A stretch of DNA of 64,000 nucleotides from an uncultured Bacteroidota bacterium (GTDB lineage Bacteria; Bacteroidota; Bacteroidia; Bacteroidales; F082): the NCBI GenBank assembly GCA_903957365.1, contig CAJBPB010000034.1:1-64000 (forward strand). The letters are read 5' to 3'. Under the pieces are notes generated by a model. The model was given only the letters and a program-made list of their open reading frames with translations. It was not told the DNA's origin and did no database searches. Positions 1-64,000 of this stretch are shown here, piece by piece (within the stretch, counting starts at the first letter, position 1; every line of letters begins with the position of its first letter). The translations under genes and the position numbers were made by a program.

Positions 1-1
1 G

Positions 2-2665
2 GATCGTTTTGTTTTTGAAGAGAGAGAAAGTCTGCTTAATTTCTTTACTGACGATGTAACTGTATGGATGGACGAAGCTTTGTTCTTCATTGACCGGGTA
101 AATGTCGAATATAAAAAAGCTATAATAGCTTTTGAAAAGATAGATCCGGAAAACAAACAACAGAAACCATCCGAATCATTCAGCACCGGTGAAGAACTCT
201 GGGATCAGGTTATGCAATTGAAAACGATTGAGTTTGGACCAAAGAGTGCAATTGGTTCTGATTACACCGCCATGTTTCATTGCAGTCCACAGCCATATTT
301 CAATAAAAATTTCGAACTGCTGCTTGACGATCTTCGCAAAAAAAACAATAACCAGCAGAAAGTATTCGTGCTTTCAGAAAGCATAAAGCAAATCGATAGA
401 CTGACACAAATTCTGCATGATTTGCAAGCCAGCAAAAATAATCCTGATATCGTTGAATTTCAATATGTTAATCACAGTTTAGAATCAGGATTTATTGACA
501 ATGACCTTAAAATTTGCTGTTACACCGATCATCAGATTTTTGAAAGATATCATAAATATCACATCCGTGAAAGCTTTGTCGCGAAAGAAGCGCTGACAAT
601 GAAGCAACTGAATGATCTTAGTGTGGGCGATTTTGTGAGTCATATCGATCATGGAATAGGGCGTTTTGATGGAATGGAAATCATTGATAACAACGGAAAG
701 CAACAGGAAGCTATTCGATTGGTTTATCAAAACGACGATATTCTTTATGTGAGTATTCATTCATTGCATCGGATTTCAAAATATTCGGGTAAAGAAGGTG
801 CCGAGCCTTCCTTGAATAAACTTGGTTCAAACGCCTGGAGCAAACTAAAAAACAAAGCAAAAAGCCGAGTCAAGGATATTGCCCGCGACCTGATAAAACT
901 TTATGCCGAACGTAAGCACAGTATAGGTTTTCAGTTTATGCCTGATACATACCTTCAGACCGAACTGGAGGCTTCCTTTATTTATGAGGACACGCCTGAT
1001 CAAATTAAAGCCACAACAGATGTGAAAGCTGATATGGAATCAGAAGCGCCTATGGATCGTCTGATTTGCGGTGATGTTGGATTTGGTAAAACAGAAATTG
1101 CCATCCGTGCAGCATTTAAAGCGGTAGCCGATTCAAAACAGGTTGCCATACTTGTTCCAACGACCATTCTTGCTTTGCAGCATTACAAAACTTTTACCGA
1201 TCGGTTGGCAGAGTTTCCAGCCACAGTCGATTATCTGAACCGATTCAGGTCGCCTAACCAACAGAAAGAAACATTGAAGAAACTGAAAGAAGGAAAGGTT
1301 GATATTCTTATCGGAACACACCGTTTAATCAGTAAAGATGTCGAATTCAAAGACTTGGGCCTGTTGATTATTGACGAAGAACAAAAATTCGGCGTCTCAG
1401 CAAAAGAGAAGTTAAAACAGATCAAGGCAAATGTTGATACACTCACGCTAACTGCAACTCCCATTCCCAGAACTTTGCAGTTCTCGATGATGGGAGCGCG
1501 TGATCTGAGTATCATCAATACGCCTCCACCAAACCGCTATCCTGTGCAGACTGAACTACGTTCATTTAACAGAGATGTAATCAGTGAGGCAATACTTTTT
1601 GAAATTAACCGCGGCGGACAAGTATTTTTTGTTCACAACCGGGTTCAAAACATAATGGATATTCATGCCATGCTCATGAAGTTTGTACCCGGAATTCGCA
1701 TTGGTGTGGCACATGGCCAGATGGAAGGCCATCATCTCGAAAAAGTGATGCTCGATTTTATTGAGGGTTATTATGACGTATTATTAGCAACGACAATTAT
1801 TGAGTCAGGATTGGACATTTCGAATGCCAATACCATCATTATCAACGATGCACAGAATTTTGGATTATCTGATCTGCATCAGTTACGCGGAAGAGTCGGC
1901 CGTTCGAACAAAAAGGCATTTTGCTATTTACTTGCACCGCCGTTGGCAGCATTGCCTTCCGAATCACAAAAGCGCCTGCGGGCGATCAATGAGTTCTCGG
2001 AGCTTGGCTCCGGTTTCAATATTTCATTGCGGGATCTTGATATCCGTGGGGCAGGAAATCTGCTTGGCGGCGAACAAAGCGGATTTATCAGTGAAATTGG
2101 CTACGAAATGTTTCATAAAATTCTGGATGAAGCCATCACCGAACTAAAAGAAACTGAATTTGGAGATTTGTTTCCTGAACATCATACAGGAAAATTCGTG
2201 AAGGATTGTGTCATCGAATCGGATCTGGAAATACTGCTTCCTTCAGAATACATCGATTCTTCCACAGAGCGAATCAGTCTTTACACCGAATTGGACAATT
2301 TGCAGAATGAAGAATCATTGCATGTATTTACCGAAAAACTTATCGACCGGTTTGGTCCGATTCCGCGTCAGGCAAATGATCTTTTGAACACCATTCGTCT
2401 GCGGTGGCTGGCACGTGAGCTTGGATTTGAAAAAATTGTGTTAAGAAACAAAACACTAATCGCCTATTTTATTGGCGATCAATCCTCTACCTATTTTCAA
2501 ACCCAAACTTTCATGAAAATGCTTAAGTTCGCCCAAATTAACCAAAACCGATGCAAGCTGAAGGAAACCCCTGAAAAATTGCTTCTCTATGTTAAAGATG
2601 TCGCAAATATCAACAATGCTTTGGATACTTTCAGAAAAATGAATGAATATAATCTCGAATTATAG
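2..2665 (+). CDS. mfd: Transcription-repair coupling factor Mfd, 5'-truncated by the window edge
   Basis: Mfd is an ATP-driven DNA translocase that pushes stalled RNA polymerase off damaged DNA and recruits the excision repair machinery. The frame is open from base 2, so the gene starts upstream and about 887 residues remain of a protein usually near 1100. The order seen is the end of the UvrB-homology region, a CarD-like RNA polymerase-interacting domain (near 620-780), the helicase core, and the TRCF C-terminal domain. Walker A GDVGFGKT is at 1070-1093 and the DEEQ Walker B at 1373-1384; motif III (TATPIPRTL) and motif VI (QLRGRVGRS) are intact. The gene ends normally at a TAG. Nothing suggests decay. 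The assignment is secure; only the N-terminus is missing. Confidence 0.97.
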   Translation, partial: DRFVFEERESLLNFFTDDVTVWMDEALFFIDRVNVEYKKAIIAFEKIDPENKQQKPSESFSTGEELWDQVMQLKTIEFGPKSAIGSDYTAMFHCSPQPYFNKNFELLLDDLRKKNNNQQKVFVLSESIKQIDRLTQILHDLQASKNNPDIVEFQYVNHSLESGFIDNDLKICCYTDHQIFERYHKYHIRESFVAKEALTMKQLNDLSVGDFVSHIDHGIGRFDGMEIIDNNGKQQEAIRLVYQNDDILYVSIHSLHRISKYSGKEGAEPSLNKLGSNAWSKLKNKAKSRVKDIARDLIKLYAERKHSIGFQFMPDTYLQTELEASFIYEDTPDQIKATTDVKADMESEAPMDRLICGDVGFGKTEIAIRAAFKAVADSKQVAILVPTTILALQHYKTFTDRLAEFPATVDYLNRFRSPNQQKETLKKLKEGKVDILIGTHRLISKDVEFKDLGLLIIDEEQKFGVSAKEKLKQIKANVDTLTLTATPIPRTLQFSMMGARDLSIINTPPPNRYPVQTELRSFNRDVISEAILFEINRGGQVFFVHNRVQNIMDIHAMLMKFVPGIRIGVAHGQMEGHHLEKVMLDFIEGYYDVLLATTIIESGLDISNANTIIINDAQNFGLSDLHQLRGRVGRSNKKAFCYLLAPPLAALPSESQKRLRAINEFSELGSGFNISLRDLDIRGAGNLLGGEQSGFISEIGYEMFHKILDEAITELKETEFGDLFPEHHTGKFVKDCVIESDLEILLPSEYIDSSTERISLYTELDNLQNEESLHVFTEKLIDRFGPIPRQANDLLNTIRLRWLARELGFEKIVLRNKTLIAYFIGDQSSTYFQTQTFMKMLKFAQINQNRCKLKETPEKLLLYVKDVANINNALDTFRKMNEYNLEL

Positions 2666-2845
2666 TTCATATTTTTTGATGAAAATTACAGATGATTTCT
2701 ACAACAATCTTTCATAATTTAGTTACATGATCCAGATATAAACACGAATTTAGAATTTTATACTGTTTTGAACATGAAACATTAAGTTAATATTAATTTG
2801 TAACGGAAATCTGTATTTTGTGCCCTAAAACTCTTTTTTAGTTAT

Positions 2846-2853
2846 TACTTTTG
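2846..2853 (+). promoter_or_regulatory. Bacteroidetes -7 element (TACTTTTG)
   Basis: An exact match to TAnnTTTG lies 39 nt before the ATG at 2893. A TTTG at 2817-2820 is the nearest -33 candidate, but its 25-nt spacing is longer than usual, so only the -7 part is well supported. Confidence 0.5.
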
Positions 2854-2892
2854 TCGGAAATTAACAAGTTGTAAACTCTTAACATTAACAAT

Positions 2893-3978
2893 ATGAAAAA
2901 AACTCTACTTTATTTCTTTTTACTTCTGTTCACGATTACAATGAATGCCCAAACACCTACAGATTTATTCTTTTCAGAATATCTTGAAGGAAGTGGAAAC
3001 AACAAAGGCCTTGAAATTTATAACCCGACAAATCAGAATATTGACCTGAGTATTTACTGGGTATTGCGTTTCAGTAATGGAGGTTCAGCCTTTGATGATG
3101 GTGGTGCTACAAAACTATCAGGTACCCTGGAACCCTATAAAACATTTCTTCTTGTAAATGGTCAGACAACATCAACACCTACATCACCAGCATGCAGCCC
3201 AGTTTTACAAGCCATGGCTGATCAGCTTGATGGTGTTTATCCTGCACCGACTTATATGAATGGAAATGATGCCATTGCTCTGGTTAAAACTCCTGGTGGA
3301 GTGCCTCCGAATGCTGATATGTCAAATGTTACAGCTGTGGACTTGTTCGGACAGATTGGCCTTGGAAGCGCTATCGCCTCTGAAACCGGCTGGTCATTCG
3401 TACAGGACAGCACACTAACCTATAATGGTCCAAATGACGAACCGGTTACTGGAAAAGTAATCAATTATATCGTTCAAAAATACGCAACAGATGGATCATC
3501 TTATGGCCCGTTCTGGATGTCTTGGACATCAGACCATTCTTTAATTCGTAAACCTAACGTGGTTAAAGGAGTTGTGGTTAATCCAAATCCTTTCGTTGTT
3601 ACTTCAGAATGGGATACAGTAGCAGCAGTCATTGATACAGCCGGATATTACAGCTACAAAGATATATGGACAGAACTTGGTGAGCATGCCTGCGTTGCAG
3701 ATCCGACTTATTCAAGCATTGATGAAACCGGAACCAGCACATGGTTATCCGTTTATCCAAATCCTGTAAGTTCTGAAAACCTGACTATCTCTTCTAAATA
3801 TCCTGTAAAAGAAGTTGAGATTGTTTCGTTGATCGGACAATGCGTATTCAAACAAGCTTATACAAATGGACAATTCCAAATTGAAATCGGACCGGTTGAA
3901 CTTCAAAAAGGAATGTATCTTGTAAAAGTAATCTCTTACTCAAAAGAATCGGCTGTTAAAAAGATTCTGGTTCATTAA
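2893..3978 (+). CDS. Secreted lamin-tail-domain-like protein with T9SS sorting domain
   Basis: The 361-residue protein starts with a signal peptide (MKKTLLYFFLLLFT, cleavage near NAQ at residue 20). Residues about 24-200 resemble a lamin tail domain: FFSEYLEGSGNNKGLEIYNP is the characteristic opening of bacterial LTD proteins. The last ~75 residues are a T9SS type A sorting domain with VYPNPVSSENLTIS and a final KKILVH, which directs export through the outer membrane. The role of LTD domains outside the cell is not settled; they often accompany secreted nucleases or adhesins. The next two genes on the same strand are a TonB-dependent receptor and an OB-fold/PLD-like T9SS protein. That context fits a shared extracellular function, but this is inference. 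Confidence 0.8.
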   Translation: MKKTLLYFFLLLFTITMNAQTPTDLFFSEYLEGSGNNKGLEIYNPTNQNIDLSIYWVLRFSNGGSAFDDGGATKLSGTLEPYKTFLLVNGQTTSTPTSPACSPVLQAMADQLDGVYPAPTYMNGNDAIALVKTPGGVPPNADMSNVTAVDLFGQIGLGSAIASETGWSFVQDSTLTYNGPNDEPVTGKVINYIVQKYATDGSSYGPFWMSWTSDHSLIRKPNVVKGVVVNPNPFVVTSEWDTVAAVIDTAGYYSYKDIWTELGEHACVADPTYSSIDETGTSTWLSVYPNPVSSENLTISSKYPVKEVEIVSLIGQCVFKQAYTNGQFQIEIGPVELQKGMYLVKVISYSKESAVKKILVH

Positions 3979-4066
3979 TTTTAAATTTAATCGATAAACA
4001 TTGCAGGTATCTGAAGATGAGCAAAGTTTCGGTTCAGGTACCTGTTGAACATTTAAATACGCCAGT

Positions 4067-6859
4067 ATGATACGCAAATTTTTACTTTTCTCCTTTCTCC
4101 TCATTTTAACGGCATCAGCTTTCGCACAGAAACGGTCAGTGAGTGGTATTGTTGTTGATTCTTCATCAAATGAAACAGTTGTTGGAGCCAATGTTATTAT
4201 AAAAGGCACAACCACGGGAACCGTAACAGATATTGACGGAAAGTTTACCCTCGAACTTAACGAAGGAAAATACACGCTGTTAATTTCATTTGTTGGTTAT
4301 AAAACAATCAGTAAAGAAATAGTAGTTAACCAAAAACCACTCCGGCTGACATTTCTACTTAAATCTGAATTAGATTTAGAAGAAGTTGAAGTTATCGCTG
4401 ATATTGCGAAAGTGCGTGAAACCCCCGTCGCATTCACCACAATTCTACCTTCCAAAATTGAGGAAAGGCTGTCGGGACAAGACATACCAATGTTGTTAAA
4501 TAAAACTCCCGGGGTATATGCTACCCAACAAGGTGGTGGTGATGGTGATGCCCGTATAACGATTCGGGGATTTAGCCAGCGTAATGTGGCAGTAATGCTT
4601 GATGGAATCCCTGTAAACGATATGGAAAATGGCTGGGTTTATTGGTCAAACTGGTTTGGATTAGAGTCAGTTACAAGAAACATACAGGTTCAACGTGGTT
4701 TGGGAGCATCTAAGCTGGCTTTACCTTCCGTCGGTGGTACCATGAATATCGTTACAAAAGGAATTGAAAATAAACGACAGATCAGTATTGAACAATCCGT
4801 TGATGGCGATGGTAAACTCACAACCAATTTTGGTCTTACATCAGGGAAACTAAAAAATGGATGGGGACTTACTTTTGCCGGCGCCTATAAAACAGGTGAT
4901 GGCTGGGTAGATCAGACCAATGTAAAAGCATGGTTTTTTTATGCCAAGGTTGATAAAGTATGGGGAAATCACATAACCAGTCTTACCGGATTTGGTGCAC
5001 CTCAAACACATAAACAACGATCATATAAGCGGTCCATTGCTGATTTTGATACTGCTTATGCAAAAAAAATAGGTATTACTTCTGATGAATTTCCTGCTAT
5101 TATCAACAAAGGAATCGGGTACAACGCACATTGGGGATACATTAAACGTGATGCCGATGTTTGGAACAGTGATCAAACCGCCCGCATTACCGATCCCAAT
5201 GCTGAAAGGGTTGTGATGAATGAAATGGTAAATACTTATTTCAAACCACAATTCAGTTTAAGAGATGTATGGAATGTGAACGATCGTTTATTAATTACCA
5301 ATATCGCATATCTTTCGCTGGGAACAGGCGGTGGAATGCAACCGCGCAACAGCCTTAATAATGATAACCTTATTTCACCTTCCGATTATGAAAACAATCC
5401 AGGTGTTTATTCTGAGGACGAAATAGGACAGATTAACTGGCAAAAAATTTATAACGAAAACACCAAGTTGGTATGGACAGGATTTGGCTGGGAAGATCCG
5501 ATTGAAACGGAATATAGTGATAAACTTTATTGTTCGAAAAACTATCTGGTTCAGAATAACAACAACCATGTCTGGTATGGCTTACTGTCAACCTTTGCTT
5601 ACAAATTGAATCCTGCCTTAAGTTTATCAGGCGGTGTTGATATCAGATCATACACAGCTGAGCATTACAGCGAGATTACCGACTTACTCGGTGGTGACTA
5701 CGCCATTGACGAAAAAGACCTGCGAAACGATTATGAAGCCAATAAATCACTGGCTATGAAAAGAGTTGGTGATAAAGTGAACTATTATTACGATGGCCTG
5801 GTAAATTGGGGAGGTTTGTTCGGATTACTTGAATATAAAGTAGGAAAAGTAAGTGCTTTTGTGAACCTCACCAGTTCTGTCAGTGGTTACAAAAAGAAAG
5901 ACTATTTTGGAAATATGAATTCTGATTGGAAATATAAACCTGGATTTACTTTTAAAACCGGTGCAAATTACAACCTCTCAGAACGAAGTAATGTATTTTT
6001 CAACCTTGGATATCTCTCCAAAACAAAAGATTATAAATATTACTTCTATGGCTTTACTGCCAACTTCCAGCCTGATTCAATTACAAAAAATGAAGAAGTT
6101 CTCGCACTTGAATTCGGATATAGTTACAATAGCAGGAATTTTACAGCGAATGTGAATACCTATGCTACAAAATGGAAGAACAAACCAAGCAATCAGGTAA
6201 GAGGAAATTATTCAGATCCTATAACCGGGGCTGATGAAGAAACGTATGGCGATATTCCAGGTATGGACGCTTTACACCTTGGTATTGAATTTGATTTTAT
6301 CTACAAGGTGTTGTCAAATCTTGATTTTCAAGGGCTGGTTTCGGTTGGTAACTGGAAATGGGATAAAAAAATTGATAATCTTCAGATGTTTATTAAGAAC
6401 ACCAATGAGCCCGCCAATACGATAAGCTTTGATGCCACTGGTATTCATGTGGGTGATGCAGCACAAACCCAATTGGGAGCGAGTCTCAGATATGAACCTT
6501 TAAAAGGACTCTATATCGAAGGTGGAGCAACTTTCTTTGACAGATATTATGCTGATTTTAATCCTGAAGAATGCACTGATCCGGAAGGGAATCCAGTTGA
6601 TTCATGGAGAATGCCATCCTATACTTTGGTGGATCTGCATACCGGATATCGTTTTAAAATATCTGCGATGGACAAACTCAATTTCACCGTCAAACTTAAT
6701 GTTCTTAATTTACTGAATACAACCTATATTTCGGATGCGAAAAACAATGACAGCTACATTCAGAACAACCAGTATCTAAGTTTTGATGCCCGTTCAGCTT
6801 CGGTATTCATGGGTGCCGGACGACAGATCAGCGCTTCATTGAAAATCGTCTTTAACTAG
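4067..6859 (+). CDS. TonB-dependent outer-membrane receptor with CarboxypepD-like N-terminal domain
   Basis: The 930-residue protein should take up a ligand across the outer membrane using TonB energy. After a signal peptide (residues 1-20, ending AFAQ) comes a CarboxypepD_reg-like beta-sandwich (about 22-105: SGIVVDSSSNETVVGANVII). A plug domain (about 115-235) follows, with the pattern RGFSQRNVAVMLDGIPVND. The remainder is a long beta-barrel rich in aromatic-alternating strands, ending SASLKIVFN with a C-terminal aromatic. This is the SusC-like layout, but no SusD partner is nearby, so a polysaccharide utilisation role is not supported. It lies 88 nt after the LTD gene and 56 nt before the PLD-like gene, so co-transcription is plausible. 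The substrate cannot be read from the sequence. Confidence 0.92.
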   Translation: MIRKFLLFSFLLILTASAFAQKRSVSGIVVDSSSNETVVGANVIIKGTTTGTVTDIDGKFTLELNEGKYTLLISFVGYKTISKEIVVNQKPLRLTFLLKSELDLEEVEVIADIAKVRETPVAFTTILPSKIEERLSGQDIPMLLNKTPGVYATQQGGGDGDARITIRGFSQRNVAVMLDGIPVNDMENGWVYWSNWFGLESVTRNIQVQRGLGASKLALPSVGGTMNIVTKGIENKRQISIEQSVDGDGKLTTNFGLTSGKLKNGWGLTFAGAYKTGDGWVDQTNVKAWFFYAKVDKVWGNHITSLTGFGAPQTHKQRSYKRSIADFDTAYAKKIGITSDEFPAIINKGIGYNAHWGYIKRDADVWNSDQTARITDPNAERVVMNEMVNTYFKPQFSLRDVWNVNDRLLITNIAYLSLGTGGGMQPRNSLNNDNLISPSDYENNPGVYSEDEIGQINWQKIYNENTKLVWTGFGWEDPIETEYSDKLYCSKNYLVQNNNNHVWYGLLSTFAYKLNPALSLSGGVDIRSYTAEHYSEITDLLGGDYAIDEKDLRNDYEANKSLAMKRVGDKVNYYYDGLVNWGGLFGLLEYKVGKVSAFVNLTSSVSGYKKKDYFGNMNSDWKYKPGFTFKTGANYNLSERSNVFFNLGYLSKTKDYKYYFYGFTANFQPDSITKNEEVLALEFGYSYNSRNFTANVNTYATKWKNKPSNQVRGNYSDPITGADEETYGDIPGMDALHLGIEFDFIYKVLSNLDFQGLVSVGNWKWDKKIDNLQMFIKNTNEPANTISFDATGIHVGDAAQTQLGASLRYEPLKGLYIEGGATFFDRYYADFNPEECTDPEGNPVDSWRMPSYTLVDLHTGYRFKISAMDKLNFTVKLNVLNLLNTTYISDAKNNDSYIQNNQYLSFDARSASVFMGAGRQISASLKIVFN

Positions 6860-6915
6860 TTTAAAATCATCATAATCAAGCATATATTAACATTAACTAT
6901 ACAAATAAATTACTT

Positions 6916-9444
6916 ATGAAAAAGACTTTTATCCTTTTAATAGTATTACTCGGTATTTCGACCCTCAGCAGGGCTCAGAATACGATACAGGAAGCCCGCG
7001 ATCTGCCGCTTGGAACCGTTGTAACCGTCAAGGGTATTGTTACCAATGGAGCTGAATTAGGCGTTATCCGATACTTTCAGGATAATACTGCTGGTATTGC
7101 CGCTTACGGTTCAATTGTTAGTGCTGCTAACAGAGGTGATTCTGTTACAATTACCGGAACACTTAAAAACTACAATCAGTTACTCGAACTCGACCCTGTT
7201 ACCAATGTAACAGTAAGATCTACAGGACACCCTGTGCCTGAGCCATTTGTGTTAACACCTTCTCAGATCAATGAGTCGGTTGAAGCAGAATTGGTAAGGG
7301 TGAATAACGTGCTGTTTTCTGATGCCGGGACTTTCGCCGGTAATAAAAAATACCAGTTTACTTCAAATGGTGAAACAGGTTATATTTATATTAAAACAGG
7401 TCAGACTGACATTGTCGGACAACCCATCCCAAGCGGTTTAGTCACACTGACTGCTGTTTGCTCACAATTTCATTACAGCGATCCAACCGATGGGTATCAG
7501 CTGTTGCCAAGAACAATCGCTGATATTGAAATGGCCAGTTCAATCTATCTGACAAGTGTGCTTGAGAACACAAATTTCTCACAGACTCAACTTGAATTCT
7601 ACTGGGAAACAAATATTGAAGGTACTACATCAATGTTTTATGGACTTTCATCTGAAACAGTAACCTCTGGCATCGTGACAGGTGATGGTGGTTCCACTGA
7701 ACATTATATTACTCTCACCGGACTTACTGCAGGTCAGGTGATCTGGGTGCAGGCGTTTTCAGTAAGTGAAAGTGACACAGCTTTTTCAGGAATTATTCCT
7801 TTTGCAACAATTTCCAATTCAAGCGGTGATATCAAAGTTTATTTTAATAGCTCCGTTGATACTTTCTATTCAAATGGTGTTGATGCCATTGAACTGCCGT
7901 CTGCTGTTGATGATACATTAATCAGTTACATTAACAGGGCAAAATATACCATTGACTTCACTATGTATAATTTTAACAATACTGGTATCAGTAATGTGAG
8001 CAATGCGTTGAAAGCAGCCGCAACACGCGGTTTAACAGTGCGCGTTATCGGATGCGGAACTACTGCCAATCTTGGAATAGATGAGCTTATTGGTTCAAAT
8101 GTAAACGTGTTGGTCGGACCATCAGGTTCAAACCGTACTGGTATTATGCATAACAAATTTATCCTTTTCGACACAGAATCTTCAGATCCTGATGAGCCAC
8201 TTGTCTGGACCGGCTCGACCAATTTAACAGACGGTCAGGTAAACCTTGATGCAAATAATGTTATCATTATTCAGGATCAAAGTCTTGCCCGTGCTTATAA
8301 GATTGAATTCGAAGAAATGTGGGGCTCCACCACCAGCACACCTAACTCAGTGAATGCACGTTTTGGTTTTACAAAAAAGAACAATACTCCCCACGAATTT
8401 GTGATCAACGGAAAAAGAGTTGAGTGTTATTTCAGCCCTACAGATGGCGTAAATGCACGTATTGTTCAGAACATCAGCACTGCCAATAATGATTTAAGTA
8501 TCGCGACTATGCTGATGACCCGCACTGAAATGGCTGATGCCATTGCTGCCCGTTCTGCAGCAGGTGCCGCTGTAAATGTAATCACCAATGTTGCAGGCAA
8601 TAATTCTGCAACTGTGAATACAATCTTGAATGATGCACTTGGAACACATAATACATACGATACTGAAAGTGATGGAATTCTTCACCACAAATATATGGTG
8701 GTTGATCAGGATGCTCCGGCTTCGGATCCGTTTGTTTTCACCGGTTCACACAACTGGAGTGCCGCTGCCGATAATGACAATGATGAAAATACAGTAATCG
8801 TGCATGATGCAACCATTGCAAATCTTTATTATCAGAATTTTGTTAGCAGGTTTGTTGAAAACAATGGCGTTCTGTTTGAATTAGTAAACGCTCCTACAGC
8901 TGTCAACGACTCGGCACATATTCAGATCAATGAAGGTATTATTTTTGAAGTACTTGACAATGATGAAATTGAGGCACAAGTCACCGTTACCATTGAAACA
9001 CAGTCATCAAATGGTCAGGCATATATTCCATTTAGTAACCCTCAGGCAATAGGATATACTCCGGATGTTGATTTCTTTGGTAATGACACCATAACCTATA
9101 GAATATCTTATGATGCAAAGCCAGATTTATATGCTATAGGAAAAATCTTTATCAAAGTTGGTTATGCCGGAATCAATGAAACTTCAGGCAAAAACAGATT
9201 AATGGTTTATCCAAATCCGGTTCAGGAAAATAACGTAACCATTTCTTGTTTTGTACCATCTGACGTTCAGGGAACCTTGCAGCTTATGGATATCACAGGC
9301 AAAATTGTTTTTGAACAAGTTGTTTCCCTCAAATACGGAGAAAACATCATGCATTACAATTTATCTGATTCATTCAACGGAGCCTATTTCATAAGGTTAA
9401 CCACAACCAGTTCAATCTGGTATCAGAAGGTGATCATTGAATAA
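6916..9444 (+). CDS. Secreted phospholipase D-superfamily protein with OB-fold and T9SS sorting domain
   Basis: The 842-residue protein has a signal peptide (about 1-20, LSRAQ). An N-terminal OB-fold-like region of the YhcR/DUF5689 kind (about 22-200) and an Ig/FN3-like segment follow. Then come two PLD catalytic motifs HxKxxxxD: HNKFILFD near residue 412 and HHKYMVVD near residue 590. Each is followed by GSxN (TGSTN, TGSHN). Paired HKD motifs form one active site in PLD-family nucleases and phospholipases. A cadherin-like segment near 655-745 and a T9SS type A C-terminus (MVYPNPVQENNVTIS) complete it. The OB-fold plus PLD pairing favours an extracellular nuclease over a lipase, but that is inference. 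A strong terminator follows the gene. Confidence 0.82.
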   Translation: MKKTFILLIVLLGISTLSRAQNTIQEARDLPLGTVVTVKGIVTNGAELGVIRYFQDNTAGIAAYGSIVSAANRGDSVTITGTLKNYNQLLELDPVTNVTVRSTGHPVPEPFVLTPSQINESVEAELVRVNNVLFSDAGTFAGNKKYQFTSNGETGYIYIKTGQTDIVGQPIPSGLVTLTAVCSQFHYSDPTDGYQLLPRTIADIEMASSIYLTSVLENTNFSQTQLEFYWETNIEGTTSMFYGLSSETVTSGIVTGDGGSTEHYITLTGLTAGQVIWVQAFSVSESDTAFSGIIPFATISNSSGDIKVYFNSSVDTFYSNGVDAIELPSAVDDTLISYINRAKYTIDFTMYNFNNTGISNVSNALKAAATRGLTVRVIGCGTTANLGIDELIGSNVNVLVGPSGSNRTGIMHNKFILFDTESSDPDEPLVWTGSTNLTDGQVNLDANNVIIIQDQSLARAYKIEFEEMWGSTTSTPNSVNARFGFTKKNNTPHEFVINGKRVECYFSPTDGVNARIVQNISTANNDLSIATMLMTRTEMADAIAARSAAGAAVNVITNVAGNNSATVNTILNDALGTHNTYDTESDGILHHKYMVVDQDAPASDPFVFTGSHNWSAAADNDNDENTVIVHDATIANLYYQNFVSRFVENNGVLFELVNAPTAVNDSAHIQINEGIIFEVLDNDEIEAQVTVTIETQSSNGQAYIPFSNPQAIGYTPDVDFFGNDTITYRISYDAKPDLYAIGKIFIKVGYAGINETSGKNRLMVYPNPVQENNVTISCFVPSDVQGTLQLMDITGKIVFEQVVSLKYGENIMHYNLSDSFNGAYFIRLTTTSSIWYQKVIIE

Positions 9445-9484
9445 TAAAAAATAACCTTTTAAAAGGATTTACAAAGTTTTTAAA

Positions 9485-9515
9485 ATGGCTTTCAGGTTTC
9501 TGAGAGCCATTTTTT
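9485..9515 (+). terminator. Rho-independent terminator after the PLD-like gene
   Basis: An 11-bp stem (ATGGCTTTCAG with CTGAGAGCCAT, one G-T wobble), a GTTT loop and a T run lie 40 nt after the stop codon. It ends the three-gene exported-protein block. Confidence 0.85.
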
Positions 9516-9573
9516 GTTACATAATATCATTGGTTAATCTTCGTTAAAATGCTAAATAATTCGCTTTAAATCA

Positions 9574-9581
9574 TAATTTTG
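9574..9581 (+). promoter_or_regulatory. Bacteroidetes -7 element (TAATTTTG)
   Basis: This exact TAnnTTTG overlaps the first possible (TTG) start of the next frame, so translation must begin downstream, at the ATG at 9621. Confidence 0.55.
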
Positions 9582-9620
9582 CAAAGTTTTATAACACATT
9601 ACACAATTAATGCTGAAAAG

Positions 9621-10358
9621 ATGTCGGATAGCCTCGTAATCATCCCAACCTACAACGAAAAAGAGAATATAGAGAATATCATTAATATGGTATTTAGCTT
9701 AAACAAACCATTTGATTTACTGATTGTTGAGGATAATAGTCCGGATGGTACCGCTGCCATTGTAAAATCATTGATAAAGAAATATCCCGATCAGCTTTTT
9801 ATCGAGGAGCGTAAAGGCAAACTTGGATTAGGTACAGCCTATATCCATGGATTCAGATGGGCATTACAACGTAATTATCAGTATATTTTCGAAATGGATG
9901 CCGATTTTTCTCACAATCCACACGATTTAATAAAACTTTATGAAGCTGCTTCAAAAGGCGCTGATCTGGTGGTTGGCTCAAGATATATCACTGGTGTAAA
10001 TGTTGTGAACTGGCCTATGGGCCGCGTTCTCATGTCATATTACGCTTCTTCTTACGTACGTTTTATTACCCGTATGAAAGTCAGGGATACCACCGCAGGT
10101 TTCGTTTGTTATAAGCGCAGACTGCTGGAAGCCATTGATTTGGAGCGAATTAAATTTGTTGGATATGCTTTCCAGATTGAGATGAAATATACAGCCTGGA
10201 AATTAGGTTTCATTGTTAAAGAAGTGCCGATCATTTTCACTGATCGTACTGAAGGTACTTCAAAAATGAATAAAGGTATTTTTAAAGAAGCCATCTTTGG
10301 TGTAATTTCATTGCGGATTCGTGGGCTTCTGGGAAGAATAAAACCTGTGAGTCGCTAA
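9621..10358 (+). CDS. Polyprenol monophosphomannose synthase-like glycosyltransferase (GT2)
   Basis: The 245-residue protein belongs to the dolichyl/polyprenyl-phosphate mannosyltransferase group of GT2. It transfers a sugar from a nucleotide donor to a lipid-phosphate carrier on the cytoplasmic face. It opens SLVIIPTYNEKENI and continues with LLIVEDNSPDGTA. The metal-binding MDADFSHNP and VVGSRYITG follow, and it ends without the C-terminal membrane domain of the longer family members. The start at 9621 was chosen because MSDSLVIIPTYNE is the family N-terminus and a -7 element sits over the longer TTG start at 9579. It is isolated between a terminator and pyrC. Mannose is the usual sugar for the family, but the donor here is not certain. 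Confidence 0.88.
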   Translation: MSDSLVIIPTYNEKENIENIINMVFSLNKPFDLLIVEDNSPDGTAAIVKSLIKKYPDQLFIEERKGKLGLGTAYIHGFRWALQRNYQYIFEMDADFSHNPHDLIKLYEAASKGADLVVGSRYITGVNVVNWPMGRVLMSYYASSYVRFITRMKVRDTTAGFVCYKRRLLEAIDLERIKFVGYAFQIEMKYTAWKLGFIVKEVPIIFTDRTEGTSKMNKGIFKEAIFGVISLRIRGLLGRIKPVSR

Positions 10359-10555
10359 TGCTTTCATTTTGATGTATTTTTGATGAAATATACGTTTTAA
10401 GTGATAATTTTAAATTCCGTATGTTTCGCTGATGTCAGATGTGAAATATTTAAGGAATGAACTGGATTTCAGATGGTAAACATTTTTTATTTATCCCAGT
10501 TTAAGGTCAGTTTCAATTACAAATTAACTAAACCGTTCAATTTAATACGAAAACC

Positions 10556-11911
10556 ATGTCAAAATCTTTTTTGATTCACGGTGCAGAAATTGTGAACGAA
10601 GGCAAAAGATTCGTCGCAGATATTGCTGTCAGCAATGGCAAAATCGAACGGATTCTGTCACCAGATGATGTTGTCTCATCTGCAAAATACCAATCATACG
10701 AAAAGATTAATGCCACCGGAAAAATAATTATTCCCGGCGTAATCGATGATCAGGTGCATTTCAGGGAACCGGGTTTTACGCACAAAGGCGATATTTACAC
10801 CGAAAGCCGTGCCGGTGTAGCTGGTGGTATTACAACTTTTATGGAGATGCCGAATACCTCACCAAACACACTGACCCAGTTGTTGCTGGAAGAGAAATAC
10901 GCATTGGCTGCAAAAAAATCGTTGGCCAACTATTCATTTTATATGGGCGCCTCTAACGACAACCTTTCTGAAGTTATCAAAACCGATCCAAGACATGTTT
11001 GCGGCATCAAGGTTTTTATGGGTTCCAGCACCGGTAATATGCTTGTCGATGATCAGAAAACTCTTCAGGGTATTTTCTCTGAGGCACCTTGTCTTGTAGC
11101 TGTGCATTGTGAAGATGAACCCACCATTCAAAAGAATTTCCTTGAATTCAGGGCAAAATATAAGGACGATGCACCCGCTTCGATTCATCCGATGATCCGT
11201 AATGCCGAAGCATGTTATTTGTCATCAGCAAAAGCGGTCGCCCTTGCCAAAGAGTATAATACCCGTTTGCATATTCTTCATTTGTCTACTGCTGCTGAAA
11301 TGTCACTTTTTGTAAATGATATTCCGTTGAAAGACAAACGTATTACCGCCGAAGTATGCATGCATCATCTTTGGTTCAGCGATGAAGATTATGCGACAAA
11401 AGGCAATTTAATTAAATGGAATCCGGCAGTGAAATCAGCTGCTGATCGGGCAATGCTTTGGACAGCATTGCTTGACGGACGTATCGATGTGATTGCGACT
11501 GACCATGCGCCGCATACCTTTGAAGAAAAACTTCGTCCTTATTTCCATAGTCCGTCAGGTGGTCCAATGGTACAACATCTGTTACAGGCCATGTTTCAGT
11601 TTTATCATAATGGAAAAGTTTCACTTGAGTTTTTAGTGCAAAAAATGTGTCATAATCCTGCCATTGCTTTTCAGATTGAAAAACGTGGTTTTATCCGTGA
11701 AGGTTACGCGGCTGATTTGGTGGTGGTGGATCTGAATTCACCCCAAACCGTTGAAAAATCAAACCTGTTTTACAAAGTAGGTTGGTCCCCTCTTGAAGGG
11801 GAAACTTTCAACACATCTGTATGTCAGACATTTATCAATGGTAATCTGGTGTACGATTCAGGTGAATTTTTTGAATCAATCAAAGGTGAACGATTATTGT
11901 TTGAAAGATGA
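10556..11911 (+). CDS. pyrC: Dihydroorotase
   Basis: The enzyme closes N-carbamoyl-aspartate to dihydroorotate in pyrimidine synthesis. The 451-residue protein has the amidohydrolase features of the class I type: VHFREPG near residue 68, the lysine that is carboxylated in the family in GIKVFMGSSTGN, HILHLSTA, and DHAPHT near the end of the barrel. An oddity is that the usual HxHxREPG reads QVHFREPG, so the first metal-binding histidine is glutamine. I recall the same IDDQVHFREPG in the Porphyromonas enzyme, so it is probably a Bacteroidetes variant and not damage. Its stop overlaps the start of a lipoprotein gene (ATGA), which indicates translational coupling. Confidence 0.93.
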   Translation: MSKSFLIHGAEIVNEGKRFVADIAVSNGKIERILSPDDVVSSAKYQSYEKINATGKIIIPGVIDDQVHFREPGFTHKGDIYTESRAGVAGGITTFMEMPNTSPNTLTQLLLEEKYALAAKKSLANYSFYMGASNDNLSEVIKTDPRHVCGIKVFMGSSTGNMLVDDQKTLQGIFSEAPCLVAVHCEDEPTIQKNFLEFRAKYKDDAPASIHPMIRNAEACYLSSAKAVALAKEYNTRLHILHLSTAAEMSLFVNDIPLKDKRITAEVCMHHLWFSDEDYATKGNLIKWNPAVKSAADRAMLWTALLDGRIDVIATDHAPHTFEEKLRPYFHSPSGGPMVQHLLQAMFQFYHNGKVSLEFLVQKMCHNPAIAFQIEKRGFIREGYAADLVVVDLNSPQTVEKSNLFYKVGWSPLEGETFNTSVCQTFINGNLVYDSGEFFESIKGERLLFER

Positions 11912-12363
11912 AAGCAAACATCTCAGTTGTGATCCTATTGCATTTTTTGATGTTTTCCGGTTGTCAAAACGATTCACAAAAATCTGTTATCCCTGAAAAC
12001 AGTGAGATCATCAGTTCATTTTCGGATGAAAAACCTAACTCAATAAAAATTTACGAAGAGATTGATGGCCAAAAAGTATGGGTCAAAGAAATTCAGTTCT
12101 ATAAAAATGGTGCAAAAAGCATGGAAGGACCGATTTCTGACGGCTTGCGCAATGGCGATTGGATTTCCTGGTACGATGACGGTTCTGTTTGGAGTAAAGG
12201 TGCTTTTAAAAACAATCTGAGAGACGGACGTGGGATTGTTTATTTTCGGAACGGCAAAATTCAAATAGATGGCTACTATGAAAAAGGTGAACGCACAGGA
12301 CTTTGGAAATCGTTTGATGAGGAAGGAAATCTGATCAGCGAAACCGATTATTCAAAAAAATAA
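11908..12363 (+). CDS. Lipoprotein with MORN-like repeats
   Basis: The 151-residue protein begins with a lipoprotein signal (LMFSGC, cysteine near residue 20). It then carries three to four short repeats of the MORN/YwqK type: ENGxW-like units such as GLRNGDWISWYDDGSVWSKG, DGRGIVYFRNGKIQIDGYY and GERTGLWKSFDEEGN. Such repeats fold as a beta-hairpin ladder and are common in Bacteroidetes surface or periplasmic proteins; the specific function is unknown. The start overlaps the pyrC stop by 4 nt, so it is translated from the same message. No functional link to pyrimidine synthesis is evident. Downstream are 215 nt without a gene before the convergent helicase gene. Confidence 0.75.
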   Translation: MKANISVVILLHFLMFSGCQNDSQKSVIPENSEIISSFSDEKPNSIKIYEEIDGQKVWVKEIQFYKNGAKSMEGPISDGLRNGDWISWYDDGSVWSKGAFKNNLRDGRGIVYFRNGKIQIDGYYEKGERTGLWKSFDEEGNLISETDYSKK

Positions 12364-12578
12364 ATGACCTGTCTTTTCAATTCCTTCATTCACGTGGCTT
12401 GGTTTCATACTTGGGTACATTTCCTAAGATACTGAATATCTGATTTTAAATGCAATTTGGCACATTAATTAATCATGAAATGATATTATTAAATTTCAAT
12501 TGCTTAATTGATTTTGCTATTTAGAAATCAATGCAATTATCAATGTGGTTAATCATTAATTTTTTTCTTGAACAACTT

Positions 12579-15545
12579 TCATATAAAGAATTCCATCACT
12601 TCTTCGCTGCTCATCCCTGCAATAGCAGAATCGGAAAGAATAAATTTCTTTGCCAGAGTCTTTTTCTTCTCTTGTAACCTTACTATTTTTTCTTCCACCG
12701 TACCTTTGGTTATGAACCGGTAAACAAACACACTTCTATTCTGTCCAATTCGATGAGACCGGCTTATGGCTTGCATTTCAGCAGCTGGATTCCACCACGG
12801 ATCAAGAATAAAAACATAATCAGCTTCAGCTAAGTTGAGGCCAACACCTCCTGCTTTAAGCGATATGAGGAAAATATTGATTTCAGAATCATTTTTGAAT
12901 GATTGTACCACATTTTCACGATCGGTGGTAGAACCGGTTAACATCGCATATCGGATTCTATTTTCCTTACACCAGCTTTCAAACAACTTTAAATGCCTGA
13001 CAAAGGAAGAAAACACCAGCACCTTGTGGTTTTCAGATAATATAATTAACAATTTTTCGGTTATCTCATCAAATTTTCCGCTGCCAGACTGAGAATCAGG
13101 ATCGATTAAACGTGGATGGTTAGCAATCTGACGGAGTTGCATCAAAGCCTGCAACACCATCACTGATGATGATTTCACTCCGTCCTGCACGCCTTCCATT
13201 ATCTGGTTTCGGACTTTAGATTTTTCAGTCTCATACATTTTCAACTGCCCCTCATCCATTGTGCAATAACTTATCATTTCAGTAATTGGCGGCAATTCAG
13301 GGGCTACATCTTCCTTGCTGCGCCGCAAAACGAATGGCTGCAATAATTTGAGTAATTCATCTCCAACTTCATGCTTCAGATTTGCAGCAAGTTGTGTGCT
13401 GAAATATGAATTAAAAGTAGTATAACTACCTAAAAGACCAGGATTTAGAAAATTCATCTGAGACCAAAGATCGCTTAAACTATTCTCAACAGGCGTTCCC
13501 GTCAACGCAATACGATGGTCACTTTGTAAACGAATGATGGCATTGGCTGTTTTTGAAAAAGGATTCTTAATATTCTGGCTTTCATCGAGTATGACATAAG
13601 AAAATGAATATTTTTCAAGAAAATCAATGTCATTTCTCAAGGTTCCATAGGTCGTAATTACTATATGATTTCGTTTCAATGTTTCTAATGAAAGACTTCG
13701 GCCTGAACCAGTATGCGCATATACTTTCATAAAAGGGGCAAAACGATTAAGCTCATGCATCCAGTTATGGATTAGCGAAGCTGGCATAATCACCAGGCTG
13801 CAAGGGAGTTGCATTTCTGTGATCAGATTATCCTTGGTATGAAAATTCAGTTGAATAGGGTCGGTATGAGTAAATATATCAAGCTGCGTTCCGTTTGGAA
13901 CAGATTCAGCAGATAGTGCTATTTCATTGAATTCTGCCTTGTTTTTATTGAATGAATAGTATAAACTCAACACAGCAATCACCTGAAGCGTTTTACCCAA
14001 TCCCATATCATCCGCTAATAAACAGCCAAATCCCAATTTGCTTAACCTTTTCATCCAACCAAAACCAAATAACTGGTAAGGGCGTAAATTCACATTAAAA
14101 AGTTCAGGAAGGTCGAAAACTTCAGCATCTGATTCCTGATGTATAAGCGCTTCAATATCAGGAAAATCAAATCCCTGAAGCAGCCGGTACTGATACTTTT
14201 GAAGATGCAGATTGCCATTTTTAACTTTGGAAAAAAAGGCAAGATCATAATAACGGGTAAACCATTCATTTGGCAAAAGAAATATCGACCCGTCCGGCAA
14301 AATATATTTGTTAAGATTTTGCAGAATATTGTTTATGAACCTGGAGAATGGAATCTTATATTTACCAATATTTACAATGGCATGCAGATCGAACCAATCC
14401 GCTCCAGCCTCCAGGGATAATTCAATGGATCCGGGCTCAAAACAATACTGATCATTTTCTTTCTGTTCAATCCTGAAACCATGATCTACAATTTGGTCCC
14501 GATGCAAAATTATCCAATCAACCAATGCGGATGTTGGGTTTGTTTTGTCGTCTGAAGGTAATCTGAATGTTGATTCAAACTGAATCAGACCAAGTGATTT
14601 GAGAAATTTCCTTTGTTTTTCTTCCCATCGTTCGTCACGTTTTAATTTGTTAAAAAGAAAACCAAGGTCACCATGCTTCAGCTCGGTAATTGTTTTTTGG
14701 GGATGGTTTGCCAACACCTTTTTATTACCATAAGTGAACATCAGCACAAGGGAAGGTAAACCCTGCCAGTCATGCTCAAGCACCAAATCTGCACCTGGCT
14801 CGGCCTGTATTTCGTTGATAACAAATCCCTCTGCAATAATTTCACATCGGTTAATAATTTTTTTAATGAATGTGCTAAAATATTGAGCTTCAATTCGTTT
14901 TGGTATTTCTATGGATTCCTTTTTCAAAAAAGGAATAAGGAATTTTCCATTGATACTGTTGTCAAATTTAAAAAGACGATTTTCGGAAAGATATAAACAC
15001 GGCTCATAAGTCAAAATACAGTTATTGGGGTGCTGCAGATTCACTTTTTGTTTATTCAGAAAAGCTTCAAAAGTGTAAATTGTACCACTTTCTGAACGGC
15101 GGAACCGAAGGTTTGCTTCTGCTTTGCTATTGTATATTTGGATTCTCTCGTTTGGATAAAGGTTAGGGAAATACTTTGATTCATATAAAGGAATATCATG
15201 AAGTCTCAGTTGATCGACTATGCTTATCAAAACCTTTTCGACAAATGGCAAAATGATCTGATCAAATACTTTTTTATCAGTTTTTTTCCAAAAATCTTCA
15301 GAATTGACTCCTTTTTTTGCAAACCGGGCTACAAGCGCATCGGACTCAATAGAAGCTGATAACTCAATCAGATTTAATGCAATAGCTTTATGTTTTTCTT
15401 CAAGATTTATAATACCTGAGGCAGTAAGTTTCTCAGAAACTGAAAGATATTCAGTATCGTTAACAATACAGACAAACGGATAAACAGAGAAGTCGAATCT
15501 TTTGGCAGGTTTCAATATTCCTACCAGCTGGAATACTACAGCCAT
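12579..15545 (-). CDS. SNF2-family DEAD/DEAH-box helicase
   Basis: The 988-residue protein is a Swi2/Snf2-type ATPase of the bacterial RapA/HepA-like superfamily, expected to translocate on double-stranded DNA and remodel protein-DNA complexes. The long N-terminal part (about 1-470) has no domain I can name. The motor follows: LLADDMGLGKTLQVIAVL (Walker A, near residue 510), ILDESQNIKN (DEXH box near 650), ALTGTPVENSLSDLWSQ, then the C-terminal lobe with GGVGLNLAEADYVFILDPWW and SRSHRIGQNRSVFVYRF. All core motifs are intact. No SWIM domain or restriction-modification partner is seen, so I make no defence-system claim. It stands alone on the minus strand and starts at an ATG. Confidence 0.9.
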   Translation of the reverse strand: MAVVFQLVGILKPAKRFDFSVYPFVCIVNDTEYLSVSEKLTASGIINLEEKHKAIALNLIELSASIESDALVARFAKKGVNSEDFWKKTDKKVFDQIILPFVEKVLISIVDQLRLHDIPLYESKYFPNLYPNERIQIYNSKAEANLRFRRSESGTIYTFEAFLNKQKVNLQHPNNCILTYEPCLYLSENRLFKFDNSINGKFLIPFLKKESIEIPKRIEAQYFSTFIKKIINRCEIIAEGFVINEIQAEPGADLVLEHDWQGLPSLVLMFTYGNKKVLANHPQKTITELKHGDLGFLFNKLKRDERWEEKQRKFLKSLGLIQFESTFRLPSDDKTNPTSALVDWIILHRDQIVDHGFRIEQKENDQYCFEPGSIELSLEAGADWFDLHAIVNIGKYKIPFSRFINNILQNLNKYILPDGSIFLLPNEWFTRYYDLAFFSKVKNGNLHLQKYQYRLLQGFDFPDIEALIHQESDAEVFDLPELFNVNLRPYQLFGFGWMKRLSKLGFGCLLADDMGLGKTLQVIAVLSLYYSFNKNKAEFNEIALSAESVPNGTQLDIFTHTDPIQLNFHTKDNLITEMQLPCSLVIMPASLIHNWMHELNRFAPFMKVYAHTGSGRSLSLETLKRNHIVITTYGTLRNDIDFLEKYSFSYVILDESQNIKNPFSKTANAIIRLQSDHRIALTGTPVENSLSDLWSQMNFLNPGLLGSYTTFNSYFSTQLAANLKHEVGDELLKLLQPFVLRRSKEDVAPELPPITEMISYCTMDEGQLKMYETEKSKVRNQIMEGVQDGVKSSSVMVLQALMQLRQIANHPRLIDPDSQSGSGKFDEITEKLLIILSENHKVLVFSSFVRHLKLFESWCKENRIRYAMLTGSTTDRENVVQSFKNDSEINIFLISLKAGGVGLNLAEADYVFILDPWWNPAAEMQAISRSHRIGQNRSVFVYRFITKGTVEEKIVRLQEKKKTLAKKFILSDSAIAGMSSEEVMEFFI

Positions 15546-15720
15546 GATTGGTGACAGAGTTAGTGATTATTACCGGATACAAATCGAATTTAATTTATTA
15601 TAGAATTTGTCTAAAATCCAAAATATTTGAAAAAACAGATTGGTTCTATCTTACCTGCAAATTCATAGACCAGTTTTTTTTAAATACTATTCTTTGGAAT
15701 TAGATGACTTAGCTTGCATT

Positions 15721-16959
15721 TTAATCAATATTTATGAATTGTTTTTCAAACCTTTTTATAATTTGTCTGACAGTATATACTGATGAAAGCCAGCCAATTA
15801 CAAAAACAACTCCGAAAACTTTTATAATATCCAGTATCTTTAGTTCGACCGGATATGCGTCAATAATGAAAGTTCCTGTTTCGTTACCCAATTTCAATAC
15901 ACCAAAATACTGCTGAATCAAAACGACAACAACGCCGAGTACCAAGCCCAGAATTCCACCCGTAAGGGTGATCAAAACGCCTTCAGTCAAAAATAATTTC
16001 TTTATCAGTTGAGGGGTTGCTCCCAATTTCCGGAGTATGCCAATATCTTTTTGTTTATCTACGATAAGCATTGTCAATGAACCAATTACATTAAATGTCG
16101 CCAGGATTAAAATAAAAGTCAGGATGAAAAAGATTGCCCATTTCTCAGATCGCATGATCTGATAGAGCGTTTCCTGTTGCTGCATAGTATTCTTAACTGT
16201 GAACCCATTTCCTGTAATCGATTCAACCTTTTCCTGCAGAACAATTATATCGGCACCTTTAATGGCAAAAAGCTCCACAGAGGTCATTTCACTTTGACTA
16301 CCAAGTAGTTCTGAAGCAAAAGCAATAGGAACAATCACATGCGTTTCGTCCATCTCCTGTTTCGAATTAAACACTCCGGAAACAGGCAATGCGCGAAAGT
16401 TGAAAGCCTGTTCGAATGAAAAACTGGATGGATCGCCTCTTTTAGGAACATATACAGTAAGCAATGCTGCCGGATTTCTTGTATTTAATCCAAGAAACCA
16501 GCCCACTCCTGCGCCAGCTATAGCCTTTTCACCTGTTTCATTTTCCAATATAAAGTTGCCGCTAACCATCAAACTATCAAAAATACCGGTTGTCTGATAA
16601 TTATGACTCACGCCTTTCAATTTACCAATATGCTGTTTGTCTTTGTATCGGAATAATGCATCTTCCTCAATCACTTTCACAGCATATCCGACATCCTGCA
16701 ATGACTCAATCTTTTTAAAATCAAACGCCTCATCATCAAAATACTTACCTGTTTTCGGCTCGATAACCAAATCCGCTGATACGGCTGTTATCATGTCAGT
16801 AATTACTTTCTCAAACCCATTAAATACCGACAAGACAACAATCAGGGCAAAAGCCCCTACGCCTACGCCTACAACAGAAATCAAGGTTATTATATTGATG
16901 AGATTGTGGCTCTTTTTAGCCACCAGATACCGTTTCGCAATGTAAAAGGCTACATTCAC
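15721..16959 (-). CDS. LolC/LolE-like FtsX-family ABC permease
   Basis: The 412-residue membrane protein matches the lipoprotein-releasing permease family. An N-terminal helix (about 22-46, followed by LSVFNGFEKVITDM) is followed by a large periplasmic domain. Three C-terminal helices then make the FtsX domain (KWAIFFILTFILILATFNVIGSL, and DKQKDIGILRKLGA, the cytoplasmic coupling segment). In proteobacteria such permeases work with the ATPase LolD to extract lipoproteins from the inner membrane; no ATPase gene is adjacent here. The start codon is GTG. It is the last gene of a minus-strand run with rbfA and a methyltransferase, 33 nt after the methyltransferase stop. Confidence 0.87.
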   Translation of the reverse strand: MNVAFYIAKRYLVAKKSHNLINIITLISVVGVGVGAFALIVVLSVFNGFEKVITDMITAVSADLVIEPKTGKYFDDEAFDFKKIESLQDVGYAVKVIEEDALFRYKDKQHIGKLKGVSHNYQTTGIFDSLMVSGNFILENETGEKAIAGAGVGWFLGLNTRNPAALLTVYVPKRGDPSSFSFEQAFNFRALPVSGVFNSKQEMDETHVIVPIAFASELLGSQSEMTSVELFAIKGADIIVLQEKVESITGNGFTVKNTMQQQETLYQIMRSEKWAIFFILTFILILATFNVIGSLTMLIVDKQKDIGILRKLGATPQLIKKLFLTEGVLITLTGGILGLVLGVVVVLIQQYFGVLKLGNETGTFIIDAYPVELKILDIIKVFGVVFVIGWLSSVYTVRQIIKRFEKQFINID

Positions 16960-16992
16960 ATTTTCAGGAATTCAGGTTATTATGTGGTAAAG

Positions 16993-17823
16993 TTATAAAG
17001 TTTTCCACGCGCTTGCAATGACTCCGGTACCGGTTTTGTGCTTCATGTTCACATCCAATGAATTAAGAATCAGACAGAAAGGAAGTACAAGCAGATAATA
17101 AAACGGAAGGATTACAAAGAAAACCTTAGAAATATTCAATAACTGTATCGGATATTTCATCGAAAGTCTCCACGAAATTTTACCGGGTGTACCATATTGG
17201 TAATGAATTTCTGTTCTCGAAAATCCAGCCACCCTGAGTTTTGCATCAAGATCGGCAATTCCATATCCATCACGCACATGTTCATCAACAAATCCAACCG
17301 CACCATGTTCATGATCGTGCTCATGCTCATGCACATCTGACCCCCCCTGGTCTGAAGGTGTTGAAATCAACAGCATCCCACCTGGCCTAAGCGCGGCATA
17401 GTAGTTTTTCAAAACCAGCACATCCTCTTCAATATGCTCCATCACATCCACACATAAAACAAGATCAAATCGGTTTTTGAAGTTAAGCCTGGTTAAATCA
17501 GCGACTTCAAAATGCGTGTTTTTGAAACCAATCCGTGAGAAAAATGCATTGCAATCAGCAATCTGTTCATCTTTAACATCCACACCCAAAATATTCAGTT
17601 TTGGATTTTTCCGACCAAGATAATACACATATTGTCCAAACCCAGACCCTGCATCTAAAACGTTTTTAGCATCATTCGCTGTTGACATCCAGATCCGGAG
17701 CTGTTTTTTTATATGCCAGGTTCTCAATAAAAGTATGTCAAGCAGGCGGTAAAATAGTTTACGGGAGAATGGAGACTTATTAAAAACAGCACCCAGGCTG
17801 CGCTTTATCGGGTCGTATTGCAT
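16993..17823 (-). CDS. Class I SAM-dependent methyltransferase
   Basis: The 276-residue protein has the methyltransferase fold: VLDAGSGFGQYVYYLG (SAM-binding motif I), NILGVDVKDEQIADC (acidic motif II), FDLVLCVDVMEHI and LRPGGMLLISTP. Between the core and the C-terminal part is a histidine-acidic stretch, HEHEHDHEHGAVGFVDEH. A hydrophobic segment near residues 232-255 could anchor it to the membrane. The substrate is unknown; the UbiE/Coq5-like core and possible membrane contact suggest a lipid or envelope substrate, but this is weak. It lies between rbfA (upstream, 87 nt away) and a LolC/E-like permease on the same strand. Confidence 0.82.
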   Translation of the reverse strand: MQYDPIKRSLGAVFNKSPFSRKLFYRLLDILLLRTWHIKKQLRIWMSTANDAKNVLDAGSGFGQYVYYLGRKNPKLNILGVDVKDEQIADCNAFFSRIGFKNTHFEVADLTRLNFKNRFDLVLCVDVMEHIEEDVLVLKNYYAALRPGGMLLISTPSDQGGSDVHEHEHDHEHGAVGFVDEHVRDGYGIADLDAKLRVAGFSRTEIHYQYGTPGKISWRLSMKYPIQLLNISKVFFVILPFYYLLVLPFCLILNSLDVNMKHKTGTGVIASAWKTL

Positions 17824-17910
17824 CTGTTTTTAAGGTAAATGAATTTATACTTGGGTTTTAAATTTGAAATTATCCAGGAATCTGAAAATGAAAACTGAAG
17901 CAATCAGGAA

Positions 17911-18252
17911 TCAACCGTTTTTCAACAGATTATCAATGTTTTCAAGGTAATCGAGTGAATCATCCAGAAAAAACTGCAGATTCGGTATAATCCTCAATTG
18001 ACCCCCAACACGTTTTCCAAGATGTCCGCGTATCTCCTTTGTGTGGGTCTTGATTTTCTCAACAGACTCCGCTTTTTTCTTGGTAGCGAAAATACTCAGA
18101 TACACGCGTGCAATCGACAGGTCGGAAGTAATAACAACTTTAGTTACTGACACCATCACACCTGGTACGACGGACCGCATTTCGATCTGAAAAATTTCGC
18201 TCAGATCTTTCTGAAGTAACTTATTGATTTTTTGCTGACGTTGTGTTTCCAT
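17911..18252 (-). CDS. rbfA: Ribosome-binding factor A
   Basis: RbfA binds immature 30S subunits and helps 16S rRNA 5'-end maturation, notably in the cold. The 113-residue product (METQRQQKINKLLQKDLSEI) has the KH-like core: VSVTKVVITSDLSIARVYLS and LGKRVGGQLRIIPNLQFFLDDSLD. A longer frame opens at 18282, but a perfect -7 element (TACCTTTG on this strand, 18257-18264) sits between the two starts, so I chose 18252. With that promoter the transcript would begin at or within a couple of bases of the AUG, so the mRNA is probably leaderless. It heads the run with the methyltransferase and the LolC/E-like permease. Confidence 0.92.
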   Translation of the reverse strand: METQRQQKINKLLQKDLSEIFQIEMRSVVPGVMVSVTKVVITSDLSIARVYLSIFATKKKAESVEKIKTHTKEIRGHLGKRVGGQLRIIPNLQFFLDDSLDYLENIDNLLKNG

Positions 18253-18256
18253 GGTA

Positions 18257-18264
18257 CAAAGGTA
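18257..18264 (-). promoter_or_regulatory. Bacteroidetes -7 element (TACCTTTG) for rbfA
   Basis: An exact TAnnTTTG match on the minus strand is separated from the rbfA ATG by only 4 nt. It excludes the longer start and implies a leaderless or nearly leaderless message. No convincing -33 element is seen. Confidence 0.55.
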
Positions 18265-18419
18265 TGGAATTTTTTTAGTCACCGGCTAAGAGCAAGTTAC
18301 GACAGAAACCGGAGATTGCAAAAAAACATATAAAGCCTTCGCTGGCTGTTTACAAACTCCGGTAACTGGATAAAAAATGGAATACCAATCTCACATTTTC
18401 AGTATTTATCAATTTAACC

Positions 18420-18427
18420 TACTTTTG
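18420..18427 (+). promoter_or_regulatory. Bacteroidetes -7 element (TACTTTTG) for the M20 gene
   Basis: An exact TAnnTTTG match lies 19 nt before the ATG at 18447; no convincing -33 element is seen. Confidence 0.5.
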
Positions 18428-18446
18428 TAATTAAGATAAAATCTCT

Positions 18447-19634
18447 ATGGTACAATCACATATCAAGGAACTTGCAGCCCGGTTTTTCCACGAAACCGTT
18501 TTCTACAGGCAACATCTTCACCGTCATCCTGAGTTGAGTTTTATGGAAAGTGAGACGGCTGCATTCGTCTCGTCAAAACTGAAAGAATTTGGGATTTCCC
18601 ATAAAAAAGATGTTGGCGGTCACGGGATTATCGCGCTGATTGAAGGACGCAATCCTTCAGATAAATGTACAGCTTTGCGTGCTGATCTGGATGCATTGCC
18701 GATTCAGGAGATTTCAACCAAATCGTACTGTTCTGTAAATGATGGTGTTATGCATGCCTGCGGCCATGATGTCCATACCGCTATGCTTCTGAGTGCGGGC
18801 CGCATACTTCACGAAATGAGACAACACTTTAATGGAACCGTGAAATTGATCTTTCAACCGGCCGAGGAAAAACTTCCGGGAGGAGCTGTAGAAATCATTC
18901 GTGCCGGTGGTCTGGAAAATCCCAGACCGGATCAGATTATTGGCCAGCATGTGCTGCCAACGCTCGAAAGTGGAAAAGTTGGTTTCAGATCGGGCGCATT
19001 TATGGCATCAGGCGACGAAATAAATATTCGTGTTTTCGGCAAAGGCGGCCATGCTGCCATGCCCGAAAGGATAAATGATACTGTCCTGATCGCTTCTCAG
19101 ATTATCGTGAATCTTCAGCAGGTGGTGAGCCGTTTCGCTTCGCCACTTATCCCGACGGTGCTGTCATTTGGGAAAATCATTGCCAATGGCGCTCACAATG
19201 TTATTCCTTCAGAAGTATTGATTCAAGGTACATTCAGAACTTTTGACGAAACCTGGCGCGCCAAAGCCAAAGAACATATCATTCGCATTGCCCAGCAAAC
19301 TGCTGCTGCAGGAGGAGCGAAAGCAGAGGTAATGATCGAACAGGGTTATCCATTTCTGTGGAATGATGAGGAAACGACCCGCTCTGCGCGTAAGGCTGCT
19401 ATTGAATATCTTGGAAAAGAGAATGTTGTGGATCTGGATCAACGGATGACCACGGAAGATTTTGCCTGGTATTCGCAACAATTGCCCGCCTGCTTTTACA
19501 GAATCGGGACGCATAATCCGGCACAAAAGATCAATGGTGATTTACACACTGCAACCTTCGACGTTGACGAAAACATGCTCGAAACAGGAACAGGATTGAT
19601 GGCGTGGATTGCGATGAATAATTTGAGAATTTGA
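18447..19634 (+). CDS. M20-family metal-dependent amidohydrolase
   Basis: The 395-residue protein belongs to the peptidase M20D group, which hydrolyses N-acyl or N-carbamoyl amino acids and related amides in the cytoplasm. Visible features are HRHPELSFME, LRADLDALPI, the metal-binding HACGHDVHTAMLL (near residue 110), QPAEEKLPGGA with the catalytic glutamate pair, and the dimerisation insert (GDEINIRVFGKGGHAAMP). A C-terminal TTEDFAWYSQQLPACFYRIGT carries the remaining ligands. No signal peptide is present. It is monocistronic in appearance, with a -7 element just upstream and 114 nt before mtnA. The exact acyl substrate cannot be read from the sequence; hippurate or N-acetyl amino acids are typical. 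Confidence 0.9.
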   Translation: MVQSHIKELAARFFHETVFYRQHLHRHPELSFMESETAAFVSSKLKEFGISHKKDVGGHGIIALIEGRNPSDKCTALRADLDALPIQEISTKSYCSVNDGVMHACGHDVHTAMLLSAGRILHEMRQHFNGTVKLIFQPAEEKLPGGAVEIIRAGGLENPRPDQIIGQHVLPTLESGKVGFRSGAFMASGDEINIRVFGKGGHAAMPERINDTVLIASQIIVNLQQVVSRFASPLIPTVLSFGKIIANGAHNVIPSEVLIQGTFRTFDETWRAKAKEHIIRIAQQTAAAGGAKAEVMIEQGYPFLWNDEETTRSARKAAIEYLGKENVVDLDQRMTTEDFAWYSQQLPACFYRIGTHNPAQKINGDLHTATFDVDENMLETGTGLMAWIAMNNLRI

Positions 19635-19748
19635 GAAAAGTTTTAAAAATCAGGCTGTCACGAATCTTTTAAAAAAAAAGTTACTCCTGTTGAATCAATT
19701 CTCAAAAAAACTACTTATTAATAATATTTTTATTTAACTGATTACCTG

Positions 19749-20795
19749 ATGCTTGTACAAGGCAAAAACTATAAAACCATCTGGATGGAAGGTTCTTCGG
19801 TTTTTATGATAGAACAAAATAAACTGCCATTTGAATTTGAGATTATCGAATGCACAACTTATCAGGAAACGTGTCGGGCCATCAAAGACATGACAGTCCG
19901 GGGAGCCGGCGCCATTGGGGCAGCCGCAGGTTACGCGATGGCACAGGCATATTCTGCAGCATGTTCTGATAAAGATACTTTCATTGCAAAAGCAAGGTTC
20001 GGTATTGAAGCTACACGACCTACGGCTAGAAATCTGTTTTATGCTGTCGAAAGGGTTTTTTATGCCGGAAAAATATCCGTTGAAAATGCATTTCTTGAAG
20101 CTGGAAAGATAGCTGAAAAGGACATGAATGATACGCGTGCTATTGGTTCATTTGGCAATGAACTGATTGGTAACAAAGCAAACATCCTGACACATTGCAA
20201 TGCGGGCTGGCTGGCTTTCGTGGATTTCGGGACAGCCCTTTCGCCTGTTTACACCGCATTCAATCAGGGAAAAGAATTATTCGTTTATGTGGATGAAACC
20301 CGGCCTCGCGGACAAGGCGCACGCCTGACTGCCTGGGAATTGAATAATGCCGGAATTCCTCACAGGATAATCGCTGACAATGCTGCTGCGGGTCTGATGG
20401 TACAGGGAAAAATAGATCTGGTTATCGTCGGTGCTGACAGAATCGCGGCAAACGGTGATACCGCCAATAAAATTGGAACTCTTGACCGTGCAATCCTTGC
20501 AAACTACTTCAACATTCCATTCTATATCGCAGCACCTTCGTCCACATTTGATTTTGGATGCGCTTCAGGTGATAAAATCATCATTGAAGAAAGAAGTCAG
20601 GATGAAGTACTTTTTCAGGAAGGGATGGATGAAAATAACCAATGGCATAAAATCAGGGTAAGTTCTCCGGGTTCTACTGCTTATAATCCGGCATTCGATG
20701 TAACACCTGCCCAACTGATCACCGGTATCATTACTGAAAAAGGCATAATCAAATCCACAAAAGAAGCCATTGAATCTTTATTTAATTCTTTGTAA
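19749..20795 (+). CDS. mtnA: 5-methylthioribose-1-phosphate isomerase
   Basis: The enzyme turns methylthioribose-1-phosphate, and in some bacteria 5-deoxyribose-1-phosphate, into the ribulose form. The 348-residue protein has the eIF2B-like isomerase motifs: MTVRGAGAIGAAAGYAMA, THCNAGWLA with the catalytic cysteine, TRPRGQGARLTAWELNNAGI, VGADRIAANGDTANKIGT with the catalytic aspartate, and the C-terminal NPAFDVTPAQLI. All are intact. The next gene, a class II aldolase, begins at the base right after the stop. The rest of the Met salvage pathway (mtnC, mtnD) is not here, which favours the shorter isomerase-aldolase route over full methionine regeneration. Confidence 0.94.
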   Translation: MLVQGKNYKTIWMEGSSVFMIEQNKLPFEFEIIECTTYQETCRAIKDMTVRGAGAIGAAAGYAMAQAYSAACSDKDTFIAKARFGIEATRPTARNLFYAVERVFYAGKISVENAFLEAGKIAEKDMNDTRAIGSFGNELIGNKANILTHCNAGWLAFVDFGTALSPVYTAFNQGKELFVYVDETRPRGQGARLTAWELNNAGIPHRIIADNAAAGLMVQGKIDLVIVGADRIAANGDTANKIGTLDRAILANYFNIPFYIAAPSSTFDFGCASGDKIIIEERSQDEVLFQEGMDENNQWHKIRVSSPGSTAYNPAFDVTPAQLITGIITEKGIIKSTKEAIESLFNSL

Positions 20796-21431
20796 ATGAA
20801 TGATATAAATCTATACAAGAAAGAAATTGCTTATTTTATGAGAAGGCTTTACAAGCAGGGATTAACAACCACTTCGGGAGGAAATATAAGTGTGAGAATC
20901 AGCGCAGATGAAATTTTGATCTCGCCATCACAGACTGACAAAGGCAGGATGAAAGCAAGTGAAATCATCCGGATGAAGACAGATGGAACCTTTAATAATA
21001 AATTGTTCAAACCAAGCATGGAATGCGGTTTTCATATCGCTATTTACAAATCACGTTCTGATGTTCAGGCTATTGTGCATGCCCATCCGGTTCTGGCGAC
21101 AAGTTTTGCTGTCAGCCATAAACCCATCAACTGTGATCTGATGGGCGAATCAAGAGCGATTTTGGGGAAACCCGTTTTTGCCTCTTATGCGCTGATGGGT
21201 TCGCGAACCCTTGCCAACAATGTTGCTCTGGCATTTGAAAACAGCAATGTGGTGCTGATGGAAAACCACGGAATAATTACTGCTGGCAACAGTTTACTTG
21301 AGGCCTTCGACCGTATGGAAGTGCTTGAAAACACGGCAAGGATCAATATCCTCGCGGGATTGCTTGGCGGAGCAAAACCAATCAATGAGGCCAATCTGAA
21401 AGCGATTGACGATCTGCTTTTTTCAAAATAA
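20796..21431 (+). CDS. Class II aldolase family protein (likely 5-deoxyribulose/methylthioribulose-1-phosphate aldolase)
   Basis: The 211-residue protein matches the zinc-dependent fuculose-phosphate aldolase/MtnB family. TSGGNIS (phosphate loop) is near residue 26. PSMECGFH carries the likely catalytic glutamate near residue 75. HAHPVLA supplies zinc histidines, and ENHGIITAG the third. The start codon follows mtnA with no gap, so the two are co-translated. In the DHAP shunt described for other bacteria, MtnA and an Ald2-type aldolase split the phosphorylated sugar into dihydroxyacetone phosphate and an aldehyde. That fits the pairing here, but an MtnB-type dehydratase or fuculose-phosphate aldolase cannot be excluded from motifs alone. 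Confidence 0.82.
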   Translation: MNDINLYKKEIAYFMRRLYKQGLTTTSGGNISVRISADEILISPSQTDKGRMKASEIIRMKTDGTFNNKLFKPSMECGFHIAIYKSRSDVQAIVHAHPVLATSFAVSHKPINCDLMGESRAILGKPVFASYALMGSRTLANNVALAFENSNVVLMENHGIITAGNSLLEAFDRMEVLENTARINILAGLLGGAKPINEANLKAIDDLLFSK

Positions 21432-21526
21432 ACGATTTTTCAAGATGATAATACGTTGCTGGTTAACTGTATCAATCACAGTCAAATAAATATTTATGTA
21501 CTTTTACGGCTGATCTGAATAGAACC

Positions 21527-23395
21527 ATGCCCCAAAATTATCAACTTACCGATTGGTTACCAACAACAAAGAAAGAAGTCGAGCTTCGAGGCTGGGATGA
21601 GCTGGATGTCATTATGATTACTGGTGATGCCTATGTTGATCATCCTGCATTCGGCGCAGCTGTTATCGGGCGGATCGCTGAGCGGGAAGGATTTAAAGTC
21701 GCCATCATTGCCCAGCCAAACTGGCGTGACGACTTACGTGATTTCAAAAAACTGGGTCGACCGCGTTTGTTTTTTGGTGTCACCTCAGGCAATATGGATT
21801 CAATGGTAAATCATTACACAGCCAACAAACGCCTGCGTTCAAACGATGCCTACACACCTGAAGGCGCCAGTGGTTACCGGCCAGATTATGCTACAACTGT
21901 CTACAGTAATATTCTAAAAAATCTTTATCCTGATGTCCCGGTTGTCATCGGTGGAGTTGAAGCATCATTGCGGCGTGTTACACATTATGATTACTGGTCA
22001 GACCTGTTGAAGCCATCCGTGCTGGTTGATTCTAATGCTGATATCGGCATTTATGGTATGGGAGAACTTGCATTACTCGAACTTTTACATGCCCTGGATT
22101 CAGGAAAATCAATCAGGGAATTAACTGAAATCAAACAGACATTTTTCCTTGTTGATAAATCATCACCTTCCGAAAAATCGCCATGGGGTGAAATTCAGCT
22201 TGCATCTCACGAAATCTGTCTGAAAGACAAAAAAACCTATGCCGGAAATTTTCGTCATATCGAACAGGAATCGAATAAAACACATGCAGCCAGACTGATA
22301 CAGGAAGTTGGAAAAAAACGGCTGATCATCAATCCCCCCTTCCCTACTTTCACTGAGGATCAGATGGATGCATCATTCGATCTGCCATTCACAAGGATGC
22401 CCCATCCAAAATATGCCAAAAGAGGTGTAATTCCTGCATATGAGATGATACGTCATTCGGTGAATATGCATCGCGGTTGTTTTGGAGGTTGTAGTTTCTG
22501 TACAATTTCAGCACATCAGGGCAAATTTGTTGCCAGCCGCAGCAAAAAATCTATCATGGCGGAAGTGGATCAGATCACAAAAATGGAAGATTTCAAAGGC
22601 TACATTAGCGATCTGGGCGGACCTTCAGCCAATATGTATAAAATGAAAGGAAAACACCAGCGTATCTGTGACAATTGCAAACGCCCTAGCTGTATCTTTC
22701 CCGAAATCTGTTCAAACCTCGATACTGACCATCATCCCTTGATAGATATTTATAAAGAAGTTGATAATCATCCACTTATAAAAAAAGCTTTTGTTGGATC
22801 AGGACTTCGGTACGATTTGTTTCTGAGTGACGACAAAGACAAAAATAAGGAAAATGGGTATGACGAATATTTGAAACAATTGGTTACCAGACATGTTAGT
22901 GGCCGACTAAAAGTTGCACCTGAACATACTTCAGACCGTGTGTTGAAAGCCATGCGAAAACCATCTTTCAAATTATTTTATAAACTCAAACGAAAATTTG
23001 AACAGATCAATGCCGAACTCGGACTAAATCAACAGCTTATCCCCTATTTTATTTCGAGTCATCCCGAAAGCACACTCGAAGACATGGCCCATCTGGCTGC
23101 CGAAACCAAAGAACTGGGGTTTAAACTCGAACAGGTGCAGGATTTCACACCTACTCCAATGACTGTTGCAACCGAGATTTATTATTCAGGTTACGATCCT
23201 TATACCCTCAAAAAAGTATTTACCGTTCGGTCAAAAGAGGAAAAAATTGCCCAGCAGAAATTTTTCTTTTGGTATAAACGCGAAAATCAGGCATGGATCA
23301 AACACACACTTATTAAGTTGGACCGGGAGGATTTATCGAATAAACTGTTGAAGAATCACAAAACCACAAGCCATGCACCAGTCAGAAAAAGATAA
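21527..23395 (+). CDS. YgiQ-family radical SAM protein
   Basis: The 622-residue protein has the YgiQ layout. An N-terminal B12-binding-like domain (about 1-290) is followed by the radical SAM core, with the cluster motif RGCFGGCSFCTISAHQG near residue 320 (CxxxCxxC pattern). A cysteine-rich insert, RICDNCKRPSCIFPEICSN, could bind a second cluster. The C-terminal region ends with basic residues. The reaction is unknown for the family. Radical SAM enzymes release 5'-deoxyadenosine, and the mtnA-aldolase pair just upstream could recycle it; the link is inference. The last 23 nt overlap the start of a membrane-protein gene. The start at 21527 is an ATG preceded by a TACTTTTA near-match to the -7 element. 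Confidence 0.92.
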   Translation: MPQNYQLTDWLPTTKKEVELRGWDELDVIMITGDAYVDHPAFGAAVIGRIAEREGFKVAIIAQPNWRDDLRDFKKLGRPRLFFGVTSGNMDSMVNHYTANKRLRSNDAYTPEGASGYRPDYATTVYSNILKNLYPDVPVVIGGVEASLRRVTHYDYWSDLLKPSVLVDSNADIGIYGMGELALLELLHALDSGKSIRELTEIKQTFFLVDKSSPSEKSPWGEIQLASHEICLKDKKTYAGNFRHIEQESNKTHAARLIQEVGKKRLIINPPFPTFTEDQMDASFDLPFTRMPHPKYAKRGVIPAYEMIRHSVNMHRGCFGGCSFCTISAHQGKFVASRSKKSIMAEVDQITKMEDFKGYISDLGGPSANMYKMKGKHQRICDNCKRPSCIFPEICSNLDTDHHPLIDIYKEVDNHPLIKKAFVGSGLRYDLFLSDDKDKNKENGYDEYLKQLVTRHVSGRLKVAPEHTSDRVLKAMRKPSFKLFYKLKRKFEQINAELGLNQQLIPYFISSHPESTLEDMAHLAAETKELGFKLEQVQDFTPTPMTVATEIYYSGYDPYTLKKVFTVRSKEEKIAQQKFFFWYKRENQAWIKHTLIKLDREDLSNKLLKNHKTTSHAPVRKR

Positions 23396-24206
23396 ACCAG
23401 AAAGTATCCAACTTCTTCGGATTCAGATATTTTCAACTTCTGTTTTTATCATTTCCTATTTACTTGTATTCGTACTTTCTGGGTTGGCTTTTTTATATAT
23501 TTCCTCTGATTTTGATGTTCCGGCAAGTCTTGCATTGGGAAAAACACAGGTAATCATGTCTGAAAATTCACGTTTCTGGACAAGTGATTCTATCATAAGC
23601 ATCTATACAACAGTACCTGTAACATGTTTTGTGATTGGAGTTCTGAGTCTGTTTGCATTTCATTTTAATTCCAAACCATCATTTACTTTTCTGACCGGGA
23701 CGGTCTGGACATTTATCCATGCTTTTAATTTGTCCCTGGGCGCTATCGCCATTGATCTGTTTTTACAATCCGGTTTCTCAAAAGCTGCCCACGAAATGGG
23801 AATCGAAACGGTGATGACCATTCTGATTATCGGGGTATGCCTGTTTTTTATGTACAAACTTGGAATTTTTGCCGCCAGAATTTTCCATGACAGATTATTC
23901 AAAGGATTTACTATCGACAAAAATATTGCTAATCAGCTGTTTATAAGATTTTTAATACTTCCATGGCTCATCGGAACAGTATTACTTTTGATCATTTCTT
24001 ATCCTGTAAAAGATTATAAAACAATCTTTCTTCCGCTAACTTCACTGGTTATCATTCTTCCCACATATTTCTATGAACCAAAATTGACAAAAAGAAAACC
24101 TTCTTTGCTAAAGCTGGAACCAAAGCAATTGATTTTGATACTTACGTTTTCAATCGTTGCATTGGTGGTTTACTTTTTCGTTCTGCGGACAGGTGTTTCA
24201 TTTTAG
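23373..24206 (+). CDS. Multi-pass membrane protein of unknown function
   Basis: The 277-residue protein is not recognised. About seven hydrophobic segments are visible: near 20-45, 74-98, 104-130, 142-165, 192-214, 220-236 and 252-271. The short N-terminal tail (MHQSEKDKPESIQLLRIQ) should lie in the cytoplasm. No catalytic motif, metal-binding pattern or signal peptide is evident. The start overlaps the end of the YgiQ gene by 23 nt in another frame, so it is probably translated from the same message. Overlap alone does not show a functional link. The frame has no sign of decay. Confidence 0.7.
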   Translation: MHQSEKDKPESIQLLRIQIFSTSVFIISYLLVFVLSGLAFLYISSDFDVPASLALGKTQVIMSENSRFWTSDSIISIYTTVPVTCFVIGVLSLFAFHFNSKPSFTFLTGTVWTFIHAFNLSLGAIAIDLFLQSGFSKAAHEMGIETVMTILIIGVCLFFMYKLGIFAARIFHDRLFKGFTIDKNIANQLFIRFLILPWLIGTVLLLIISYPVKDYKTIFLPLTSLVIILPTYFYEPKLTKRKPSLLKLEPKQLILILTFSIVALVVYFFVLRTGVSF

Positions 24207-24490
24207 TTGGTTTTTTCTGAGGATTCAGGGAAACCTTAACCACTTTCCATTTTTTATTAAAACAAGCTATGAAGTTGTCTAAAATTTATCCTTTTGCATT
24301 TTTAGGTGAATGATGCCCTCATACTTCGTTAAAATCTCCGTCAATAGCGCTGCTATTAACGTCAATTTTGCCTGTCAGAGAACTTAATTCTTCAAAAAAC
24401 TACTCAAAAATAAAATCTAGACAGTTTCTTCTACTTTTTCTATTGTGAATAATTTATAATTGTACTTTAGTTGCAAATAATTTATCCTTT
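24207..24490. other. Intergenic stretch without a recognised gene
   Basis: The 284 nt hold no gene I can support. A 25-codon stretch on the minus strand (24320-24395) reads without stops but has no start or family. A TACTTTAG near-match to the -7 element at 24463-24470 could serve the BNR-repeat gene. Confidence 0.5.
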
Positions 24491-27400
24491 ATGAAATATT
24501 CGTTACACATTGGTTTGAAAGCAATTACACTTTCATTACTGAGTCTCTTTTTTGTAACACCGATGCAAGGCGCTTCAAAAAAAGAAAAAGGAAAAGAAAT
24601 ACAATCCGACACGCTGAAGAGTGAAGTCTTTGGAGGTCTGAAATGGAGAGGAATCGGACCGGCATTTGCTTCAGGACGTATTGCCGATTTTGCGGTAAAT
24701 CCATCCAATACAAGTGAGTATTATGTTGCAGTTGCCTCAGGGCATATCTGGAAAACAAACAACAATGGCACCACTTTCAATCCGGTCTTCGATAACAATG
24801 GCGTTTACGCAATAGGTTGTCTGGCAATGGATCCTGCCAATAGTAAAGTTGTTTGGGCCGGAACCGGTGAAAATAATCATCAGCGAGCATTGGGTTACGG
24901 AAATGGAGTGTATAAAACCGAAGATGGCGGGAAATCATGGAAGAATATGGGGCTGAAAGAATCGCGGCAGATTGGGATGATTCAGATTGATCCCCGGAAT
25001 TCTGATATAGTTTTCGTCGCAGCTGAGGGATCTGTCTGGGGACCAGGAGAAGAGCGTGGTCTTTATAAAACCGCAGATGGCGGAAAAACATGGAATAAAG
25101 TACTGAATATCAGTGAAAATACAGGAGTAAACAATGTCGTTTTCGATCCTCGTAATCCAGATGTCATGTATGCAAGTTCGGAACAACGCCGGCGGCATTT
25201 TTTTACTAAAATCGGTGGTGGACCCGAAACAGCGCTTTACAAATCTGTTGATGCCGGAAAAACCTGGAACAAACTCACCAACGGTCTGCCCGGTGCGGAT
25301 ATGGGTGGTATGGGAATTGCTATCCCCAAAACAAATCCGGATATTATTTACCTCATTATTGAGGCCGCTGACGATGCCGGTGGTTTCTTCCGCTCGACAG
25401 ATCGTGGCGTTTCATTCGAAAAGATGAGTGATTATACCAGTCTGGGACAATACTACAACGAAATTTATTGCGATCCGGTTGACCCGAATACCGTTTATTC
25501 AGTTGAAACGGTTTCAAAAGTTACCCACGATGGCGGCAAAACATGGAATGATCTTGGCTTAAACAATCGTCATGTGGATGACCATGCTTTGTGGATTGAT
25601 CCATCCGACACCAAACACTGGATGATCGGCGGTGATGGAGGTATGTATGAAACATTTGACGATGGTGCCAACTATATTCACAAAACCAATCTTCCTGTAA
25701 CCCAGTTTTATCGGGTCAATGTTGACAATTCTGAACCATTTTACTGGGTTTATGGAGGCACACAGGATAACAACAGTTTTGGCGGGCCTTCGCGCAATAC
25801 CAACAGTGGCGGTGTAACCAGTGCCGAATGGCTTGTGACTCTTGGAGGTGATGGATTCTGGCAAGCCATTGAACCTGGTAATACAAATATTGTTTATTCG
25901 GCTTATCAATACGGAAACATCTATCGTTACGACAAAAAAAGCAACGAAAGTGTCAAAATAAAACCAGAACCCGGTAAAGATGAACTGCATTACCGCTGGA
26001 ACTGGGACGCACCTTTTATTCTGAGTTCGCACAATCCGACAAGATTGTATATGGGAGCCAATAAGCTTTTCAAAAGTGATGATCGCGGACAATCATGGGA
26101 AGTAATCAGTGAAGATCTGACCCGAAATGAAGACCGGAATCAATTCAAGGTAATGGGAAAATACTGGCCATCAGGTGCAGTGATGAAAGATGTATCTACT
26201 TCACAATGGGGAACTATTGTTGCATTGGCAGAATCATCATTGAAAGCAGGATTGCTTTATGTTGGAACAGACGATGGAATTATTCAGGTGAGTGAAGATG
26301 ATGGCAAAAACTGGCGCAAAACAGATCAGTTTCCAGGCGTGCCGGCTTACACTTTTGTAAGTGATATATTTCCTTCAACACTGGATGAAAATGTCGTGTT
26401 TGCTACTTTTAACAATATCCAGAATGATGATTTCAAAGCCTATGTTTTAAAAAGTAATGACAAGGGAAAAAGCTGGACCTCAATAAGTTCAAACCTTCCA
26501 AAAGAAACTGTACATACCATTGCCCAGGATTTTGTGAATCAGGAAATCCTGTTTGCTGGAACAGAATTCAGTTTCTATTTCAGTGCGGATGGCGGAAAAC
26601 TCTGGACAAAACTGATGGCAGGGATGCCTGATGTCGCGGTAAGGGATATTGCAATCCATCAACGTGAAAATGATCTGGTAATTGCCACTTTTGGCAGAGG
26701 ATTTTTTATTCTGGATGATTATAGTTTGTTGCGGTCAATTTCTGCTAAAAAATTACGCGATGAAAAAGCGATACTTTTCCCGGTAAAAAACGCCTTGATG
26801 TATGTTGAAGAGGGCGCCCGTTATGGTGAAGGATCTATGCCGTATCACGCACCTAATCCCGCATTTGGCGCAACTTTCAGCTATTATCTTAAAGAAGTTC
26901 CTGAGACAGCAAAGCAGATACGGCTGAAAAAGGAAAAAGAACTTTTCGAAAAATCAGAACCCATTCCACAACCTTCACGGGATGAATTACGTAAGGAACA
27001 AGACGAAACTTCGGCATACCTCATTTTTACGATTCGGGATGAACAGGGAAATGTAGTCAGAAAAATACATGAAGAAGCCAAAACCGGCATCAACCGTGTT
27101 AACTGGAGACTGCGTTATTCGCAGGAATCAGCCCAGAATACCAAAGATTTTAAGCCAACACAGAATCAGCAGGATGGTTTCCCCGCTTTACCCGGAAAAT
27201 ACACTGTTTCAATGGAAATGAACCAGAATGGCACTGTTACAAAACTTGCAGAACCGGTTGTATTTGAAGCTGTTGTCTTAAATAATTCTTCTATAAAGGA
27301 ACCAAATACAGAAGAGATGGTTCTGTTTATGCAAAAACTTACCGACTTATGGCGTGTAACTGACGGAACCGAGCGATTTGCAGGTGATATGAAAAGCCGG

Positions 27401-27778
27401 AATGAGAACATCCGTCAGAGTCTGCAACTGTCAAATGAAAATACTACTGCGTTGATGGAACAGACTAAAGTCATTGCTGATCAACTCTTTGACATAAACT
27501 TTATCATGAATGGTTCACCTGTGAAAGCCAGTTTTGAAGAAGTTCCACCAGAACAGGTTTCACTGAATTATCGATTGGGAGCAATTATCGAAGCTTGTTG
27601 GTCAAGCCTAACAGAACCTACACAAACAATGAAAATGAATTATGAAATCATGCATCAGGAATTACCGGTTGTTTTGGAGAAATTGAAAAACATCGATAAA
27701 AATCTCAGCGAAATTGAAGTGAAGATGGATGAGATGCAGATACCTTACACCATCGGAAGGTTACCTCAGATAAAATAG
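24491..27778 (+). CDS. Exported BNR/sortilin-like beta-propeller protein
   Basis: The 1095-residue protein starts with a signal peptide (residues 1-28, ending MQGAS). It then carries many BNR/Asp-box repeats of the VPS10/sortilin N-terminal type, for example VYKTEDGGKSWKNMG, LYKTADGGKTWNKV, LYKSVDAGKTWNKL, FFRSTDRGVSFEKM and VTHDGGKTWNDLG. They span about residues 40-760 and should form one or two beta-propellers. The last ~300 residues contain a beta-sandwich-like segment (AYLIFTIRDEQGNVVRKI) and a helical tail. No T9SS sorting domain or lipobox is present, so a periplasmic location is likely. Relatives are often annotated as glycosyl hydrolases, but no catalytic residues can be pointed to, so I leave the activity open. 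Confidence 0.85.
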   Translation: MKYSLHIGLKAITLSLLSLFFVTPMQGASKKEKGKEIQSDTLKSEVFGGLKWRGIGPAFASGRIADFAVNPSNTSEYYVAVASGHIWKTNNNGTTFNPVFDNNGVYAIGCLAMDPANSKVVWAGTGENNHQRALGYGNGVYKTEDGGKSWKNMGLKESRQIGMIQIDPRNSDIVFVAAEGSVWGPGEERGLYKTADGGKTWNKVLNISENTGVNNVVFDPRNPDVMYASSEQRRRHFFTKIGGGPETALYKSVDAGKTWNKLTNGLPGADMGGMGIAIPKTNPDIIYLIIEAADDAGGFFRSTDRGVSFEKMSDYTSLGQYYNEIYCDPVDPNTVYSVETVSKVTHDGGKTWNDLGLNNRHVDDHALWIDPSDTKHWMIGGDGGMYETFDDGANYIHKTNLPVTQFYRVNVDNSEPFYWVYGGTQDNNSFGGPSRNTNSGGVTSAEWLVTLGGDGFWQAIEPGNTNIVYSAYQYGNIYRYDKKSNESVKIKPEPGKDELHYRWNWDAPFILSSHNPTRLYMGANKLFKSDDRGQSWEVISEDLTRNEDRNQFKVMGKYWPSGAVMKDVSTSQWGTIVALAESSLKAGLLYVGTDDGIIQVSEDDGKNWRKTDQFPGVPAYTFVSDIFPSTLDENVVFATFNNIQNDDFKAYVLKSNDKGKSWTSISSNLPKETVHTIAQDFVNQEILFAGTEFSFYFSADGGKLWTKLMAGMPDVAVRDIAIHQRENDLVIATFGRGFFILDDYSLLRSISAKKLRDEKAILFPVKNALMYVEEGARYGEGSMPYHAPNPAFGATFSYYLKEVPETAKQIRLKKEKELFEKSEPIPQPSRDELRKEQDETSAYLIFTIRDEQGNVVRKIHEEAKTGINRVNWRLRYSQESAQNTKDFKPTQNQQDGFPALPGKYTVSMEMNQNGTVTKLAEPVVFEAVVLNNSSIKEPNTEEMVLFMQKLTDLWRVTDGTERFAGDMKSRNENIRQSLQLSNENTTALMEQTKVIADQLFDINFIMNGSPVKASFEEVPPEQVSLNYRLGAIIEACWSSLTEPTQTMKMNYEIMHQELPVVLEKLKNIDKNLSEIEVKMDEMQIPYTIGRLPQIK

Positions 27779-27890
27779 TTTATTGTTTGAAATTGGTAGT
27801 ACTCTGTTATAATTTTCTGATTAAATGTTAGTTATGATATTGAAATTAAATTATGAAATAATATACATGTTTGTTTGAATCAAATTCTCT

Positions 27891-27898
27891 TATATTTG
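27891..27898 (+). promoter_or_regulatory. Bacteroidetes promoter for mdh (TATATTTG)
   Basis: An exact TAnnTTTG lies 77 nt before the mdh start. TTTG at 27870-27873, 17 nt upstream, is a reasonable -33 element. Confidence 0.6.
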
Positions 27899-27975
27899 TG
27901 AATGATACTGATTTGACTAAGAAATTCATGATAATCTATAAAAACTAAATAATTCATCAAAACATCTAAAACATT

Positions 27976-28914
27976 ATGGAAAGAATCACAGTAATCGGTG
28001 CCGGAAATGTGGGTGCTACTTGTGCTAACGTAATCGCTCACAAGAATTTATGTAAAGAGGTCGTTTTGGTTGATATCAAGCTTGGCACTGCGGAAGGCAA
28101 AGCCCTGGATATCTGGCAGACAGCGCCTATCAATCACTTCAACACCCGTGTAATTGGTTCAACGAATGATTATCTAAAAACCAAAGGTTCGGGCGTTATC
28201 GTTATCACCTCGGGCTTGCCACGTAAACCGGGCATGTCGCGCGATGATTTGATTAAAACCAATGCCGCAATTGTAAAAGATGTAACCGAAAAAGCTGTAA
28301 AATACTCACCGGATGCGATCATTATCATAGTTTCAAATCCTTTGGATGTTATGACTTACGCGGCATATCTGGCAAGCAACAAACCTTCACGCAAAGTCTT
28401 CGGAATGGCTGGTACACTTGATACAGCGCGTTACCGTGCTTTCCTTGCACAAGCGCTTGATGTTTCTCCTTCAGACGTTCATGCCTTGTTGATGGGCGGT
28501 CATGGCGACACCATGGTCCCGCTACCACGATACACATCCATTGCAGGTATTCCGGTGACAGAACTTCTTGGCAATGAAGAACTTGGTAAAATCGTTGACC
28601 GGACTAAAAAAGGTGGCGGTGAGTTGGTTGATCTGATGGGAACCTCAGCCTGGTATGCACCGGGTGCTGCTGCTGCCCAGATGGTTGAGGCTATTGTTGA
28701 CGATCAGAAAAAAATCTTCCCGGTTTGCACCCTTCTGCAGGGTGAATATGGTCTGAAAGATGTTTATCTTGGAGTTCCTGTAAAATTAGGACGCGCCGGT
28801 ATCGAAGAAATTATTGAAGTTGACTTAAACAAAGACGAAAAGATACTACTTCATGAGTCGGCTGATTCAGTAAAAAGTGTTATGAAAGTACTGGATGATA
28901 TGAAATTATTCTAG
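27976..28914 (+). CDS. mdh: Malate dehydrogenase (NAD-dependent)
   Basis: The enzyme interconverts malate and oxaloacetate in the citric acid cycle. The 312-residue protein has the LDH-like MDH layout: VIGAGNVGATCANVIA (Rossmann loop), VDIKLGTAEGKALDIWQ with the aspartate that selects NAD, and SGLPRKPGMSRDDLIKTNA, the mobile loop with the substrate arginines. VSNPLDVMTY and the catalytic GGHGDTMVPLPR follow. The arginine in place of glutamine in the RKPGMSR loop marks malate over lactate dehydrogenase. It is flanked by its own promoter and a terminator, so it is a single-gene unit. fumC, the preceding cycle step, lies 5 kb downstream. Confidence 0.96.
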   Translation: MERITVIGAGNVGATCANVIAHKNLCKEVVLVDIKLGTAEGKALDIWQTAPINHFNTRVIGSTNDYLKTKGSGVIVITSGLPRKPGMSRDDLIKTNAAIVKDVTEKAVKYSPDAIIIIVSNPLDVMTYAAYLASNKPSRKVFGMAGTLDTARYRAFLAQALDVSPSDVHALLMGGHGDTMVPLPRYTSIAGIPVTELLGNEELGKIVDRTKKGGGELVDLMGTSAWYAPGAAAAQMVEAIVDDQKKIFPVCTLLQGEYGLKDVYLGVPVKLGRAGIEEIIEVDLNKDEKILLHESADSVKSVMKVLDDMKLF

Positions 28915-28934
28915 ATTTCAGATAAATTTTGTAG

Positions 28935-28966
28935 AAAGAGGCGATGAGATTCATTTGCCTCTTTTT
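28935..28966 (+). terminator. Rho-independent terminator after mdh
   Basis: An 8-bp stem AAAGAGGC/GCCTCTTT with a 14-nt loop, followed by a T run, lies 20 nt after the mdh stop. Confidence 0.75.
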
Positions 28967-29008
28967 GTTTTTTATGAATTTCGGCACCCCGAAACGGGCA
29001 TTAATCAT

Positions 29009-29016
29009 TACTTTTG
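29009..29016 (+). promoter_or_regulatory. Bacteroidetes -7 element (TACTTTTG) for the sirtuin operon
   Basis: An exact TAnnTTTG match lies 20 nt before the sirtuin ATG and just after the mdh terminator. Confidence 0.55.
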
Positions 29017-29036
29017 CATAGATTTCATCCAATGAC

Positions 29037-29729
29037 ATGAGGAAAATAGTTGTTTTTACCGGAGCAGGTATGAGTGCCGAAAGTGGAATAAAAACTTTCA
29101 GGGACTCCGATGGACTATGGGAAAATCATCCTGTTGAAGAAGTTGCCACACCTCAGGCCTGGGTAAGAAACCCAAAATTAGTCCTCGACTTCTACAATGC
29201 TCGCCGTAAGCAAATGCATGAGGTTGAGCCTAATAAAGGACACTATGCTTTGGTTGACCTTGAAAAATATTTTGACGTTGAGATCGTCACACAAAATGTT
29301 GATAATCTGCATGAAAGAGCTGGCTCAAGCCGTGTCTTACATTTGCATGGTGAACTCAGTAAAGTAAGGAGTACAAGAAATCCAAATCTGATTTATACAA
29401 CTGAAAACTGGGAAATCAAACTTGGTGATTTGGCTGAAGATGGCGCGCAGTTACGACCCCATATTGTGTGGTTCGGAGAACAGGTTCCACAGTTTGAAAC
29501 AGCTATAAAAATAACGCAAACTGCTGATATAATGATTGTTGTAGGAACATCCCTGGTAGTTTATCCGGCTGCGTCGCTTATTGAATATGTTCCGTTCAAT
29601 GCGCCGGTAATGCTCATCGATCCTAAAGCAGAGCCACAATCGCGTCGAAAAATCGAAATCATCCGTGGTACTGCCGCTGAAAAATTACCTGAATTGGTTA
29701 AGAAACTTATTTCAAATGAAAATACCTAG
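29037..29729 (+). CDS. NAD-dependent protein deacylase (sirtuin, class III type)
   Basis: Sirtuins remove acyl groups from protein lysines using NAD. The 230-residue protein has GAGMSAESGIKTFRD (NAD loop), QNVDNLHERAG, the catalytic histidine in HLHG (H104) and GTSLVVYPAA. Tyr53 and Arg56 form the YxxR pair that in class III sirtuins (SIRT5, CobB) selects succinyl or malonyl groups. The protein contains no cysteine, so the usual four-cysteine zinc site is absent; the segment after LHGELSKVR that should carry it is intact in length. It is the first gene of a run with an FKBP lipoprotein, recX and prfB. Confidence 0.92.
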   Translation: MRKIVVFTGAGMSAESGIKTFRDSDGLWENHPVEEVATPQAWVRNPKLVLDFYNARRKQMHEVEPNKGHYALVDLEKYFDVEIVTQNVDNLHERAGSSRVLHLHGELSKVRSTRNPNLIYTTENWEIKLGDLAEDGAQLRPHIVWFGEQVPQFETAIKITQTADIMIVVGTSLVVYPAASLIEYVPFNAPVMLIDPKAEPQSRRKIEIIRGTAAEKLPELVKKLISNENT

Positions 29730-29733
29730 AAAA

Positions 29734-30189
29734 ATGCGTAAACTGTTATTCATACTCATTACAACTGCCTTGTTTGCCTATTCATGCGGCGAGAAACAAG
29801 TAGTTACACAGGCACAAATTGATCAGCTTGCAATCGAACAATTCCTGACCGACAACCAGCTTGAAGCGCAATCCACTGCAAGCGGTCTTCACTACATAAT
29901 CAATACGGCCGGCAGTGCTGAAAAACCAGGAGATGAAGCTTCTATTACTGTTGGTTATGTTGGTAAACTACTGAACGGAACCGTTTTTGACCAAAGCACT
30001 AATTTCACGGGCGAACTAAACCAAATGATCGAAGGATGGCAAGAAGGAATTCCACTCATTGGAGCTGGTGGCAAAATTAAACTGCTAATTCCGTCGGCTT
30101 TGGGCTATGGTAGTCAGGCAACCGGAAAAATTCCTGCCAACTCGGTACTGCAATTTGACGTTACCCTCCATAGCTTCACAAATCCATAG
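29734..30189 (+). CDS. FKBP-type peptidyl-prolyl isomerase lipoprotein
   Basis: The 151-residue protein carries a lipoprotein signal (LFAYSC, cysteine near residue 17). An FKBP domain follows (about 60-150): VGYVGKLLNGTVFDQS, EGWQEGIPLIGAGGKIKLLIPSALGYG and IPANSVLQFDVTL, with the family's active-site residues in place. It should catalyse proline isomerisation during folding of envelope proteins. The frame is open to 29665, but that start is inside the sirtuin gene. I chose the ATG at 29734 because it gives a compact signal peptide; 29716 (MKIPRK) is also possible and would overlap the sirtuin stop. It is probably transcribed with the sirtuin gene. Confidence 0.9.
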   Translation: MRKLLFILITTALFAYSCGEKQVVTQAQIDQLAIEQFLTDNQLEAQSTASGLHYIINTAGSAEKPGDEASITVGYVGKLLNGTVFDQSTNFTGELNQMIEGWQEGIPLIGAGGKIKLLIPSALGYGSQATGKIPANSVLQFDVTLHSFTNP

Positions 30190-30218
30190 ATACGTTTTTC
30201 ATTATCAAAATTTAAATC

Positions 30219-30671
30219 ATGACGGATCAATTTCAGATTTTACTTGACAAAGCCAGACGTTTTTGTGATTACCAGGAGCGGTATCGCAATGAAGTGATTG
30301 AGAAACTCACTGGTCTGGAAGCTGAAAAATCAGATATCCTGAAGATAATTGAACTTCTTGAGCAAGAAAATCTGTTGAATGAGTTACGATACGCGAGGGC
30401 TTTTGCAAAAGGAAAACTTCGTTCAAATAAATGGGGAAGAAATAAAATAAAAGCTGCTTTACAGATAAAAAGAATCAAACCTGAGCTTATTCAGAAAGCT
30501 TTTGAAGAAATGGATGAGGATGAATATCTATCTATTCTGCAGCATATTATCGAGACAAAACAAGTAAAAGCATCCAACGAACGATTAGAGAAAGCAAAAA
30601 AAGCGCAGTATGCCATACAGAAAGGCTTTGAATCAGGATTGGTCTGGGAGGTGGTTAATAGGAAATTATAA
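30219..30671 (+). CDS. recX: Regulatory protein RecX
   Basis: RecX binds RecA filaments and restrains recombinase activity. The 150-residue protein has the three-helix repeats of the family: ARRFCDYQERYRNEVIEKL, LLEQENLLNELRYARAFAKGKLRSNKWGRNKIKAAL with the typical FxxxKxR and GxxKI patterns, and the third repeat ending KAQYAIQKGFESGLVWEVV. Length is normal. It lies between the FKBP gene (29 nt) and prfB (75 nt), not next to recA. Confidence 0.9.
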   Translation: MTDQFQILLDKARRFCDYQERYRNEVIEKLTGLEAEKSDILKIIELLEQENLLNELRYARAFAKGKLRSNKWGRNKIKAALQIKRIKPELIQKAFEEMDEDEYLSILQHIIETKQVKASNERLEKAKKAQYAIQKGFESGLVWEVVNRKL

Positions 30672-30746
30672 AATAGACTTTTTTTAAATGTCGGAAGCAC
30701 GAAGTCGAACTTCTAACCATATTTGAAATTAACACAATAAACAAAA

Positions 30747-31836
30747 ATGATAACAACTGAGCATCAAAAAGAGTTGCGGAAAAGGCTTGAAGCTTTATGG
30801 AGGTACCTTTGACATCGAACGCAAACAGGTTGAAATAGAAGAACACGATGAGCGCACACATGCGCCTGATTTTTGGGACAATCCCAAACAAGCTGAACAG
30901 CTTCTGAAAACCATTCAGGATAAAAAACGCTGGACAGATGGCTATAAGCTTGCCGAAACACTTTATGAAGAAATGTCTCTCACACAGGAGTTTTTTGAAG
31001 GTGATGAAGCAACCGAAGAAGATGTGCAGGAAGCCTATAACAAATGTCTGGCTCAGATTGAGGAACTTGAATTCTGGAATATGCTGAGTGGCGAAGAAGA
31101 TAAATTATCTGCTATCGTAAACATCAATTCAGGTGCAGGCGGCACCGAGAGTCAGGATTGGGCCGAGATGCTCATGCGTATGTACCTCATGTGGGCTGAG
31201 GATAATAAATTCAAAGTGAAACAACTTGATTTACAGGATGGTGAAGTTGCAGGTATCAAAAGTGTTTCATTGGAGTTAGAAGGCGAATATGCGTTTGGTT
31301 ATCTGAAAGGTGAAAATGGCGTCCACCGTTTAGTGAGACTTTCGCCTTTCGACTCGGCCAACCGCAGGCATACTTCATTTGCTTCTGTGTATGTATATCC
31401 GGTTGTGGATGACAATATTGACATAAAAATAAATCCGGCCGACATTTCCTGGGACACTTTCAGGTCGAGCGGACCTGGCGGACAAAATGTAAACAAGGTG
31501 GAAACGGCAGTCAGGGTGCGTCATGCTCCTTCAGGATTGGTGATCGAATGTCAGGAAACACGCTCGCAGGGACAAAACCGCGAGAAAGCATTGCAAATGC
31601 TTCGTTCTCAATTGTATGAGATTGAGCTTCGTAAAAAACAGGACGCCAAAGACAAGATTGAAGGAACGAAGAAGAAAATAGAATGGGGTTCACAAATCCG
31701 TTCTTATGTGATGCATCCGTATAAACTTGTGAAAGATAACCGTACCGGCCATGAAACCTCGAATGTACAGGCGGTGATGGATGGAAAAATCAACGATTTT
31801 CTGAAGGCTTTTCTGATGGAATTTGGGAGGGATTAG
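30747..31836 (+). CDS. prfB: Peptide chain release factor 2, with programmed +1 frameshift
   Basis: RF2 recognises UAA and UGA and releases the finished peptide. Translation starts at the ATG at 30747 and runs 21 codons to CTT at 30807-30809, where the next codon is an in-frame TGA (30810-30812). Skipping one base (T30810) continues with GAC into the main 341-residue frame, so the product is about 362 residues, close to the 365 of the E. coli protein. The slip site CTTTGA is preceded by GGAGGT at 30799-30804, matching the known internal Shine-Dalgarno of prfB recoding. The RF2 tripeptide SPF (in RLVRLSPFDS) and the catalytic GGQ at 31477-31485 are intact. The sequence gives an autoregulatory loop: low RF2 slows UGA decoding and favours the shift. 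Confidence 0.96.
30799..30813 (+). promoter_or_regulatory. RF2 +1 recoding site
   Basis: GGAGGT, 2 nt, CTT and TGA followed by C: the slip codon, the in-frame stop and the stimulatory Shine-Dalgarno-like stretch at the spacing of the classical prfB signal. Confidence 0.93.
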
Positions 31837-31970
31837 TTGCACCCTTCCTCATGATTATGGAATTTGTAATTACTGATGCACCACGTGACAGAGTCGTGCG
31901 ACAGCAACGGGGCATTCAGTAACCGGTTTTATAAATTCCGGCTCTGATTGAATGTGTCGGATAATTGTGT

Positions 31971-32474
31971 TTACCGGTAAGCGATCGCCACGATTTCAAA
32001 AACAATTTCATCCTTGTCTCGTTTCAGCACTGCCTTTTCGCCGGTTTTTTTATTGAGTAATACCCTAACCAAAGGCGACAGAAAAGAGATTTTACCTTTT
32101 GAAATATTGGCCTCATCCACCCCCACAATCTGAAACGTCTGAATCTTTTGGTTTGCTGCAGTTTTGAGGGTAATGGTTGCACCAAACCTTATTTCATGCT
32201 GCGGTTGTTCGTGCAGTTGAATGATTTTGGCTTCACCAATCCGTTGGTTCAGCAATAGCAATTTTGCATTGATATAATTAAGAGCAATGCGCCGTTCATT
32301 TTCGTTCGATCTGTCCAACTGATCCTTTTCGTCGGTCAGTTTCTGTTTTTCGGCCAATAATTCATTCATACCCGTTTGGGTAACATAGTTTGTTACTCCT
32401 TCCGGCAAATTTGCCCTGGGTGGCACCATCGGAATTTCTTCCTGATCATCTTCTTTCACAAATCCTCTGCTCAT
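31971..32474 (-). CDS. GreA/GreB-family transcription factor-like protein
   Basis: The 167-residue protein has a disordered acidic N-terminus, a coiled-coil (about 30-82) and a C-terminal GreA/B FKBP-like domain (about 85-165: IRFGATITLKTAANQKIQTFQIVGVDEANISKG). Canonical Gre factors insert the coiled-coil into the RNA polymerase channel and use two acidic tip residues to stimulate transcript cleavage. Aligned by hand, the tip reads NENERR where GreA has GDLKEN, so the acidic pair is not conserved in the usual form. It may therefore bind polymerase without cleavage activity, as in Rnk or Gfh-type relatives. It is a single gene, opposite in direction to prfB. Confidence 0.8.
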   Translation of the reverse strand: MSRGFVKEDDQEEIPMVPPRANLPEGVTNYVTQTGMNELLAEKQKLTDEKDQLDRSNENERRIALNYINAKLLLLNQRIGEAKIIQLHEQPQHEIRFGATITLKTAANQKIQTFQIVGVDEANISKGKISFLSPLVRVLLNKKTGEKAVLKRDKDEIVFEIVAIAYR

Positions 32475-32792
32475 AGCGCAATAGCTTTACGCACAATTTA
32501 CTTTTTAAACAACAATAACTTCCCCATCAAAGATACCATTTTGTGGATAAACAGGTTCATTTTTTGATTAATTCACTGCCATTAAAGTCTTTAGGGTTTT
32601 TTACATTTTTCGATTTGCAATTTGAGTTTTGCACTTTATTTTGCATTTTCAATTTTCTAATTAACTCTAAGCTGCTGCTGACTTAATCTTCTAAACGCTT
32701 CCAATTAAAAAATCAAAGTATAATACTGCCATATCCGAAAAACAAGTTCATTTTCCATTATTTTTGTCATTGTATTCATTAAAAAAAATAAC
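32475..32792. other. AT-rich intergenic stretch between divergent genes
   Basis: The 318 nt hold no gene. The middle (about 32600-32680) is low-complexity with recurring TTTGCA/TTTTGCA words. The only defined element is the -7 match at 32759-32766. Confidence 0.6.
32759..32766 (+). promoter_or_regulatory. Bacteroidetes -7 element (TATTTTTG) for the arsC-like gene
   Basis: An exact TAnnTTTG lies 26 nt before the TTG start at 32793 and supports that start. Confidence 0.5.
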
Positions 32793-33134
32793 TTGATAAA
32801 AATCTATCATAACCCACGTTGCCAGAAATCAAGAGCCGGATTGGAATTTCTGAAATCCAAAAATATTGATTTTGAGATCATTGAGTATATGAAGAAATCT
32901 TTATCTGAAAGCGAAATACGCACAATTCTGAAGAAAACCGGTTTTCAAATTGAAGAACTGTTAAGAAAAAAAGAAGATGAATACAACACCTTTATCAAAG
33001 GCAAACAATTAACAGAAAATGAATTGATCGACCTGATTGTCTCATTTCCAAACCTTCTTCAAAGACCTATTGTAACAACGGATACGTCAGCAATCATTGC
33101 AGATCCACCTGAACTCATTAATAAAATACTGTAA
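32793..33134 (+). CDS. Arsenate reductase (ArsC/YfgD family)
   Basis: The 113-residue thioredoxin-fold protein matches the glutaredoxin-dependent ArsC family. YHNPRCQKSR holds the active-site cysteine near residue 10, and LLQRPIV carries one of the arginines that bind the oxyanion. The start is TTG at 32793; no in-frame ATG gives the conserved IKIYHNP beginning. Many chromosomal ArsC/YfgD proteins without an ars operon have unproven arsenate activity, and no arsR or arsB is nearby. It is followed after 11 nt by a four-helix-bundle gene, so the two are probably co-transcribed. Confidence 0.85.
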   Translation: MIKIYHNPRCQKSRAGLEFLKSKNIDFEIIEYMKKSLSESEIRTILKKTGFQIEELLRKKEDEYNTFIKGKQLTENELIDLIVSFPNLLQRPIVTTDTSAIIADPPELINKIL

Positions 33135-33145
33135 ATCATAATATT

Positions 33146-33517
33146 ATGAAAGTTGAACGGCCTTATGAACAACTGCCAGTCTGGAAAAACCTGATGGATT
33201 TTGTTAAAATGATCTATATGGTCACCTCCACTTTTCCGCCCGACGAAAAAGAAGGATTAACCAGAAAACTGAGAAACAGTTCCACAGATATTCCGGTTTT
33301 CATTGCATCGGGTATCAGTTCCAGAATCAATATGGACAGCAAGCCATTTCTGCAAAATGCTTCTTCAGCATTGATGCAGACTGAAACACTTTTGCTAATC
33401 TGTACGCAATTGTCAATACTCCAACCTTCCGAATTTGAAACATTTCAAAATCAGATTCTTAGAATCAATGATGAGTTACAACAACTTATTGTTCGGATCG
33501 ATAAAAAATTCAATTAA
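33146..33517 (+). CDS. Four-helix-bundle protein (S23 / 23S intervening-sequence family)
   Basis: The 123-residue protein matches the family first seen inside 23S rRNA intervening sequences: [48 protein letters not shown], and a helical tail. Free-standing copies are common in Bacteroidetes genomes, and some paralogues (Avd) act with diversity-generating retroelements. No reverse transcriptase or variable repeat is present here, so no retroelement is claimed. Function is unknown. It sits in a plus-strand run arsC-like, this gene, fumC, with gaps of 11 and 23 nt. Confidence 0.85.
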
Positions 33518-33540
33518 CCTTTTATAAAACATATACTATT

Positions 33541-34926
33541 ATGAAAATCAGAATTGAAAAAGACACCATGGGACCGGTTGAAGTTCCATCTGAAAAGTAT
33601 TGGGGTGCACAAACAGAACGTTCAAGAAATAATTTCCGTATTGGACCTGAGGCTTCGATGCCCAAAGAAATTATCTATGCTTTTGCTTATCTTAAGAAAG
33701 CAGCCGCAATAACCAATATGGAGTTGGGAGTTTTACCTTCAGAAAAATGCACTTTGATTTCTCAGGCCTGTGATGAAATACTGGAGGGAAAACTGGACGA
33801 TAATTTTCCACTCGTCATCTGGCAAACCGGCTCAGGTACACAGAGTAATATGAATGTAAATGAGGTAGTTGCAAACCGTGCGCATGTGATACAGGGCGGA
33901 AGTCTGGACGATGCAAAAAAAACCATCCATCCAAATGATGATGTGAACAAATCACAGTCGTCAAATGATACTTTCCCTACAGCCATGCATATTGCAGCTT
34001 ATAAACTCATTAATGAGGTCACACTTCCGGGTTTGGCTTTACTGCGTGATGCACTTCAAGCAAAGGCTGATGAGTTTAAGGATATTGTTAAAACAGGACG
34101 CACCCATTTAATGGATGCCACACCACTTACCCTCGGACAGGAATTTTCAGGCTATGTTTCACAACTCGATCATGGAATCAAAGCATTGAAATCAACACTC
34201 GATCACCTCAGCGAACTGGCTTTGGGTGGAACGGCAGTAGGTACCGGTATCAATACACCCAAAGGTTATACGGTTAAAGTTGCTGAAAACATCGCAAAAC
34301 TTACTGGACTTCCTTTCCGTACAGCAGAAAATAAATTTGAAGCCCTTTCGGCCCATGATGCGATTGTCGAAACCTCAGGTGCACTTAAACAACTGGCAGT
34401 AAGCCTGATGCATATCGCAAACAACATTCGTTTACTTGCCTCTGGCCCTCGTTGCAGCATCGGAGAAATTATGTTGCCAGAAAACGAACCAGGTTCAAGC
34501 ATTATGCCGGGCAAAGTAAATCCGACACAGGCAGAATCAATGACGATGGTATGTACACAGGTTATGGGAAATGATGTTGCAATTACTATTGGTGGTATGC
34601 AGGGTCATTTTCAATTGAATGTCTTTAAACCAGTGATGATCAGTAATTTACTACAATCAGCCCGTTTATTGGGTGATGCTTGTGTTAGTTTTACTGAACA
34701 CGCAATTACAGAAACAGTTGCAGTGAAAGACAAAATTCAGGCTAATATGGAAAACTCACTGATGCTCGTAACTGCCCTGAATACGCATATCGGTTATGAT
34801 AATGCGGCAAAAATTGCCAAGAAAGCACACAAGGAAAATCTTACTTTACGTCAATCAGCATTGGAACTTGGACTTGTTACTGATGAACAATTTACCGAAT
34901 GGGTTGATCCTAAAAAGATGATATAA
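33541..34926 (+). CDS. fumC: Fumarate hydratase, class II
   Basis: The enzyme hydrates fumarate to malate in the citric acid cycle and needs no iron-sulfur cluster. The 461-residue protein has [59 protein letters not shown], and the superfamily signature [15 protein letters not shown] with the catalytic serine loop. Length is normal. The gene ends at a strong symmetrical hairpin shared with the convergent cysteate synthase gene. mdh, the next reaction, lies 5 kb upstream. Confidence 0.96.
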
Positions 34927-34930
34927 AGTC

Positions 34931-34966
34931 TTCAATTGCCACTGACTTAAGTCAGTGGCAATTGAA
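34931..34966. terminator. Perfect 36-bp palindrome, bidirectional terminator
   Basis: The arm TTCAATTGCCACTGACTT is followed immediately by its exact reverse complement, with A runs on one side and T runs on the other strand. It lies 4 nt after the fumC stop and 5 nt from the convergent gene's stop, so it should end both transcripts. Confidence 0.85.
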
Positions 34967-34971
34967 AAAAC

Positions 34972-36267
34972 TTAAAACCTTAATTTCCTCAATTCTTCTG
35001 CCAATTCATCCTGACTAATACTTATCGGGAAAATAAAATCGGGTTCCATATACTGGATTTCGTGGTCATTTTTGAATCTTTCCTCTCCCCCGCCTGTTAT
35101 ATTAAGCATTACAACTGATTCTTTATCAACACTCTGATTTTGAACTGCCTGGATTAAAGTTGCTGTTGCAATTTCAGCAGCCGGGTGTATATCAATGCCT
35201 TCAAGTTCTTTAAATAATTGCCCAGCAGCGAGTCCCTCTTCATTGGATGCAATCAAAACATCACCCTTTGAATCGGTCAAGGCATCATAAAGACCTCCGG
35301 TAATCGGATAGGGAGGTTTGCGGTTTGACAACACTTTCGCGTAAATCTCCTCAACATCCTTTCGGGCCAATGCGTCTTCAAAAGGCAACATCTGACGGGA
35401 CAAGGCTTTCCATGCATCATACATTGGAATAAATGGTTTGTTTTGAGAAACCATCAATTTCATCTTGTTTGTACCAAAACGCCCATCATCCAATAGACGC
35501 AGGTTTGCTTCCCAGGCAGCAATTGCGCCTGTTCCACTTCCGACAGCCTGAAAATAATAGTCAGGAATTCTTCCAATGAATGTTGTGGCAGAGAGCATTG
35601 TTGTTGCCATTCCATCGCGTCGGGCAACGTTTTTAGCTCCACCTTCGGCGAAGAAACCATCTATTTTGCAAACCATATTTGAAAGATGAATGGCATCGAA
35701 ATAATCGCTTCCACTTTCGACACAGAGCAATTTTACACAATCATTTAATTGAGAATCAAACCACAAGGCATCCACATTGTCATACGGGACACAAAGTAGC
35801 AGTGGAATCTGGTTGTCAGAACAAACCCTGGCAAAAGCCCTTGCTGTATTTCCGGCTGAGGCAACAACCAAAACATTTTTACTATCCAGATCCATTCGTC
35901 CGCAAACACTGTAAGCTTCTGTTTCCTTGAAAGAACAGGTTGGCATTTTTGCTCCTTTTTCGGGCCAGTAACCACTGAAAGTAATATATAAATTACTTAA
36001 TCCCAAATATTTACCAAGAGATTCACTTTTATAGGTAACTGGTGCGGATGATCCTTTCAACATCTGTCTGACAGGCAGCCACGATGCATATTTATATAAT
36101 CCAAAATCCTCATCAAACAACTGTAATTGCTTATCAAGGTAAATCGCACGGATCAGAGAAGGGACTGTTTCGCCGGGCGCATCAAGCGTCCAGCCTGCAT
36201 CATCAAACATAGTTTCCGTCGCTACAGATTTAAGTTTGTAAGAAGTCGGTTTGAAGCTGTTTTTCAT
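34972..36267 (-). CDS. Cysteate synthase (PLP-dependent)
   Basis: The 431-residue protein is of the threonine synthase fold and closely resembles cysteate synthase, which makes L-cysteate from O-phosphoserine and sulfite. Shared signatures are YKSESLGKYLGLSNLYITFS, GYWPEKGAKMPTCSFKETEA with the PLP lysine in SFKE, and VVASAGNTARAFARVC. The archaeal enzyme serves coenzyme M; in Bacteroidetes cysteate feeds sulfonolipids (capnine type). Unlike the archaeal enzyme as I remember it, the N-terminus lacks a cysteine-rich motif. The frame is open to 36348, but a -7 element at 36294-36301 places the transcription start after that, so the start is 36267 (MKNSFKPTSYKLK). The usual threonine synthase is a less good match. 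Confidence 0.85.
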   Translation of the reverse strand: MKNSFKPTSYKLKSVATETMFDDAGWTLDAPGETVPSLIRAIYLDKQLQLFDEDFGLYKYASWLPVRQMLKGSSAPVTYKSESLGKYLGLSNLYITFSGYWPEKGAKMPTCSFKETEAYSVCGRMDLDSKNVLVVASAGNTARAFARVCSDNQIPLLLCVPYDNVDALWFDSQLNDCVKLLCVESGSDYFDAIHLSNMVCKIDGFFAEGGAKNVARRDGMATTMLSATTFIGRIPDYYFQAVGSGTGAIAAWEANLRLLDDGRFGTNKMKLMVSQNKPFIPMYDAWKALSRQMLPFEDALARKDVEEIYAKVLSNRKPPYPITGGLYDALTDSKGDVLIASNEEGLAAGQLFKELEGIDIHPAAEIATATLIQAVQNQSVDKESVVMLNITGGGEERFKNDHEIQYMEPDFIFPISISQDELAEELRKLRF

Positions 36268-36571
36268 TTTATAATGATTCTTTAATTGTGTTGCAAAGAT
36301 ATTGCAATCAACCATGCAGCCATACATCCGACCGTCAAAATGATTCATTGGGTAGTTTTATTAACCGGTTTTATATTTGGAATTTCACTTCAAGATTTTG
36401 AATCAGGTTTTATGCTTTTCGAAATCAAAAGAGGTATTTTTGTGATTGAAACAGAATTGAGATTATCAATCAGGCAAGAACTTTATTCCCAAAAAAGAAA
36501 GGAATATTGTAACAACAGATTTAATTAAACGTCCTATGAATCAGTTCTCATGCAGTTAAAAAGCTAAACAC
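36268..36571. other. Intergenic stretch between divergent genes
   Basis: The 304 nt contain the minus-strand promoter at 36294-36301. An 80-codon open frame at 36286-36528 on the plus strand resembles nothing and overlaps that promoter, so it is not called. Confidence 0.55.
36294..36301 (-). promoter_or_regulatory. Bacteroidetes -7 element (TATCTTTG) for cysteate synthase
   Basis: An exact TAnnTTTG match on the minus strand lies 26 nt before the chosen ATG at 36267; it rules out the longer start. Confidence 0.6.
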
Positions 36572-38995
36572 ATGATAAACAATCTTATCAAATACAGTTT
36601 CAGGGCACTTCGCAGGCAAAAATCATACGTATTAATCAATTTACTCGGCCTTTCCGTTGGTATTGCCTGTAGTTTGATCATCGGCCTTTTCATCAATTAT
36701 GAAATGAGTTATGACCAATATAATCATAACAAAGACAGGATTTACCGTGTGATATTACATGGAAATATTGGCGGCCAGGAATTGAGAGCCACCTCAACGG
36801 CCTCTCCGATAGGGCCTACCATGCGAAATGAATTTCCAGAGGTTGAAAATTTCTTGCGGATGAATGGTTGGGATGAAACCATAGTAAAATATGAAGAACA
36901 TTTCTTCACTGAGGAACATTTTTTAGAAGCTGACTCATCATTTTTCAAATTCTTTACAATCAATTTATTACGTGGTGAAAAAGATAATATTCTGAATGAA
37001 CCCCACACCCTGGTCCTGTCTGAAAGCACTGCAAAAAAAATATTCGGCGATGTAGATCCGATCGACAAAATGATTTTAATCGGCAACGATTCCATTCATT
37101 ACAGGGTTACCGGTATCATGCAGGACATTCCCGAAAACACGCATTTCAGCGCCAATATAATCGGGTCGTTTATGACAAACCGAAGATCGAACGACAATGA
37201 ATGGCTTTCAAATAGTTTTGAAACCTATATTTTATTCTACCCGGATGCAGATGTGGAGAAAGCAAATGAAAGAATTAAAGACATGATAGTCAAATATGTA
37301 GGACCTCAAATAACAAAATATCTTGGCATTTCAATTGAAGAATTTTCATCCAAAGGGAATACCTACAGCATGTTTTTTCAACCCTTGACAGAGGCACATC
37401 TCGACCCTTCGATCGAACAGGATTTAAAACCAGCAAACGACCCAAAATACCTGACAATTTTTGGCATCATAGGAATACTTATCATTATAATTGCCGGCAT
37501 TAACTTCATGAATCTATCAACCGCACAGGCTTCAAAAAGAGCAAAAGAAGTTGGCATCAAGAAAGTAAGCGGCTCATCATCAAAAGCATTGATATGGCAG
37601 TTTTTATTCGAAACCATCATTTTATCTTATATGGCAGTTCTGGGAGCACTTGTTATTGCTGAACTTTTTCTACCCTATATCAACAATTTACTGGATCTTC
37701 GATTAAAACTTGATTTTCTGTCAAGCCCGGCTTTGTTACCAGGTATTTTCCTGTTGGCAACTGTTTTCGGATTACTTGCCGGAAGTTATCCTGCCTTTTA
37801 CCTCTCCTCATTCGAACCTGCTATCGTACTGAAAGGCAAGCTATTAACCAACAGTAAAAAATTAACACTCCGTAGTGTATTGGTAATAATTCAATTTTCA
37901 TTTTCAATAATTCTTATTGTCGGTACGATAATTATGTTCAGGCAAATCAGTTTTATGCTTGAAAAAGACCTGGGATTCGATAAAGAAAATGTATTGGTTA
38001 TCAGCAGGGCATCCGCGCTTAAATCTCAGATATTGAGTTTCAAAAACACCCTTCTGAAAATACCCGGAATCCAGTCAGTAACTGCTTCAACAGCTGTTCC
38101 GGGCCATAACAATAACAACAATGGCTATATGATTTTTGGCCGGCCTGATGAAACGTTTCTACTTCAGACTAACTGGGTAGATTATGATTTTCTTGAGACT
38201 TACAAAATTAAAATCGCTGACGGAAGAAATTTTGATTTTGAAACCCAAACCGATAAAAGCGCTTGTCTGGTAAATCAGGCAGCAGTAAATAAATACTTAT
38301 TAATCAATCCGTTAGAAATCCGTTTCAAGACTGGCAACCAATCCAATACTGAGGTTATTCCACTTCCGGTTATTGGTGTAGTCAATGATTTTCATCATGA
38401 ATCATTAAGATCAGAAATTAATCCATACATTTTCCGGTTTAAAAATGAAAACATAAATTTTGGATTCGTGAGCATCAGACTGGCAGAAAACACGCCAAAA
38501 TCGGTTATTTACGATATTGAAAACGCCTGGGGTAGTTTTACCAATAATAATCCGATGCAGTATTTTTTTATGGATAAAGATTACGAACGACTTTATCGAG
38601 AAGAGAAACAGAATGCACAGCTTTCGGTACTTTTTACTATTCTTGGCATTTTGATAGCCTCACTCGGACTCTATGGATTAACCGCATTCACGATGCAATT
38701 GCGGACCAAAGAGATTGGTGTAAGAAAAACATTTGGCGCATCCATTTACTCAATCTGGCTCATGATTGCCAAAGAAATCGGCTTACTACTTGCTATTTCA
38801 AGCTTTATTGCGTGTCCGTTCATCTTTTTTATTGCTGAAGACTGGCTCCAGAATTTTCATTATCGTATTCAGTTAAATGCATTTGATTTTCTTGGCGGCA
38901 TTCTGATTTCAGTAGTCATTGCAATGGCAACCATCAGTTACCGTACCATTAAGATTGCTTCGCTGAATCCATCCATTTCATTGAGGTACGAGTAA
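36572..38995 (+). CDS. FtsX/MacB-like ABC transporter permease, no ATPase nearby
   Basis: The 807-residue membrane protein has the duplicated layout common in Bacteroidetes. A first helix (about 20-42) after RALRRQKSYVLINLLGLSVGIACS is followed by a MacB-type periplasmic domain. FtsX helices come next near 285-310, 330-355 and 380-405, then a second periplasmic domain and helices near 680-705, 725-750 and 770-795. The coupling segments KRAKEVGIKKVSGSSS and RTKEIGVRKTFGAS are both present. Such permeases work in tripartite efflux or mechanotransmission with a MacB-type ATPase, which is not encoded here. It is a single gene ending at a hairpin shared with the convergent T9SS gene. Confidence 0.9.
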   Translation: MINNLIKYSFRALRRQKSYVLINLLGLSVGIACSLIIGLFINYEMSYDQYNHNKDRIYRVILHGNIGGQELRATSTASPIGPTMRNEFPEVENFLRMNGWDETIVKYEEHFFTEEHFLEADSSFFKFFTINLLRGEKDNILNEPHTLVLSESTAKKIFGDVDPIDKMILIGNDSIHYRVTGIMQDIPENTHFSANIIGSFMTNRRSNDNEWLSNSFETYILFYPDADVEKANERIKDMIVKYVGPQITKYLGISIEEFSSKGNTYSMFFQPLTEAHLDPSIEQDLKPANDPKYLTIFGIIGILIIIIAGINFMNLSTAQASKRAKEVGIKKVSGSSSKALIWQFLFETIILSYMAVLGALVIAELFLPYINNLLDLRLKLDFLSSPALLPGIFLLATVFGLLAGSYPAFYLSSFEPAIVLKGKLLTNSKKLTLRSVLVIIQFSFSIILIVGTIIMFRQISFMLEKDLGFDKENVLVISRASALKSQILSFKNTLLKIPGIQSVTASTAVPGHNNNNNGYMIFGRPDETFLLQTNWVDYDFLETYKIKIADGRNFDFETQTDKSACLVNQAAVNKYLLINPLEIRFKTGNQSNTEVIPLPVIGVVNDFHHESLRSEINPYIFRFKNENINFGFVSIRLAENTPKSVIYDIENAWGSFTNNNPMQYFFMDKDYERLYREEKQNAQLSVLFTILGILIASLGLYGLTAFTMQLRTKEIGVRKTFGASIYSIWLMIAKEIGLLLAISSFIACPFIFFIAEDWLQNFHYRIQLNAFDFLGGILISVVIAMATISYRTIKIASLNPSISLRYE

Positions 38996-39022
38996 AATAA
39001 TTACCTAATACCTTAAACAAAA

Positions 39023-39048
39023 GCGGCTGCCCGAAACCGGGCAGCCGC
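39023..39048. terminator. Shared terminator between convergent genes
   Basis: An 11-bp GC-rich stem GCGGCTGCCCG/CGGGCAGCCGC with an AAAC loop. The T-rich flank on the minus strand (CTTTTGTTT) makes it best suited to stop the minus-strand transcript, but it also lies 27 nt after the permease stop. Confidence 0.8.
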
Positions 39049-39074
39049 ATTACAATGAACTAATTTCAAAATCA

Positions 39075-40844
39075 CTAATTCTTAATTACTTTTAACTGAC
39101 TTACTGTATTTCCTGTTTCGAGAATAACTGAATACAATCCATTTTTCAAATCACTGATATTTAATTCAATGATGTTTTCACCTTCAACAGAAATACCTTG
39201 TGCATCAAATACTACAGAGCCAAGCACATTTACAATGCGAATATGATACGATCCTGTCATTTCGGCAGTATAAGTGATGTTCAGATCGTCAGCTACCGGA
39301 TTTGGATAAAGGAGCAAACCTGATAAATTATTTTCAACTGCAATCTGTTTGGTAGAATTTCCGCCACCGTTATTGAAACTTTGTGATGGCATAATACTGT
39401 CAGTTAAGGTTGTGAAACTTGCTTCCCAGCCATATCCTGTCCAGACGTTATCACACCAGGTATTCAGTTCCCAAATGTATGTTGCTGAATCAATCAACTG
39501 ATGAAGCGTTACAGTATTTTCCAGTCCGGCGTATTTGTAATGAGGATTATCACTACCAACACGTTGGTATTTAACCCATGTGTAATTATCCAAACCTTCC
39601 CACGTCAATGTCACTGAATGATCTGTAACATCACCCGCAAGTTGATTCATAGGCTCACAATTGAAAGTCGTTGTATCTTCGGTTGTAGTAAAAGTAGCTT
39701 CCCAACTGTAGCCAGTCCAGAATCCATTGCACAATGTATTTAATTCCCAACTGTAAGTTGCATTTTCATGAAGGTTAAACAAGGAAACCGAGTTGGCAGA
39801 ATCAGCAAACTGATAATGATAATGGTGATAATCAGCACCAATCACTTTATATCTTACCCAGACAGGGCCGGTCAAACCTTCCCAACTCAAATCGACTGAA
39901 TTTCCTGTTATATTCTGACTCAATTGGTTTGTTGGCTCACATATAACTGTATCTAAATTTGTTACAAAATTTTGAGACCAGCTATAGCCAGTCCATGCCC
40001 CATTACAAAAAGTATTGATTTCCCAGGTATAATCTGTACTATCCTGCAAATGCATTAAACTCACTGAATTGGTTGTTCCGGCAAACCTGAATCTGTAAAC
40101 TGGATTTGGACTCCCGGTTTCGAAGTAACGCACCCAGGTCGGACTTGACAGACCTTCCCAGCTAAGTGTTGCGTTATGGGCGGTAATATCGTATGAAAGT
40201 TGGTTAATTGGTTCACAAACAACGGTATCGGCGATTGTATTAAAAGATTCAGCCCACCCGAATTCAGTCCATTGTCCATCGCAAAAAGTCCTGATTTCCC
40301 ATGTGTAATCGGTTTCGTCCAACAAATTTATTAAGTGAACATTGTTATTATGATGCGCATTACGGATCAGATAATCAGTTGTTCCTGATGGAAAATACCG
40401 AACTTCACAAACGCCGGTGAGATTTTCCCAGGTCAGAAAAGCACTGTGACCTGCAATTTCATTGGCTTGCTGATTCAAAGGAATACAGGCAAGCGTATCT
40501 TCCAGCGTGATAAAACTCTGAGGCCAACCGTAGCCAGTCCAGATGCCATCACAGTATGTATTAATTTCCCACGTGTACTCTGCGTTTGACATCAAATTAT
40601 TCAGTGAGACTGTGTTTGAAGTATCGGCAAAACGAAAATGAAAATTGCCCTGGTCGCCAGTAGGACGGTAACGCACCCAGGTGTCGCCTGTTAATCCGTC
40701 CCAACTAAGCTCGGCAGCATGCGTTGTAATATTTGATGCCGACTGATTAACCGGTTCACAATTTTGCTGTGCCTTAACTGGTAAAACAGCAAAAATGCCC
40801 AGCATTAAAAATAAAGCTGTTGAAATAATAGTAAACTTTTTCAT
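39075..40844 (-). CDS. Secreted protein with five fibronectin-III-like repeats and T9SS sorting domain
   Basis: The roughly 589-residue protein has a signal peptide (MKKFTIISTALFLMLGI, ending VKAQQ). Five tandem repeats of about 91 residues follow, each with the pattern CEPxNQ, LSWEGL, WVRY, TYxWExNTxC and GW..SFxT. They resemble fibronectin type III modules in which two conserved cysteines probably form a disulfide. The C-terminus is a T9SS type A domain (LLLYPNPVADDLNITYT, ending LKVIKN). No enzyme domain is present, so it is probably a surface adhesin or structural protein. The start at 40844 is the one that gives a normal signal peptide; 40850 (MNMKK) is equivalent and the longer frame to 40889 is less likely. 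Confidence 0.85.
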   Translation of the reverse strand: MKKFTIISTALFLMLGIFAVLPVKAQQNCEPVNQSASNITTHAAELSWDGLTGDTWVRYRPTGDQGNFHFRFADTSNTVSLNNLMSNAEYTWEINTYCDGIWTGYGWPQSFITLEDTLACIPLNQQANEIAGHSAFLTWENLTGVCEVRYFPSGTTDYLIRNAHHNNNVHLINLLDETDYTWEIRTFCDGQWTEFGWAESFNTIADTVVCEPINQLSYDITAHNATLSWEGLSSPTWVRYFETGSPNPVYRFRFAGTTNSVSLMHLQDSTDYTWEINTFCNGAWTGYSWSQNFVTNLDTVICEPTNQLSQNITGNSVDLSWEGLTGPVWVRYKVIGADYHHYHYQFADSANSVSLFNLHENATYSWELNTLCNGFWTGYSWEATFTTTEDTTTFNCEPMNQLAGDVTDHSVTLTWEGLDNYTWVKYQRVGSDNPHYKYAGLENTVTLHQLIDSATYIWELNTWCDNVWTGYGWEASFTTLTDSIMPSQSFNNGGGNSTKQIAVENNLSGLLLYPNPVADDLNITYTAEMTGSYHIRIVNVLGSVVFDAQGISVEGENIIELNISDLKNGLYSVILETGNTVSQLKVIKN

Positions 40845-41074
40845 ATTCATTAATTTTATTAATAATAGTAAAGAATTAATTTCCGTCACTAATTTGAAAT
40901 ATCACGATACAATAGTAGGATGTATTTTACTGATAGTTATTATAGAATTCCAATATTGATGTATAAAATTCAATGATAAGGAAACTTTATAACTTGTACA
41001 GATTTCATATGCTCTAGGGTTAAAGCATTGAAAATATGTGAATAAACTTTGGATTTTTATGTAAAACGGAAAAA

Positions 41075-42640
41075 TTAATTATTTGGCACGAGTTTTAAAT
41101 CCTTCAGCAGAAAAACAAAAACACGTTTTACCGGTCTCCCATTTCTATCAATTGTGATGGTATCAGAAGGAATAATCTGACCGAACATTTGTGGAAAAAT
41201 CTGTTCCGGATGTTTATAATCGCGGCTTGTGGTCAGGTAAAAATAATCGTTCCCCAACTGAAAACCACCAGATTCTTCGTTAATCCAATGATATTTGTGA
41301 ATTTTATCAAGACTGCCGATCGCAAAAACTTTCATACTTAAAGGACGTGCCACATAAAAATCGAAATCGGCCAGTGGGAACCAATTCTCACCAATTAACG
41401 AGCATTCTGGCTTCATCTTCCCTTCGGTAATCAACCGCTTTTGTGTCTTTTCAAAAGCCGATTTTATTTCACGCCAGCCATACATGTCCATGGTCACATC
41501 ATTTTTACCGATCCTGTGATATTCAGCATGATCCTGAAACGGAATAAATCCGAATTTAATTTGCAAACTCCCAATGGTAAGGATGATGATAACCAATATG
41601 ATAGATAATTTTATCATGACCGGCAATTTGAAAAAACCAGGTTTCCGTATTGTTATAGATTCGAGCCAGACTGCGCCCACAATAATTAACGAATTATAAG
41701 CCGGTCCGGTCCAGTGTGGTAAAGTGGATCTGAAGATAGAGAAAAAGAGAAAAGTGAATATTAAAGGAAGACTAAGCAAAAACAAAATTGAACTATAAGG
41801 CTTTTCCAGGTTAATTTTCTTTCGGAAAAATGCAACAACAGCCACAACAATAATGACGTAATTAACTGGATTACTATAAATTATACCACCAAAAAATTCA
41901 GTCATGAAATAATCAAACCTGATAGGGTTACCATTCCAGGCTATACGGCCTGTGTGAAATCCAAAACTGATGAAGTCATTCGAAAAATTCCAGTAGAGAA
42001 CCGGAAAAAAACACAATAAGCTAATTATTAATGACATATAAAGAGAAAACTGTCGTAACCATCGCCTGTCATAAAACATGATATAAGTGATGATACCAAC
42101 CCACAAAAAAACAGAGGTATATTTTGAAATCATTCCTAAACCGATTGTTAATCCGGTAAGCAACATTAATTTTCGTGCTTTTAAAGTATCAGGCTCTAAA
42201 TTTATAATATTCAATATCAACCACATAGAAATTATCCAGAACAGATTTTGTGGGGTGTCGGGAAGAATAAAGATACCGGTTATTATTGCTGAATAAATGG
42301 AGGTATTATAAAGCAAGGCTGAATAAAACCCAACCCGTTCATTTTTTACCAACTTTCCGATTTTGAATATCAATACCGTATTGATTGTCATGAAAATAAG
42401 TGATCCTGATCTTAAAAAAAACTCATGATTCAATAACAGATTCAAACTTGTGAGCTGCATCAGCCAACCTAACATAGGGGGATGATCAAAATGACTCCAG
42501 TCCGGAAATAAGGCGTATAACACATAATATACCTCATCGTTTCCAAATTCGAGCCAAAAAGCAAGAAAAGATCTTACCGCTAAACTGGTGATAATAAGGA
42601 TTATGAATCCTTTACGAATATATGGATCATTGATTTTCAA
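41075..42640 (-). CDS. GT39-family (ArnT/PMT-like) membrane glycosyltransferase
   Basis: The 521-residue protein has about ten membrane helices and the PMT_2 pattern. An early periplasmic loop FGNDEVYYVLYALFPDWSHFDHPPMLGWLMQ carries the acidic catalytic residues (DEVYY) and the DHPP motif of the family. A soluble C-terminal domain follows (about 345-521). Such enzymes transfer a sugar from a polyprenyl-phosphate carrier to lipid A, protein or glycan outside the inner membrane. A polyprenol-phosphate sugar synthase is encoded at 9.6 kb and could supply a donor (inference). The start codon is TTG and overlaps the upstream gene's stop by 4 nt (TTGA), with no in-frame ATG nearby, so translation is coupled. 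Confidence 0.86.
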   Translation of the reverse strand: MKINDPYIRKGFIILIITSLAVRSFLAFWLEFGNDEVYYVLYALFPDWSHFDHPPMLGWLMQLTSLNLLLNHEFFLRSGSLIFMTINTVLIFKIGKLVKNERVGFYSALLYNTSIYSAIITGIFILPDTPQNLFWIISMWLILNIINLEPDTLKARKLMLLTGLTIGLGMISKYTSVFLWVGIITYIMFYDRRWLRQFSLYMSLIISLLCFFPVLYWNFSNDFISFGFHTGRIAWNGNPIRFDYFMTEFFGGIIYSNPVNYVIIVVAVVAFFRKKINLEKPYSSILFLLSLPLIFTFLFFSIFRSTLPHWTGPAYNSLIIVGAVWLESITIRKPGFFKLPVMIKLSIILVIIILTIGSLQIKFGFIPFQDHAEYHRIGKNDVTMDMYGWREIKSAFEKTQKRLITEGKMKPECSLIGENWFPLADFDFYVARPLSMKVFAIGSLDKIHKYHWINEESGGFQLGNDYFYLTTSRDYKHPEQIFPQMFGQIIPSDTITIDRNGRPVKRVFVFLLKDLKLVPNN

Positions 42641-43863
42641 GTAACAGACTTTCTCTTTATGAAAAACCAGAAAATTAAAATTATAAAAAACAAAAGTATC
42701 ACGCCAAACGAACGAAGAATCCAGGTTTGTAACCAGTTTATTTTAAACGTAATCTGATTTTCCACCTGGTTTGTCTCTTGTCGTGTAACTGGATTCAGAT
42801 ATAAAACGGAGGCATCATTACAATGAATTTCAACCCGGATATAAGAATCTTTTTCTTCGATAACATACTTTGCTTCTGAGACCTGATCCATTTCAAATTT
42901 GATCTTCCCGTGATCACCAATGAAATAAATATGTTTGACTGTTTCACTCACTCTGATTTTCAGTGTATCACCAAAAAGTCTGGCTTGTTTTACAAAGGGA
43001 ATAAATTTTGATCGTTTCATTTTTTTTTCCATCGGTTCATCATCCACACGATAGAAATCAACGCCATAGGCAACCCCGTTTCGTAAAGCATCGATAATGG
43101 AATCACGATGCAGGGAATTTGAATGAATCAAAGTAAATCGTCTTCCAACTTCATTGCTGTTTAAAACGTTGTGGGCATCATCATTGGCAAGTATATATGA
43201 CCGATGCCCGCTGGAAAGTGCAGCATCCCAGTGTTCATCAGAAATTCTGAAGTTATTGAGTACTTCCATTAAATCATAACCTGATAAATATTGCATGTCC
43301 GATATCGAATATCCATCCTTTAAACGTGGGTGGGCCAATGCGATTATCTCACAATCAGATCTTAATTCATTGATTACATGCTGTTTGGTATTCAACGTCT
43401 GAAACAGAAAATAATCTCTCCAGAGAACCCGTTTTGCCCCGATGCAAACCTGATGAATCTTGGGGATATTATAACCGTGCTCATAGGTTGGAATAAATTG
43501 TTTACTGCCCGAATGATACATATTAATCCTCTGGTAATCAGAAGTAGCCACATAATCATAACCAAAAAGCTTGTAGATGCTGTCAATCATGTGATCAGAG
43601 TTATCCCTGCCGTCGGTTAGCCCACCCCAGGCGCGCGATTGCACCTGAAAATTATATTTACGCCACGAAACACTGTCGATATGCTGATATGGATTATGCA
43701 AAACTTTACCGTGGAAAGGTTGTGGTTCGACAAACTGATATACAGGCATAGAAAGATAGAAAAACATGACGATGCCCACTGCGGATAAAAAGACCACTAT
43801 GATCAGTATTTTGACTTTCTTTAAAACCATCCGAAAACCCATCTTTAAATCTGCTTTTAGCAT
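42637..43863 (-). CDS. Membrane-anchored PHP-like phosphoesterase with altered metal site
   Basis: The roughly 408-residue protein has an N-terminal membrane helix (about 15-38) and a second near the C-terminus (FGVILLFFIILIFWFFI). Between them is a region resembling the PHP/TrpH fold: an opening strand before GGLTDGRDNSDHMIDS, YDYVATSDYQRIN, IIALAHPRL and ILANDDAHN. The canonical HxH and TDH of PHP enzymes read QSR and TSDY, so several metal ligands are missing while the later HP and DAH are kept. It may have lost catalysis or use a different metal set. The start at 43863 is chosen because a -7 element lies at 43875-43882; the longer TTG start at 43887 is upstream of it. It is coupled to the GT39 gene by a 4-nt overlap. 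Confidence 0.65.
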   Translation of the reverse strand: MLKADLKMGFRMVLKKVKILIIVVFLSAVGIVMFFYLSMPVYQFVEPQPFHGKVLHNPYQHIDSVSWRKYNFQVQSRAWGGLTDGRDNSDHMIDSIYKLFGYDYVATSDYQRINMYHSGSKQFIPTYEHGYNIPKIHQVCIGAKRVLWRDYFLFQTLNTKQHVINELRSDCEIIALAHPRLKDGYSISDMQYLSGYDLMEVLNNFRISDEHWDAALSSGHRSYILANDDAHNVLNSNEVGRRFTLIHSNSLHRDSIIDALRNGVAYGVDFYRVDDEPMEKKMKRSKFIPFVKQARLFGDTLKIRVSETVKHIYFIGDHGKIKFEMDQVSEAKYVIEEKDSYIRVEIHCNDASVLYLNPVTRQETNQVENQITFKINWLQTWILRSFGVILLFFIILIFWFFIKRKSVT

Positions 43864-43874
43864 CAAATATGCAT

Positions 43875-43882
43875 CAAAAATA
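43875..43882 (-). promoter_or_regulatory. Bacteroidetes -7 element (TATTTTTG) for the PHP-like/GT39 pair
   Basis: An exact TAnnTTTG on the minus strand lies 11 nt before the ATG at 43863. A TTG (CAA on the plus strand at 43906-43908) lies 23 nt further upstream. Confidence 0.5.
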
Positions 43883-44034
43883 CACAATGTAGTTGCACAC
43901 TATCACAATCATGATTTTTAATAGAAACAGCAATACAAACGAAAAAACACGAAAAATGATGTCTGTTGAGCACATTAAGTTACATTCATGTGAAAATAAT
44001 CAGTTATTAGATTGCCCTTTTTAAAAAAAATACC

Positions 44035-44042
44035 TATTTTTG
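44035..44042 (+). promoter_or_regulatory. Bacteroidetes promoter (TATTTTTG) for the response-regulator gene
   Basis: An exact TAnnTTTG with a TTG at 44012-44014, 20 nt upstream, at good spacing. The gene also has an unusually clear AGGAG ribosome-binding site just before its ATG. Confidence 0.6.
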
Positions 44043-44137
44043 TTCATATTCCAAAAATGAGAATTTGTTTTTTTAATGAATTTCAAGGAATCAATGGGTT
44101 TTATTGATATACCGACTACTAACTGAAAGGAGAATTT

Positions 44138-45481
44138 ATGGAGGCTTTCCGCATATTTATTGTAGAAGACGACATTTTTTATGGAGAGATGTTAAAACAT
44201 CATCTTTCATTAAACCCGGATAATGAGGTTCATCTTTTCAAGACTGGAAATGATTGTTTAAAAAATCTTTTCAAGGCGCCTTCGCTGATTTCTCTTGATT
44301 ATAGTCTTCCTGATATGTCGGGTCTCGATGTGATGAAACAAATCCGCAAAGAAAACATGGATATTCCGATCATAATTGTATCGGGACAGGAAGATATTTC
44401 AACGGCTGTTGCCTTGCTGCGTGAAGGTGCTTATGATTATTTCGTAAAAGATTCAGATGTGAAAGACAGGCTGTGGAATGTAATCAAAAAGATACGTGAA
44501 AACCTGCAGTTAAAGCGTGAAATAAGTGATCTGAAAGAAGAAATCGGTAAAAAATATGAGTTTAGAAACGTAATAAAAGGCAATAGCCCGGCAATCAAAC
44601 AAATTTTCAGCCTGATCGAAAAAGCGATTAAAACCAACATCACTGTTTCAATAACAGGCGAAACAGGAACAGGTAAAGAATTGGTTGCCAAAGCGATACA
44701 CTATAATTCAACACGTGCCAAAAAACCATTTGTAGCGGTAAATGTTTCTGCAATTCCTAGTGAACTGATTGAAAGTGAAATGTTTGGTCATGAAAAAGGT
44801 AGTTTTACAGGTGCAGCCACACGAAAAATAGGAAAGTTTGAACTCGCACAGGGCGGAACCATTTTTCTGGATGAGATTGGAGAGATGGATCAGAATATGC
44901 AATCGAAATTGCTTCGTGTGCTTCAGGAACGGGAGCTCACACGTGTTGGCGGAAATGATACCATCAAGATTGATGTACGGCTTGTTGTAGCAACCAACCG
45001 TAACCTTACCGAAGAGGTTCACAAAGGGAGCTTCCGTGAAGACTTGTATTACAGGCTTTTAGGATTGCCAATTGAGATTCCGCCACTTCGTTTCCGGGGC
45101 AATGATATTTTATTACTTGCAAAGTATTTTGTTGATGATTTTTGTGCCGAAAACAAGATGCCACGACTGGTAATCACCGAAAACGCCCAGAACAAATTGA
45201 TGCGTTATTCATTTCCCGGCAATGTTCGTGAACTCAAAGCCATCATGGAACTTGCAACAGTCATGACTGATACCGATCAGATTGATGATAGTCATATCTC
45301 ATTCAATTCCACAGATTTATCAGGTAACTTTTTATTGGAAGAAAACACCCTGGAAGAATACAACAGGAAGATAATCAGGTATTATTTGCGCAAATACAAC
45401 AGCAATGTTTTACAGGTTGCCCAAAAACTAGAAATAGGGAAATCGACAATCTATCGTATGATGAAAGAAAATTTAATCTAA
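44138..45481 (+). CDS. NtrC-type sigma-54-dependent response regulator
   Basis: The 447-residue protein has three parts. The receiver domain (1-120) has phosphoacceptor Asp54 in LDYSLPDMSG and the acidic pair Asp11-Asp12. The AAA+ sigma-54 activator domain (about 145-375) has GETGTGKELVAKAIH (Walker A), GGTIFLDEIGEM (Walker B) and the sigma-54 contact loop reading GSFTGA instead of GAFTGA. A Fis-type HTH (about 400-447: VAQKLEIGKSTIYRMM) ends it. Serine in the loop occurs in working relatives, so activity is likely. It is followed after 7 nt by an HPt protein, so the pair is probably one phosphorelay unit; no histidine kinase is adjacent. Its ATG has a strong AGGAG ribosome-binding site, rare in this phylum. 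Confidence 0.93.
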   Translation: MEAFRIFIVEDDIFYGEMLKHHLSLNPDNEVHLFKTGNDCLKNLFKAPSLISLDYSLPDMSGLDVMKQIRKENMDIPIIIVSGQEDISTAVALLREGAYDYFVKDSDVKDRLWNVIKKIRENLQLKREISDLKEEIGKKYEFRNVIKGNSPAIKQIFSLIEKAIKTNITVSITGETGTGKELVAKAIHYNSTRAKKPFVAVNVSAIPSELIESEMFGHEKGSFTGAATRKIGKFELAQGGTIFLDEIGEMDQNMQSKLLRVLQERELTRVGGNDTIKIDVRLVVATNRNLTEEVHKGSFREDLYYRLLGLPIEIPPLRFRGNDILLLAKYFVDDFCAENKMPRLVITENAQNKLMRYSFPGNVRELKAIMELATVMTDTDQIDDSHISFNSTDLSGNFLLEENTLEEYNRKIIRYYLRKYNSNVLQVAQKLEIGKSTIYRMMKENLI

Positions 45482-45488
45482 CTGGTCT

Positions 45489-45848
45489 ATGAAAGTTGAT
45501 CCGGATTGTGTTTATAAACTTGATAAGCTTATTGAGTATATTGGTACCGACGAAGAAGTAATCAAAAATATGATCGGCATTTTCCTTACAACCACGCCAG
45601 ATTTACTTTCTCAGGTACTTGCTGGTTTGCAATCAGAAAATTATGATGAAATTGCCAAAAATGTTCACAAATTAAAACCAACACTTGACATCTTCGGGAT
45701 TGATTCGTTACATGATCCTATCAGGTCGATCGAGAATTATGCAAAGCAAAAAAAGAATATTCAAAAAATTGCTGAATTGATCGCTTTGTTAGAAAAAACA
45801 CTTGAAAAGGTTATATTTGAGCTTAAGAAAGATTTCAGTCTGAGTTAA
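45489..45848 (+). CDS. Histidine phosphotransfer (HPt) domain protein
   Basis: The 119-residue all-helical protein is a stand-alone HPt domain, which carries a phosphoryl group between receivers. The phosphoacceptor is His60 in NVHKLKPTLDIFGI, matching the HxLKP/S core. The gene starts 7 nt after the NtrC-type regulator and has the same direction, so the two should be co-expressed. The partner hybrid kinase is not in the window. It is followed by a convergent gene 49 nt away. Confidence 0.88.
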   Translation: MKVDPDCVYKLDKLIEYIGTDEEVIKNMIGIFLTTTPDLLSQVLAGLQSENYDEIAKNVHKLKPTLDIFGIDSLHDPIRSIENYAKQKKNIQKIAELIALLEKTLEKVIFELKKDFSLS

Positions 45849-45897
45849 TACAATGATTTCCTGTTAATTAAATTCTTTAAATCACAATTGCACCGAA

Positions 45898-47724
45898 CTA
45901 TTGAAAAACAATGGTTGCTGGCTTACCGATTTCAAAATCCTTGAATCCAAAATCCTGTGTTTCAAATGAATTTATCTTGAACACATTGTTTCCATTTCCC
46001 GGTATTGAAGGATAGAAGGACAGTGAAATCTGAAAAGTATTGATCACAAGATTATCGTTTTTTATCAAAACGCCAAGGCCGACCTGAGAGTAAGCTTTAC
46101 TGTTCTTAAAACCTGACGTTTCATTTCCTAGCATCCCAAAAGAACAAATGAAATAGGGTCCAAAACGAAAACCAATAAAATTCCACGGACTATAGGATTG
46201 TGTCTGAAAAGTGAGCACTGCGCGACTTGTTCCTTTTAGTACATTACTATTGAATCCTGCAATCCCGAATCCATCATTTATTGTTAAACTATCCGATTCA
46301 AACCGATTAAACCCGATCGTGAGTTGCGGTTTGATAAATTGCCTGAATTTCCATTTACCAACCTCAACAATTCCCGTGAAATAGTTTACACTGAAAGTAA
46401 AAATACCTTGCTCAGCGATTGAACTTCTGATAAATGTCCCTAATTCATAGTTGGCACTCATATATCCCCATGGATGATAATTACCAAATGAAACCCTGGC
46501 CCCTGCATACAATCGGTCAACGCCATTGATTTGCTGAAAGCCGCCGGTGACGCTATATACTTTCCCAATAGGAACGTCCTCAGTAATACCAAATTTAAAA
46601 ATATACTTGTCCTGCACATATTTTCTGGTTGAGATACCAATGCTCCCCAGATAAAAATCTTCATTAAAGAACAAATGTTCGTTGTAAGCGATTACTTCGG
46701 GCCTTTCGAGATACCGGATACGTAAAAACCGCGCTGCTGAAATAAAATTGGTTGTCCGGTCATTTTCTGTATTTCCTTTGAAAACCTGAAGTGCATTACC
46801 TCCCCAAAAATCCTGTGCGTTCAGTCTGTAATCCTGCTTTATTTTCAAGGTATCGCCAGAATCAACATATTCATTCAGATAAAGTTGGGTAAAATTTACG
46901 CCCGCAGCCCATTTAGCAAATGGTGAGAAAAACGGTCGATCCACTTCAAAACTTCGGACAGTATTCCCTTTCTCATCCAATCCATAATGAAATGTGGAGT
47001 TGATATAGGTGTTATTGATATTGGGAATATAGTAATTCGTGTAAAAGGAAGAATTTCCGGTTGTGTGTTGCCATGAAAACCCGTTATTAAATTCGTGTCC
47101 AAGTCCGACGAAGTTATTTGCAGCCAAAGAAACTTTTACGCGTGAACCTGAAACCGAAAAATCAGGGATCAAACTCCATTTATCTAATTCTCTGATAAAT
47201 ACATCGACAGAATCAGAGTTTTTTGACGCATTTTTAAATGTGAATGAAACATCGGTTACATAACCCATACTGCGCACCAAACGTTCAGACTCTTTTACCA
47301 GCAATGAATCAAATTCCTGATTTTTTTTGAAAAGTAAAAGATTACGAATGGTAATAGCGTGTGTTTTCAGATGCAGTGAATTTCCGGTTCTGGCAATGTA
47401 GTTTTGCGTAACTTCAACAGTATCAGCGATTGAATTGCCAAATGGATCAAGTGTAACTATGTTTATGTTTCGGATTGTCTTTCCTTCATGAGCGCTGTAA
47501 GGTTTTCTGACAATTTTCTTATATACTTTCTTTCTGGTTCCAACATCGGTTGGTTTGAAAAAAAAACCGTATGCTAGCTTTGTGAATTTATTACGGACTG
47601 AAAATGATTCAATATTCTTGTAAATCCTGGTTGAATCAATCTTTTTTTCAGGTTGCTGTGCGCTGGCATATTCAATTGATGAAACTGAAGCAATTAAAAA
47701 AATCAAAAAATACTTTAATCTCAT
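45898..47724 (-). CDS. Omp85/BamA-like outer-membrane barrel with POTRA region
   Basis: The roughly 608-residue protein has a signal peptide (MRLKYFLIFLIASVSS, ending ASAQQ). A POTRA-like region follows (about 85-185: GKTIRNINIVTLDPFG and VRSMGYVTDVSFTF). A C-terminal beta-barrel of about sixteen strands (from ~200) ends in the FQ-type aromatic tail expected for Bam substrates. A classical BamA has five POTRAs and about 800 residues, so this shorter protein is a different Omp85-type or two-partner barrel. The frame opens at a TTG at 47733; I prefer the ATG at 47724. It follows mlaD by 69 nt on the same strand, which suggests the outer-membrane partner of the mla system, by inference. Confidence 0.75.
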   Translation of the reverse strand: MRLKYFLIFLIASVSSIEYASAQQPEKKIDSTRIYKNIESFSVRNKFTKLAYGFFFKPTDVGTRKKVYKKIVRKPYSAHEGKTIRNINIVTLDPFGNSIADTVEVTQNYIARTGNSLHLKTHAITIRNLLLFKKNQEFDSLLVKESERLVRSMGYVTDVSFTFKNASKNSDSVDVFIRELDKWSLIPDFSVSGSRVKVSLAANNFVGLGHEFNNGFSWQHTTGNSSFYTNYYIPNINNTYINSTFHYGLDEKGNTVRSFEVDRPFFSPFAKWAAGVNFTQLYLNEYVDSGDTLKIKQDYRLNAQDFWGGNALQVFKGNTENDRTTNFISAARFLRIRYLERPEVIAYNEHLFFNEDFYLGSIGISTRKYVQDKYIFKFGITEDVPIGKVYSVTGGFQQINGVDRLYAGARVSFGNYHPWGYMSANYELGTFIRSSIAEQGIFTFSVNYFTGIVEVGKWKFRQFIKPQLTIGFNRFESDSLTINDGFGIAGFNSNVLKGTSRAVLTFQTQSYSPWNFIGFRFGPYFICSFGMLGNETSGFKNSKAYSQVGLGVLIKNDNLVINTFQISLSFYPSIPGNGNNVFKINSFETQDFGFKDFEIGKPATIVFQ

Positions 47725-47793
47725 GTATTTCAACTACTTTGAATGTTTCAACTGTTACTTTCCAGCCTTTGCAAATTAATTCCTTTTTGCCAA

Positions 47794-48519
47794 TTAAAAT
47801 TTGTCCTGCTTTGCTTTTTCTTCAGCTTCCTTTTTCTTTCTTTCAGCAACTCTGGCTTTTTTGTTAAAAAACCCTTTAAATAAAAAATTATGTTTCACAG
47901 CTTCCATATTTTCGTCCAATCCTCTCGAACTTTTCTTGAGATTGACGATCGTCTGGTTCAGGTTTTCGGCAATTGTCGAATCCTGTATCAACCTGCCTAA
48001 AGTCCCGTTACCACTATTTATCTTAACCATTATTTCAGCCAATTGTTGTGTAATAACTTCAACATAAGCAGCCGACACTTCAACACTTGCCATAATATTA
48101 TCCACTTCTACAGGTTCGGTAGATGCAAGTTCTTCTCCAATTTTGGCCAAAGGAGCATCACTACTTCCCTGGCTGATTACAAGCAGCCGGTCGCCTATCA
48201 GTCCTTCGGAACCCACGGCGACTTCACAATCCGATTTTATGAACTGTTTAATTTCCTGCCTTACCAACATATCAACCCTTACTGTTGAATCGTTGATAAT
48301 GCTAATTTTGTCAACTGTACCAACATTAATACCAGAAAAACGTACGTTGTTGCCAACTTGCAAACCACTTACATTGTAAAAGGTTGTTGTAAGTTTAAAA
48401 ACGGGATTAAACAGGTTTTTTTGTTTACCGATGATAAAAATGGCGATCAGAAATAGAGCCAGTCCACCGGCTACAAAAAGGCCAAGTCGTATTTTATATT
48501 TTTCAGAATGTGAATGCAT
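47794..48519 (-). CDS. mlaD: MCE-domain substrate-binding protein of the Mla system
   Basis: The 241-residue protein has a short cytoplasmic tail, one membrane helix (about 12-31) and an MCE domain (about 38-115: FYNVSGLQVGNNVRFSGINVGTVDKI). A helical tail ends in a lysine-rich coil. MlaD forms a hexameric ring on the periplasmic side of the MlaFE transporter and carries phospholipids. The C-terminal helical part is longer than in E. coli MlaD. It is 44 nt after the mlaF stop. The protein is complete and the MCE motif is clear. Confidence 0.9.
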   Translation of the reverse strand: MHSHSEKYKIRLGLFVAGGLALFLIAIFIIGKQKNLFNPVFKLTTTFYNVSGLQVGNNVRFSGINVGTVDKISIINDSTVRVDMLVRQEIKQFIKSDCEVAVGSEGLIGDRLLVISQGSSDAPLAKIGEELASTEPVEVDNIMASVEVSAAYVEVITQQLAEIMVKINSGNGTLGRLIQDSTIAENLNQTIVNLKKSSRGLDENMEAVKHNFLFKGFFNKKARVAERKKKEAEEKAKQDKF

Positions 48520-48563
48520 GATAATTTGTTTTTGAAATGTATATATTATTAATAAACAATGGG

Positions 48564-49346
48564 TTAACTAAAAAATGATTTTAATATCGGGTCTGATGAG
48601 GTTTCAAATTCCTTTAATTTTCCTTCCAGATATACAACTCCATCCTGTAACATGATCATCCGGTCAGCAGTCTGACGGGCGCAATTGATATCATGTGTGA
48701 TGATTATTGATGAAGTTTTATACTTTTTCTGCACTTCATTGATGAGTTCACTAATCTCATTGGAAGTCACAGGATCGAGGCCGGTTGTAGGTTCGTCGTA
48801 CAACATTATTTTTGGATCAACAACGATAGTACGGGCCAGACTGATTCGTTTTCGCATTCCTCCTGACAATTGTGAAGGCATTTTATATAAAGCATCGGTC
48901 AGACCAACATTCTCAAGTACCTCCTCTATTTTTGCAACAATTTCCTTTTCGGACAGATTACTTTTTATTCTTCGTAAAGGAAACTCAAGGTTCTCTTTCA
49001 CCGTCATGGAATCGTACAAAGCGCCACTTTGAAAAAGAAAGCCAATTTTTTGTCGTAATTCACCCAATTCATTGTTATTCAAAGAATTTAAATCCTGACC
49101 GAATACATTTATTGATCCGCTATCTGCACTTAGTAAGGCAACAATACATTTGATTAAAACAGATTTACCGCTACCCGATTTGCCAAGTACAACAAGATTT
49201 TCACCATTAAAAAGCTGCAATGAAACATCTTTCAACACCTCCTGATCAGCAAAGGATTTCTTCAGATTTTTAATTTCAATCACTGCCTCATGGACTTGAC
49301 CGGAGGATTTCACCTCATCCTGTATTTCAATTGTTTGTGTGCTCAT
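48564..49346 (-). CDS. mlaF: ABC transporter ATPase of the Mla phospholipid system
   Basis: The 260-residue ATPase has VLGKSGSGKSVLIKCIV (Walker A), the ABC signature LSGGMRKRISLARTI, and IMLYDEPTTGLDPVTS (Walker B). LSGGM followed by RKR is typical of the MlaF branch. It powers phospholipid transfer between inner and outer membranes with MlaE and MlaD. The start codon overlaps the mlaE stop by one base (TAATG), so it is translationally coupled. Confidence 0.94.
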   Translation of the reverse strand: MSTQTIEIQDEVKSSGQVHEAVIEIKNLKKSFADQEVLKDVSLQLFNGENLVVLGKSGSGKSVLIKCIVALLSADSGSINVFGQDLNSLNNNELGELRQKIGFLFQSGALYDSMTVKENLEFPLRRIKSNLSEKEIVAKIEEVLENVGLTDALYKMPSQLSGGMRKRISLARTIVVDPKIMLYDEPTTGLDPVTSNEISELINEVQKKYKTSSIIITHDINCARQTADRMIMLQDGVVYLEGKLKEFETSSDPILKSFFS

Positions 49347-50185
49347 TATAGTAACATATCAGTAACCTGTACAGCGATCATGTCAACAATTATCACAAGC
49401 AGTGATGCCAAAACCACAGCAGAATTAGCTGCAATACCAACACTTTCAGTCCCACGACCAGCATGATACCCTTTATAGGTTCCAACCAATCCGATTACCG
49501 CTCCAAAAAAGAATGATTTTATCACAGCAGGAAAGAAATCCATAAAATCAACCACACTGAATGCTTGTGCAAAAAACAATGAAAGAGTTACTTCTCCCTT
49601 TAAATTTGCGCCAGCCCAGCTTCCAACCAATCCAATCGCGTCTGCATACAAAATCAGCAAAGGAATCATCAATGTAGCTGCCAGTACTCTTGTCACAACC
49701 AAAAACCGGATTGGATTTGTTGACGACACTTCCATGGCATCAATCTGTTCAGTTACTTTCATTGAACCGAGCTCAGCGCCCATGCCTGAACCGATTTTAC
49801 CGGCACAGATAAGTGCTGTGATCACAGGACCCATTTCCCTGATCAATGAAACAGCCACCATACCCGGAAGCATGGATACCGCTCCGAAATCGACAAGAAC
49901 CGGCCTGGACTGTATTGTAAGTACCAACCCCATAATGGCTCCAGTGACGGAGATGAGTGGCAGTGTTTTATATCCTATTTGAAAACACTGGTGAAAGAAC
50001 TCTCTTAACTCAAATTTGCGTGAAAAAGTTTCTCTGACTATACTTGATATAAACAGAATAACATCAGCAAAAGCAGTTAAGAAATTACCTGCTTCTTCCG
50101 TTTTTGCCATTGTTTTTTCGCTGAGCCGGACGGTTTGTAAAGTCGCATAACCTGTAACCTTCCTGACTGGATTATATTTTTTCAT
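49346..50185 (-). CDS. mlaE: Permease of the Mla phospholipid ABC transporter
   Basis: The 279-residue protein belongs to the MlaE/YrbE permease family: about five membrane helices, SVTGAIMGLVLTIQSRPVL near residue 78, GKIGSGMGAELGSMKVTEQIDAMEVSSTNPI (the conserved family loop, near 136), and a final helix. The N-terminal extension (MKKYNPVRKVTGYATLQTVRL) is typical of Bacteroidetes. It is the first gene of the unit mlaE-mlaF-mlaD-Omp85-like. One of the six shared composite promoters lies upstream on this strand (50339-50403), with a leader of about 150 nt. Confidence 0.93.
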   Translation of the reverse strand: MKKYNPVRKVTGYATLQTVRLSEKTMAKTEEAGNFLTAFADVILFISSIVRETFSRKFELREFFHQCFQIGYKTLPLISVTGAIMGLVLTIQSRPVLVDFGAVSMLPGMVAVSLIREMGPVITALICAGKIGSGMGAELGSMKVTEQIDAMEVSSTNPIRFLVVTRVLAATLMIPLLILYADAIGLVGSWAGANLKGEVTLSLFFAQAFSVVDFMDFFPAVIKSFFFGAVIGLVGTYKGYHAGRGTESVGIAANSAVVLASLLVIIVDMIAVQVTDMLL

Positions 50186-50338
50186 TTTTCATTTTTACAA
50201 AGTATTCGTGTATTTCTGATTCATTTCAATTGATCTGATATCAATTCTTCTCTTCTGTGGCTTTCCCGAATTTGTCAAAAAAATTTCCGTAGTTTTTAAA
50301 ATATTTTCAGATGAAATCAAACCTCCTGAATATCATCA

Positions 50339-50403
50339 CAAAAGTATATGACCGTACCCGCGCATATGTTACATAAATAATTGTATTAGTTACATGATTC
50401 ACA
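50339..50403 (-). promoter_or_regulatory. Composite promoter module, copy 1 (mla operon)
   Basis: Read on the minus strand: TGTGAATCATGTAA (50390-50403), 13 nt, TTATGTAA (50369-50376), 22 nt, TACTTTTG (50339-50346). It is the most divergent copy, but it has the exact spacing of the others and the best -7 element. Confidence 0.8.
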
Positions 50404-50487
50404 CTTAGGTCAGGAAGCGGAAATTTAAACCGGAAGTGATTTAAAATAATTTACAAGTAACTCATTTATAATTTATTACAACCAATG

Positions 50488-50552
50488 TGTGAATGATGTA
50501 AGTTTTTCGGAAAGTTGTGTAACTGTATCCGGAATTTTGATCCACACCTTTG
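50488..50552 (+). promoter_or_regulatory. Composite promoter module, copy 2 (OmpA/TSP3 gene)
   Basis: TGTGAATGATGTAA (50488-50501), 13 nt, TTGTGTAA (50515-50522), 22 nt, CACCTTTG (50545-50552). The -7 element covers the longest possible start of the gene (50550), so translation begins at 50571 or 50580. Confidence 0.85.
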
Positions 50553-50579
50553 CACTTCATTAATATTAAAATGATCAAA

Positions 50580-52040
50580 ATGAAAAAACTACTATTATTA
50601 TTCACGTGTCTGGTGATGATTACAATCAGTAACGCCCAAACACAAGACAAAAAATGGAATTTTGGACTACATGGCGGAATCACTCAATACAATGGTGATC
50701 TGGGTAATGATTTTTACAAGACTGATATGGCTGTTTATGGTGTCGGAGGCATTTCTGTTTCAAGATATATCAGCAGTCATTTTGATTTGAACCTCTTGAT
50801 AACCAAAGGAACTTTTGGTTATAATCGTCCTCCCGGTTACTTTATCGGAGAGTTCACTTCGGCACTCGTTAATTTCAGATTCAATGTTCTGGCTCCACGA
50901 TATGCTGTAAGACCTTATATTTTTGTCGGAGGTGGCGCCATAGTTTTTGATAAAAATCTTGATATCAGTCCCAAGAAAGTTGATTTTGCTGCACCTTCAT
51001 TTGGTGCCGGTGTCAACTTTAAAGTCACACCAACTGTCATGATAAATTTACAGGAGACATTTATGTATTCAAGTGAAGATACAAGAGATGGGGTTGTTAA
51101 AAATGAAAATGATATGTACCTCATGCATACTGTAGGAGTCACCTTTAATTTCGGAAAGAAAAAAGACGCTGACAACGATGGTGTAGTTGACCGTTCTGAT
51201 AAATGTGCCAATACACCAGCGGGTGTCACTGTTGACAAATCGGGTTGTCCGCTTGATGTTGATAAAGATGGAGTTGCTGACTATATGGACATTTGTCCTG
51301 ATGTTGCCGGAACTAAAGAATTAAAAGGTTGTCCTGATACTGACGGTGATGGTATTGCCGACAAAGACGACCGTTGTCCTAACGTTATCGGAAGCCTGGC
51401 ATTATTGGGTTGTCCTGATGCTGATGGTGATGGAGTAGCCGACCTGGATGATAATTGTCCTGATACAAAAGCCGGTTACAATGTAAATGCAGTTGGCTGC
51501 CCGATGGATAATGACAATGACGGAATCATAAATGAAGAAGATCGTTGCCCTGATGTTACCGGACCAGCCAGTTTAAAAGGTTGTCCTGATACAGATGGTG
51601 ATGGAATTGTTGATCTAGACGACCATTGTCCTCAGGTAATTGGCACCCTGACAAACCATGGCTGTCCTGAAATCACAAAGGAAGTTGCAATAAAGATTAC
51701 CCAGATTGCAAGTAAAATATTCTTCGAAACCAATAGTGATGCACTCAAAGTTGCTTCATTGGTACAACTGGATGAACTGGCTAAAATTCTTAAAGAATAT
51801 GAATCAGCCAATTTACTTATCGAAGGTCATACCGACAGCAAGGGAGCTGATGCTTACAACGAAACACTTTCACAAAAACGTACTGAATCGGTTAAAACTT
51901 ATCTTATGGCGCAAGGCATCATGGAATCACGTTTAACCACCATTGGTTATGGTGAAACCAAACCAATCGCTGACAACGGAACTTCTGTAGGAAGATCCAA
52001 AAACAGAAGAGTTGAATTGAAAACATCATACAAAGAATAA
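50580..52040 (+). CDS. OmpA-family outer-membrane protein with thrombospondin type 3 repeats
   Basis: The roughly 486-residue protein has a signal peptide (MKKLLLLFTCLVMIT, ending SNAQ). An eight-stranded barrel-like domain (about 20-195) is followed by a calcium-binding TSP3 region (about 197-375). It has six to seven units of the DxDxDGxxDxxDxCP type, such as DTDGDGIADKDDRCP. A C-terminal OmpA domain (IFFETNSDALKVASLVQLDEL, IEGHTDSKG, KNRRVEL) should bind peptidoglycan. The start 50580 (or 50571, MIKMKK) follows from the promoter. It ends at a terminator and is the plus-strand partner of the mla operon in the divergent control region. Confidence 0.93.
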   Translation: MKKLLLLFTCLVMITISNAQTQDKKWNFGLHGGITQYNGDLGNDFYKTDMAVYGVGGISVSRYISSHFDLNLLITKGTFGYNRPPGYFIGEFTSALVNFRFNVLAPRYAVRPYIFVGGGAIVFDKNLDISPKKVDFAAPSFGAGVNFKVTPTVMINLQETFMYSSEDTRDGVVKNENDMYLMHTVGVTFNFGKKKDADNDGVVDRSDKCANTPAGVTVDKSGCPLDVDKDGVADYMDICPDVAGTKELKGCPDTDGDGIADKDDRCPNVIGSLALLGCPDADGDGVADLDDNCPDTKAGYNVNAVGCPMDNDNDGIINEEDRCPDVTGPASLKGCPDTDGDGIVDLDDHCPQVIGTLTNHGCPEITKEVAIKITQIASKIFFETNSDALKVASLVQLDELAKILKEYESANLLIEGHTDSKGADAYNETLSQKRTESVKTYLMAQGIMESRLTTIGYGETKPIADNGTSVGRSKNRRVELKTSYKE

Positions 52041-52078
52041 CTTTTTAGATGAAAGTTTGGTTTGCGTTTTGGTTAAAG

Positions 52079-52113
52079 AGGCTGTTGAAGTTCAACAGCC
52101 TTCTTTTGTTTTT
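52079..52113 (+). terminator. Rho-independent terminator after the OmpA/TSP3 gene
   Basis: An 11-bp perfect stem AGGCTGTTGAA/TTCAACAGCCT followed by a T-rich stretch, 39 nt after the stop. Confidence 0.85.
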
Positions 52114-52254
52114 AGAAATCAAACGACTTAAAACAAGTTTCCACTTTCGTAAAAGATTTAAATCATAACACAATCAGTCACTCTTCAAATAGATCAAATA
52201 GTAATATTAACACAATGATTTTCATTCAATTACCAATTCATATCCTGTTGAATG

Positions 52255-52319
52255 TGTGAATGATGTAATTCTTACCGACAATTGTGTAATGCAATCCGGT
52301 GCGAAAGGATAGTCCTTTG
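52255..52319 (+). promoter_or_regulatory. Composite promoter module, copy 3 (Ig-repeat lipoprotein gene)
   Basis: TGTGAATGATGTAA (52255-52268), 13 nt, TTGTGTAA (52282-52289), 22 nt, GTCCTTTG (52312-52319), 38 nt before the ATG at 52358. Confidence 0.85.
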
Positions 52320-52357
52320 TAGTGTGAAAAAATCATCACAACTTAAAAACTAATACT

Positions 52358-55300
52358 ATGAACACAAACAGAAAACGATTATGGATGACCTCTATTATTA
52401 CTACCTTATTACTGGTAATATTTATGGCAGGTTGTAAAAAAGATGACTTTGAAGAAATTCCAGGGGTATGTCCTTTGGTTATCTCAACTAATCCGGCAAA
52501 TGGCGCAACCAATGTACCATTCAACCAGATAATCACAGCTACCTTCAACGAAAAGATGAACCCGGAAACAATTACCCAGTCATCTTTTACGCTGCAGGGA
52601 GGATTAAAAACAAACGTCGCAGGCATCTTAACGTACAATGAAGAGACCGCAACTTTGAGTTTTACACCTGCAAGCCCACTCGCAGCTTTAACAACCTATA
52701 CAGGTACTGTTAAAACTACAGTGAAAGACCTAAGAGGCAATGCATTGCAAACCAATTATATATGGACATTCAGCACGGGTAACATTCTCGCTCCGTCGGT
52801 TATTACTACCGATCCTGTGAACAATGCAACCGGTGTTGTTCTGAATAAAATTGTGTATGCCACATTTAGCATGGAAATGGATCCTTTGACTATTACTGCA
52901 TCCACTTTCACACTTAAAAAAGGTACAACCGTTGTCGCCGGAACAGTTTCCTATTTAGGATCGACTGCTTCTTTTAACCCGACAAGTGTGCTCACATCAA
53001 ACACAGTTTATACGGCTACCATTACAAACGGAGCAAAAAATACCGGAGGTGTTTCATTGCCAGCTAATTACGTATGGACATTTACGACCGGAATTATTCT
53101 GGCTCCTACCGTAATATCAACCAGTCCGGCAAACCTTGAAACCGGTGTATTGCTCAACACAAATATAAGCGCCACATTCAGTGTGCCAATGGATCCGTTG
53201 ACTATCACCAACGCAACTTTTACATTGAAAAACGGATTGACAACCATTGCTGGAACTGTTACACACAATGGTATCATTGCCACTTTCAATCCGAATGCTG
53301 ATCTGCTACAAAATACAGTTTATACAGCAACAATCACAACTGGTGCAAAAAATATGGTTGGGACACCTTTGGCAAATAATTATGTCTGGACATTCACAAC
53401 CTTGTCAACAGCAACACCATCAGTAATTTCTACTGATCCGTTAAACAATGCCACAGATGTGGTTCTTGATAAGAATGAAAGTGCAACTTTTAATATGCCT
53501 ATGGATCCGTTGACCATCACTTCGTCAACTTTTACCTTAAGAAACGGATTAACCCCGGTAACCGGAGTTGTTTCGTATTCAGGATCAACTGCGGTATTTA
53601 ACCCTGATGCTGCATTGTTACCCAATACGCTCTATACAGCTACCATCACAACCGGTGCTAAAAATTTAGCAGGTATCGCACTGGCAGCCAATTACGTATG
53701 GTCATTCACCACATTAGCTGTAACTCCTCCTACGGTTATCCTGACAGATCCATTAAACAATGCGACAAACGTTGTTCTAAACAAAGTTGTAAATGCTACC
53801 TTTAGTATGCAAATGGATCCGTTAACAATCAACGGACTGACTTTTAGCCTGAAAAACGGTACTATAGCAGTTCCGGGCATTGTTACTAATGCGGGCAGAA
53901 TGGCATCCTTTACACCAACAGGCAATCTTTTACCTGGCACTGTTTATACAGCCACCATTACAACCGGAGTAAAAAATCTTGCCGGTACAGCGATGGTTAA
54001 TAATTATGTCTGGACATTCACAACCGGAATAGTTGTCGCCCCAACCGTAATTTCCACTGATCCGGCAAACAATGCAACAGGAGTGGTTCTAAATAAAAAT
54101 GTAGCCGCGACTTTCAGCGTTCCAATGGATCCGTTGACAATTACTACTTCAACATTCACACTTTTCAACGGAACAACACCAGTTACCGGGATCGTTACAT
54201 ACAGCGGTACAACAGCTTTATTCAATCCGACCAATGATCTGGTATCAGGCACAATCTATACCGCTACCATCACAAACGGAGTGAAAAATGTTGCTGGCAC
54301 ACCCATGGCAAATAATTATGTGTGGTCATTTACTACATTATCAGTTGTACCTCCAACAGTTATTTCTACCGATCCAACAAATCTTGAGTTGGGAGTAATT
54401 CTTAATAAAACCATAGCCGCTACATTCAGTGTACAGATGGATCCATTGACGATTACAACCTCATCATTCACCCTCTTCAATGGAACAACACAAGTACCTG
54501 GAATCGTATTATATAGTGGTTCAACGGCTACATTCAACCCAGCGAATGATCTGGTATCTGAAACTGTTTATACAGCTACAATCACAACTTTAGTAAAGAA
54601 TGTGAATGGCACTCCAATGGCAAATAATTATATCTGGACATTTACCACTTCAGCAGCTATTGCTCCAACGGTAATATCTACCGATCCGGCCAACAATGCT
54701 TCCGGTGTAGTACTTGATAAAATCATTGCTGCCACATTCAGTGTTCCAATGAATCCTACGACCATCAATGATGCGACATTTACCTTAATGAATGGCACAA
54801 CGCCTGTCACAGGTTCAGTGGTTTACAGTGGCACAACTGCTACTTTTTTACCAGCAGCAGACCTGTTATCAGGGACTGTTTACACAGCGACCATCAGTAA
54901 TCTGGTTGAAAATACTGCCGGAACCCAAATGCTCGAAAATTATGTCTGGACATTTACCACTTTAACAAGTATTGCTCCAACGGTAATATCTACTGACCCT
55001 TTAAACAATGCTTCCGGTGTAGTGCTCGATAAAATCATTGCTGCCACTTTCAGTGTACCAATGGATCCTTTGACAATTACCAGCACTTCATTCACACTTT
55101 TCAACGGAACAATACCCGTAACAGGAATCGTTTCTTACAGCGGTACAACAGCCTATTTCACAACTTCTGCTGACCTCCTTGCCGGAACAGAATATACAGC
55201 CACTATCACGACTGCAGTTGAAAACCTTAACGGGGTTGCGTTGGAAAATGATTATGTCTGGATCTTTACAACACTTATATTAGCACCACCAACGGTGATT

Positions 55301-56344
55301 TCAACTATACCGTCAGACAATGAAACAGATGTTGCATTGAATCAGGTTGTTTCAGCCACTTTTAGTGAACAAATGGATCCACTCACAATTACAAACGCAA
55401 CATTTACCTTATACAGTAGTGCAACTCCAATAACAGGACTGGTAACTTATTCAGGTTCAACAGCAAGTTTTACACCTTCAGCTGAACTCTTATCAGACAC
55501 TGAATATACAGCTACCATTACAACAGGAGCGATGAATCTCAACGGAATACCACTGGAAAATGATTATGTATGGGTTTTCACCACGCTAACCGTGATTCTG
55601 CCACCAGAAATTGATCTTGGTACAGCTGCTATGTTTGGTGCTTTTGGTGGAAATGCCGGAATAACCAATCAGGGTATAAATACTGTTATTAATGGAGCCA
55701 TTGCAACCACAGCTGCTTCAACTTTAATAACCGGATTCCATGATGGATTGACCGGCGATGTATATACCGAAACACCACTAAATGTTGGATTGGTTACCGA
55801 TGGAATATTTACAGCACCTCCTTTTCCCGGAACACCTGAATCTGAGGCAATAGCAACACAGGCATTGTTAGATGCGATTGATGCATATAATAGTATTTCT
55901 CCAGCATCCATGCCAGGTGGTATTGATCCGGGCGCCGGTGAATTAGGTGGATTAACGCTGGCACCAGGCATTTATATGTCGGCAAGCGGCACCTTTAACA
56001 TCTCAAATGGCCCTCTTACTTTAGATGCCCAGGGTGATCCAAATGCCACATGGGTATTCCAGACTGCAGCAGGACTTACAGTCGGTATAGCCGGTCCAAC
56101 AGGCGCACGTAGCGTTATATTGATCAATGGCGCTTTACCAAAGAATGTATTCTGGTATGTTGGCAGCGCCGCAACAATTAACGGAGCCGGTGGCGGTATC
56201 ATGGTTGGAACGATAATGTCAACTGCAGGAGTTACTTTCTCTACACCTGGTAATATGGTTCAGACAGTTTTGGATGGCAGAGCAATTTCTCTTGTTGCAT
56301 CAGTTACTATGGTAAACACAACCATTACTGTTCCAGCACCTTAA
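52358..56344 (+). CDS. Large lipoprotein with ten Ig-like repeats and a C-terminal ice-binding-like domain
   Basis: The 1328-residue protein has a lipoprotein signal (IFMAGC, cysteine near residue 26). Ten tandem Big_5-type Ig-like domains of about 104 residues follow (about 37-1077), each with PTVISTDPxNNATGVVL, ATFSxxMDPLTIT and NYVWTFTT. The last ~250 residues match the DUF3494 ice-binding fold: LGTAAMFGAFGGNAGITNQG, GFHDGLTGDVYT, LAPGIYMSASGTFNI and TWVFQTAAGLTVGIAG. Known DUF3494 proteins bind ice, but many bacterial members are uncharacterised surface proteins. The lipid anchor plus repeat stalk plus distal domain resembles an adhesin. A second gene (OmpA-type) follows after 70 nt, probably in the same transcript. 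Confidence 0.88.
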   Translation: MNTNRKRLWMTSIITTLLLVIFMAGCKKDDFEEIPGVCPLVISTNPANGATNVPFNQIITATFNEKMNPETITQSSFTLQGGLKTNVAGILTYNEETATLSFTPASPLAALTTYTGTVKTTVKDLRGNALQTNYIWTFSTGNILAPSVITTDPVNNATGVVLNKIVYATFSMEMDPLTITASTFTLKKGTTVVAGTVSYLGSTASFNPTSVLTSNTVYTATITNGAKNTGGVSLPANYVWTFTTGIILAPTVISTSPANLETGVLLNTNISATFSVPMDPLTITNATFTLKNGLTTIAGTVTHNGIIATFNPNADLLQNTVYTATITTGAKNMVGTPLANNYVWTFTTLSTATPSVISTDPLNNATDVVLDKNESATFNMPMDPLTITSSTFTLRNGLTPVTGVVSYSGSTAVFNPDAALLPNTLYTATITTGAKNLAGIALAANYVWSFTTLAVTPPTVILTDPLNNATNVVLNKVVNATFSMQMDPLTINGLTFSLKNGTIAVPGIVTNAGRMASFTPTGNLLPGTVYTATITTGVKNLAGTAMVNNYVWTFTTGIVVAPTVISTDPANNATGVVLNKNVAATFSVPMDPLTITTSTFTLFNGTTPVTGIVTYSGTTALFNPTNDLVSGTIYTATITNGVKNVAGTPMANNYVWSFTTLSVVPPTVISTDPTNLELGVILNKTIAATFSVQMDPLTITTSSFTLFNGTTQVPGIVLYSGSTATFNPANDLVSETVYTATITTLVKNVNGTPMANNYIWTFTTSAAIAPTVISTDPANNASGVVLDKIIAATFSVPMNPTTINDATFTLMNGTTPVTGSVVYSGTTATFLPAADLLSGTVYTATISNLVENTAGTQMLENYVWTFTTLTSIAPTVISTDPLNNASGVVLDKIIAATFSVPMDPLTITSTSFTLFNGTIPVTGIVSYSGTTAYFTTSADLLAGTEYTATITTAVENLNGVALENDYVWIFTTLILAPPTVISTIPSDNETDVALNQVVSATFSEQMDPLTITNATFTLYSSATPITGLVTYSGSTASFTPSAELLSDTEYTATITTGAMNLNGIPLENDYVWVFTTLTVILPPEIDLGTAAMFGAFGGNAGITNQGINTVINGAIATTAASTLITGFHDGLTGDVYTETPLNVGLVTDGIFTAPPFPGTPESEAIATQALLDAIDAYNSISPASMPGGIDPGAGELGGLTLAPGIYMSASGTFNISNGPLTLDAQGDPNATWVFQTAAGLTVGIAGPTGARSVILINGALPKNVFWYVGSAATINGAGGGIMVGTIMSTAGVTFSTPGNMVQTVLDGRAISLVASVTMVNTTITVPAP
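52466..55597 (+). repeat. Ten tandem 312-bp coding repeats
   Basis: The Ig-like domains are encoded by direct repeats of almost exactly 312 bp; for example the word ATGGATCC recurs at 52877 and 53189, 312 bp apart. Middle copies are more alike than the first and last, as expected if the array changes by recombination. Confidence 0.85.
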
Positions 56345-56414
56345 TCACATATTTAATGTCAAAACATGATCCCGTCAGTGGACAGGATGTATTTAAAGTA
56401 ATGAAATAAAAAAA

Positions 56415-58490
56415 ATGAAAATAATGAAATCATATGTAAAATTAAACGGGGGATCGCGCAAAGCGTGGTCCCTCCATTACCTGACAACCTTTAAAAGTGT
56501 GATCATCAGCACTATGATTCTTGCAGGATTACAAACCCCGCTTCTTGCGCAGGAAGTGAAGAACAAAGAAGTTCAGCTAACTGAAATTCAGTTCACAAAA
56601 CCAAGCTGGTGGTTTGGTGTTGCCGCAGGCGCGAACGTTAACTTCTATCAGGGATCAACACAGCAACTAAACGAATCGTTTGTTGTTCCCACAACTTTTC
56701 ATGACGGACAGGGAGTTGGCCTGTATCTGGCACCAACCGTAGAATTTTACCGTCCTGATTCAAGATGGGGAATTATTTTACAGGCTGGAATCGATGGTCG
56801 TAAAGGCACATTTGATCAGGTAATTACGCCATGTAATTGCCCTGCAGACTTATCGGCCAATATTATATATCTGACTTTTGAGCCAAGTTTGCGCTTTGCA
56901 CCATTTAAATCCAATTTCTATTTGTATGCTGGCCCACGTCTGGCCTACAATCTGGAAAGTTCATTTGCCTACCAGCAAGGAACCAACCCCGCTTATCCTG
57001 AACAGGAACCCAATCAGGAAGTGAAAGGTGATTTCAGTGATGTGAATCAAATGCTTCTTTCAATGCAGGTTGGAGCCGGATATGACATTCCTCTATCTGA
57101 AGAAACCAGTCAGTCGCAAGTAGTACTTTCTCCATTTGTTTCTTTCCAGCCATATTTTGGTCAGAATCCACGGTCATCAGAAACATGGAATGTAACCACT
57201 TTAAGAGCTGGGGTTACACTTAAACTCGGACGTGGGCATGCAGTTGCAGTTCCAATTGCTAAACCTGTTGAGATTGCTGTGATTGATCCGGAAGTTGAAT
57301 TTACCGTTTCCTCACCACGTAATACTCCTGCAGCACGTAAAGTAGTTGAAACATTTCCTATCCGTAACTATGTTTTCTTCGATGAAGGAAGTACAGAAAT
57401 TCCCGAAAGATATGTTCTGCTTAAAAAAGATCAGGTAAAAGACTTCAAAGAAGATCAGCTTGAATCGAATAAATCAATAAATTTATCAGGCCGGTCTGAC
57501 CGTCAGATGATTGTCTATTATAATATCTTAAATATTTTAGGCGATCGTATGCAAAAGAATCCTGAAACTACTGTTAAACTGGTAGGTTCATCAGAAAAAG
57601 GTGCCAAAGACGGCAAGAAAATGGCTGAATCAGTAAAAGAATATCTGGTAAATGTATTTGATATTAAATCCTCAAGAATTACAATTGAAGGCCGGAATAA
57701 ACCAAAAATTCCTTCAGAACAACCAGGTGGCACTAACGAACTTGTTTTGCTTCGCGAAGGTGATCGCAGGGTTTCGATTGAAAGTGATTCCCCAAAATTG
57801 CTGATGGAGTTCCAGAATGGACCATACGCTTCTTTGAAACCTGTTGAAATTGTTACTGTTCAGGAAGCACCAGTTGAAAGCTATGTTAGCTTTGATGCAG
57901 CAGGAGCTGATGAAGCCTTCAAAACATGGTCACTCGAGATTACAGATGAAGCCGGTCATGTTCAATATTTTGGGCCATATACGGAAGAGAAAGTCAGTAT
58001 TCCAGGCGCATCCATCTTAGGATCGCGTGCCGAAGGTGATTACAAAATAACCATGATTGGACAAACAATCAGTGGTAAAACTGTAAGAAAAGAAACGACA
58101 ACACATCTTGTGTTATGGAAACCAGCTGAAAAAGAAGAAGGCTTGCGTTTCAGCATCCTTTATGAGTTCGACGAATCGAAAGCAATACCGATGTATGAAA
58201 AATACCTGACTGATGTAGTTGTTCCAAAAATACCACAAGGTGGAACGGTAATCATACACGGTCATACCGACATTATTGGTGAGGAAGTTTATAACCAGAA
58301 GTTGTCAGTTGACAGAGCAAATGATGTGAAACGGATTATTGAAAACGGTCTGGCTAAAATGGACAGAAATGATGTGAAATTTGAGGTATTCGGTTATGGC
58401 GAAAATCCTGACTTATCTCTATTCGAAAACAAATATCCCGAGGAACGCTTTTATAACCGTACCGTTATAATTGATATAATACCAAAGTAA
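56415..58490 (+). CDS. Exported protein with barrel-like domain and two OmpA-like domains
   Basis: The 691-residue protein has a long signal region (hydrophobic stretch near 28-45, ending LLAQ). An outer-membrane-barrel-like part follows (about 55-285). Then comes a first OmpA-like domain (about 312-460: FDEGSTEIPERYVLL, NPETTVKLVGSSEKGAKDGKKMAESVKEYL) whose peptidoglycan-binding pattern is degenerate. A beta-sandwich spacer precedes a second, better conserved OmpA domain (about 575-691: FDESKAIPMYEKYL, IIHGHTDIIGEEVYNQKLS). Two OmpA-type domains in one protein is unusual. It follows the repeat lipoprotein gene by 70 nt without a promoter of the shared type, so the two are probably co-transcribed. 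Start at 56415 or 56424. Confidence 0.82.
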   Translation: MKIMKSYVKLNGGSRKAWSLHYLTTFKSVIISTMILAGLQTPLLAQEVKNKEVQLTEIQFTKPSWWFGVAAGANVNFYQGSTQQLNESFVVPTTFHDGQGVGLYLAPTVEFYRPDSRWGIILQAGIDGRKGTFDQVITPCNCPADLSANIIYLTFEPSLRFAPFKSNFYLYAGPRLAYNLESSFAYQQGTNPAYPEQEPNQEVKGDFSDVNQMLLSMQVGAGYDIPLSEETSQSQVVLSPFVSFQPYFGQNPRSSETWNVTTLRAGVTLKLGRGHAVAVPIAKPVEIAVIDPEVEFTVSSPRNTPAARKVVETFPIRNYVFFDEGSTEIPERYVLLKKDQVKDFKEDQLESNKSINLSGRSDRQMIVYYNILNILGDRMQKNPETTVKLVGSSEKGAKDGKKMAESVKEYLVNVFDIKSSRITIEGRNKPKIPSEQPGGTNELVLLREGDRRVSIESDSPKLLMEFQNGPYASLKPVEIVTVQEAPVESYVSFDAAGADEAFKTWSLEITDEAGHVQYFGPYTEEKVSIPGASILGSRAEGDYKITMIGQTISGKTVRKETTTHLVLWKPAEKEEGLRFSILYEFDESKAIPMYEKYLTDVVVPKIPQGGTVIIHGHTDIIGEEVYNQKLSVDRANDVKRIIENGLAKMDRNDVKFEVFGYGENPDLSLFENKYPEERFYNRTVIIDIIPK

Positions 58491-58523
58491 AATATTGAAT
58501 GTCTAATAATTGCATGCATTTTT

Positions 58524-58561
58524 AAAAGGTTGTCCGGATTCATTCCGGACAACCTTTTTTT
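58524..58561 (+). terminator. Rho-independent terminator after the two-OmpA-domain gene
   Basis: A 15-bp stem (AAAAGGTTGTCCGGA and its exact complement), a 5-nt loop and a T run, 33 nt after the stop. Confidence 0.9.
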
Positions 58562-58588
58562 ATTTTCCCAAACTGAAAAACAGGGATG

Positions 58589-58653
58589 TGTGAATGATGT
58601 AAGTCTTTTGATGAATTGTGTAATGCATTGTGGTAGCTAAGGGAGCACCTTTG
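58589..58653 (+). promoter_or_regulatory. Composite promoter module, copy 4
   Basis: TGTGAATGATGTAA (58589-58602), 13 nt, TTGTGTAA (58616-58623), 22 nt, CACCTTTG (58646-58653), 34 nt before the ATG at 58688. Confidence 0.85.
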
Positions 58654-58687
58654 CAGCGTGAATAATATCTCACTTAATACTTGAATT

Positions 58688-59218
58688 ATGAAAACTTTAA
58701 AATTATTTGTTTTCGCGATGGCGCTGGTTCTGGCTGGCACATTACATGCCCAGGTTTCGGTAAATATAAATATTGGAAGCCCACCACAATGGGGTCCGGT
58801 TGGATACCCTGAGGTGCAATATTACTACCTGCCCGATGTGGAAGCATATTATGATATTCCTTCATCTATGTTTGTCTATCTGGATAATGGAGTTTGGATC
58901 AGGAGATCTTATCTGCCACGTCAATACAGGAATTACGATTTATACCACGGTTATAAGGTAGTTCTCACTGATTATCATGGCAATGACCCTTACCGGCATT
59001 ATAAATCGCATAAAATGAAATATGCGAAAGGTTATCGTGGCCATGAGCAAAAAAATATTGGTCCGCGACCAGAAAACCATGATCGCAATCACAACTCCCA
59101 AACTGATCATAGATCGTACAATAAACCCAATAATCAAAATCACCAAAGTGACAGGCACGATAACGATCAAAATAAAAAGAATAGTCATGATAAGAATAAG
59201 AAAAACAAGAAGAAATAA
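58688..59218 (+). CDS. Exported protein with a highly charged His/Asn/Lys-rich tail
   Basis: The 176-residue protein is not recognised. It has a signal peptide (MKTLKLFVFAMALVLAG, ending HAQ) and a compact first half with aromatic-rich segments (YPEVQYYYLPDVEAYYDI, VWIRRSYLPRQYRNY). From about residue 95 a hydrophilic tail rich in His, Asn, Asp and Lys ends in a run of lysines. Similar small envelope proteins occur in Bacteroidetes without a known role; the tail could bind metal or a negatively charged polymer. A barrel-like protein gene follows after 68 nt, probably in the same transcript. Confidence 0.72.
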   Translation: MKTLKLFVFAMALVLAGTLHAQVSVNINIGSPPQWGPVGYPEVQYYYLPDVEAYYDIPSSMFVYLDNGVWIRRSYLPRQYRNYDLYHGYKVVLTDYHGNDPYRHYKSHKMKYAKGYRGHEQKNIGPRPENHDRNHNSQTDHRSYNKPNNQNHQSDRHDNDQNKKNSHDKNKKNKKK

Positions 59219-59286
59219 ACACTATTCAAAATCACTTTGCATAAAAATACATCCAATAACTTATTAACATAATTAAAATCATACAA

Positions 59287-59811
59287 ATGAAAACTATTAA
59301 AATGACGCTTCTGCTGGCTTTTCTGACCATCGGATCAATCTCTTTCGCGCAATCAGAAAGTCACGGACACACTTTGAACTTAGGACTTGGAATCGGCGGT
59401 TATGCAGGTTATTATCATTATACAGGAACCTCGATGCCGGTTTTTAATGTCAATTATGAGTTTGATGTCGCCAAAAACTTTACACTGGCTCCATTCATCA
59501 CTTTCTTTACCTATCAGGCAGACCATTATCGTGAAAACGTAATTCCAATTGGTGTGAAAGGAAGTTACTATTTCGACCAGATTGTTGAAGCCGGATCACA
59601 TTGGGATTTTTATCTCGCCGGATCACTCGGATTCGCATTGGTGAATTCAACCTGGGACAACGATTATTATGGTGACCGGGACTATTATATTCACCCAAAT
59701 CCGGTATTCCTTGATTTACATATCGGAACAGAATATAAATTTAACAATCATATCGGAATGTTCCTTGATTTGTCAACCGGTGTTTCGACAATCGGACTTG
59801 CCATACATTAA
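59287..59811 (+). CDS. Small outer-membrane beta-barrel protein
   Basis: The 174-residue protein has a signal peptide (MKTIKMTLLLAFLTIGS, ending SFAQ). It then has alternating-residue strands consistent with an eight-stranded OmpX/OmpW-like barrel: HTLNLGLGIGGYAGYYHY, MPVFNVNYEFDVAKNFTLAPFITFF, IPIGVKGSYYF, WDFYLAGSLGFAL and HIGTEYKFNNHIGMFLDLSTGVSTIGLAI. No enzymatic motif is seen. It follows the His-rich-tail gene and ends at a clear terminator, so the two form one short unit under the shared promoter. Confidence 0.78.
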   Translation: MKTIKMTLLLAFLTIGSISFAQSESHGHTLNLGLGIGGYAGYYHYTGTSMPVFNVNYEFDVAKNFTLAPFITFFTYQADHYRENVIPIGVKGSYYFDQIVEAGSHWDFYLAGSLGFALVNSTWDNDYYGDRDYYIHPNPVFLDLHIGTEYKFNNHIGMFLDLSTGVSTIGLAIH

Positions 59812-59870
59812 TATGAAAGCATTCTTTATCGAAAATCTGTAAGGGCATATTATTCGTAATCTATACAACT

Positions 59871-59905
59871 GTGCCAGATTCCTATTTCAGAATCTGGCAC
59901 TTTTT
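59871..59905 (+). terminator. Rho-independent terminator after the barrel gene
   Basis: An 11-bp stem GTGCCAGATTC/GAATCTGGCAC with an 8-nt loop and five T, about 60 nt after the stop. Confidence 0.88.
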
Positions 59906-59963
59906 CATTTAAATAATTATTGAATTTCAATAGTTTACGAGAATTAAATGAAACAGGAATAAG

Positions 59964-60028
59964 TGTGAATGATGTAATTCATTGGGAAAATTGTGTAACA
60001 CATTCCGGAGCGAAAGAACCCACCTTTG
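59964..60028 (+). promoter_or_regulatory. Composite promoter module, copy 5 (CsbD-led cluster)
   Basis: TGTGAATGATGTAA (59964-59977), 13 nt, TTGTGTAA (59991-59998), 22 nt, CACCTTTG (60021-60028). It places transcription after 60033, so CsbD begins at 60066. Confidence 0.85.
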
Positions 60029-60065
60029 TTGAGTGAAAATTTATTCACAACTAAATATTAAAACC

Positions 60066-60251
60066 ATGAATTCTAAAGAATTAAAAGGTAACTGGACAGA
60101 GCTGAAAGGCAAATTAAAAATGAAATATGCAGTCTTAACTGACAATGATCTCATGTTTGAAGAAGCAAAAAAAGAAGAAATGTATGGACGTATCCAGGTC
60201 AAGCTGGGCAAAACCAAAGAAGAACTTCTCAAAATAATTGAGTCCATTTAA
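60066..60251 (+). CDS. CsbD-family stress protein
   Basis: The 61-residue protein matches the CsbD family: MNSKELKGNWTELKGKLKMK, then a helical, charged tail (GRIQVKLGKTKEELLKII). CsbD proteins accumulate under general stress in many bacteria (sigma-B control in Bacillus), but their biochemical role is unknown. The frame is open from 60033, but the promoter's -7 element ends 5 nt before that, so the ATG at 60066 is the start. It is the first gene of a plus-strand cluster of small stress-type proteins. Confidence 0.88.
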   Translation: MNSKELKGNWTELKGKLKMKYAVLTDNDLMFEEAKKEEMYGRIQVKLGKTKEELLKIIESI

Positions 60252-60339
60252 CACAATCAATTTTGGCAGGCTGGATTTGAAAGCCAGGCCACAATTGCTT
60301 GAAATACTGAGTTTATTTCAAACTTTTAAAACAAACAAA

Positions 60340-60801
60340 ATGAAAAAATTAATCTTCACAATCGCGTTGTCAACCACTTTGGCAGTCATCACGATGACCA
60401 GTTGTCAATCGTCAGCAAAAAAAGTTGAAAGAGCCGAAGACAAGGTCCTGGACGCAAAAGTGGCTGTTGTAGAAGCACAGATCGATTTGATTGCTGCCCG
60501 ACATGATTCTATTACTGAATACCAGAAATTCAAGAATGAATCGGATGCCCGCATCACAGCATACGACAAAAGTATTGCAGAATACAGAGTAAAAATGGCG
60601 AATGAAAGAGCCGAAAACAGAGCCGTTTATGAAAAAATGGTACTCGATTTAGAAAAGAAAAACCAGGATCTGAAAGTGAAACTTGCAGAATATAAAGACG
60701 ATGGAAAAACAGATTGGGAAAAATTCAAAACAGAGTTTAATCATGATATGGATGAACTTGGAAATTCATTTAAAGATTTCAATGTCAAAAATATAAAATA
60801 G
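60340..60801 (+). CDS. Small lipoprotein with a long coiled coil
   Basis: The 153-residue protein has a lipoprotein signal (TMTSC, cysteine near residue 22). An almost entirely helical, charged body (about 27-140) follows, with heptad-like spacing (VERAEDKVLDAKVAVVEAQ, RVKMANERAENRAVYEKMV). No catalytic motif is visible. It may tether the outer membrane or bind peptidoglycan, but this is a guess from shape. The frame extends to 60238, but the ATG at 60340 gives a standard lipoprotein signal. It is the second gene of the CsbD cluster, 88 nt after CsbD. Confidence 0.78.
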   Translation: MKKLIFTIALSTTLAVITMTSCQSSAKKVERAEDKVLDAKVAVVEAQIDLIAARHDSITEYQKFKNESDARITAYDKSIAEYRVKMANERAENRAVYEKMVLDLEKKNQDLKVKLAEYKDDGKTDWEKFKTEFNHDMDELGNSFKDFNVKNIK

Positions 60802-60879
60802 ACAGAGATCTATTAATCAATAATACACAAAAATTGTCATCACAATTTAAACATTTATAAATCACTAAAAATTAAAATC

Positions 60880-61035
60880 ATGGGAAGTCTATTGTATCTC
60901 ATCGCAGTTATTCTTGTCATCGCCTGGGCAGTCGGATTTTTTGCCTACAGTGCCGGTGGAATCATTCACATTCTCCTTATTATCGCATTAATTGCTGTCA
61001 TTTTAAGGATAATTCAGGGACGTAGAATTCTTTGA
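60880..61035 (+). CDS. Small two-helix membrane protein (DUF5670 / lmo0937 family)
   Basis: A 51-residue frame, starting ATG at 60880, with two hydrophobic helices (LLYLIAVILVIAWAVGFFAY and IIHILLIIALIAVILRII) joined by a SAGG turn and ending in a basic tail (RRIL). This matches the lmo0937/DUF5670 membrane proteins found beside CsbD and YtxH genes in stress clusters. The function is unknown. It is 78 nt after the coiled-coil lipoprotein gene and 34 nt before the YtxH gene. Confidence 0.85.
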   Translation: MGSLLYLIAVILVIAWAVGFFAYSAGGIIHILLIIALIAVILRIIQGRRIL

Positions 61036-61069
61036 AATCACTAAATCATTTATAAAAAAAAATAAAATC

Positions 61070-61324
61070 ATGAGTACAGGTAAAGTATTATTAGGCGTAT
61101 TGGGTGGAGTGGCTGCCGGCGCATTATTGGGTGTATTAATGGCCCCTGCAAAAGGAAAAGACACCAGAGCCAAAATTTCGAAAAAAGGAAAAGATGGTGC
61201 TGATTCGCTCAAAACATCAGTAAATGAGTTTCTTAACACTATTTCAGAAAAATTTGAAGAGGTTAAAGGAGAAGTCACAGAATTTGCTGAAAAAGCAAAA
61301 ACCAGGGCCGAAGAATTGAAATAA
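61070..61324 (+). CDS. YtxH-family protein
   Basis: The 84-residue protein has an N-terminal glycine-rich membrane helix (about 4-25: GKVLLGVLGGVAAGALLGVLMAP). A charged amphipathic helix (about 30-84) with K/E repeats follows, the YtxH-like layout. Such proteins are general-stress induced in other bacteria and their role is unknown. It belongs to the CsbD-led cluster and is followed by a 194-nt gap containing a long hairpin. Confidence 0.87.
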   Translation: MSTGKVLLGVLGGVAAGALLGVLMAPAKGKDTRAKISKKGKDGADSLKTSVNEFLNTISEKFEEVKGEVTEFAEKAKTRAEELK

Positions 61325-61368
61325 GAGCGAACCTTTATAAAATAAGTTGAAATATTCAATCAGAGATG

Positions 61369-61464
61369 ATTGCCACAGATTCAAAACTACTCCGAAAAGC
61401 GAATTACACTTTTCAGTCCAGATAAATCCGGAAAGTAAAACTTTGAATCTGTGGTAATTTTTTT
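61369..61464 (+). terminator. Long-stem hairpin with T run, terminator or structured RNA
   Basis: A 17-bp stem (61369-61385 with 61442-61458, one G-U pair) encloses a 56-nt loop with its own GAAAAG/CTTTTC helix. Eight T follow the stem. It could end the CsbD-YtxH message, attenuate the downstream genes, or be a small RNA. The loop is much longer than in the other terminators here. Confidence 0.55.
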
Positions 61465-61518
61465 GACCTGTTAAAAGGTCTGCTTCAATTGTCAGAATCA
61501 TTATAAAAATATCACGTC

Positions 61519-61860
61519 ATGGAAGAAAATTTGAAACAGATTGAAATGCTGTTTATGAAAGCGACTGAATACGGTAAAATTAGTCTCGAACTTGCAAAAC
61601 TTAAGGCTTTGGATAAAACTTCTAATGTCGTCTCTTCCGTTTTTCCGCTGGCTATTGTATCTGTTCTGCTGCTATCGTTCCTGTTTTTTGTAAACCTGGG
61701 TATTGCTTTGTGGCTTGGCGATCTGTTGCACAATATATATTATGGATTCTTTATTGCCGGAGGATTCTATGGCCTGATCGGACTGGTTTTTTACTTCACA
61801 ATGTATAAAAGAACCAAAACTTTTTTCTATAACTATATCATCCGACTGATACAAAAATAA
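61519..61860 (+). CDS. Phage-holin-III-like membrane protein (YqjE family)
   Basis: The 113-residue protein has a helical N-terminus (about 1-38), two membrane helices (about 40-66 and 72-96) and a basic C-terminal end. This is the pattern of the YqjE/holin superfamily III proteins that accompany stress genes in non-phage contexts. No lysis gene or phage gene is nearby, so a holin role is unlikely. It is followed after 5 nt by another gene of the cluster. Confidence 0.78.
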   Translation: MEENLKQIEMLFMKATEYGKISLELAKLKALDKTSNVVSSVFPLAIVSVLLLSFLFFVNLGIALWLGDLLHNIYYGFFIAGGFYGLIGLVFYFTMYKRTKTFFYNYIIRLIQK

Positions 61861-61865
61861 ACCCA

Positions 61866-62294
61866 ATGGAAAACCTGCTTCCTTCTGTCAAACTTAAAAA
61901 TGAAATTAATCGTCTTGAAGATGAATTACTCATCAAAGGACAACTTCTGAAAGAGCAATTCAAACAAACGTATCTTGTTTTCAAGCCCGCGAGCCTGATT
62001 AAAAACACCCTGAAGGATATCACTTCATCACCTTATCTGATTGAAAACATTCTGGTTTCCATTTTAGGATTAGCTTCCGGTTATGTTACCAGAAAAATTA
62101 TTACTGGTGCATCGAACAATATCTTCAGGAAACTCATTGGCTCGCTTGTGCAATTTGGAGTCACAAACATTGTAGCACAACATCCTGAATCTGTAACCTC
62201 ATTAGGTCAGTCAATCTTTCAAAGAATTAAGAACAAAAAGGAAAAGAGATTAATTCTTACTGAAACTGTTTCTCCACAAAAACTATTAAGCTGA
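61866..62294 (+). CDS. Hypothetical protein with a membrane-associated central segment
   Basis: The 142-residue protein is not recognised. It begins with a helical charged part (about 1-45: LKNEINRLEDELLIKGQLLK). A moderately hydrophobic stretch (about 56-80: SPYLIENILVSILGLASGY) and a second one near residues 90-112 follow, then a basic tail. Gene order after a YqjE-like protein recalls the YqjD/YqjE/YqjK trio of enterobacteria. The sequence itself gives no firm family. It is 5 nt after the holin-like gene and 7 nt before the AI-2E-family gene. Confidence 0.7.
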   Translation: MENLLPSVKLKNEINRLEDELLIKGQLLKEQFKQTYLVFKPASLIKNTLKDITSSPYLIENILVSILGLASGYVTRKIITGASNNIFRKLIGSLVQFGVTNIVAQHPESVTSLGQSIFQRIKNKKEKRLILTETVSPQKLLS

Positions 62295-62301
62295 TCAGAA
62301 A

Positions 62302-63420
62302 GTGAATACAGTGAAAGATTTTCAATTACCATTTTATGCCAGGGTCAGCATCTTTTTACTCGGGTTAATTGCTTTGTTAACAATTCTTTACATAGGAAGA
62401 AGTATTATTGTTCCTTTGGTATTTTCTGTTATCATCGCAATCTTACTTCAGCCTATCGTTAAACTTTTTGTCAGATTTCATCTTAACAGGGTGGTTGCCA
62501 TTTTAATTGCATTGTTAATGACACTCATTGTGATTGCGGCATTTGGTGCCTTGTTTATTTCACAGGCAAACCGGTTCAGTGAATCATGGCCACAGCTTGT
62601 CGAAAATTTTACTGTATTACTCAACCAGAGTATCAGTAATATTTCTGAATATTTCGATATAAGTCCGCAAACCATCCACGAATGGATCTCCAAAAACAAA
62701 TCTGAGGTACTTGACACAAGCAGCGCAGCTATCGGAAAAACTCTTATCAATGTCGGAACCGCGATCATGGTAATGTTACTTGTTCCGGTTTACATTTTCC
62801 TGATTTTATATTATGAACCACTTCTTATCAATTTTATCCGCAAACTTTTTGGTGAAAACAACCAAAATCAGGTAGGTGAAATCGTTACGGAAACAAAAAA
62901 TGTCGTGCAACATTATCTGGTTGGCCTGGTAATTGAGGCTGTTATTATTGCCACACTTTACACCACGACATTGTTTATTCTTGGTGTCGATTACGCCATT
63001 CTGCTTGGGATCATAGGTTCGCTGCTCAATGTGATTCCTTATGTTGGCGGTCTTGTTGGCGTAGCCTTACCCATGATGGTTGCGCTGGCAACCAAAACAA
63101 ACGGTTGGTATGCCTTCTACATTCTGGCCATTTACTATTTCATTCAAATTATTGATAATAACTATATTGTCCCAAAAATAGTTGCTTCAAAAGTAAAGAT
63201 CAATGCACTTTTCTCAATCGTTATTGTCATTGCCGGAAACGCTTTATGGGGTATTTCAGGCATGTTTCTTTCCATTCCTCTGCTAGCGATAATGAAGGTA
63301 ATTTTCGATCGTATCGAACCATTAAAACCATGGGGATTGCTGCTGGGCGATACCATGCCTTCATTTTTCAAAATTGAATCTGTTATAAAGGTCTGTAAAA
63401 AAAATACCAGCAAACCATGA
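62302..63420 (+). CDS. AI-2E-family transporter
   Basis: The 372-residue protein has seven to eight membrane helices and matches the AI-2E/PerM family. Features are IGRSIIVPLVFSVIIAILLQPIV near the start, a soluble segment (about 85-145), PVYIFLILYYEPLLINFIRKLF, LGIIGSLLNVIPYVGGLVGVALPMM (the conserved family loop) and DNNYIVPKIVASKVKINALFSI. The family exports diverse substrates; despite the name, AI-2 export is proven for few. The start codon is GTG at 62302; no in-frame ATG upstream clears the previous stop. It is the last gene of the CsbD-led cluster. Confidence 0.9.
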   Translation: MNTVKDFQLPFYARVSIFLLGLIALLTILYIGRSIIVPLVFSVIIAILLQPIVKLFVRFHLNRVVAILIALLMTLIVIAAFGALFISQANRFSESWPQLVENFTVLLNQSISNISEYFDISPQTIHEWISKNKSEVLDTSSAAIGKTLINVGTAIMVMLLVPVYIFLILYYEPLLINFIRKLFGENNQNQVGEIVTETKNVVQHYLVGLVIEAVIIATLYTTTLFILGVDYAILLGIIGSLLNVIPYVGGLVGVALPMMVALATKTNGWYAFYILAIYYFIQIIDNNYIVPKIVASKVKINALFSIVIVIAGNALWGISGMFLSIPLLAIMKVIFDRIEPLKPWGLLLGDTMPSFFKIESVIKVCKKNTSKP

Positions 63421-63453
63421 AAGCTCTCTATTTCCTAAAGGGTTCTCCAAAAG

Positions 63454-63518
63454 TGTGAATTATGTAACATTTAGTCAAAGTTGTGTAACACATTCACCTT
63501 ACTTGCATCCCACCTTTG
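63454..63518 (+). promoter_or_regulatory. Composite promoter module, copy 6 (terminal lipoprotein gene)
   Basis: TGTGAATTATGTAA (63454-63467), 13 nt, TTGTGTAA (63481-63488), 22 nt, CACCTTTG (63511-63518), 29 nt before the ATG at 63548. Confidence 0.85.
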
Positions 63519-63547
63519 TATTCATACATTTTTCTAATAAACACAAA

Positions 63548-64000
63548 ATGAAAAAACCACTTTATATTATTGCATTATTATGTATCGTACTCATATTGCT
63601 TTTTGCTTCCTGCGGCCCGTCAAAAGCGCTGATGATTTCTCAGACTAAAGTCGAAACACTTCAGAAAGAAATAGCCAATACACGCAATCAGCTGAATGAT
63701 TGTAATACGAAAATTGAAAGCATGTTTCAGGATAAAGCAGCATTACAAACACAGAATGCGCTGGAACAGGATGATTTAAAAGACATCAATACTGAATCAG
63801 AAATGACGATTGCCAATCAGGCAAATCGGTTAAAAAACCTTCAGGAGATGATCAACTCTCAAAAAAGCATCATGACCAATCTTCAGAACTCAATTGCTGA
63901 GGCATTGATGAATTATTCGGCTGATGAGCTTTCAGTATATATCAAAGATGGAAATGTGTATGTCTCACTTGCCGAAAAATTGTTGTATAAATCGGGAAGT
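63548..64000 (+). CDS. Lipoprotein with coiled coil and the start of an OmpA-type domain, cut by the window end
   Basis: The 151 visible residues begin with a lipoprotein signal (LLFASC, cysteine near residue 20). A coiled coil follows (about 27-115: KVETLQKEIANTRNQLND, NRLKNLQEMINSQKS). The segment SVYIKDGNVYVSLAEKLLYKSGS is the usual opening strand of an OmpA/MotB peptidoglycan-binding domain, which would continue beyond the window. It has its own copy of the shared promoter. The family is inferred from the partial domain. Confidence 0.8.
   Translation, partial: MKKPLYIIALLCIVLILLFASCGPSKALMISQTKVETLQKEIANTRNQLNDCNTKIESMFQDKAALQTQNALEQDDLKDINTESEMTIANQANRLKNLQEMINSQKSIMTNLQNSIAEALMNYSADELSVYIKDGNVYVSLAEKLLYKSGS

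Follow-up and report, generated by a model that had tools for sequence, protein, structure and literature searches.

An mlaEFD unit with an Omp85-like barrel gene in an uncultured Bacteroidales bacterium: a candidate outer-membrane end for lipid transport

Results

Layout of the locus

The window, that is, the whole 64,000-nucleotide stretch analysed here (contig CAJBPB010000034.1 of an uncultured Bacteroidota bacterium), carries the genes of an MlaEFD-type transporter followed on the same strand by the gene of an Omp85-like barrel. This mlaEFD-barrel unit is conserved among close relatives, and our best reading is that the barrel functions as an outer-membrane terminus of phospholipid transport, partnered here with MlaEFD. 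In the literature we found no description of the barrel, nor any name for its family.

The four genes follow one another on the minus strand, in the order mlaE-mlaF-mlaD-barrel, from position 50185 down to 45898; ORF and Pfam analyses bore out the coordinates and strand given in the initial annotation. The mlaE gene (49346-50185, minus) codes for a 279-aa permease (Pfam MlaE, 231 bits) whose PDB relatives are the MlaE structures 6xbd and 7ch8. The mlaF gene (48564-49346, minus), which overlaps mlaE by 1 base, codes for a 260-aa ATPase, assigned from a Pfam ABC_tran match (119 bits) and its adjacency. After a gap of 44 bases follows mlaD (47794-48519, minus), whose 241-aa product has a Pfam MlaD match (55.5 bits) at residues 43-118, the MCE domain being placed at 48166-48393 (minus) by a PF02470 profile search. 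By Pfam and gene order, the unit encodes homologues of all three parts, MlaE, MlaF and MlaD, which makes it an MlaEFD-type MCE ABC transporter. The genome also holds a housekeeping MlaE and MlaD, and the mlaEFD of the window is a second, sporadic unit.

The barrel gene (45898-47733, minus) comes directly after mlaD. Its ORF opens with TTG, from which an Omp85-like protein of 611 aa is counted; an in-frame ATG at 47724, giving 608 aa, lies ahead of a signal-peptide-like stretch that by eye ends at ASA-QQ, and is the likelier start. The gap to mlaD is 60 bases from the TTG or 69 bases from the ATG, and no terminator-like site was found in the intergenic stretch up to the ATG (47725-47793, minus). 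The Bacteroidetes-type promoter pattern gave 3 matches in the window against a mean of 4 in shuffles and is hence uninformative, as was a sigma-70-type scan. The mlaEFD genes and the barrel gene are probably on one transcript.

The initial annotation had seen no mlaA, mlaB or mlaC. Profile searches of the 96%-complete draft genome for MlaA (PF04333) and MlaC (PF05494) returned no match, with E. coli and Caulobacter serving as matching positive controls; no MlaB (STAS) was present in the four-gene unit. Of the six parts of the canonical Mla system, MlaA and MlaC were thus not found.

Fold of the barrel protein

An AlphaFold2 run with 8 sequences gave a pLDDT of 57, and conclusions were drawn from a model built on 95 sequences (pLDDT 85.2, pTM 0.80). 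In this model a single POTRA domain (residues 84-185; 47179-47484, minus), to which a BamA profile match also points, precedes a predicted transmembrane β-barrel of ~20 strands (residues 188-588; 45970-47172, minus). The strand and helix order of a POTRA is predicted at residues 86-184, with strands at 86-95, 159-168 and 175-184 and helices at 112-120, 126-130 and 143-154, and the block pLDDT of the region is at least 90 except at 101-120 (73 and 83). The barrel profile matched BamA POTRA5 together with the first barrel strands (E 9.8e-4). Pfam POTRA scored 16.6 bits on the window barrel, under the cut-off of 21.3, and matched 3 of 8 barrel members with a best E of 0.003.

As judged by Foldseek and VIA, the overall POTRA and barrel fold of the model resembles solved Omp85/TpsB members. 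The best Foldseek match was BamA (E 4e-12, prob 1.00), yet with a TM of ~0.3-0.4. Among the families listed by VIA-align, the nearest folds were FhaC (Z 15.5, rmsd 7.5, 340 aligned), TamA (Z 15.1, rmsd 8.3) and BamA (Z ~14, rmsd 6.3-6.8). TonB receptors, which have 22 strands, superposed on the barrel at a lower Z and an rmsd of 4.4-4.6, against at least 6.3 for BamA.

Several features depart from this family. Pfam Omp85 (PF01103) matched neither the window barrel nor 7 relatives, and its search of the genome returned 5 other proteins, the window barrel not among them; against PDB sequences the window barrel had no match. DSSP assigned 20 strands to residues 188-588 of the predicted structure, not the 16 of an Omp85 barrel. 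In [V/I]RG[F/Y], which we take to be the loop 6 motif of Omp85, the arginine is present in 16 of the 95 aligned proteins, the glycine in 93 and the phenylalanine in 81. With no Pfam Omp85 match, an unconserved loop-6 arginine and no convincing hhalign match to TamL (probability 4.8%) or to the genome's own BamA-like protein (0.1%), the label of an ordinary Omp85 or TamL paralog was rejected. We conclude that, as modelled, the protein is Omp85-like, with one POTRA, but departs from canonical Omp85. The model, the fold searches and the BamA profile match agree with the POTRA-barrel assignment made earlier, and the predicted fold would suit an outer-membrane partner.

Linkage of the barrel gene to mlaD

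The initial annotation would have been undermined if the barrel gene rarely neighboured mlaD in relatives. Of 73 barrel loci with room upstream, 57 have mlaD as the next upstream gene in the same orientation, and 63 have it within 2 kb upstream; the linked loci are mutually related and were chosen by similarity to the window barrel. The intervening gap has a median of 49 bases, with seven gaps of 0-6 bases, and the outer flanks vary between linked loci. In a barrel tree, from which proteins <550 aa and L043 (on the same contig as L023) were left out, 69 of 109 rows are mla-linked and sit on well-separated branches; the linkage label changes 13 times, at least 10 of these changes being forced by starred branches. 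The gene order is kept with a divergent barrel (L132) and in another lineage (L131). Barrel loci also occur in named strains: Marinilabilia salmonicolor (L098), Natronoflexus pectinivorans (L099) and Mariniphaga sediminis (L089). Four of the 11 family genomes with such an mlaEFD unit have no close barrel. As a side observation, L057, L058 and L080 have a gene for an alpha/beta hydrolase interposed after mlaD and ahead of the barrel gene (Pfam was run on L058 only), and in L076 an ORF of hydrolase-like size occupies this place.

Across the class the picture is narrower. Among 295 genomes drawn evenly from the class, 26 others had a close barrel (39 genomes, minus the window's own and 12 low-scoring ones at ≤214 bits), and 20 of these 26 barrel loci were read directly. 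At least 5 of the 26 close barrels lie within 8 kb of mlaE, 2 of those 5 in the gene order of the window. In 20 further mlaE loci of the draw, hand-chosen among the matches listed (linked ones were read separately), a barrel was behind mlaE in none, and many second mlaEFD units are without a barrel. A universal mlaEFD-barrel pairing across Bacteroidia was therefore rejected. The survey of mlaD neighbours thus upholds the linkage in close relatives and confines it to part of the barrel family. Among the matches listed, at least two MlaE were present in 22 of the 26 close-barrel genomes and in 75 of 268 others (Fisher p 1.9e-8, in a test that ignores relatedness and genome size and uses a list of genomes with at least two MlaE compiled by hand). 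Barrel-less mlaEFD units and unlinked barrels indicate that neither part needs the other.

The MlaD tail

It had also been proposed that a lengthened MlaD tail bridges part of the periplasm. The window MlaD consists of an N-terminal hydrophobic helix, a single MCE domain and a tail of ~120 aa that aligns as repeats, helical-looking by eye. The alignment, read by eye, revealed no C-terminal β-barrel of the Veillonella type in the ~120 aa beyond the MCE domain. The protein is long only relative to that of E. coli (241 versus 183 aa) and is short for the phylum: the other MlaD of the same genome has 315 aa, and longer-type homologues make up 85% of those surveyed, with a mean of 374 aa (PMC10665443, partial text). 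The median length of barrel-linked MlaD proteins is 246 aa (n = 64, a few truncated at contig ends), and the longer ones among them (e.g. L024, L025, L029) carry ~75 aa extra, which we read as one additional repeat copy. In 18 barrel-less units of the class draw MlaD has 223-334 aa, and at least 295 aa in 16 of the 18; four barrel-less family units with a 237-aa MlaD go against a simple length rule. With a tail of ~120 aa and a linked median of 246 aa, a special bridging role of a lengthened tail was rejected.

Other neighbours of the barrel gene

The tree contains 32 rows that are not mla-linked, not cut by a contig end and not remote. Another lipid-bridge gene stands beside the barrel gene in 10 of them. 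TamB/TamL is the neighbour in six rows (L028, L093, L092, L135, L138, L139), which represent five distinct loci, since L028 and L093 are one locus. An AsmA-like protein of ~550 aa is the neighbour in the other four: that of L124 matched DUF748 at 23.1 bits and that of L097 matched DUF748 at 19.6 and AsmA at 16.4 bits, all below the cut-offs, and those of L125 and L133 had no AsmA or DUF748 match and are homologous to that of L124 by BLAST. By these tests, the immediate neighbours of the barrel gene in the remaining 22 of the 32 rows include no lipid-transport gene. Together with a linkage restricted to part of the family, these neighbours indicate that the barrel is not an exclusive MlaEFD subunit.

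An alternative reading is that the barrel is an Omp85-type foldase or insertase for some outer-membrane protein or lipoprotein, found near lipid-transport genes through shared envelope repair. The nearest folds of the model (BamA, TamA, FhaC) would fit such an activity, the Omp85-like TamL adjoins the barrel in three class genomes (L135, L138, L139), and in vitro assembly of outer-membrane proteins by TAM has been reported (PMC11341756, partial text). The scarcity of the loop-6 arginine, a barrel predicted to be larger, the single POTRA and the 5 PF01103 proteins that the genome already has make this unlikely, and an insertase would have no need of a recurrent coupling to a lipid transporter.

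CsbD, holin-like and AI-2E genes recur in barrel loci, and the window has them at 60-63 kb, AI-2E being the direct upstream neighbour of the barrel in L123, L127 and L128. By eye, YtxH-like genes likewise recur in barrel loci and in the window. In a region so rich in stress genes, co-regulation could explain the proximity of barrel and mlaEFD, which would then be independent members of an envelope-stress cluster with no direct link, and many genomes indeed have one without the other. However, each stress gene occurs in only 9-14 of 80 loci (many contigs are short) and in reshuffled order, whereas 57 of 73 loci keep mlaD and the barrel gene in contact, the smallest gap being 0 bases, and lipid-bridge genes are again the neighbours in 10 of the 32 unlinked rows. 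We regard such an adjacency through co-regulation alone as quite improbable.

Discussion

Because the barrel gene recurs after mlaEFD genes in a group of Bacteroidota, its product is a good candidate for the component that is still missing at the outer-membrane end of their lipid transport. Whether the four genes form one unit, a second MlaEFD system with its own outer-membrane lipid-terminus barrel, is to us an evenly balanced judgement. In such a system the barrel would be secreted and folded in the outer membrane, with its one POTRA in the periplasm, and would be the lipid terminus there. The barrel and POTRA would offer a path, through them or along them, by which phospholipids move between a leaflet of the outer membrane and the MlaD hexamer underneath, with energy from MlaE and MlaF. 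We infer contact between the proteins, and passage of lipid by the barrel; by analogy with Mla, the direction would be retrograde. That the unit instead moves another hydrophobic cargo (e.g. a sphingolipid, a sulfonolipid or an outside compound), the barrel being a specific uptake or export pore, is very unlikely: MCE systems elsewhere do carry other cargo, the window unit is a second MlaEFD beside the housekeeping MlaE and MlaD, and three loci have the interposed hydrolase gene, but no cargo-specific enzyme is constant across loci, and sequence gives no cargo discrimination.

A terminus of this kind would resemble several known systems in part. It shares MlaE, MlaF and MlaD homologues with E. 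coli Mla (MlaFEDB-MlaC-MlaA/OmpC), but MlaA and MlaC were not found, and its operon encodes an Omp85-like barrel where E. coli relies on a porin-bound lipoprotein. The Mla of Bacteroides thetaiotaomicron is likewise described without MlaA or MlaC, and reviews flag Bacteroidota Mla for exploration (PMC11131202, PMC10212509, partial texts). Veillonella parvula also has an MlaEFD-only core, no MlaA or MlaC and a barrel at the outer-membrane end; there, however, the barrel has 10 strands and forms the C-terminal part of a 419-aa MlaD, and here a separate POTRA-barrel protein is encoded (PMC10665443, partial text). That survey, of 1083 genomes, reports no MlaD with a barrel in the FCB group. TAM (TamA/TamL with TamB) similarly combines an Omp85-fold protein with an inner-membrane-anchored periplasmic bridge, but TamL carries a lipoprotein signal and three POTRAs, and its barrel has 16 strands (PMC12045153, partial text), as opposed to one POTRA and ~20 predicted strands. 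PlpD, of an Omp85 subgroup, also has one POTRA ahead of its barrel and bears a patatin domain, which the window barrel lacks (PMC4104836, partial text). In chloroplasts, TGD1-3, an MlaEFD-type transporter, is served by TGD4, an outer-envelope β-barrel binding phosphatidic acid (PMC5948301, partial text), a likeness of arrangement only.

Since the barrel elsewhere stands beside AsmA-like, TamB or TamL genes, it may serve periplasmic lipid carriers generally: MlaEFD may be its partner in the window lineage, and other lipid carriers elsewhere. More speculatively, and with a doubtful prospect of holding in full, the family of ~20-strand, single-POTRA barrels of Bacteroidota (and of Fibrobacterota-labelled contigs) might be a shared lipid gate, pluggable into MCE/MlaEFD, AsmA-like and TamB movers, and would replace the MlaA-porin in the window lineage. 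Conserved within mlaEFD units, the barrel gene gives Bacteroidota a specific candidate for this outer-membrane end, and one that is found in the named strains M. salmonicolor, N. pectinivorans and M. sediminis. If the partnership is confirmed, MCE and AsmA routes would be tied to one outer-membrane part.

The four-gene unit and its genome

As the initial annotation had it, the barrel gene follows mlaD on the same strand, the order being mlaE (50185-49346), mlaF (49346-48564), mlaD (48519-47794) and the barrel gene (47733 or 47724 to 45898), all on the minus strand. The three mla genes have clear Pfam support; the barrel gene has a sub-threshold POTRA match alone, and an NCBIfam search of its protein gave no match. 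The host genome, a 4.4-Mb draft in 385 contigs that is 96% complete, carries another MlaE-MlaF pair and a further, separate MlaD, next to which is an ORF resembling an amidase by eye; MlaE was found in 55 of the 60 genomes of the family searched, mostly as one copy. Therefore, the mlaEFD of the window is an extra, sporadic unit. The suspected absence of mlaA and mlaC extended to the genome as a whole: MlaA and MlaC were not found in a search of the draft in which the controls gave matches. Bacteroides thetaiotaomicron is likewise described as lacking both genes (PMC11131202, PMC10212509). Besides the barrel, the window's genome encodes five proteins matching Omp85 (PF01103) and one TamB. On the opposite strand, the genes for a sigma-54-type response regulator and an Hpt-domain protein (44138-45848) end next to the barrel gene, and both stay near it in a locus of the same genus (L023).

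Fold of the barrel protein and of MlaD

An AlphaFold2 model of the barrel protein, built on a 95-row alignment of unmodified translations (pLDDT 85.2, pTM 0.80), starts with an N-terminal helix and a low-confidence linker, which lead into a single POTRA (residues 86-184) and a barrel of ∼20 strands (188-588). The top Foldseek match was BamA (E 4e-12, prob 1.00), closely followed by TamA and FhaC, all at TM of about 0.3-0.4. VIA-align gave Z scores of 15.5 for FhaC, 15.1 for TamA and about 14 for BamA at an rmsd of 6-8 Å; TonB receptors had an rmsd of about 4.5 Å, yet lower Z (11.6-11.9). With the barrel-only BamA structure 7nre, the alignment began at model residue 243, four strands in. These matches would fit a barrel of more than 16 strands. 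The family profile matched BamA (E 9.8e-4) from its final POTRA into the opening strands of the barrel, with an N-x-x-G-x-G stretch in common; of the loop-6 motif the Gly and Phe are retained, and the Arg is present in 16 of the 95 aligned proteins. We therefore call the protein Omp85-like, outside the 16-strand Omp85 group. The POTRA-barrel reading is thus supported by the model and the BamA match, the Pfam POTRA hit remaining below threshold.

In the window's MlaD, a single MCE domain (43-118) is followed by ∼120 amino acids of tail; other members carry one extra repeat in the alignment. The tail once proposed to bridge part of the periplasm is not a special feature: this MlaD is not unusually long, and it has no room for a barrel.

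Linkage of mlaD and the barrel gene

A profile search of named genomes supplied the best 80 barrel loci of a longer set, and linkage was counted in the 73 whose upstream sequence reached 800 bases or more. Resemblance to the window barrel was the criterion for picking these loci, and they are mutually related. In 57 of the 73, mlaD was the next same-strand ORF upstream, and in 63 it lay within 2 kb; the gap had a median of 49 bases and was 0-6 bases in seven loci. The outer flanks vary by locus (OmpA-like, ice-binding-like, AI-2E, BrkB, a tandem second mlaEFD, TamB-TamL). On a quick maximum-likelihood tree of 109 barrels, 69 of them mla-linked, linkage needs 13 gains or losses vs a shuffled mean of 32.7, at least 10 being forced by starred branches. 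Contigs with linked barrels are named Prolixibacteraceae, Marinilabiliaceae, Salinivirgaceae, other Bacteroidales and, once, Ignavibacteriaceae.

Some loci depart from the simple order. Tandem mlaEFD pairs precede the barrel in L047, L050, L051, L052, L054, L055, L056, L061, L066 and L067, the first MlaD (316-354 aa) being longer than the second (234-247 aa). An alpha/beta hydrolase-like gene (∼270 aa) lies between mlaD and barrel in L057, L058 and L080 (Pfam on L058 only); an insert in L076 was matched to it by size alone. Three barrel homologues of ∼50% identity lie on contigs labelled Fibrobacterota, two (L116, L117) with no adjoining mlaEFD and one (L118) on a contig cut at the upstream end, which suggests inter-phylum transfer or a binning error.

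Units of the window's kind occur in 11 of the 60 family genomes, with one further divergent unit in genome G040. The barrel adjoins the unit in five of the 11, one of these decayed; in two it shares the strand at a distance of ∼20 kb, and a close barrel was not found in four. In the decayed locus (L026, G007:C90:15000-29000), mlaE, mlaD and barrel all have internal stops or are fragments, whereas certain ORFs around them are still open; it looks as though the whole unit was lost together.

In an even draw of 295 class genomes, the barrel profile matched 39; leaving aside the window's own genome, the match is close in 26 (20 loci read directly). The order mlaE-F-D-barrel was seen in at least two of the 26 (G159, G119) and a different arrangement with mlaE within 8 kb in at least three (G252, G281, G299), that is, at least five in any arrangement. 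The expectation that the barrel neighbours mlaD thus holds among close relatives and reaches a smaller part of the class. No barrel stood behind mlaE in 20 further mlaE loci, hand-chosen among the class-draw MlaE matches listed, and mlaD adjoined mlaE in 18 of these. A second MlaE was present in 22 of the 26 close-barrel genomes vs 75 of 268 others (p 1.9e-8, relatedness and genome size ignored), so that barrel and second MlaE co-occur despite limited adjacency.

Other neighbours of the barrel

The unlinked set comprised the 32 tree rows left after removal of mla-linked, contig-end-cut and remote ones. Another lipid-bridge gene (TamB, TamL or AsmA-like) lay beside the barrel in 10 and was missing there in 22. 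TamB and TamL follow the barrel in one locus counted twice (L028/L093), TamB follows it in L092, incomplete at the end of the available sequence, and TamL is upstream in L135, L138 and L139. A family of ∼550 amino acids is hardly seen by Pfam and is named AsmA-like from sub-threshold matches in L124 and L097. Its gene, for 540-574 aa, is the immediate same-strand neighbour upstream of the barrel in L124 (4298-6022; 21 bases) and L125 (5042-6724; 15 bases); in L133 (7063-8406) the upstream copy is truncated by the contig end, and in L097 (7811-9445) the copy is divergent. It is convergent with the mla-linked barrel of L090 (7784-9364) and adjoins a mlaD without barrel in L032 (8861-10471). Its six strongest class-draw matches all fell in genomes that also match the barrel profile, three of which (G252, G279, G281) contributed rows to the query; AsmA-like is 1.7 kb from a barrel fragment in G268, about 7 kb from an mlaE in G340, and on a different contig from the barrel in G192. 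Among ten genomes picked for unlinked or contig-end-cut barrels, drafts in which genes may be missing, three (with L092, L096 and L097) had a housekeeping-like MlaE alone; TamB is beside the barrel in L092 and AsmA-like in L097.

An AI-2E permease is the direct upstream neighbour in L123, L127 and L128. Beside the window's own unit, 50550-63420 encodes OmpA/TSP3, ice-binding-like repeats and a small coiled lipoprotein (both by eye), CsbD, an AI-2E permease, YtxH and a holin-like protein that scores slightly below its cut-off. In relatives, several of these turn up again near barrel or mlaEFD, each in 9-14 of 80 loci (YtxH uncounted), and the region looks like an envelope-stress gene cluster.

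A candidate outer-membrane end for lipid transport

That a barrel can terminate an MlaEFD-type system is shown by the chloroplast TGD1-3/TGD4 arrangement (PMC5948301) and by a Veillonella MlaD with a barrel tail (PMC10665443). For Mla, the retrograde direction is favoured in a review (PMC10212509). In the mostly open-access literature covered, in part, on Mla/MCE in Bacteroidota, Omp85, POTRA, TamB, TGD4 and AsmA, we recognised no earlier description of this barrel. The simplest account, to which we give an even chance, is that the barrel is a candidate outer-membrane end of lipid transport, driven here by MlaEFD. The wider proposal is rather doubtful; neither is rated higher because lipid-bridge neighbours occur in under a third, not most, of the unlinked rows. 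Under that proposal, the barrel family would be a shared lipid gate for MCE/MlaEFD, AsmA-like or TamB movers, and here it would replace MlaA-porin.
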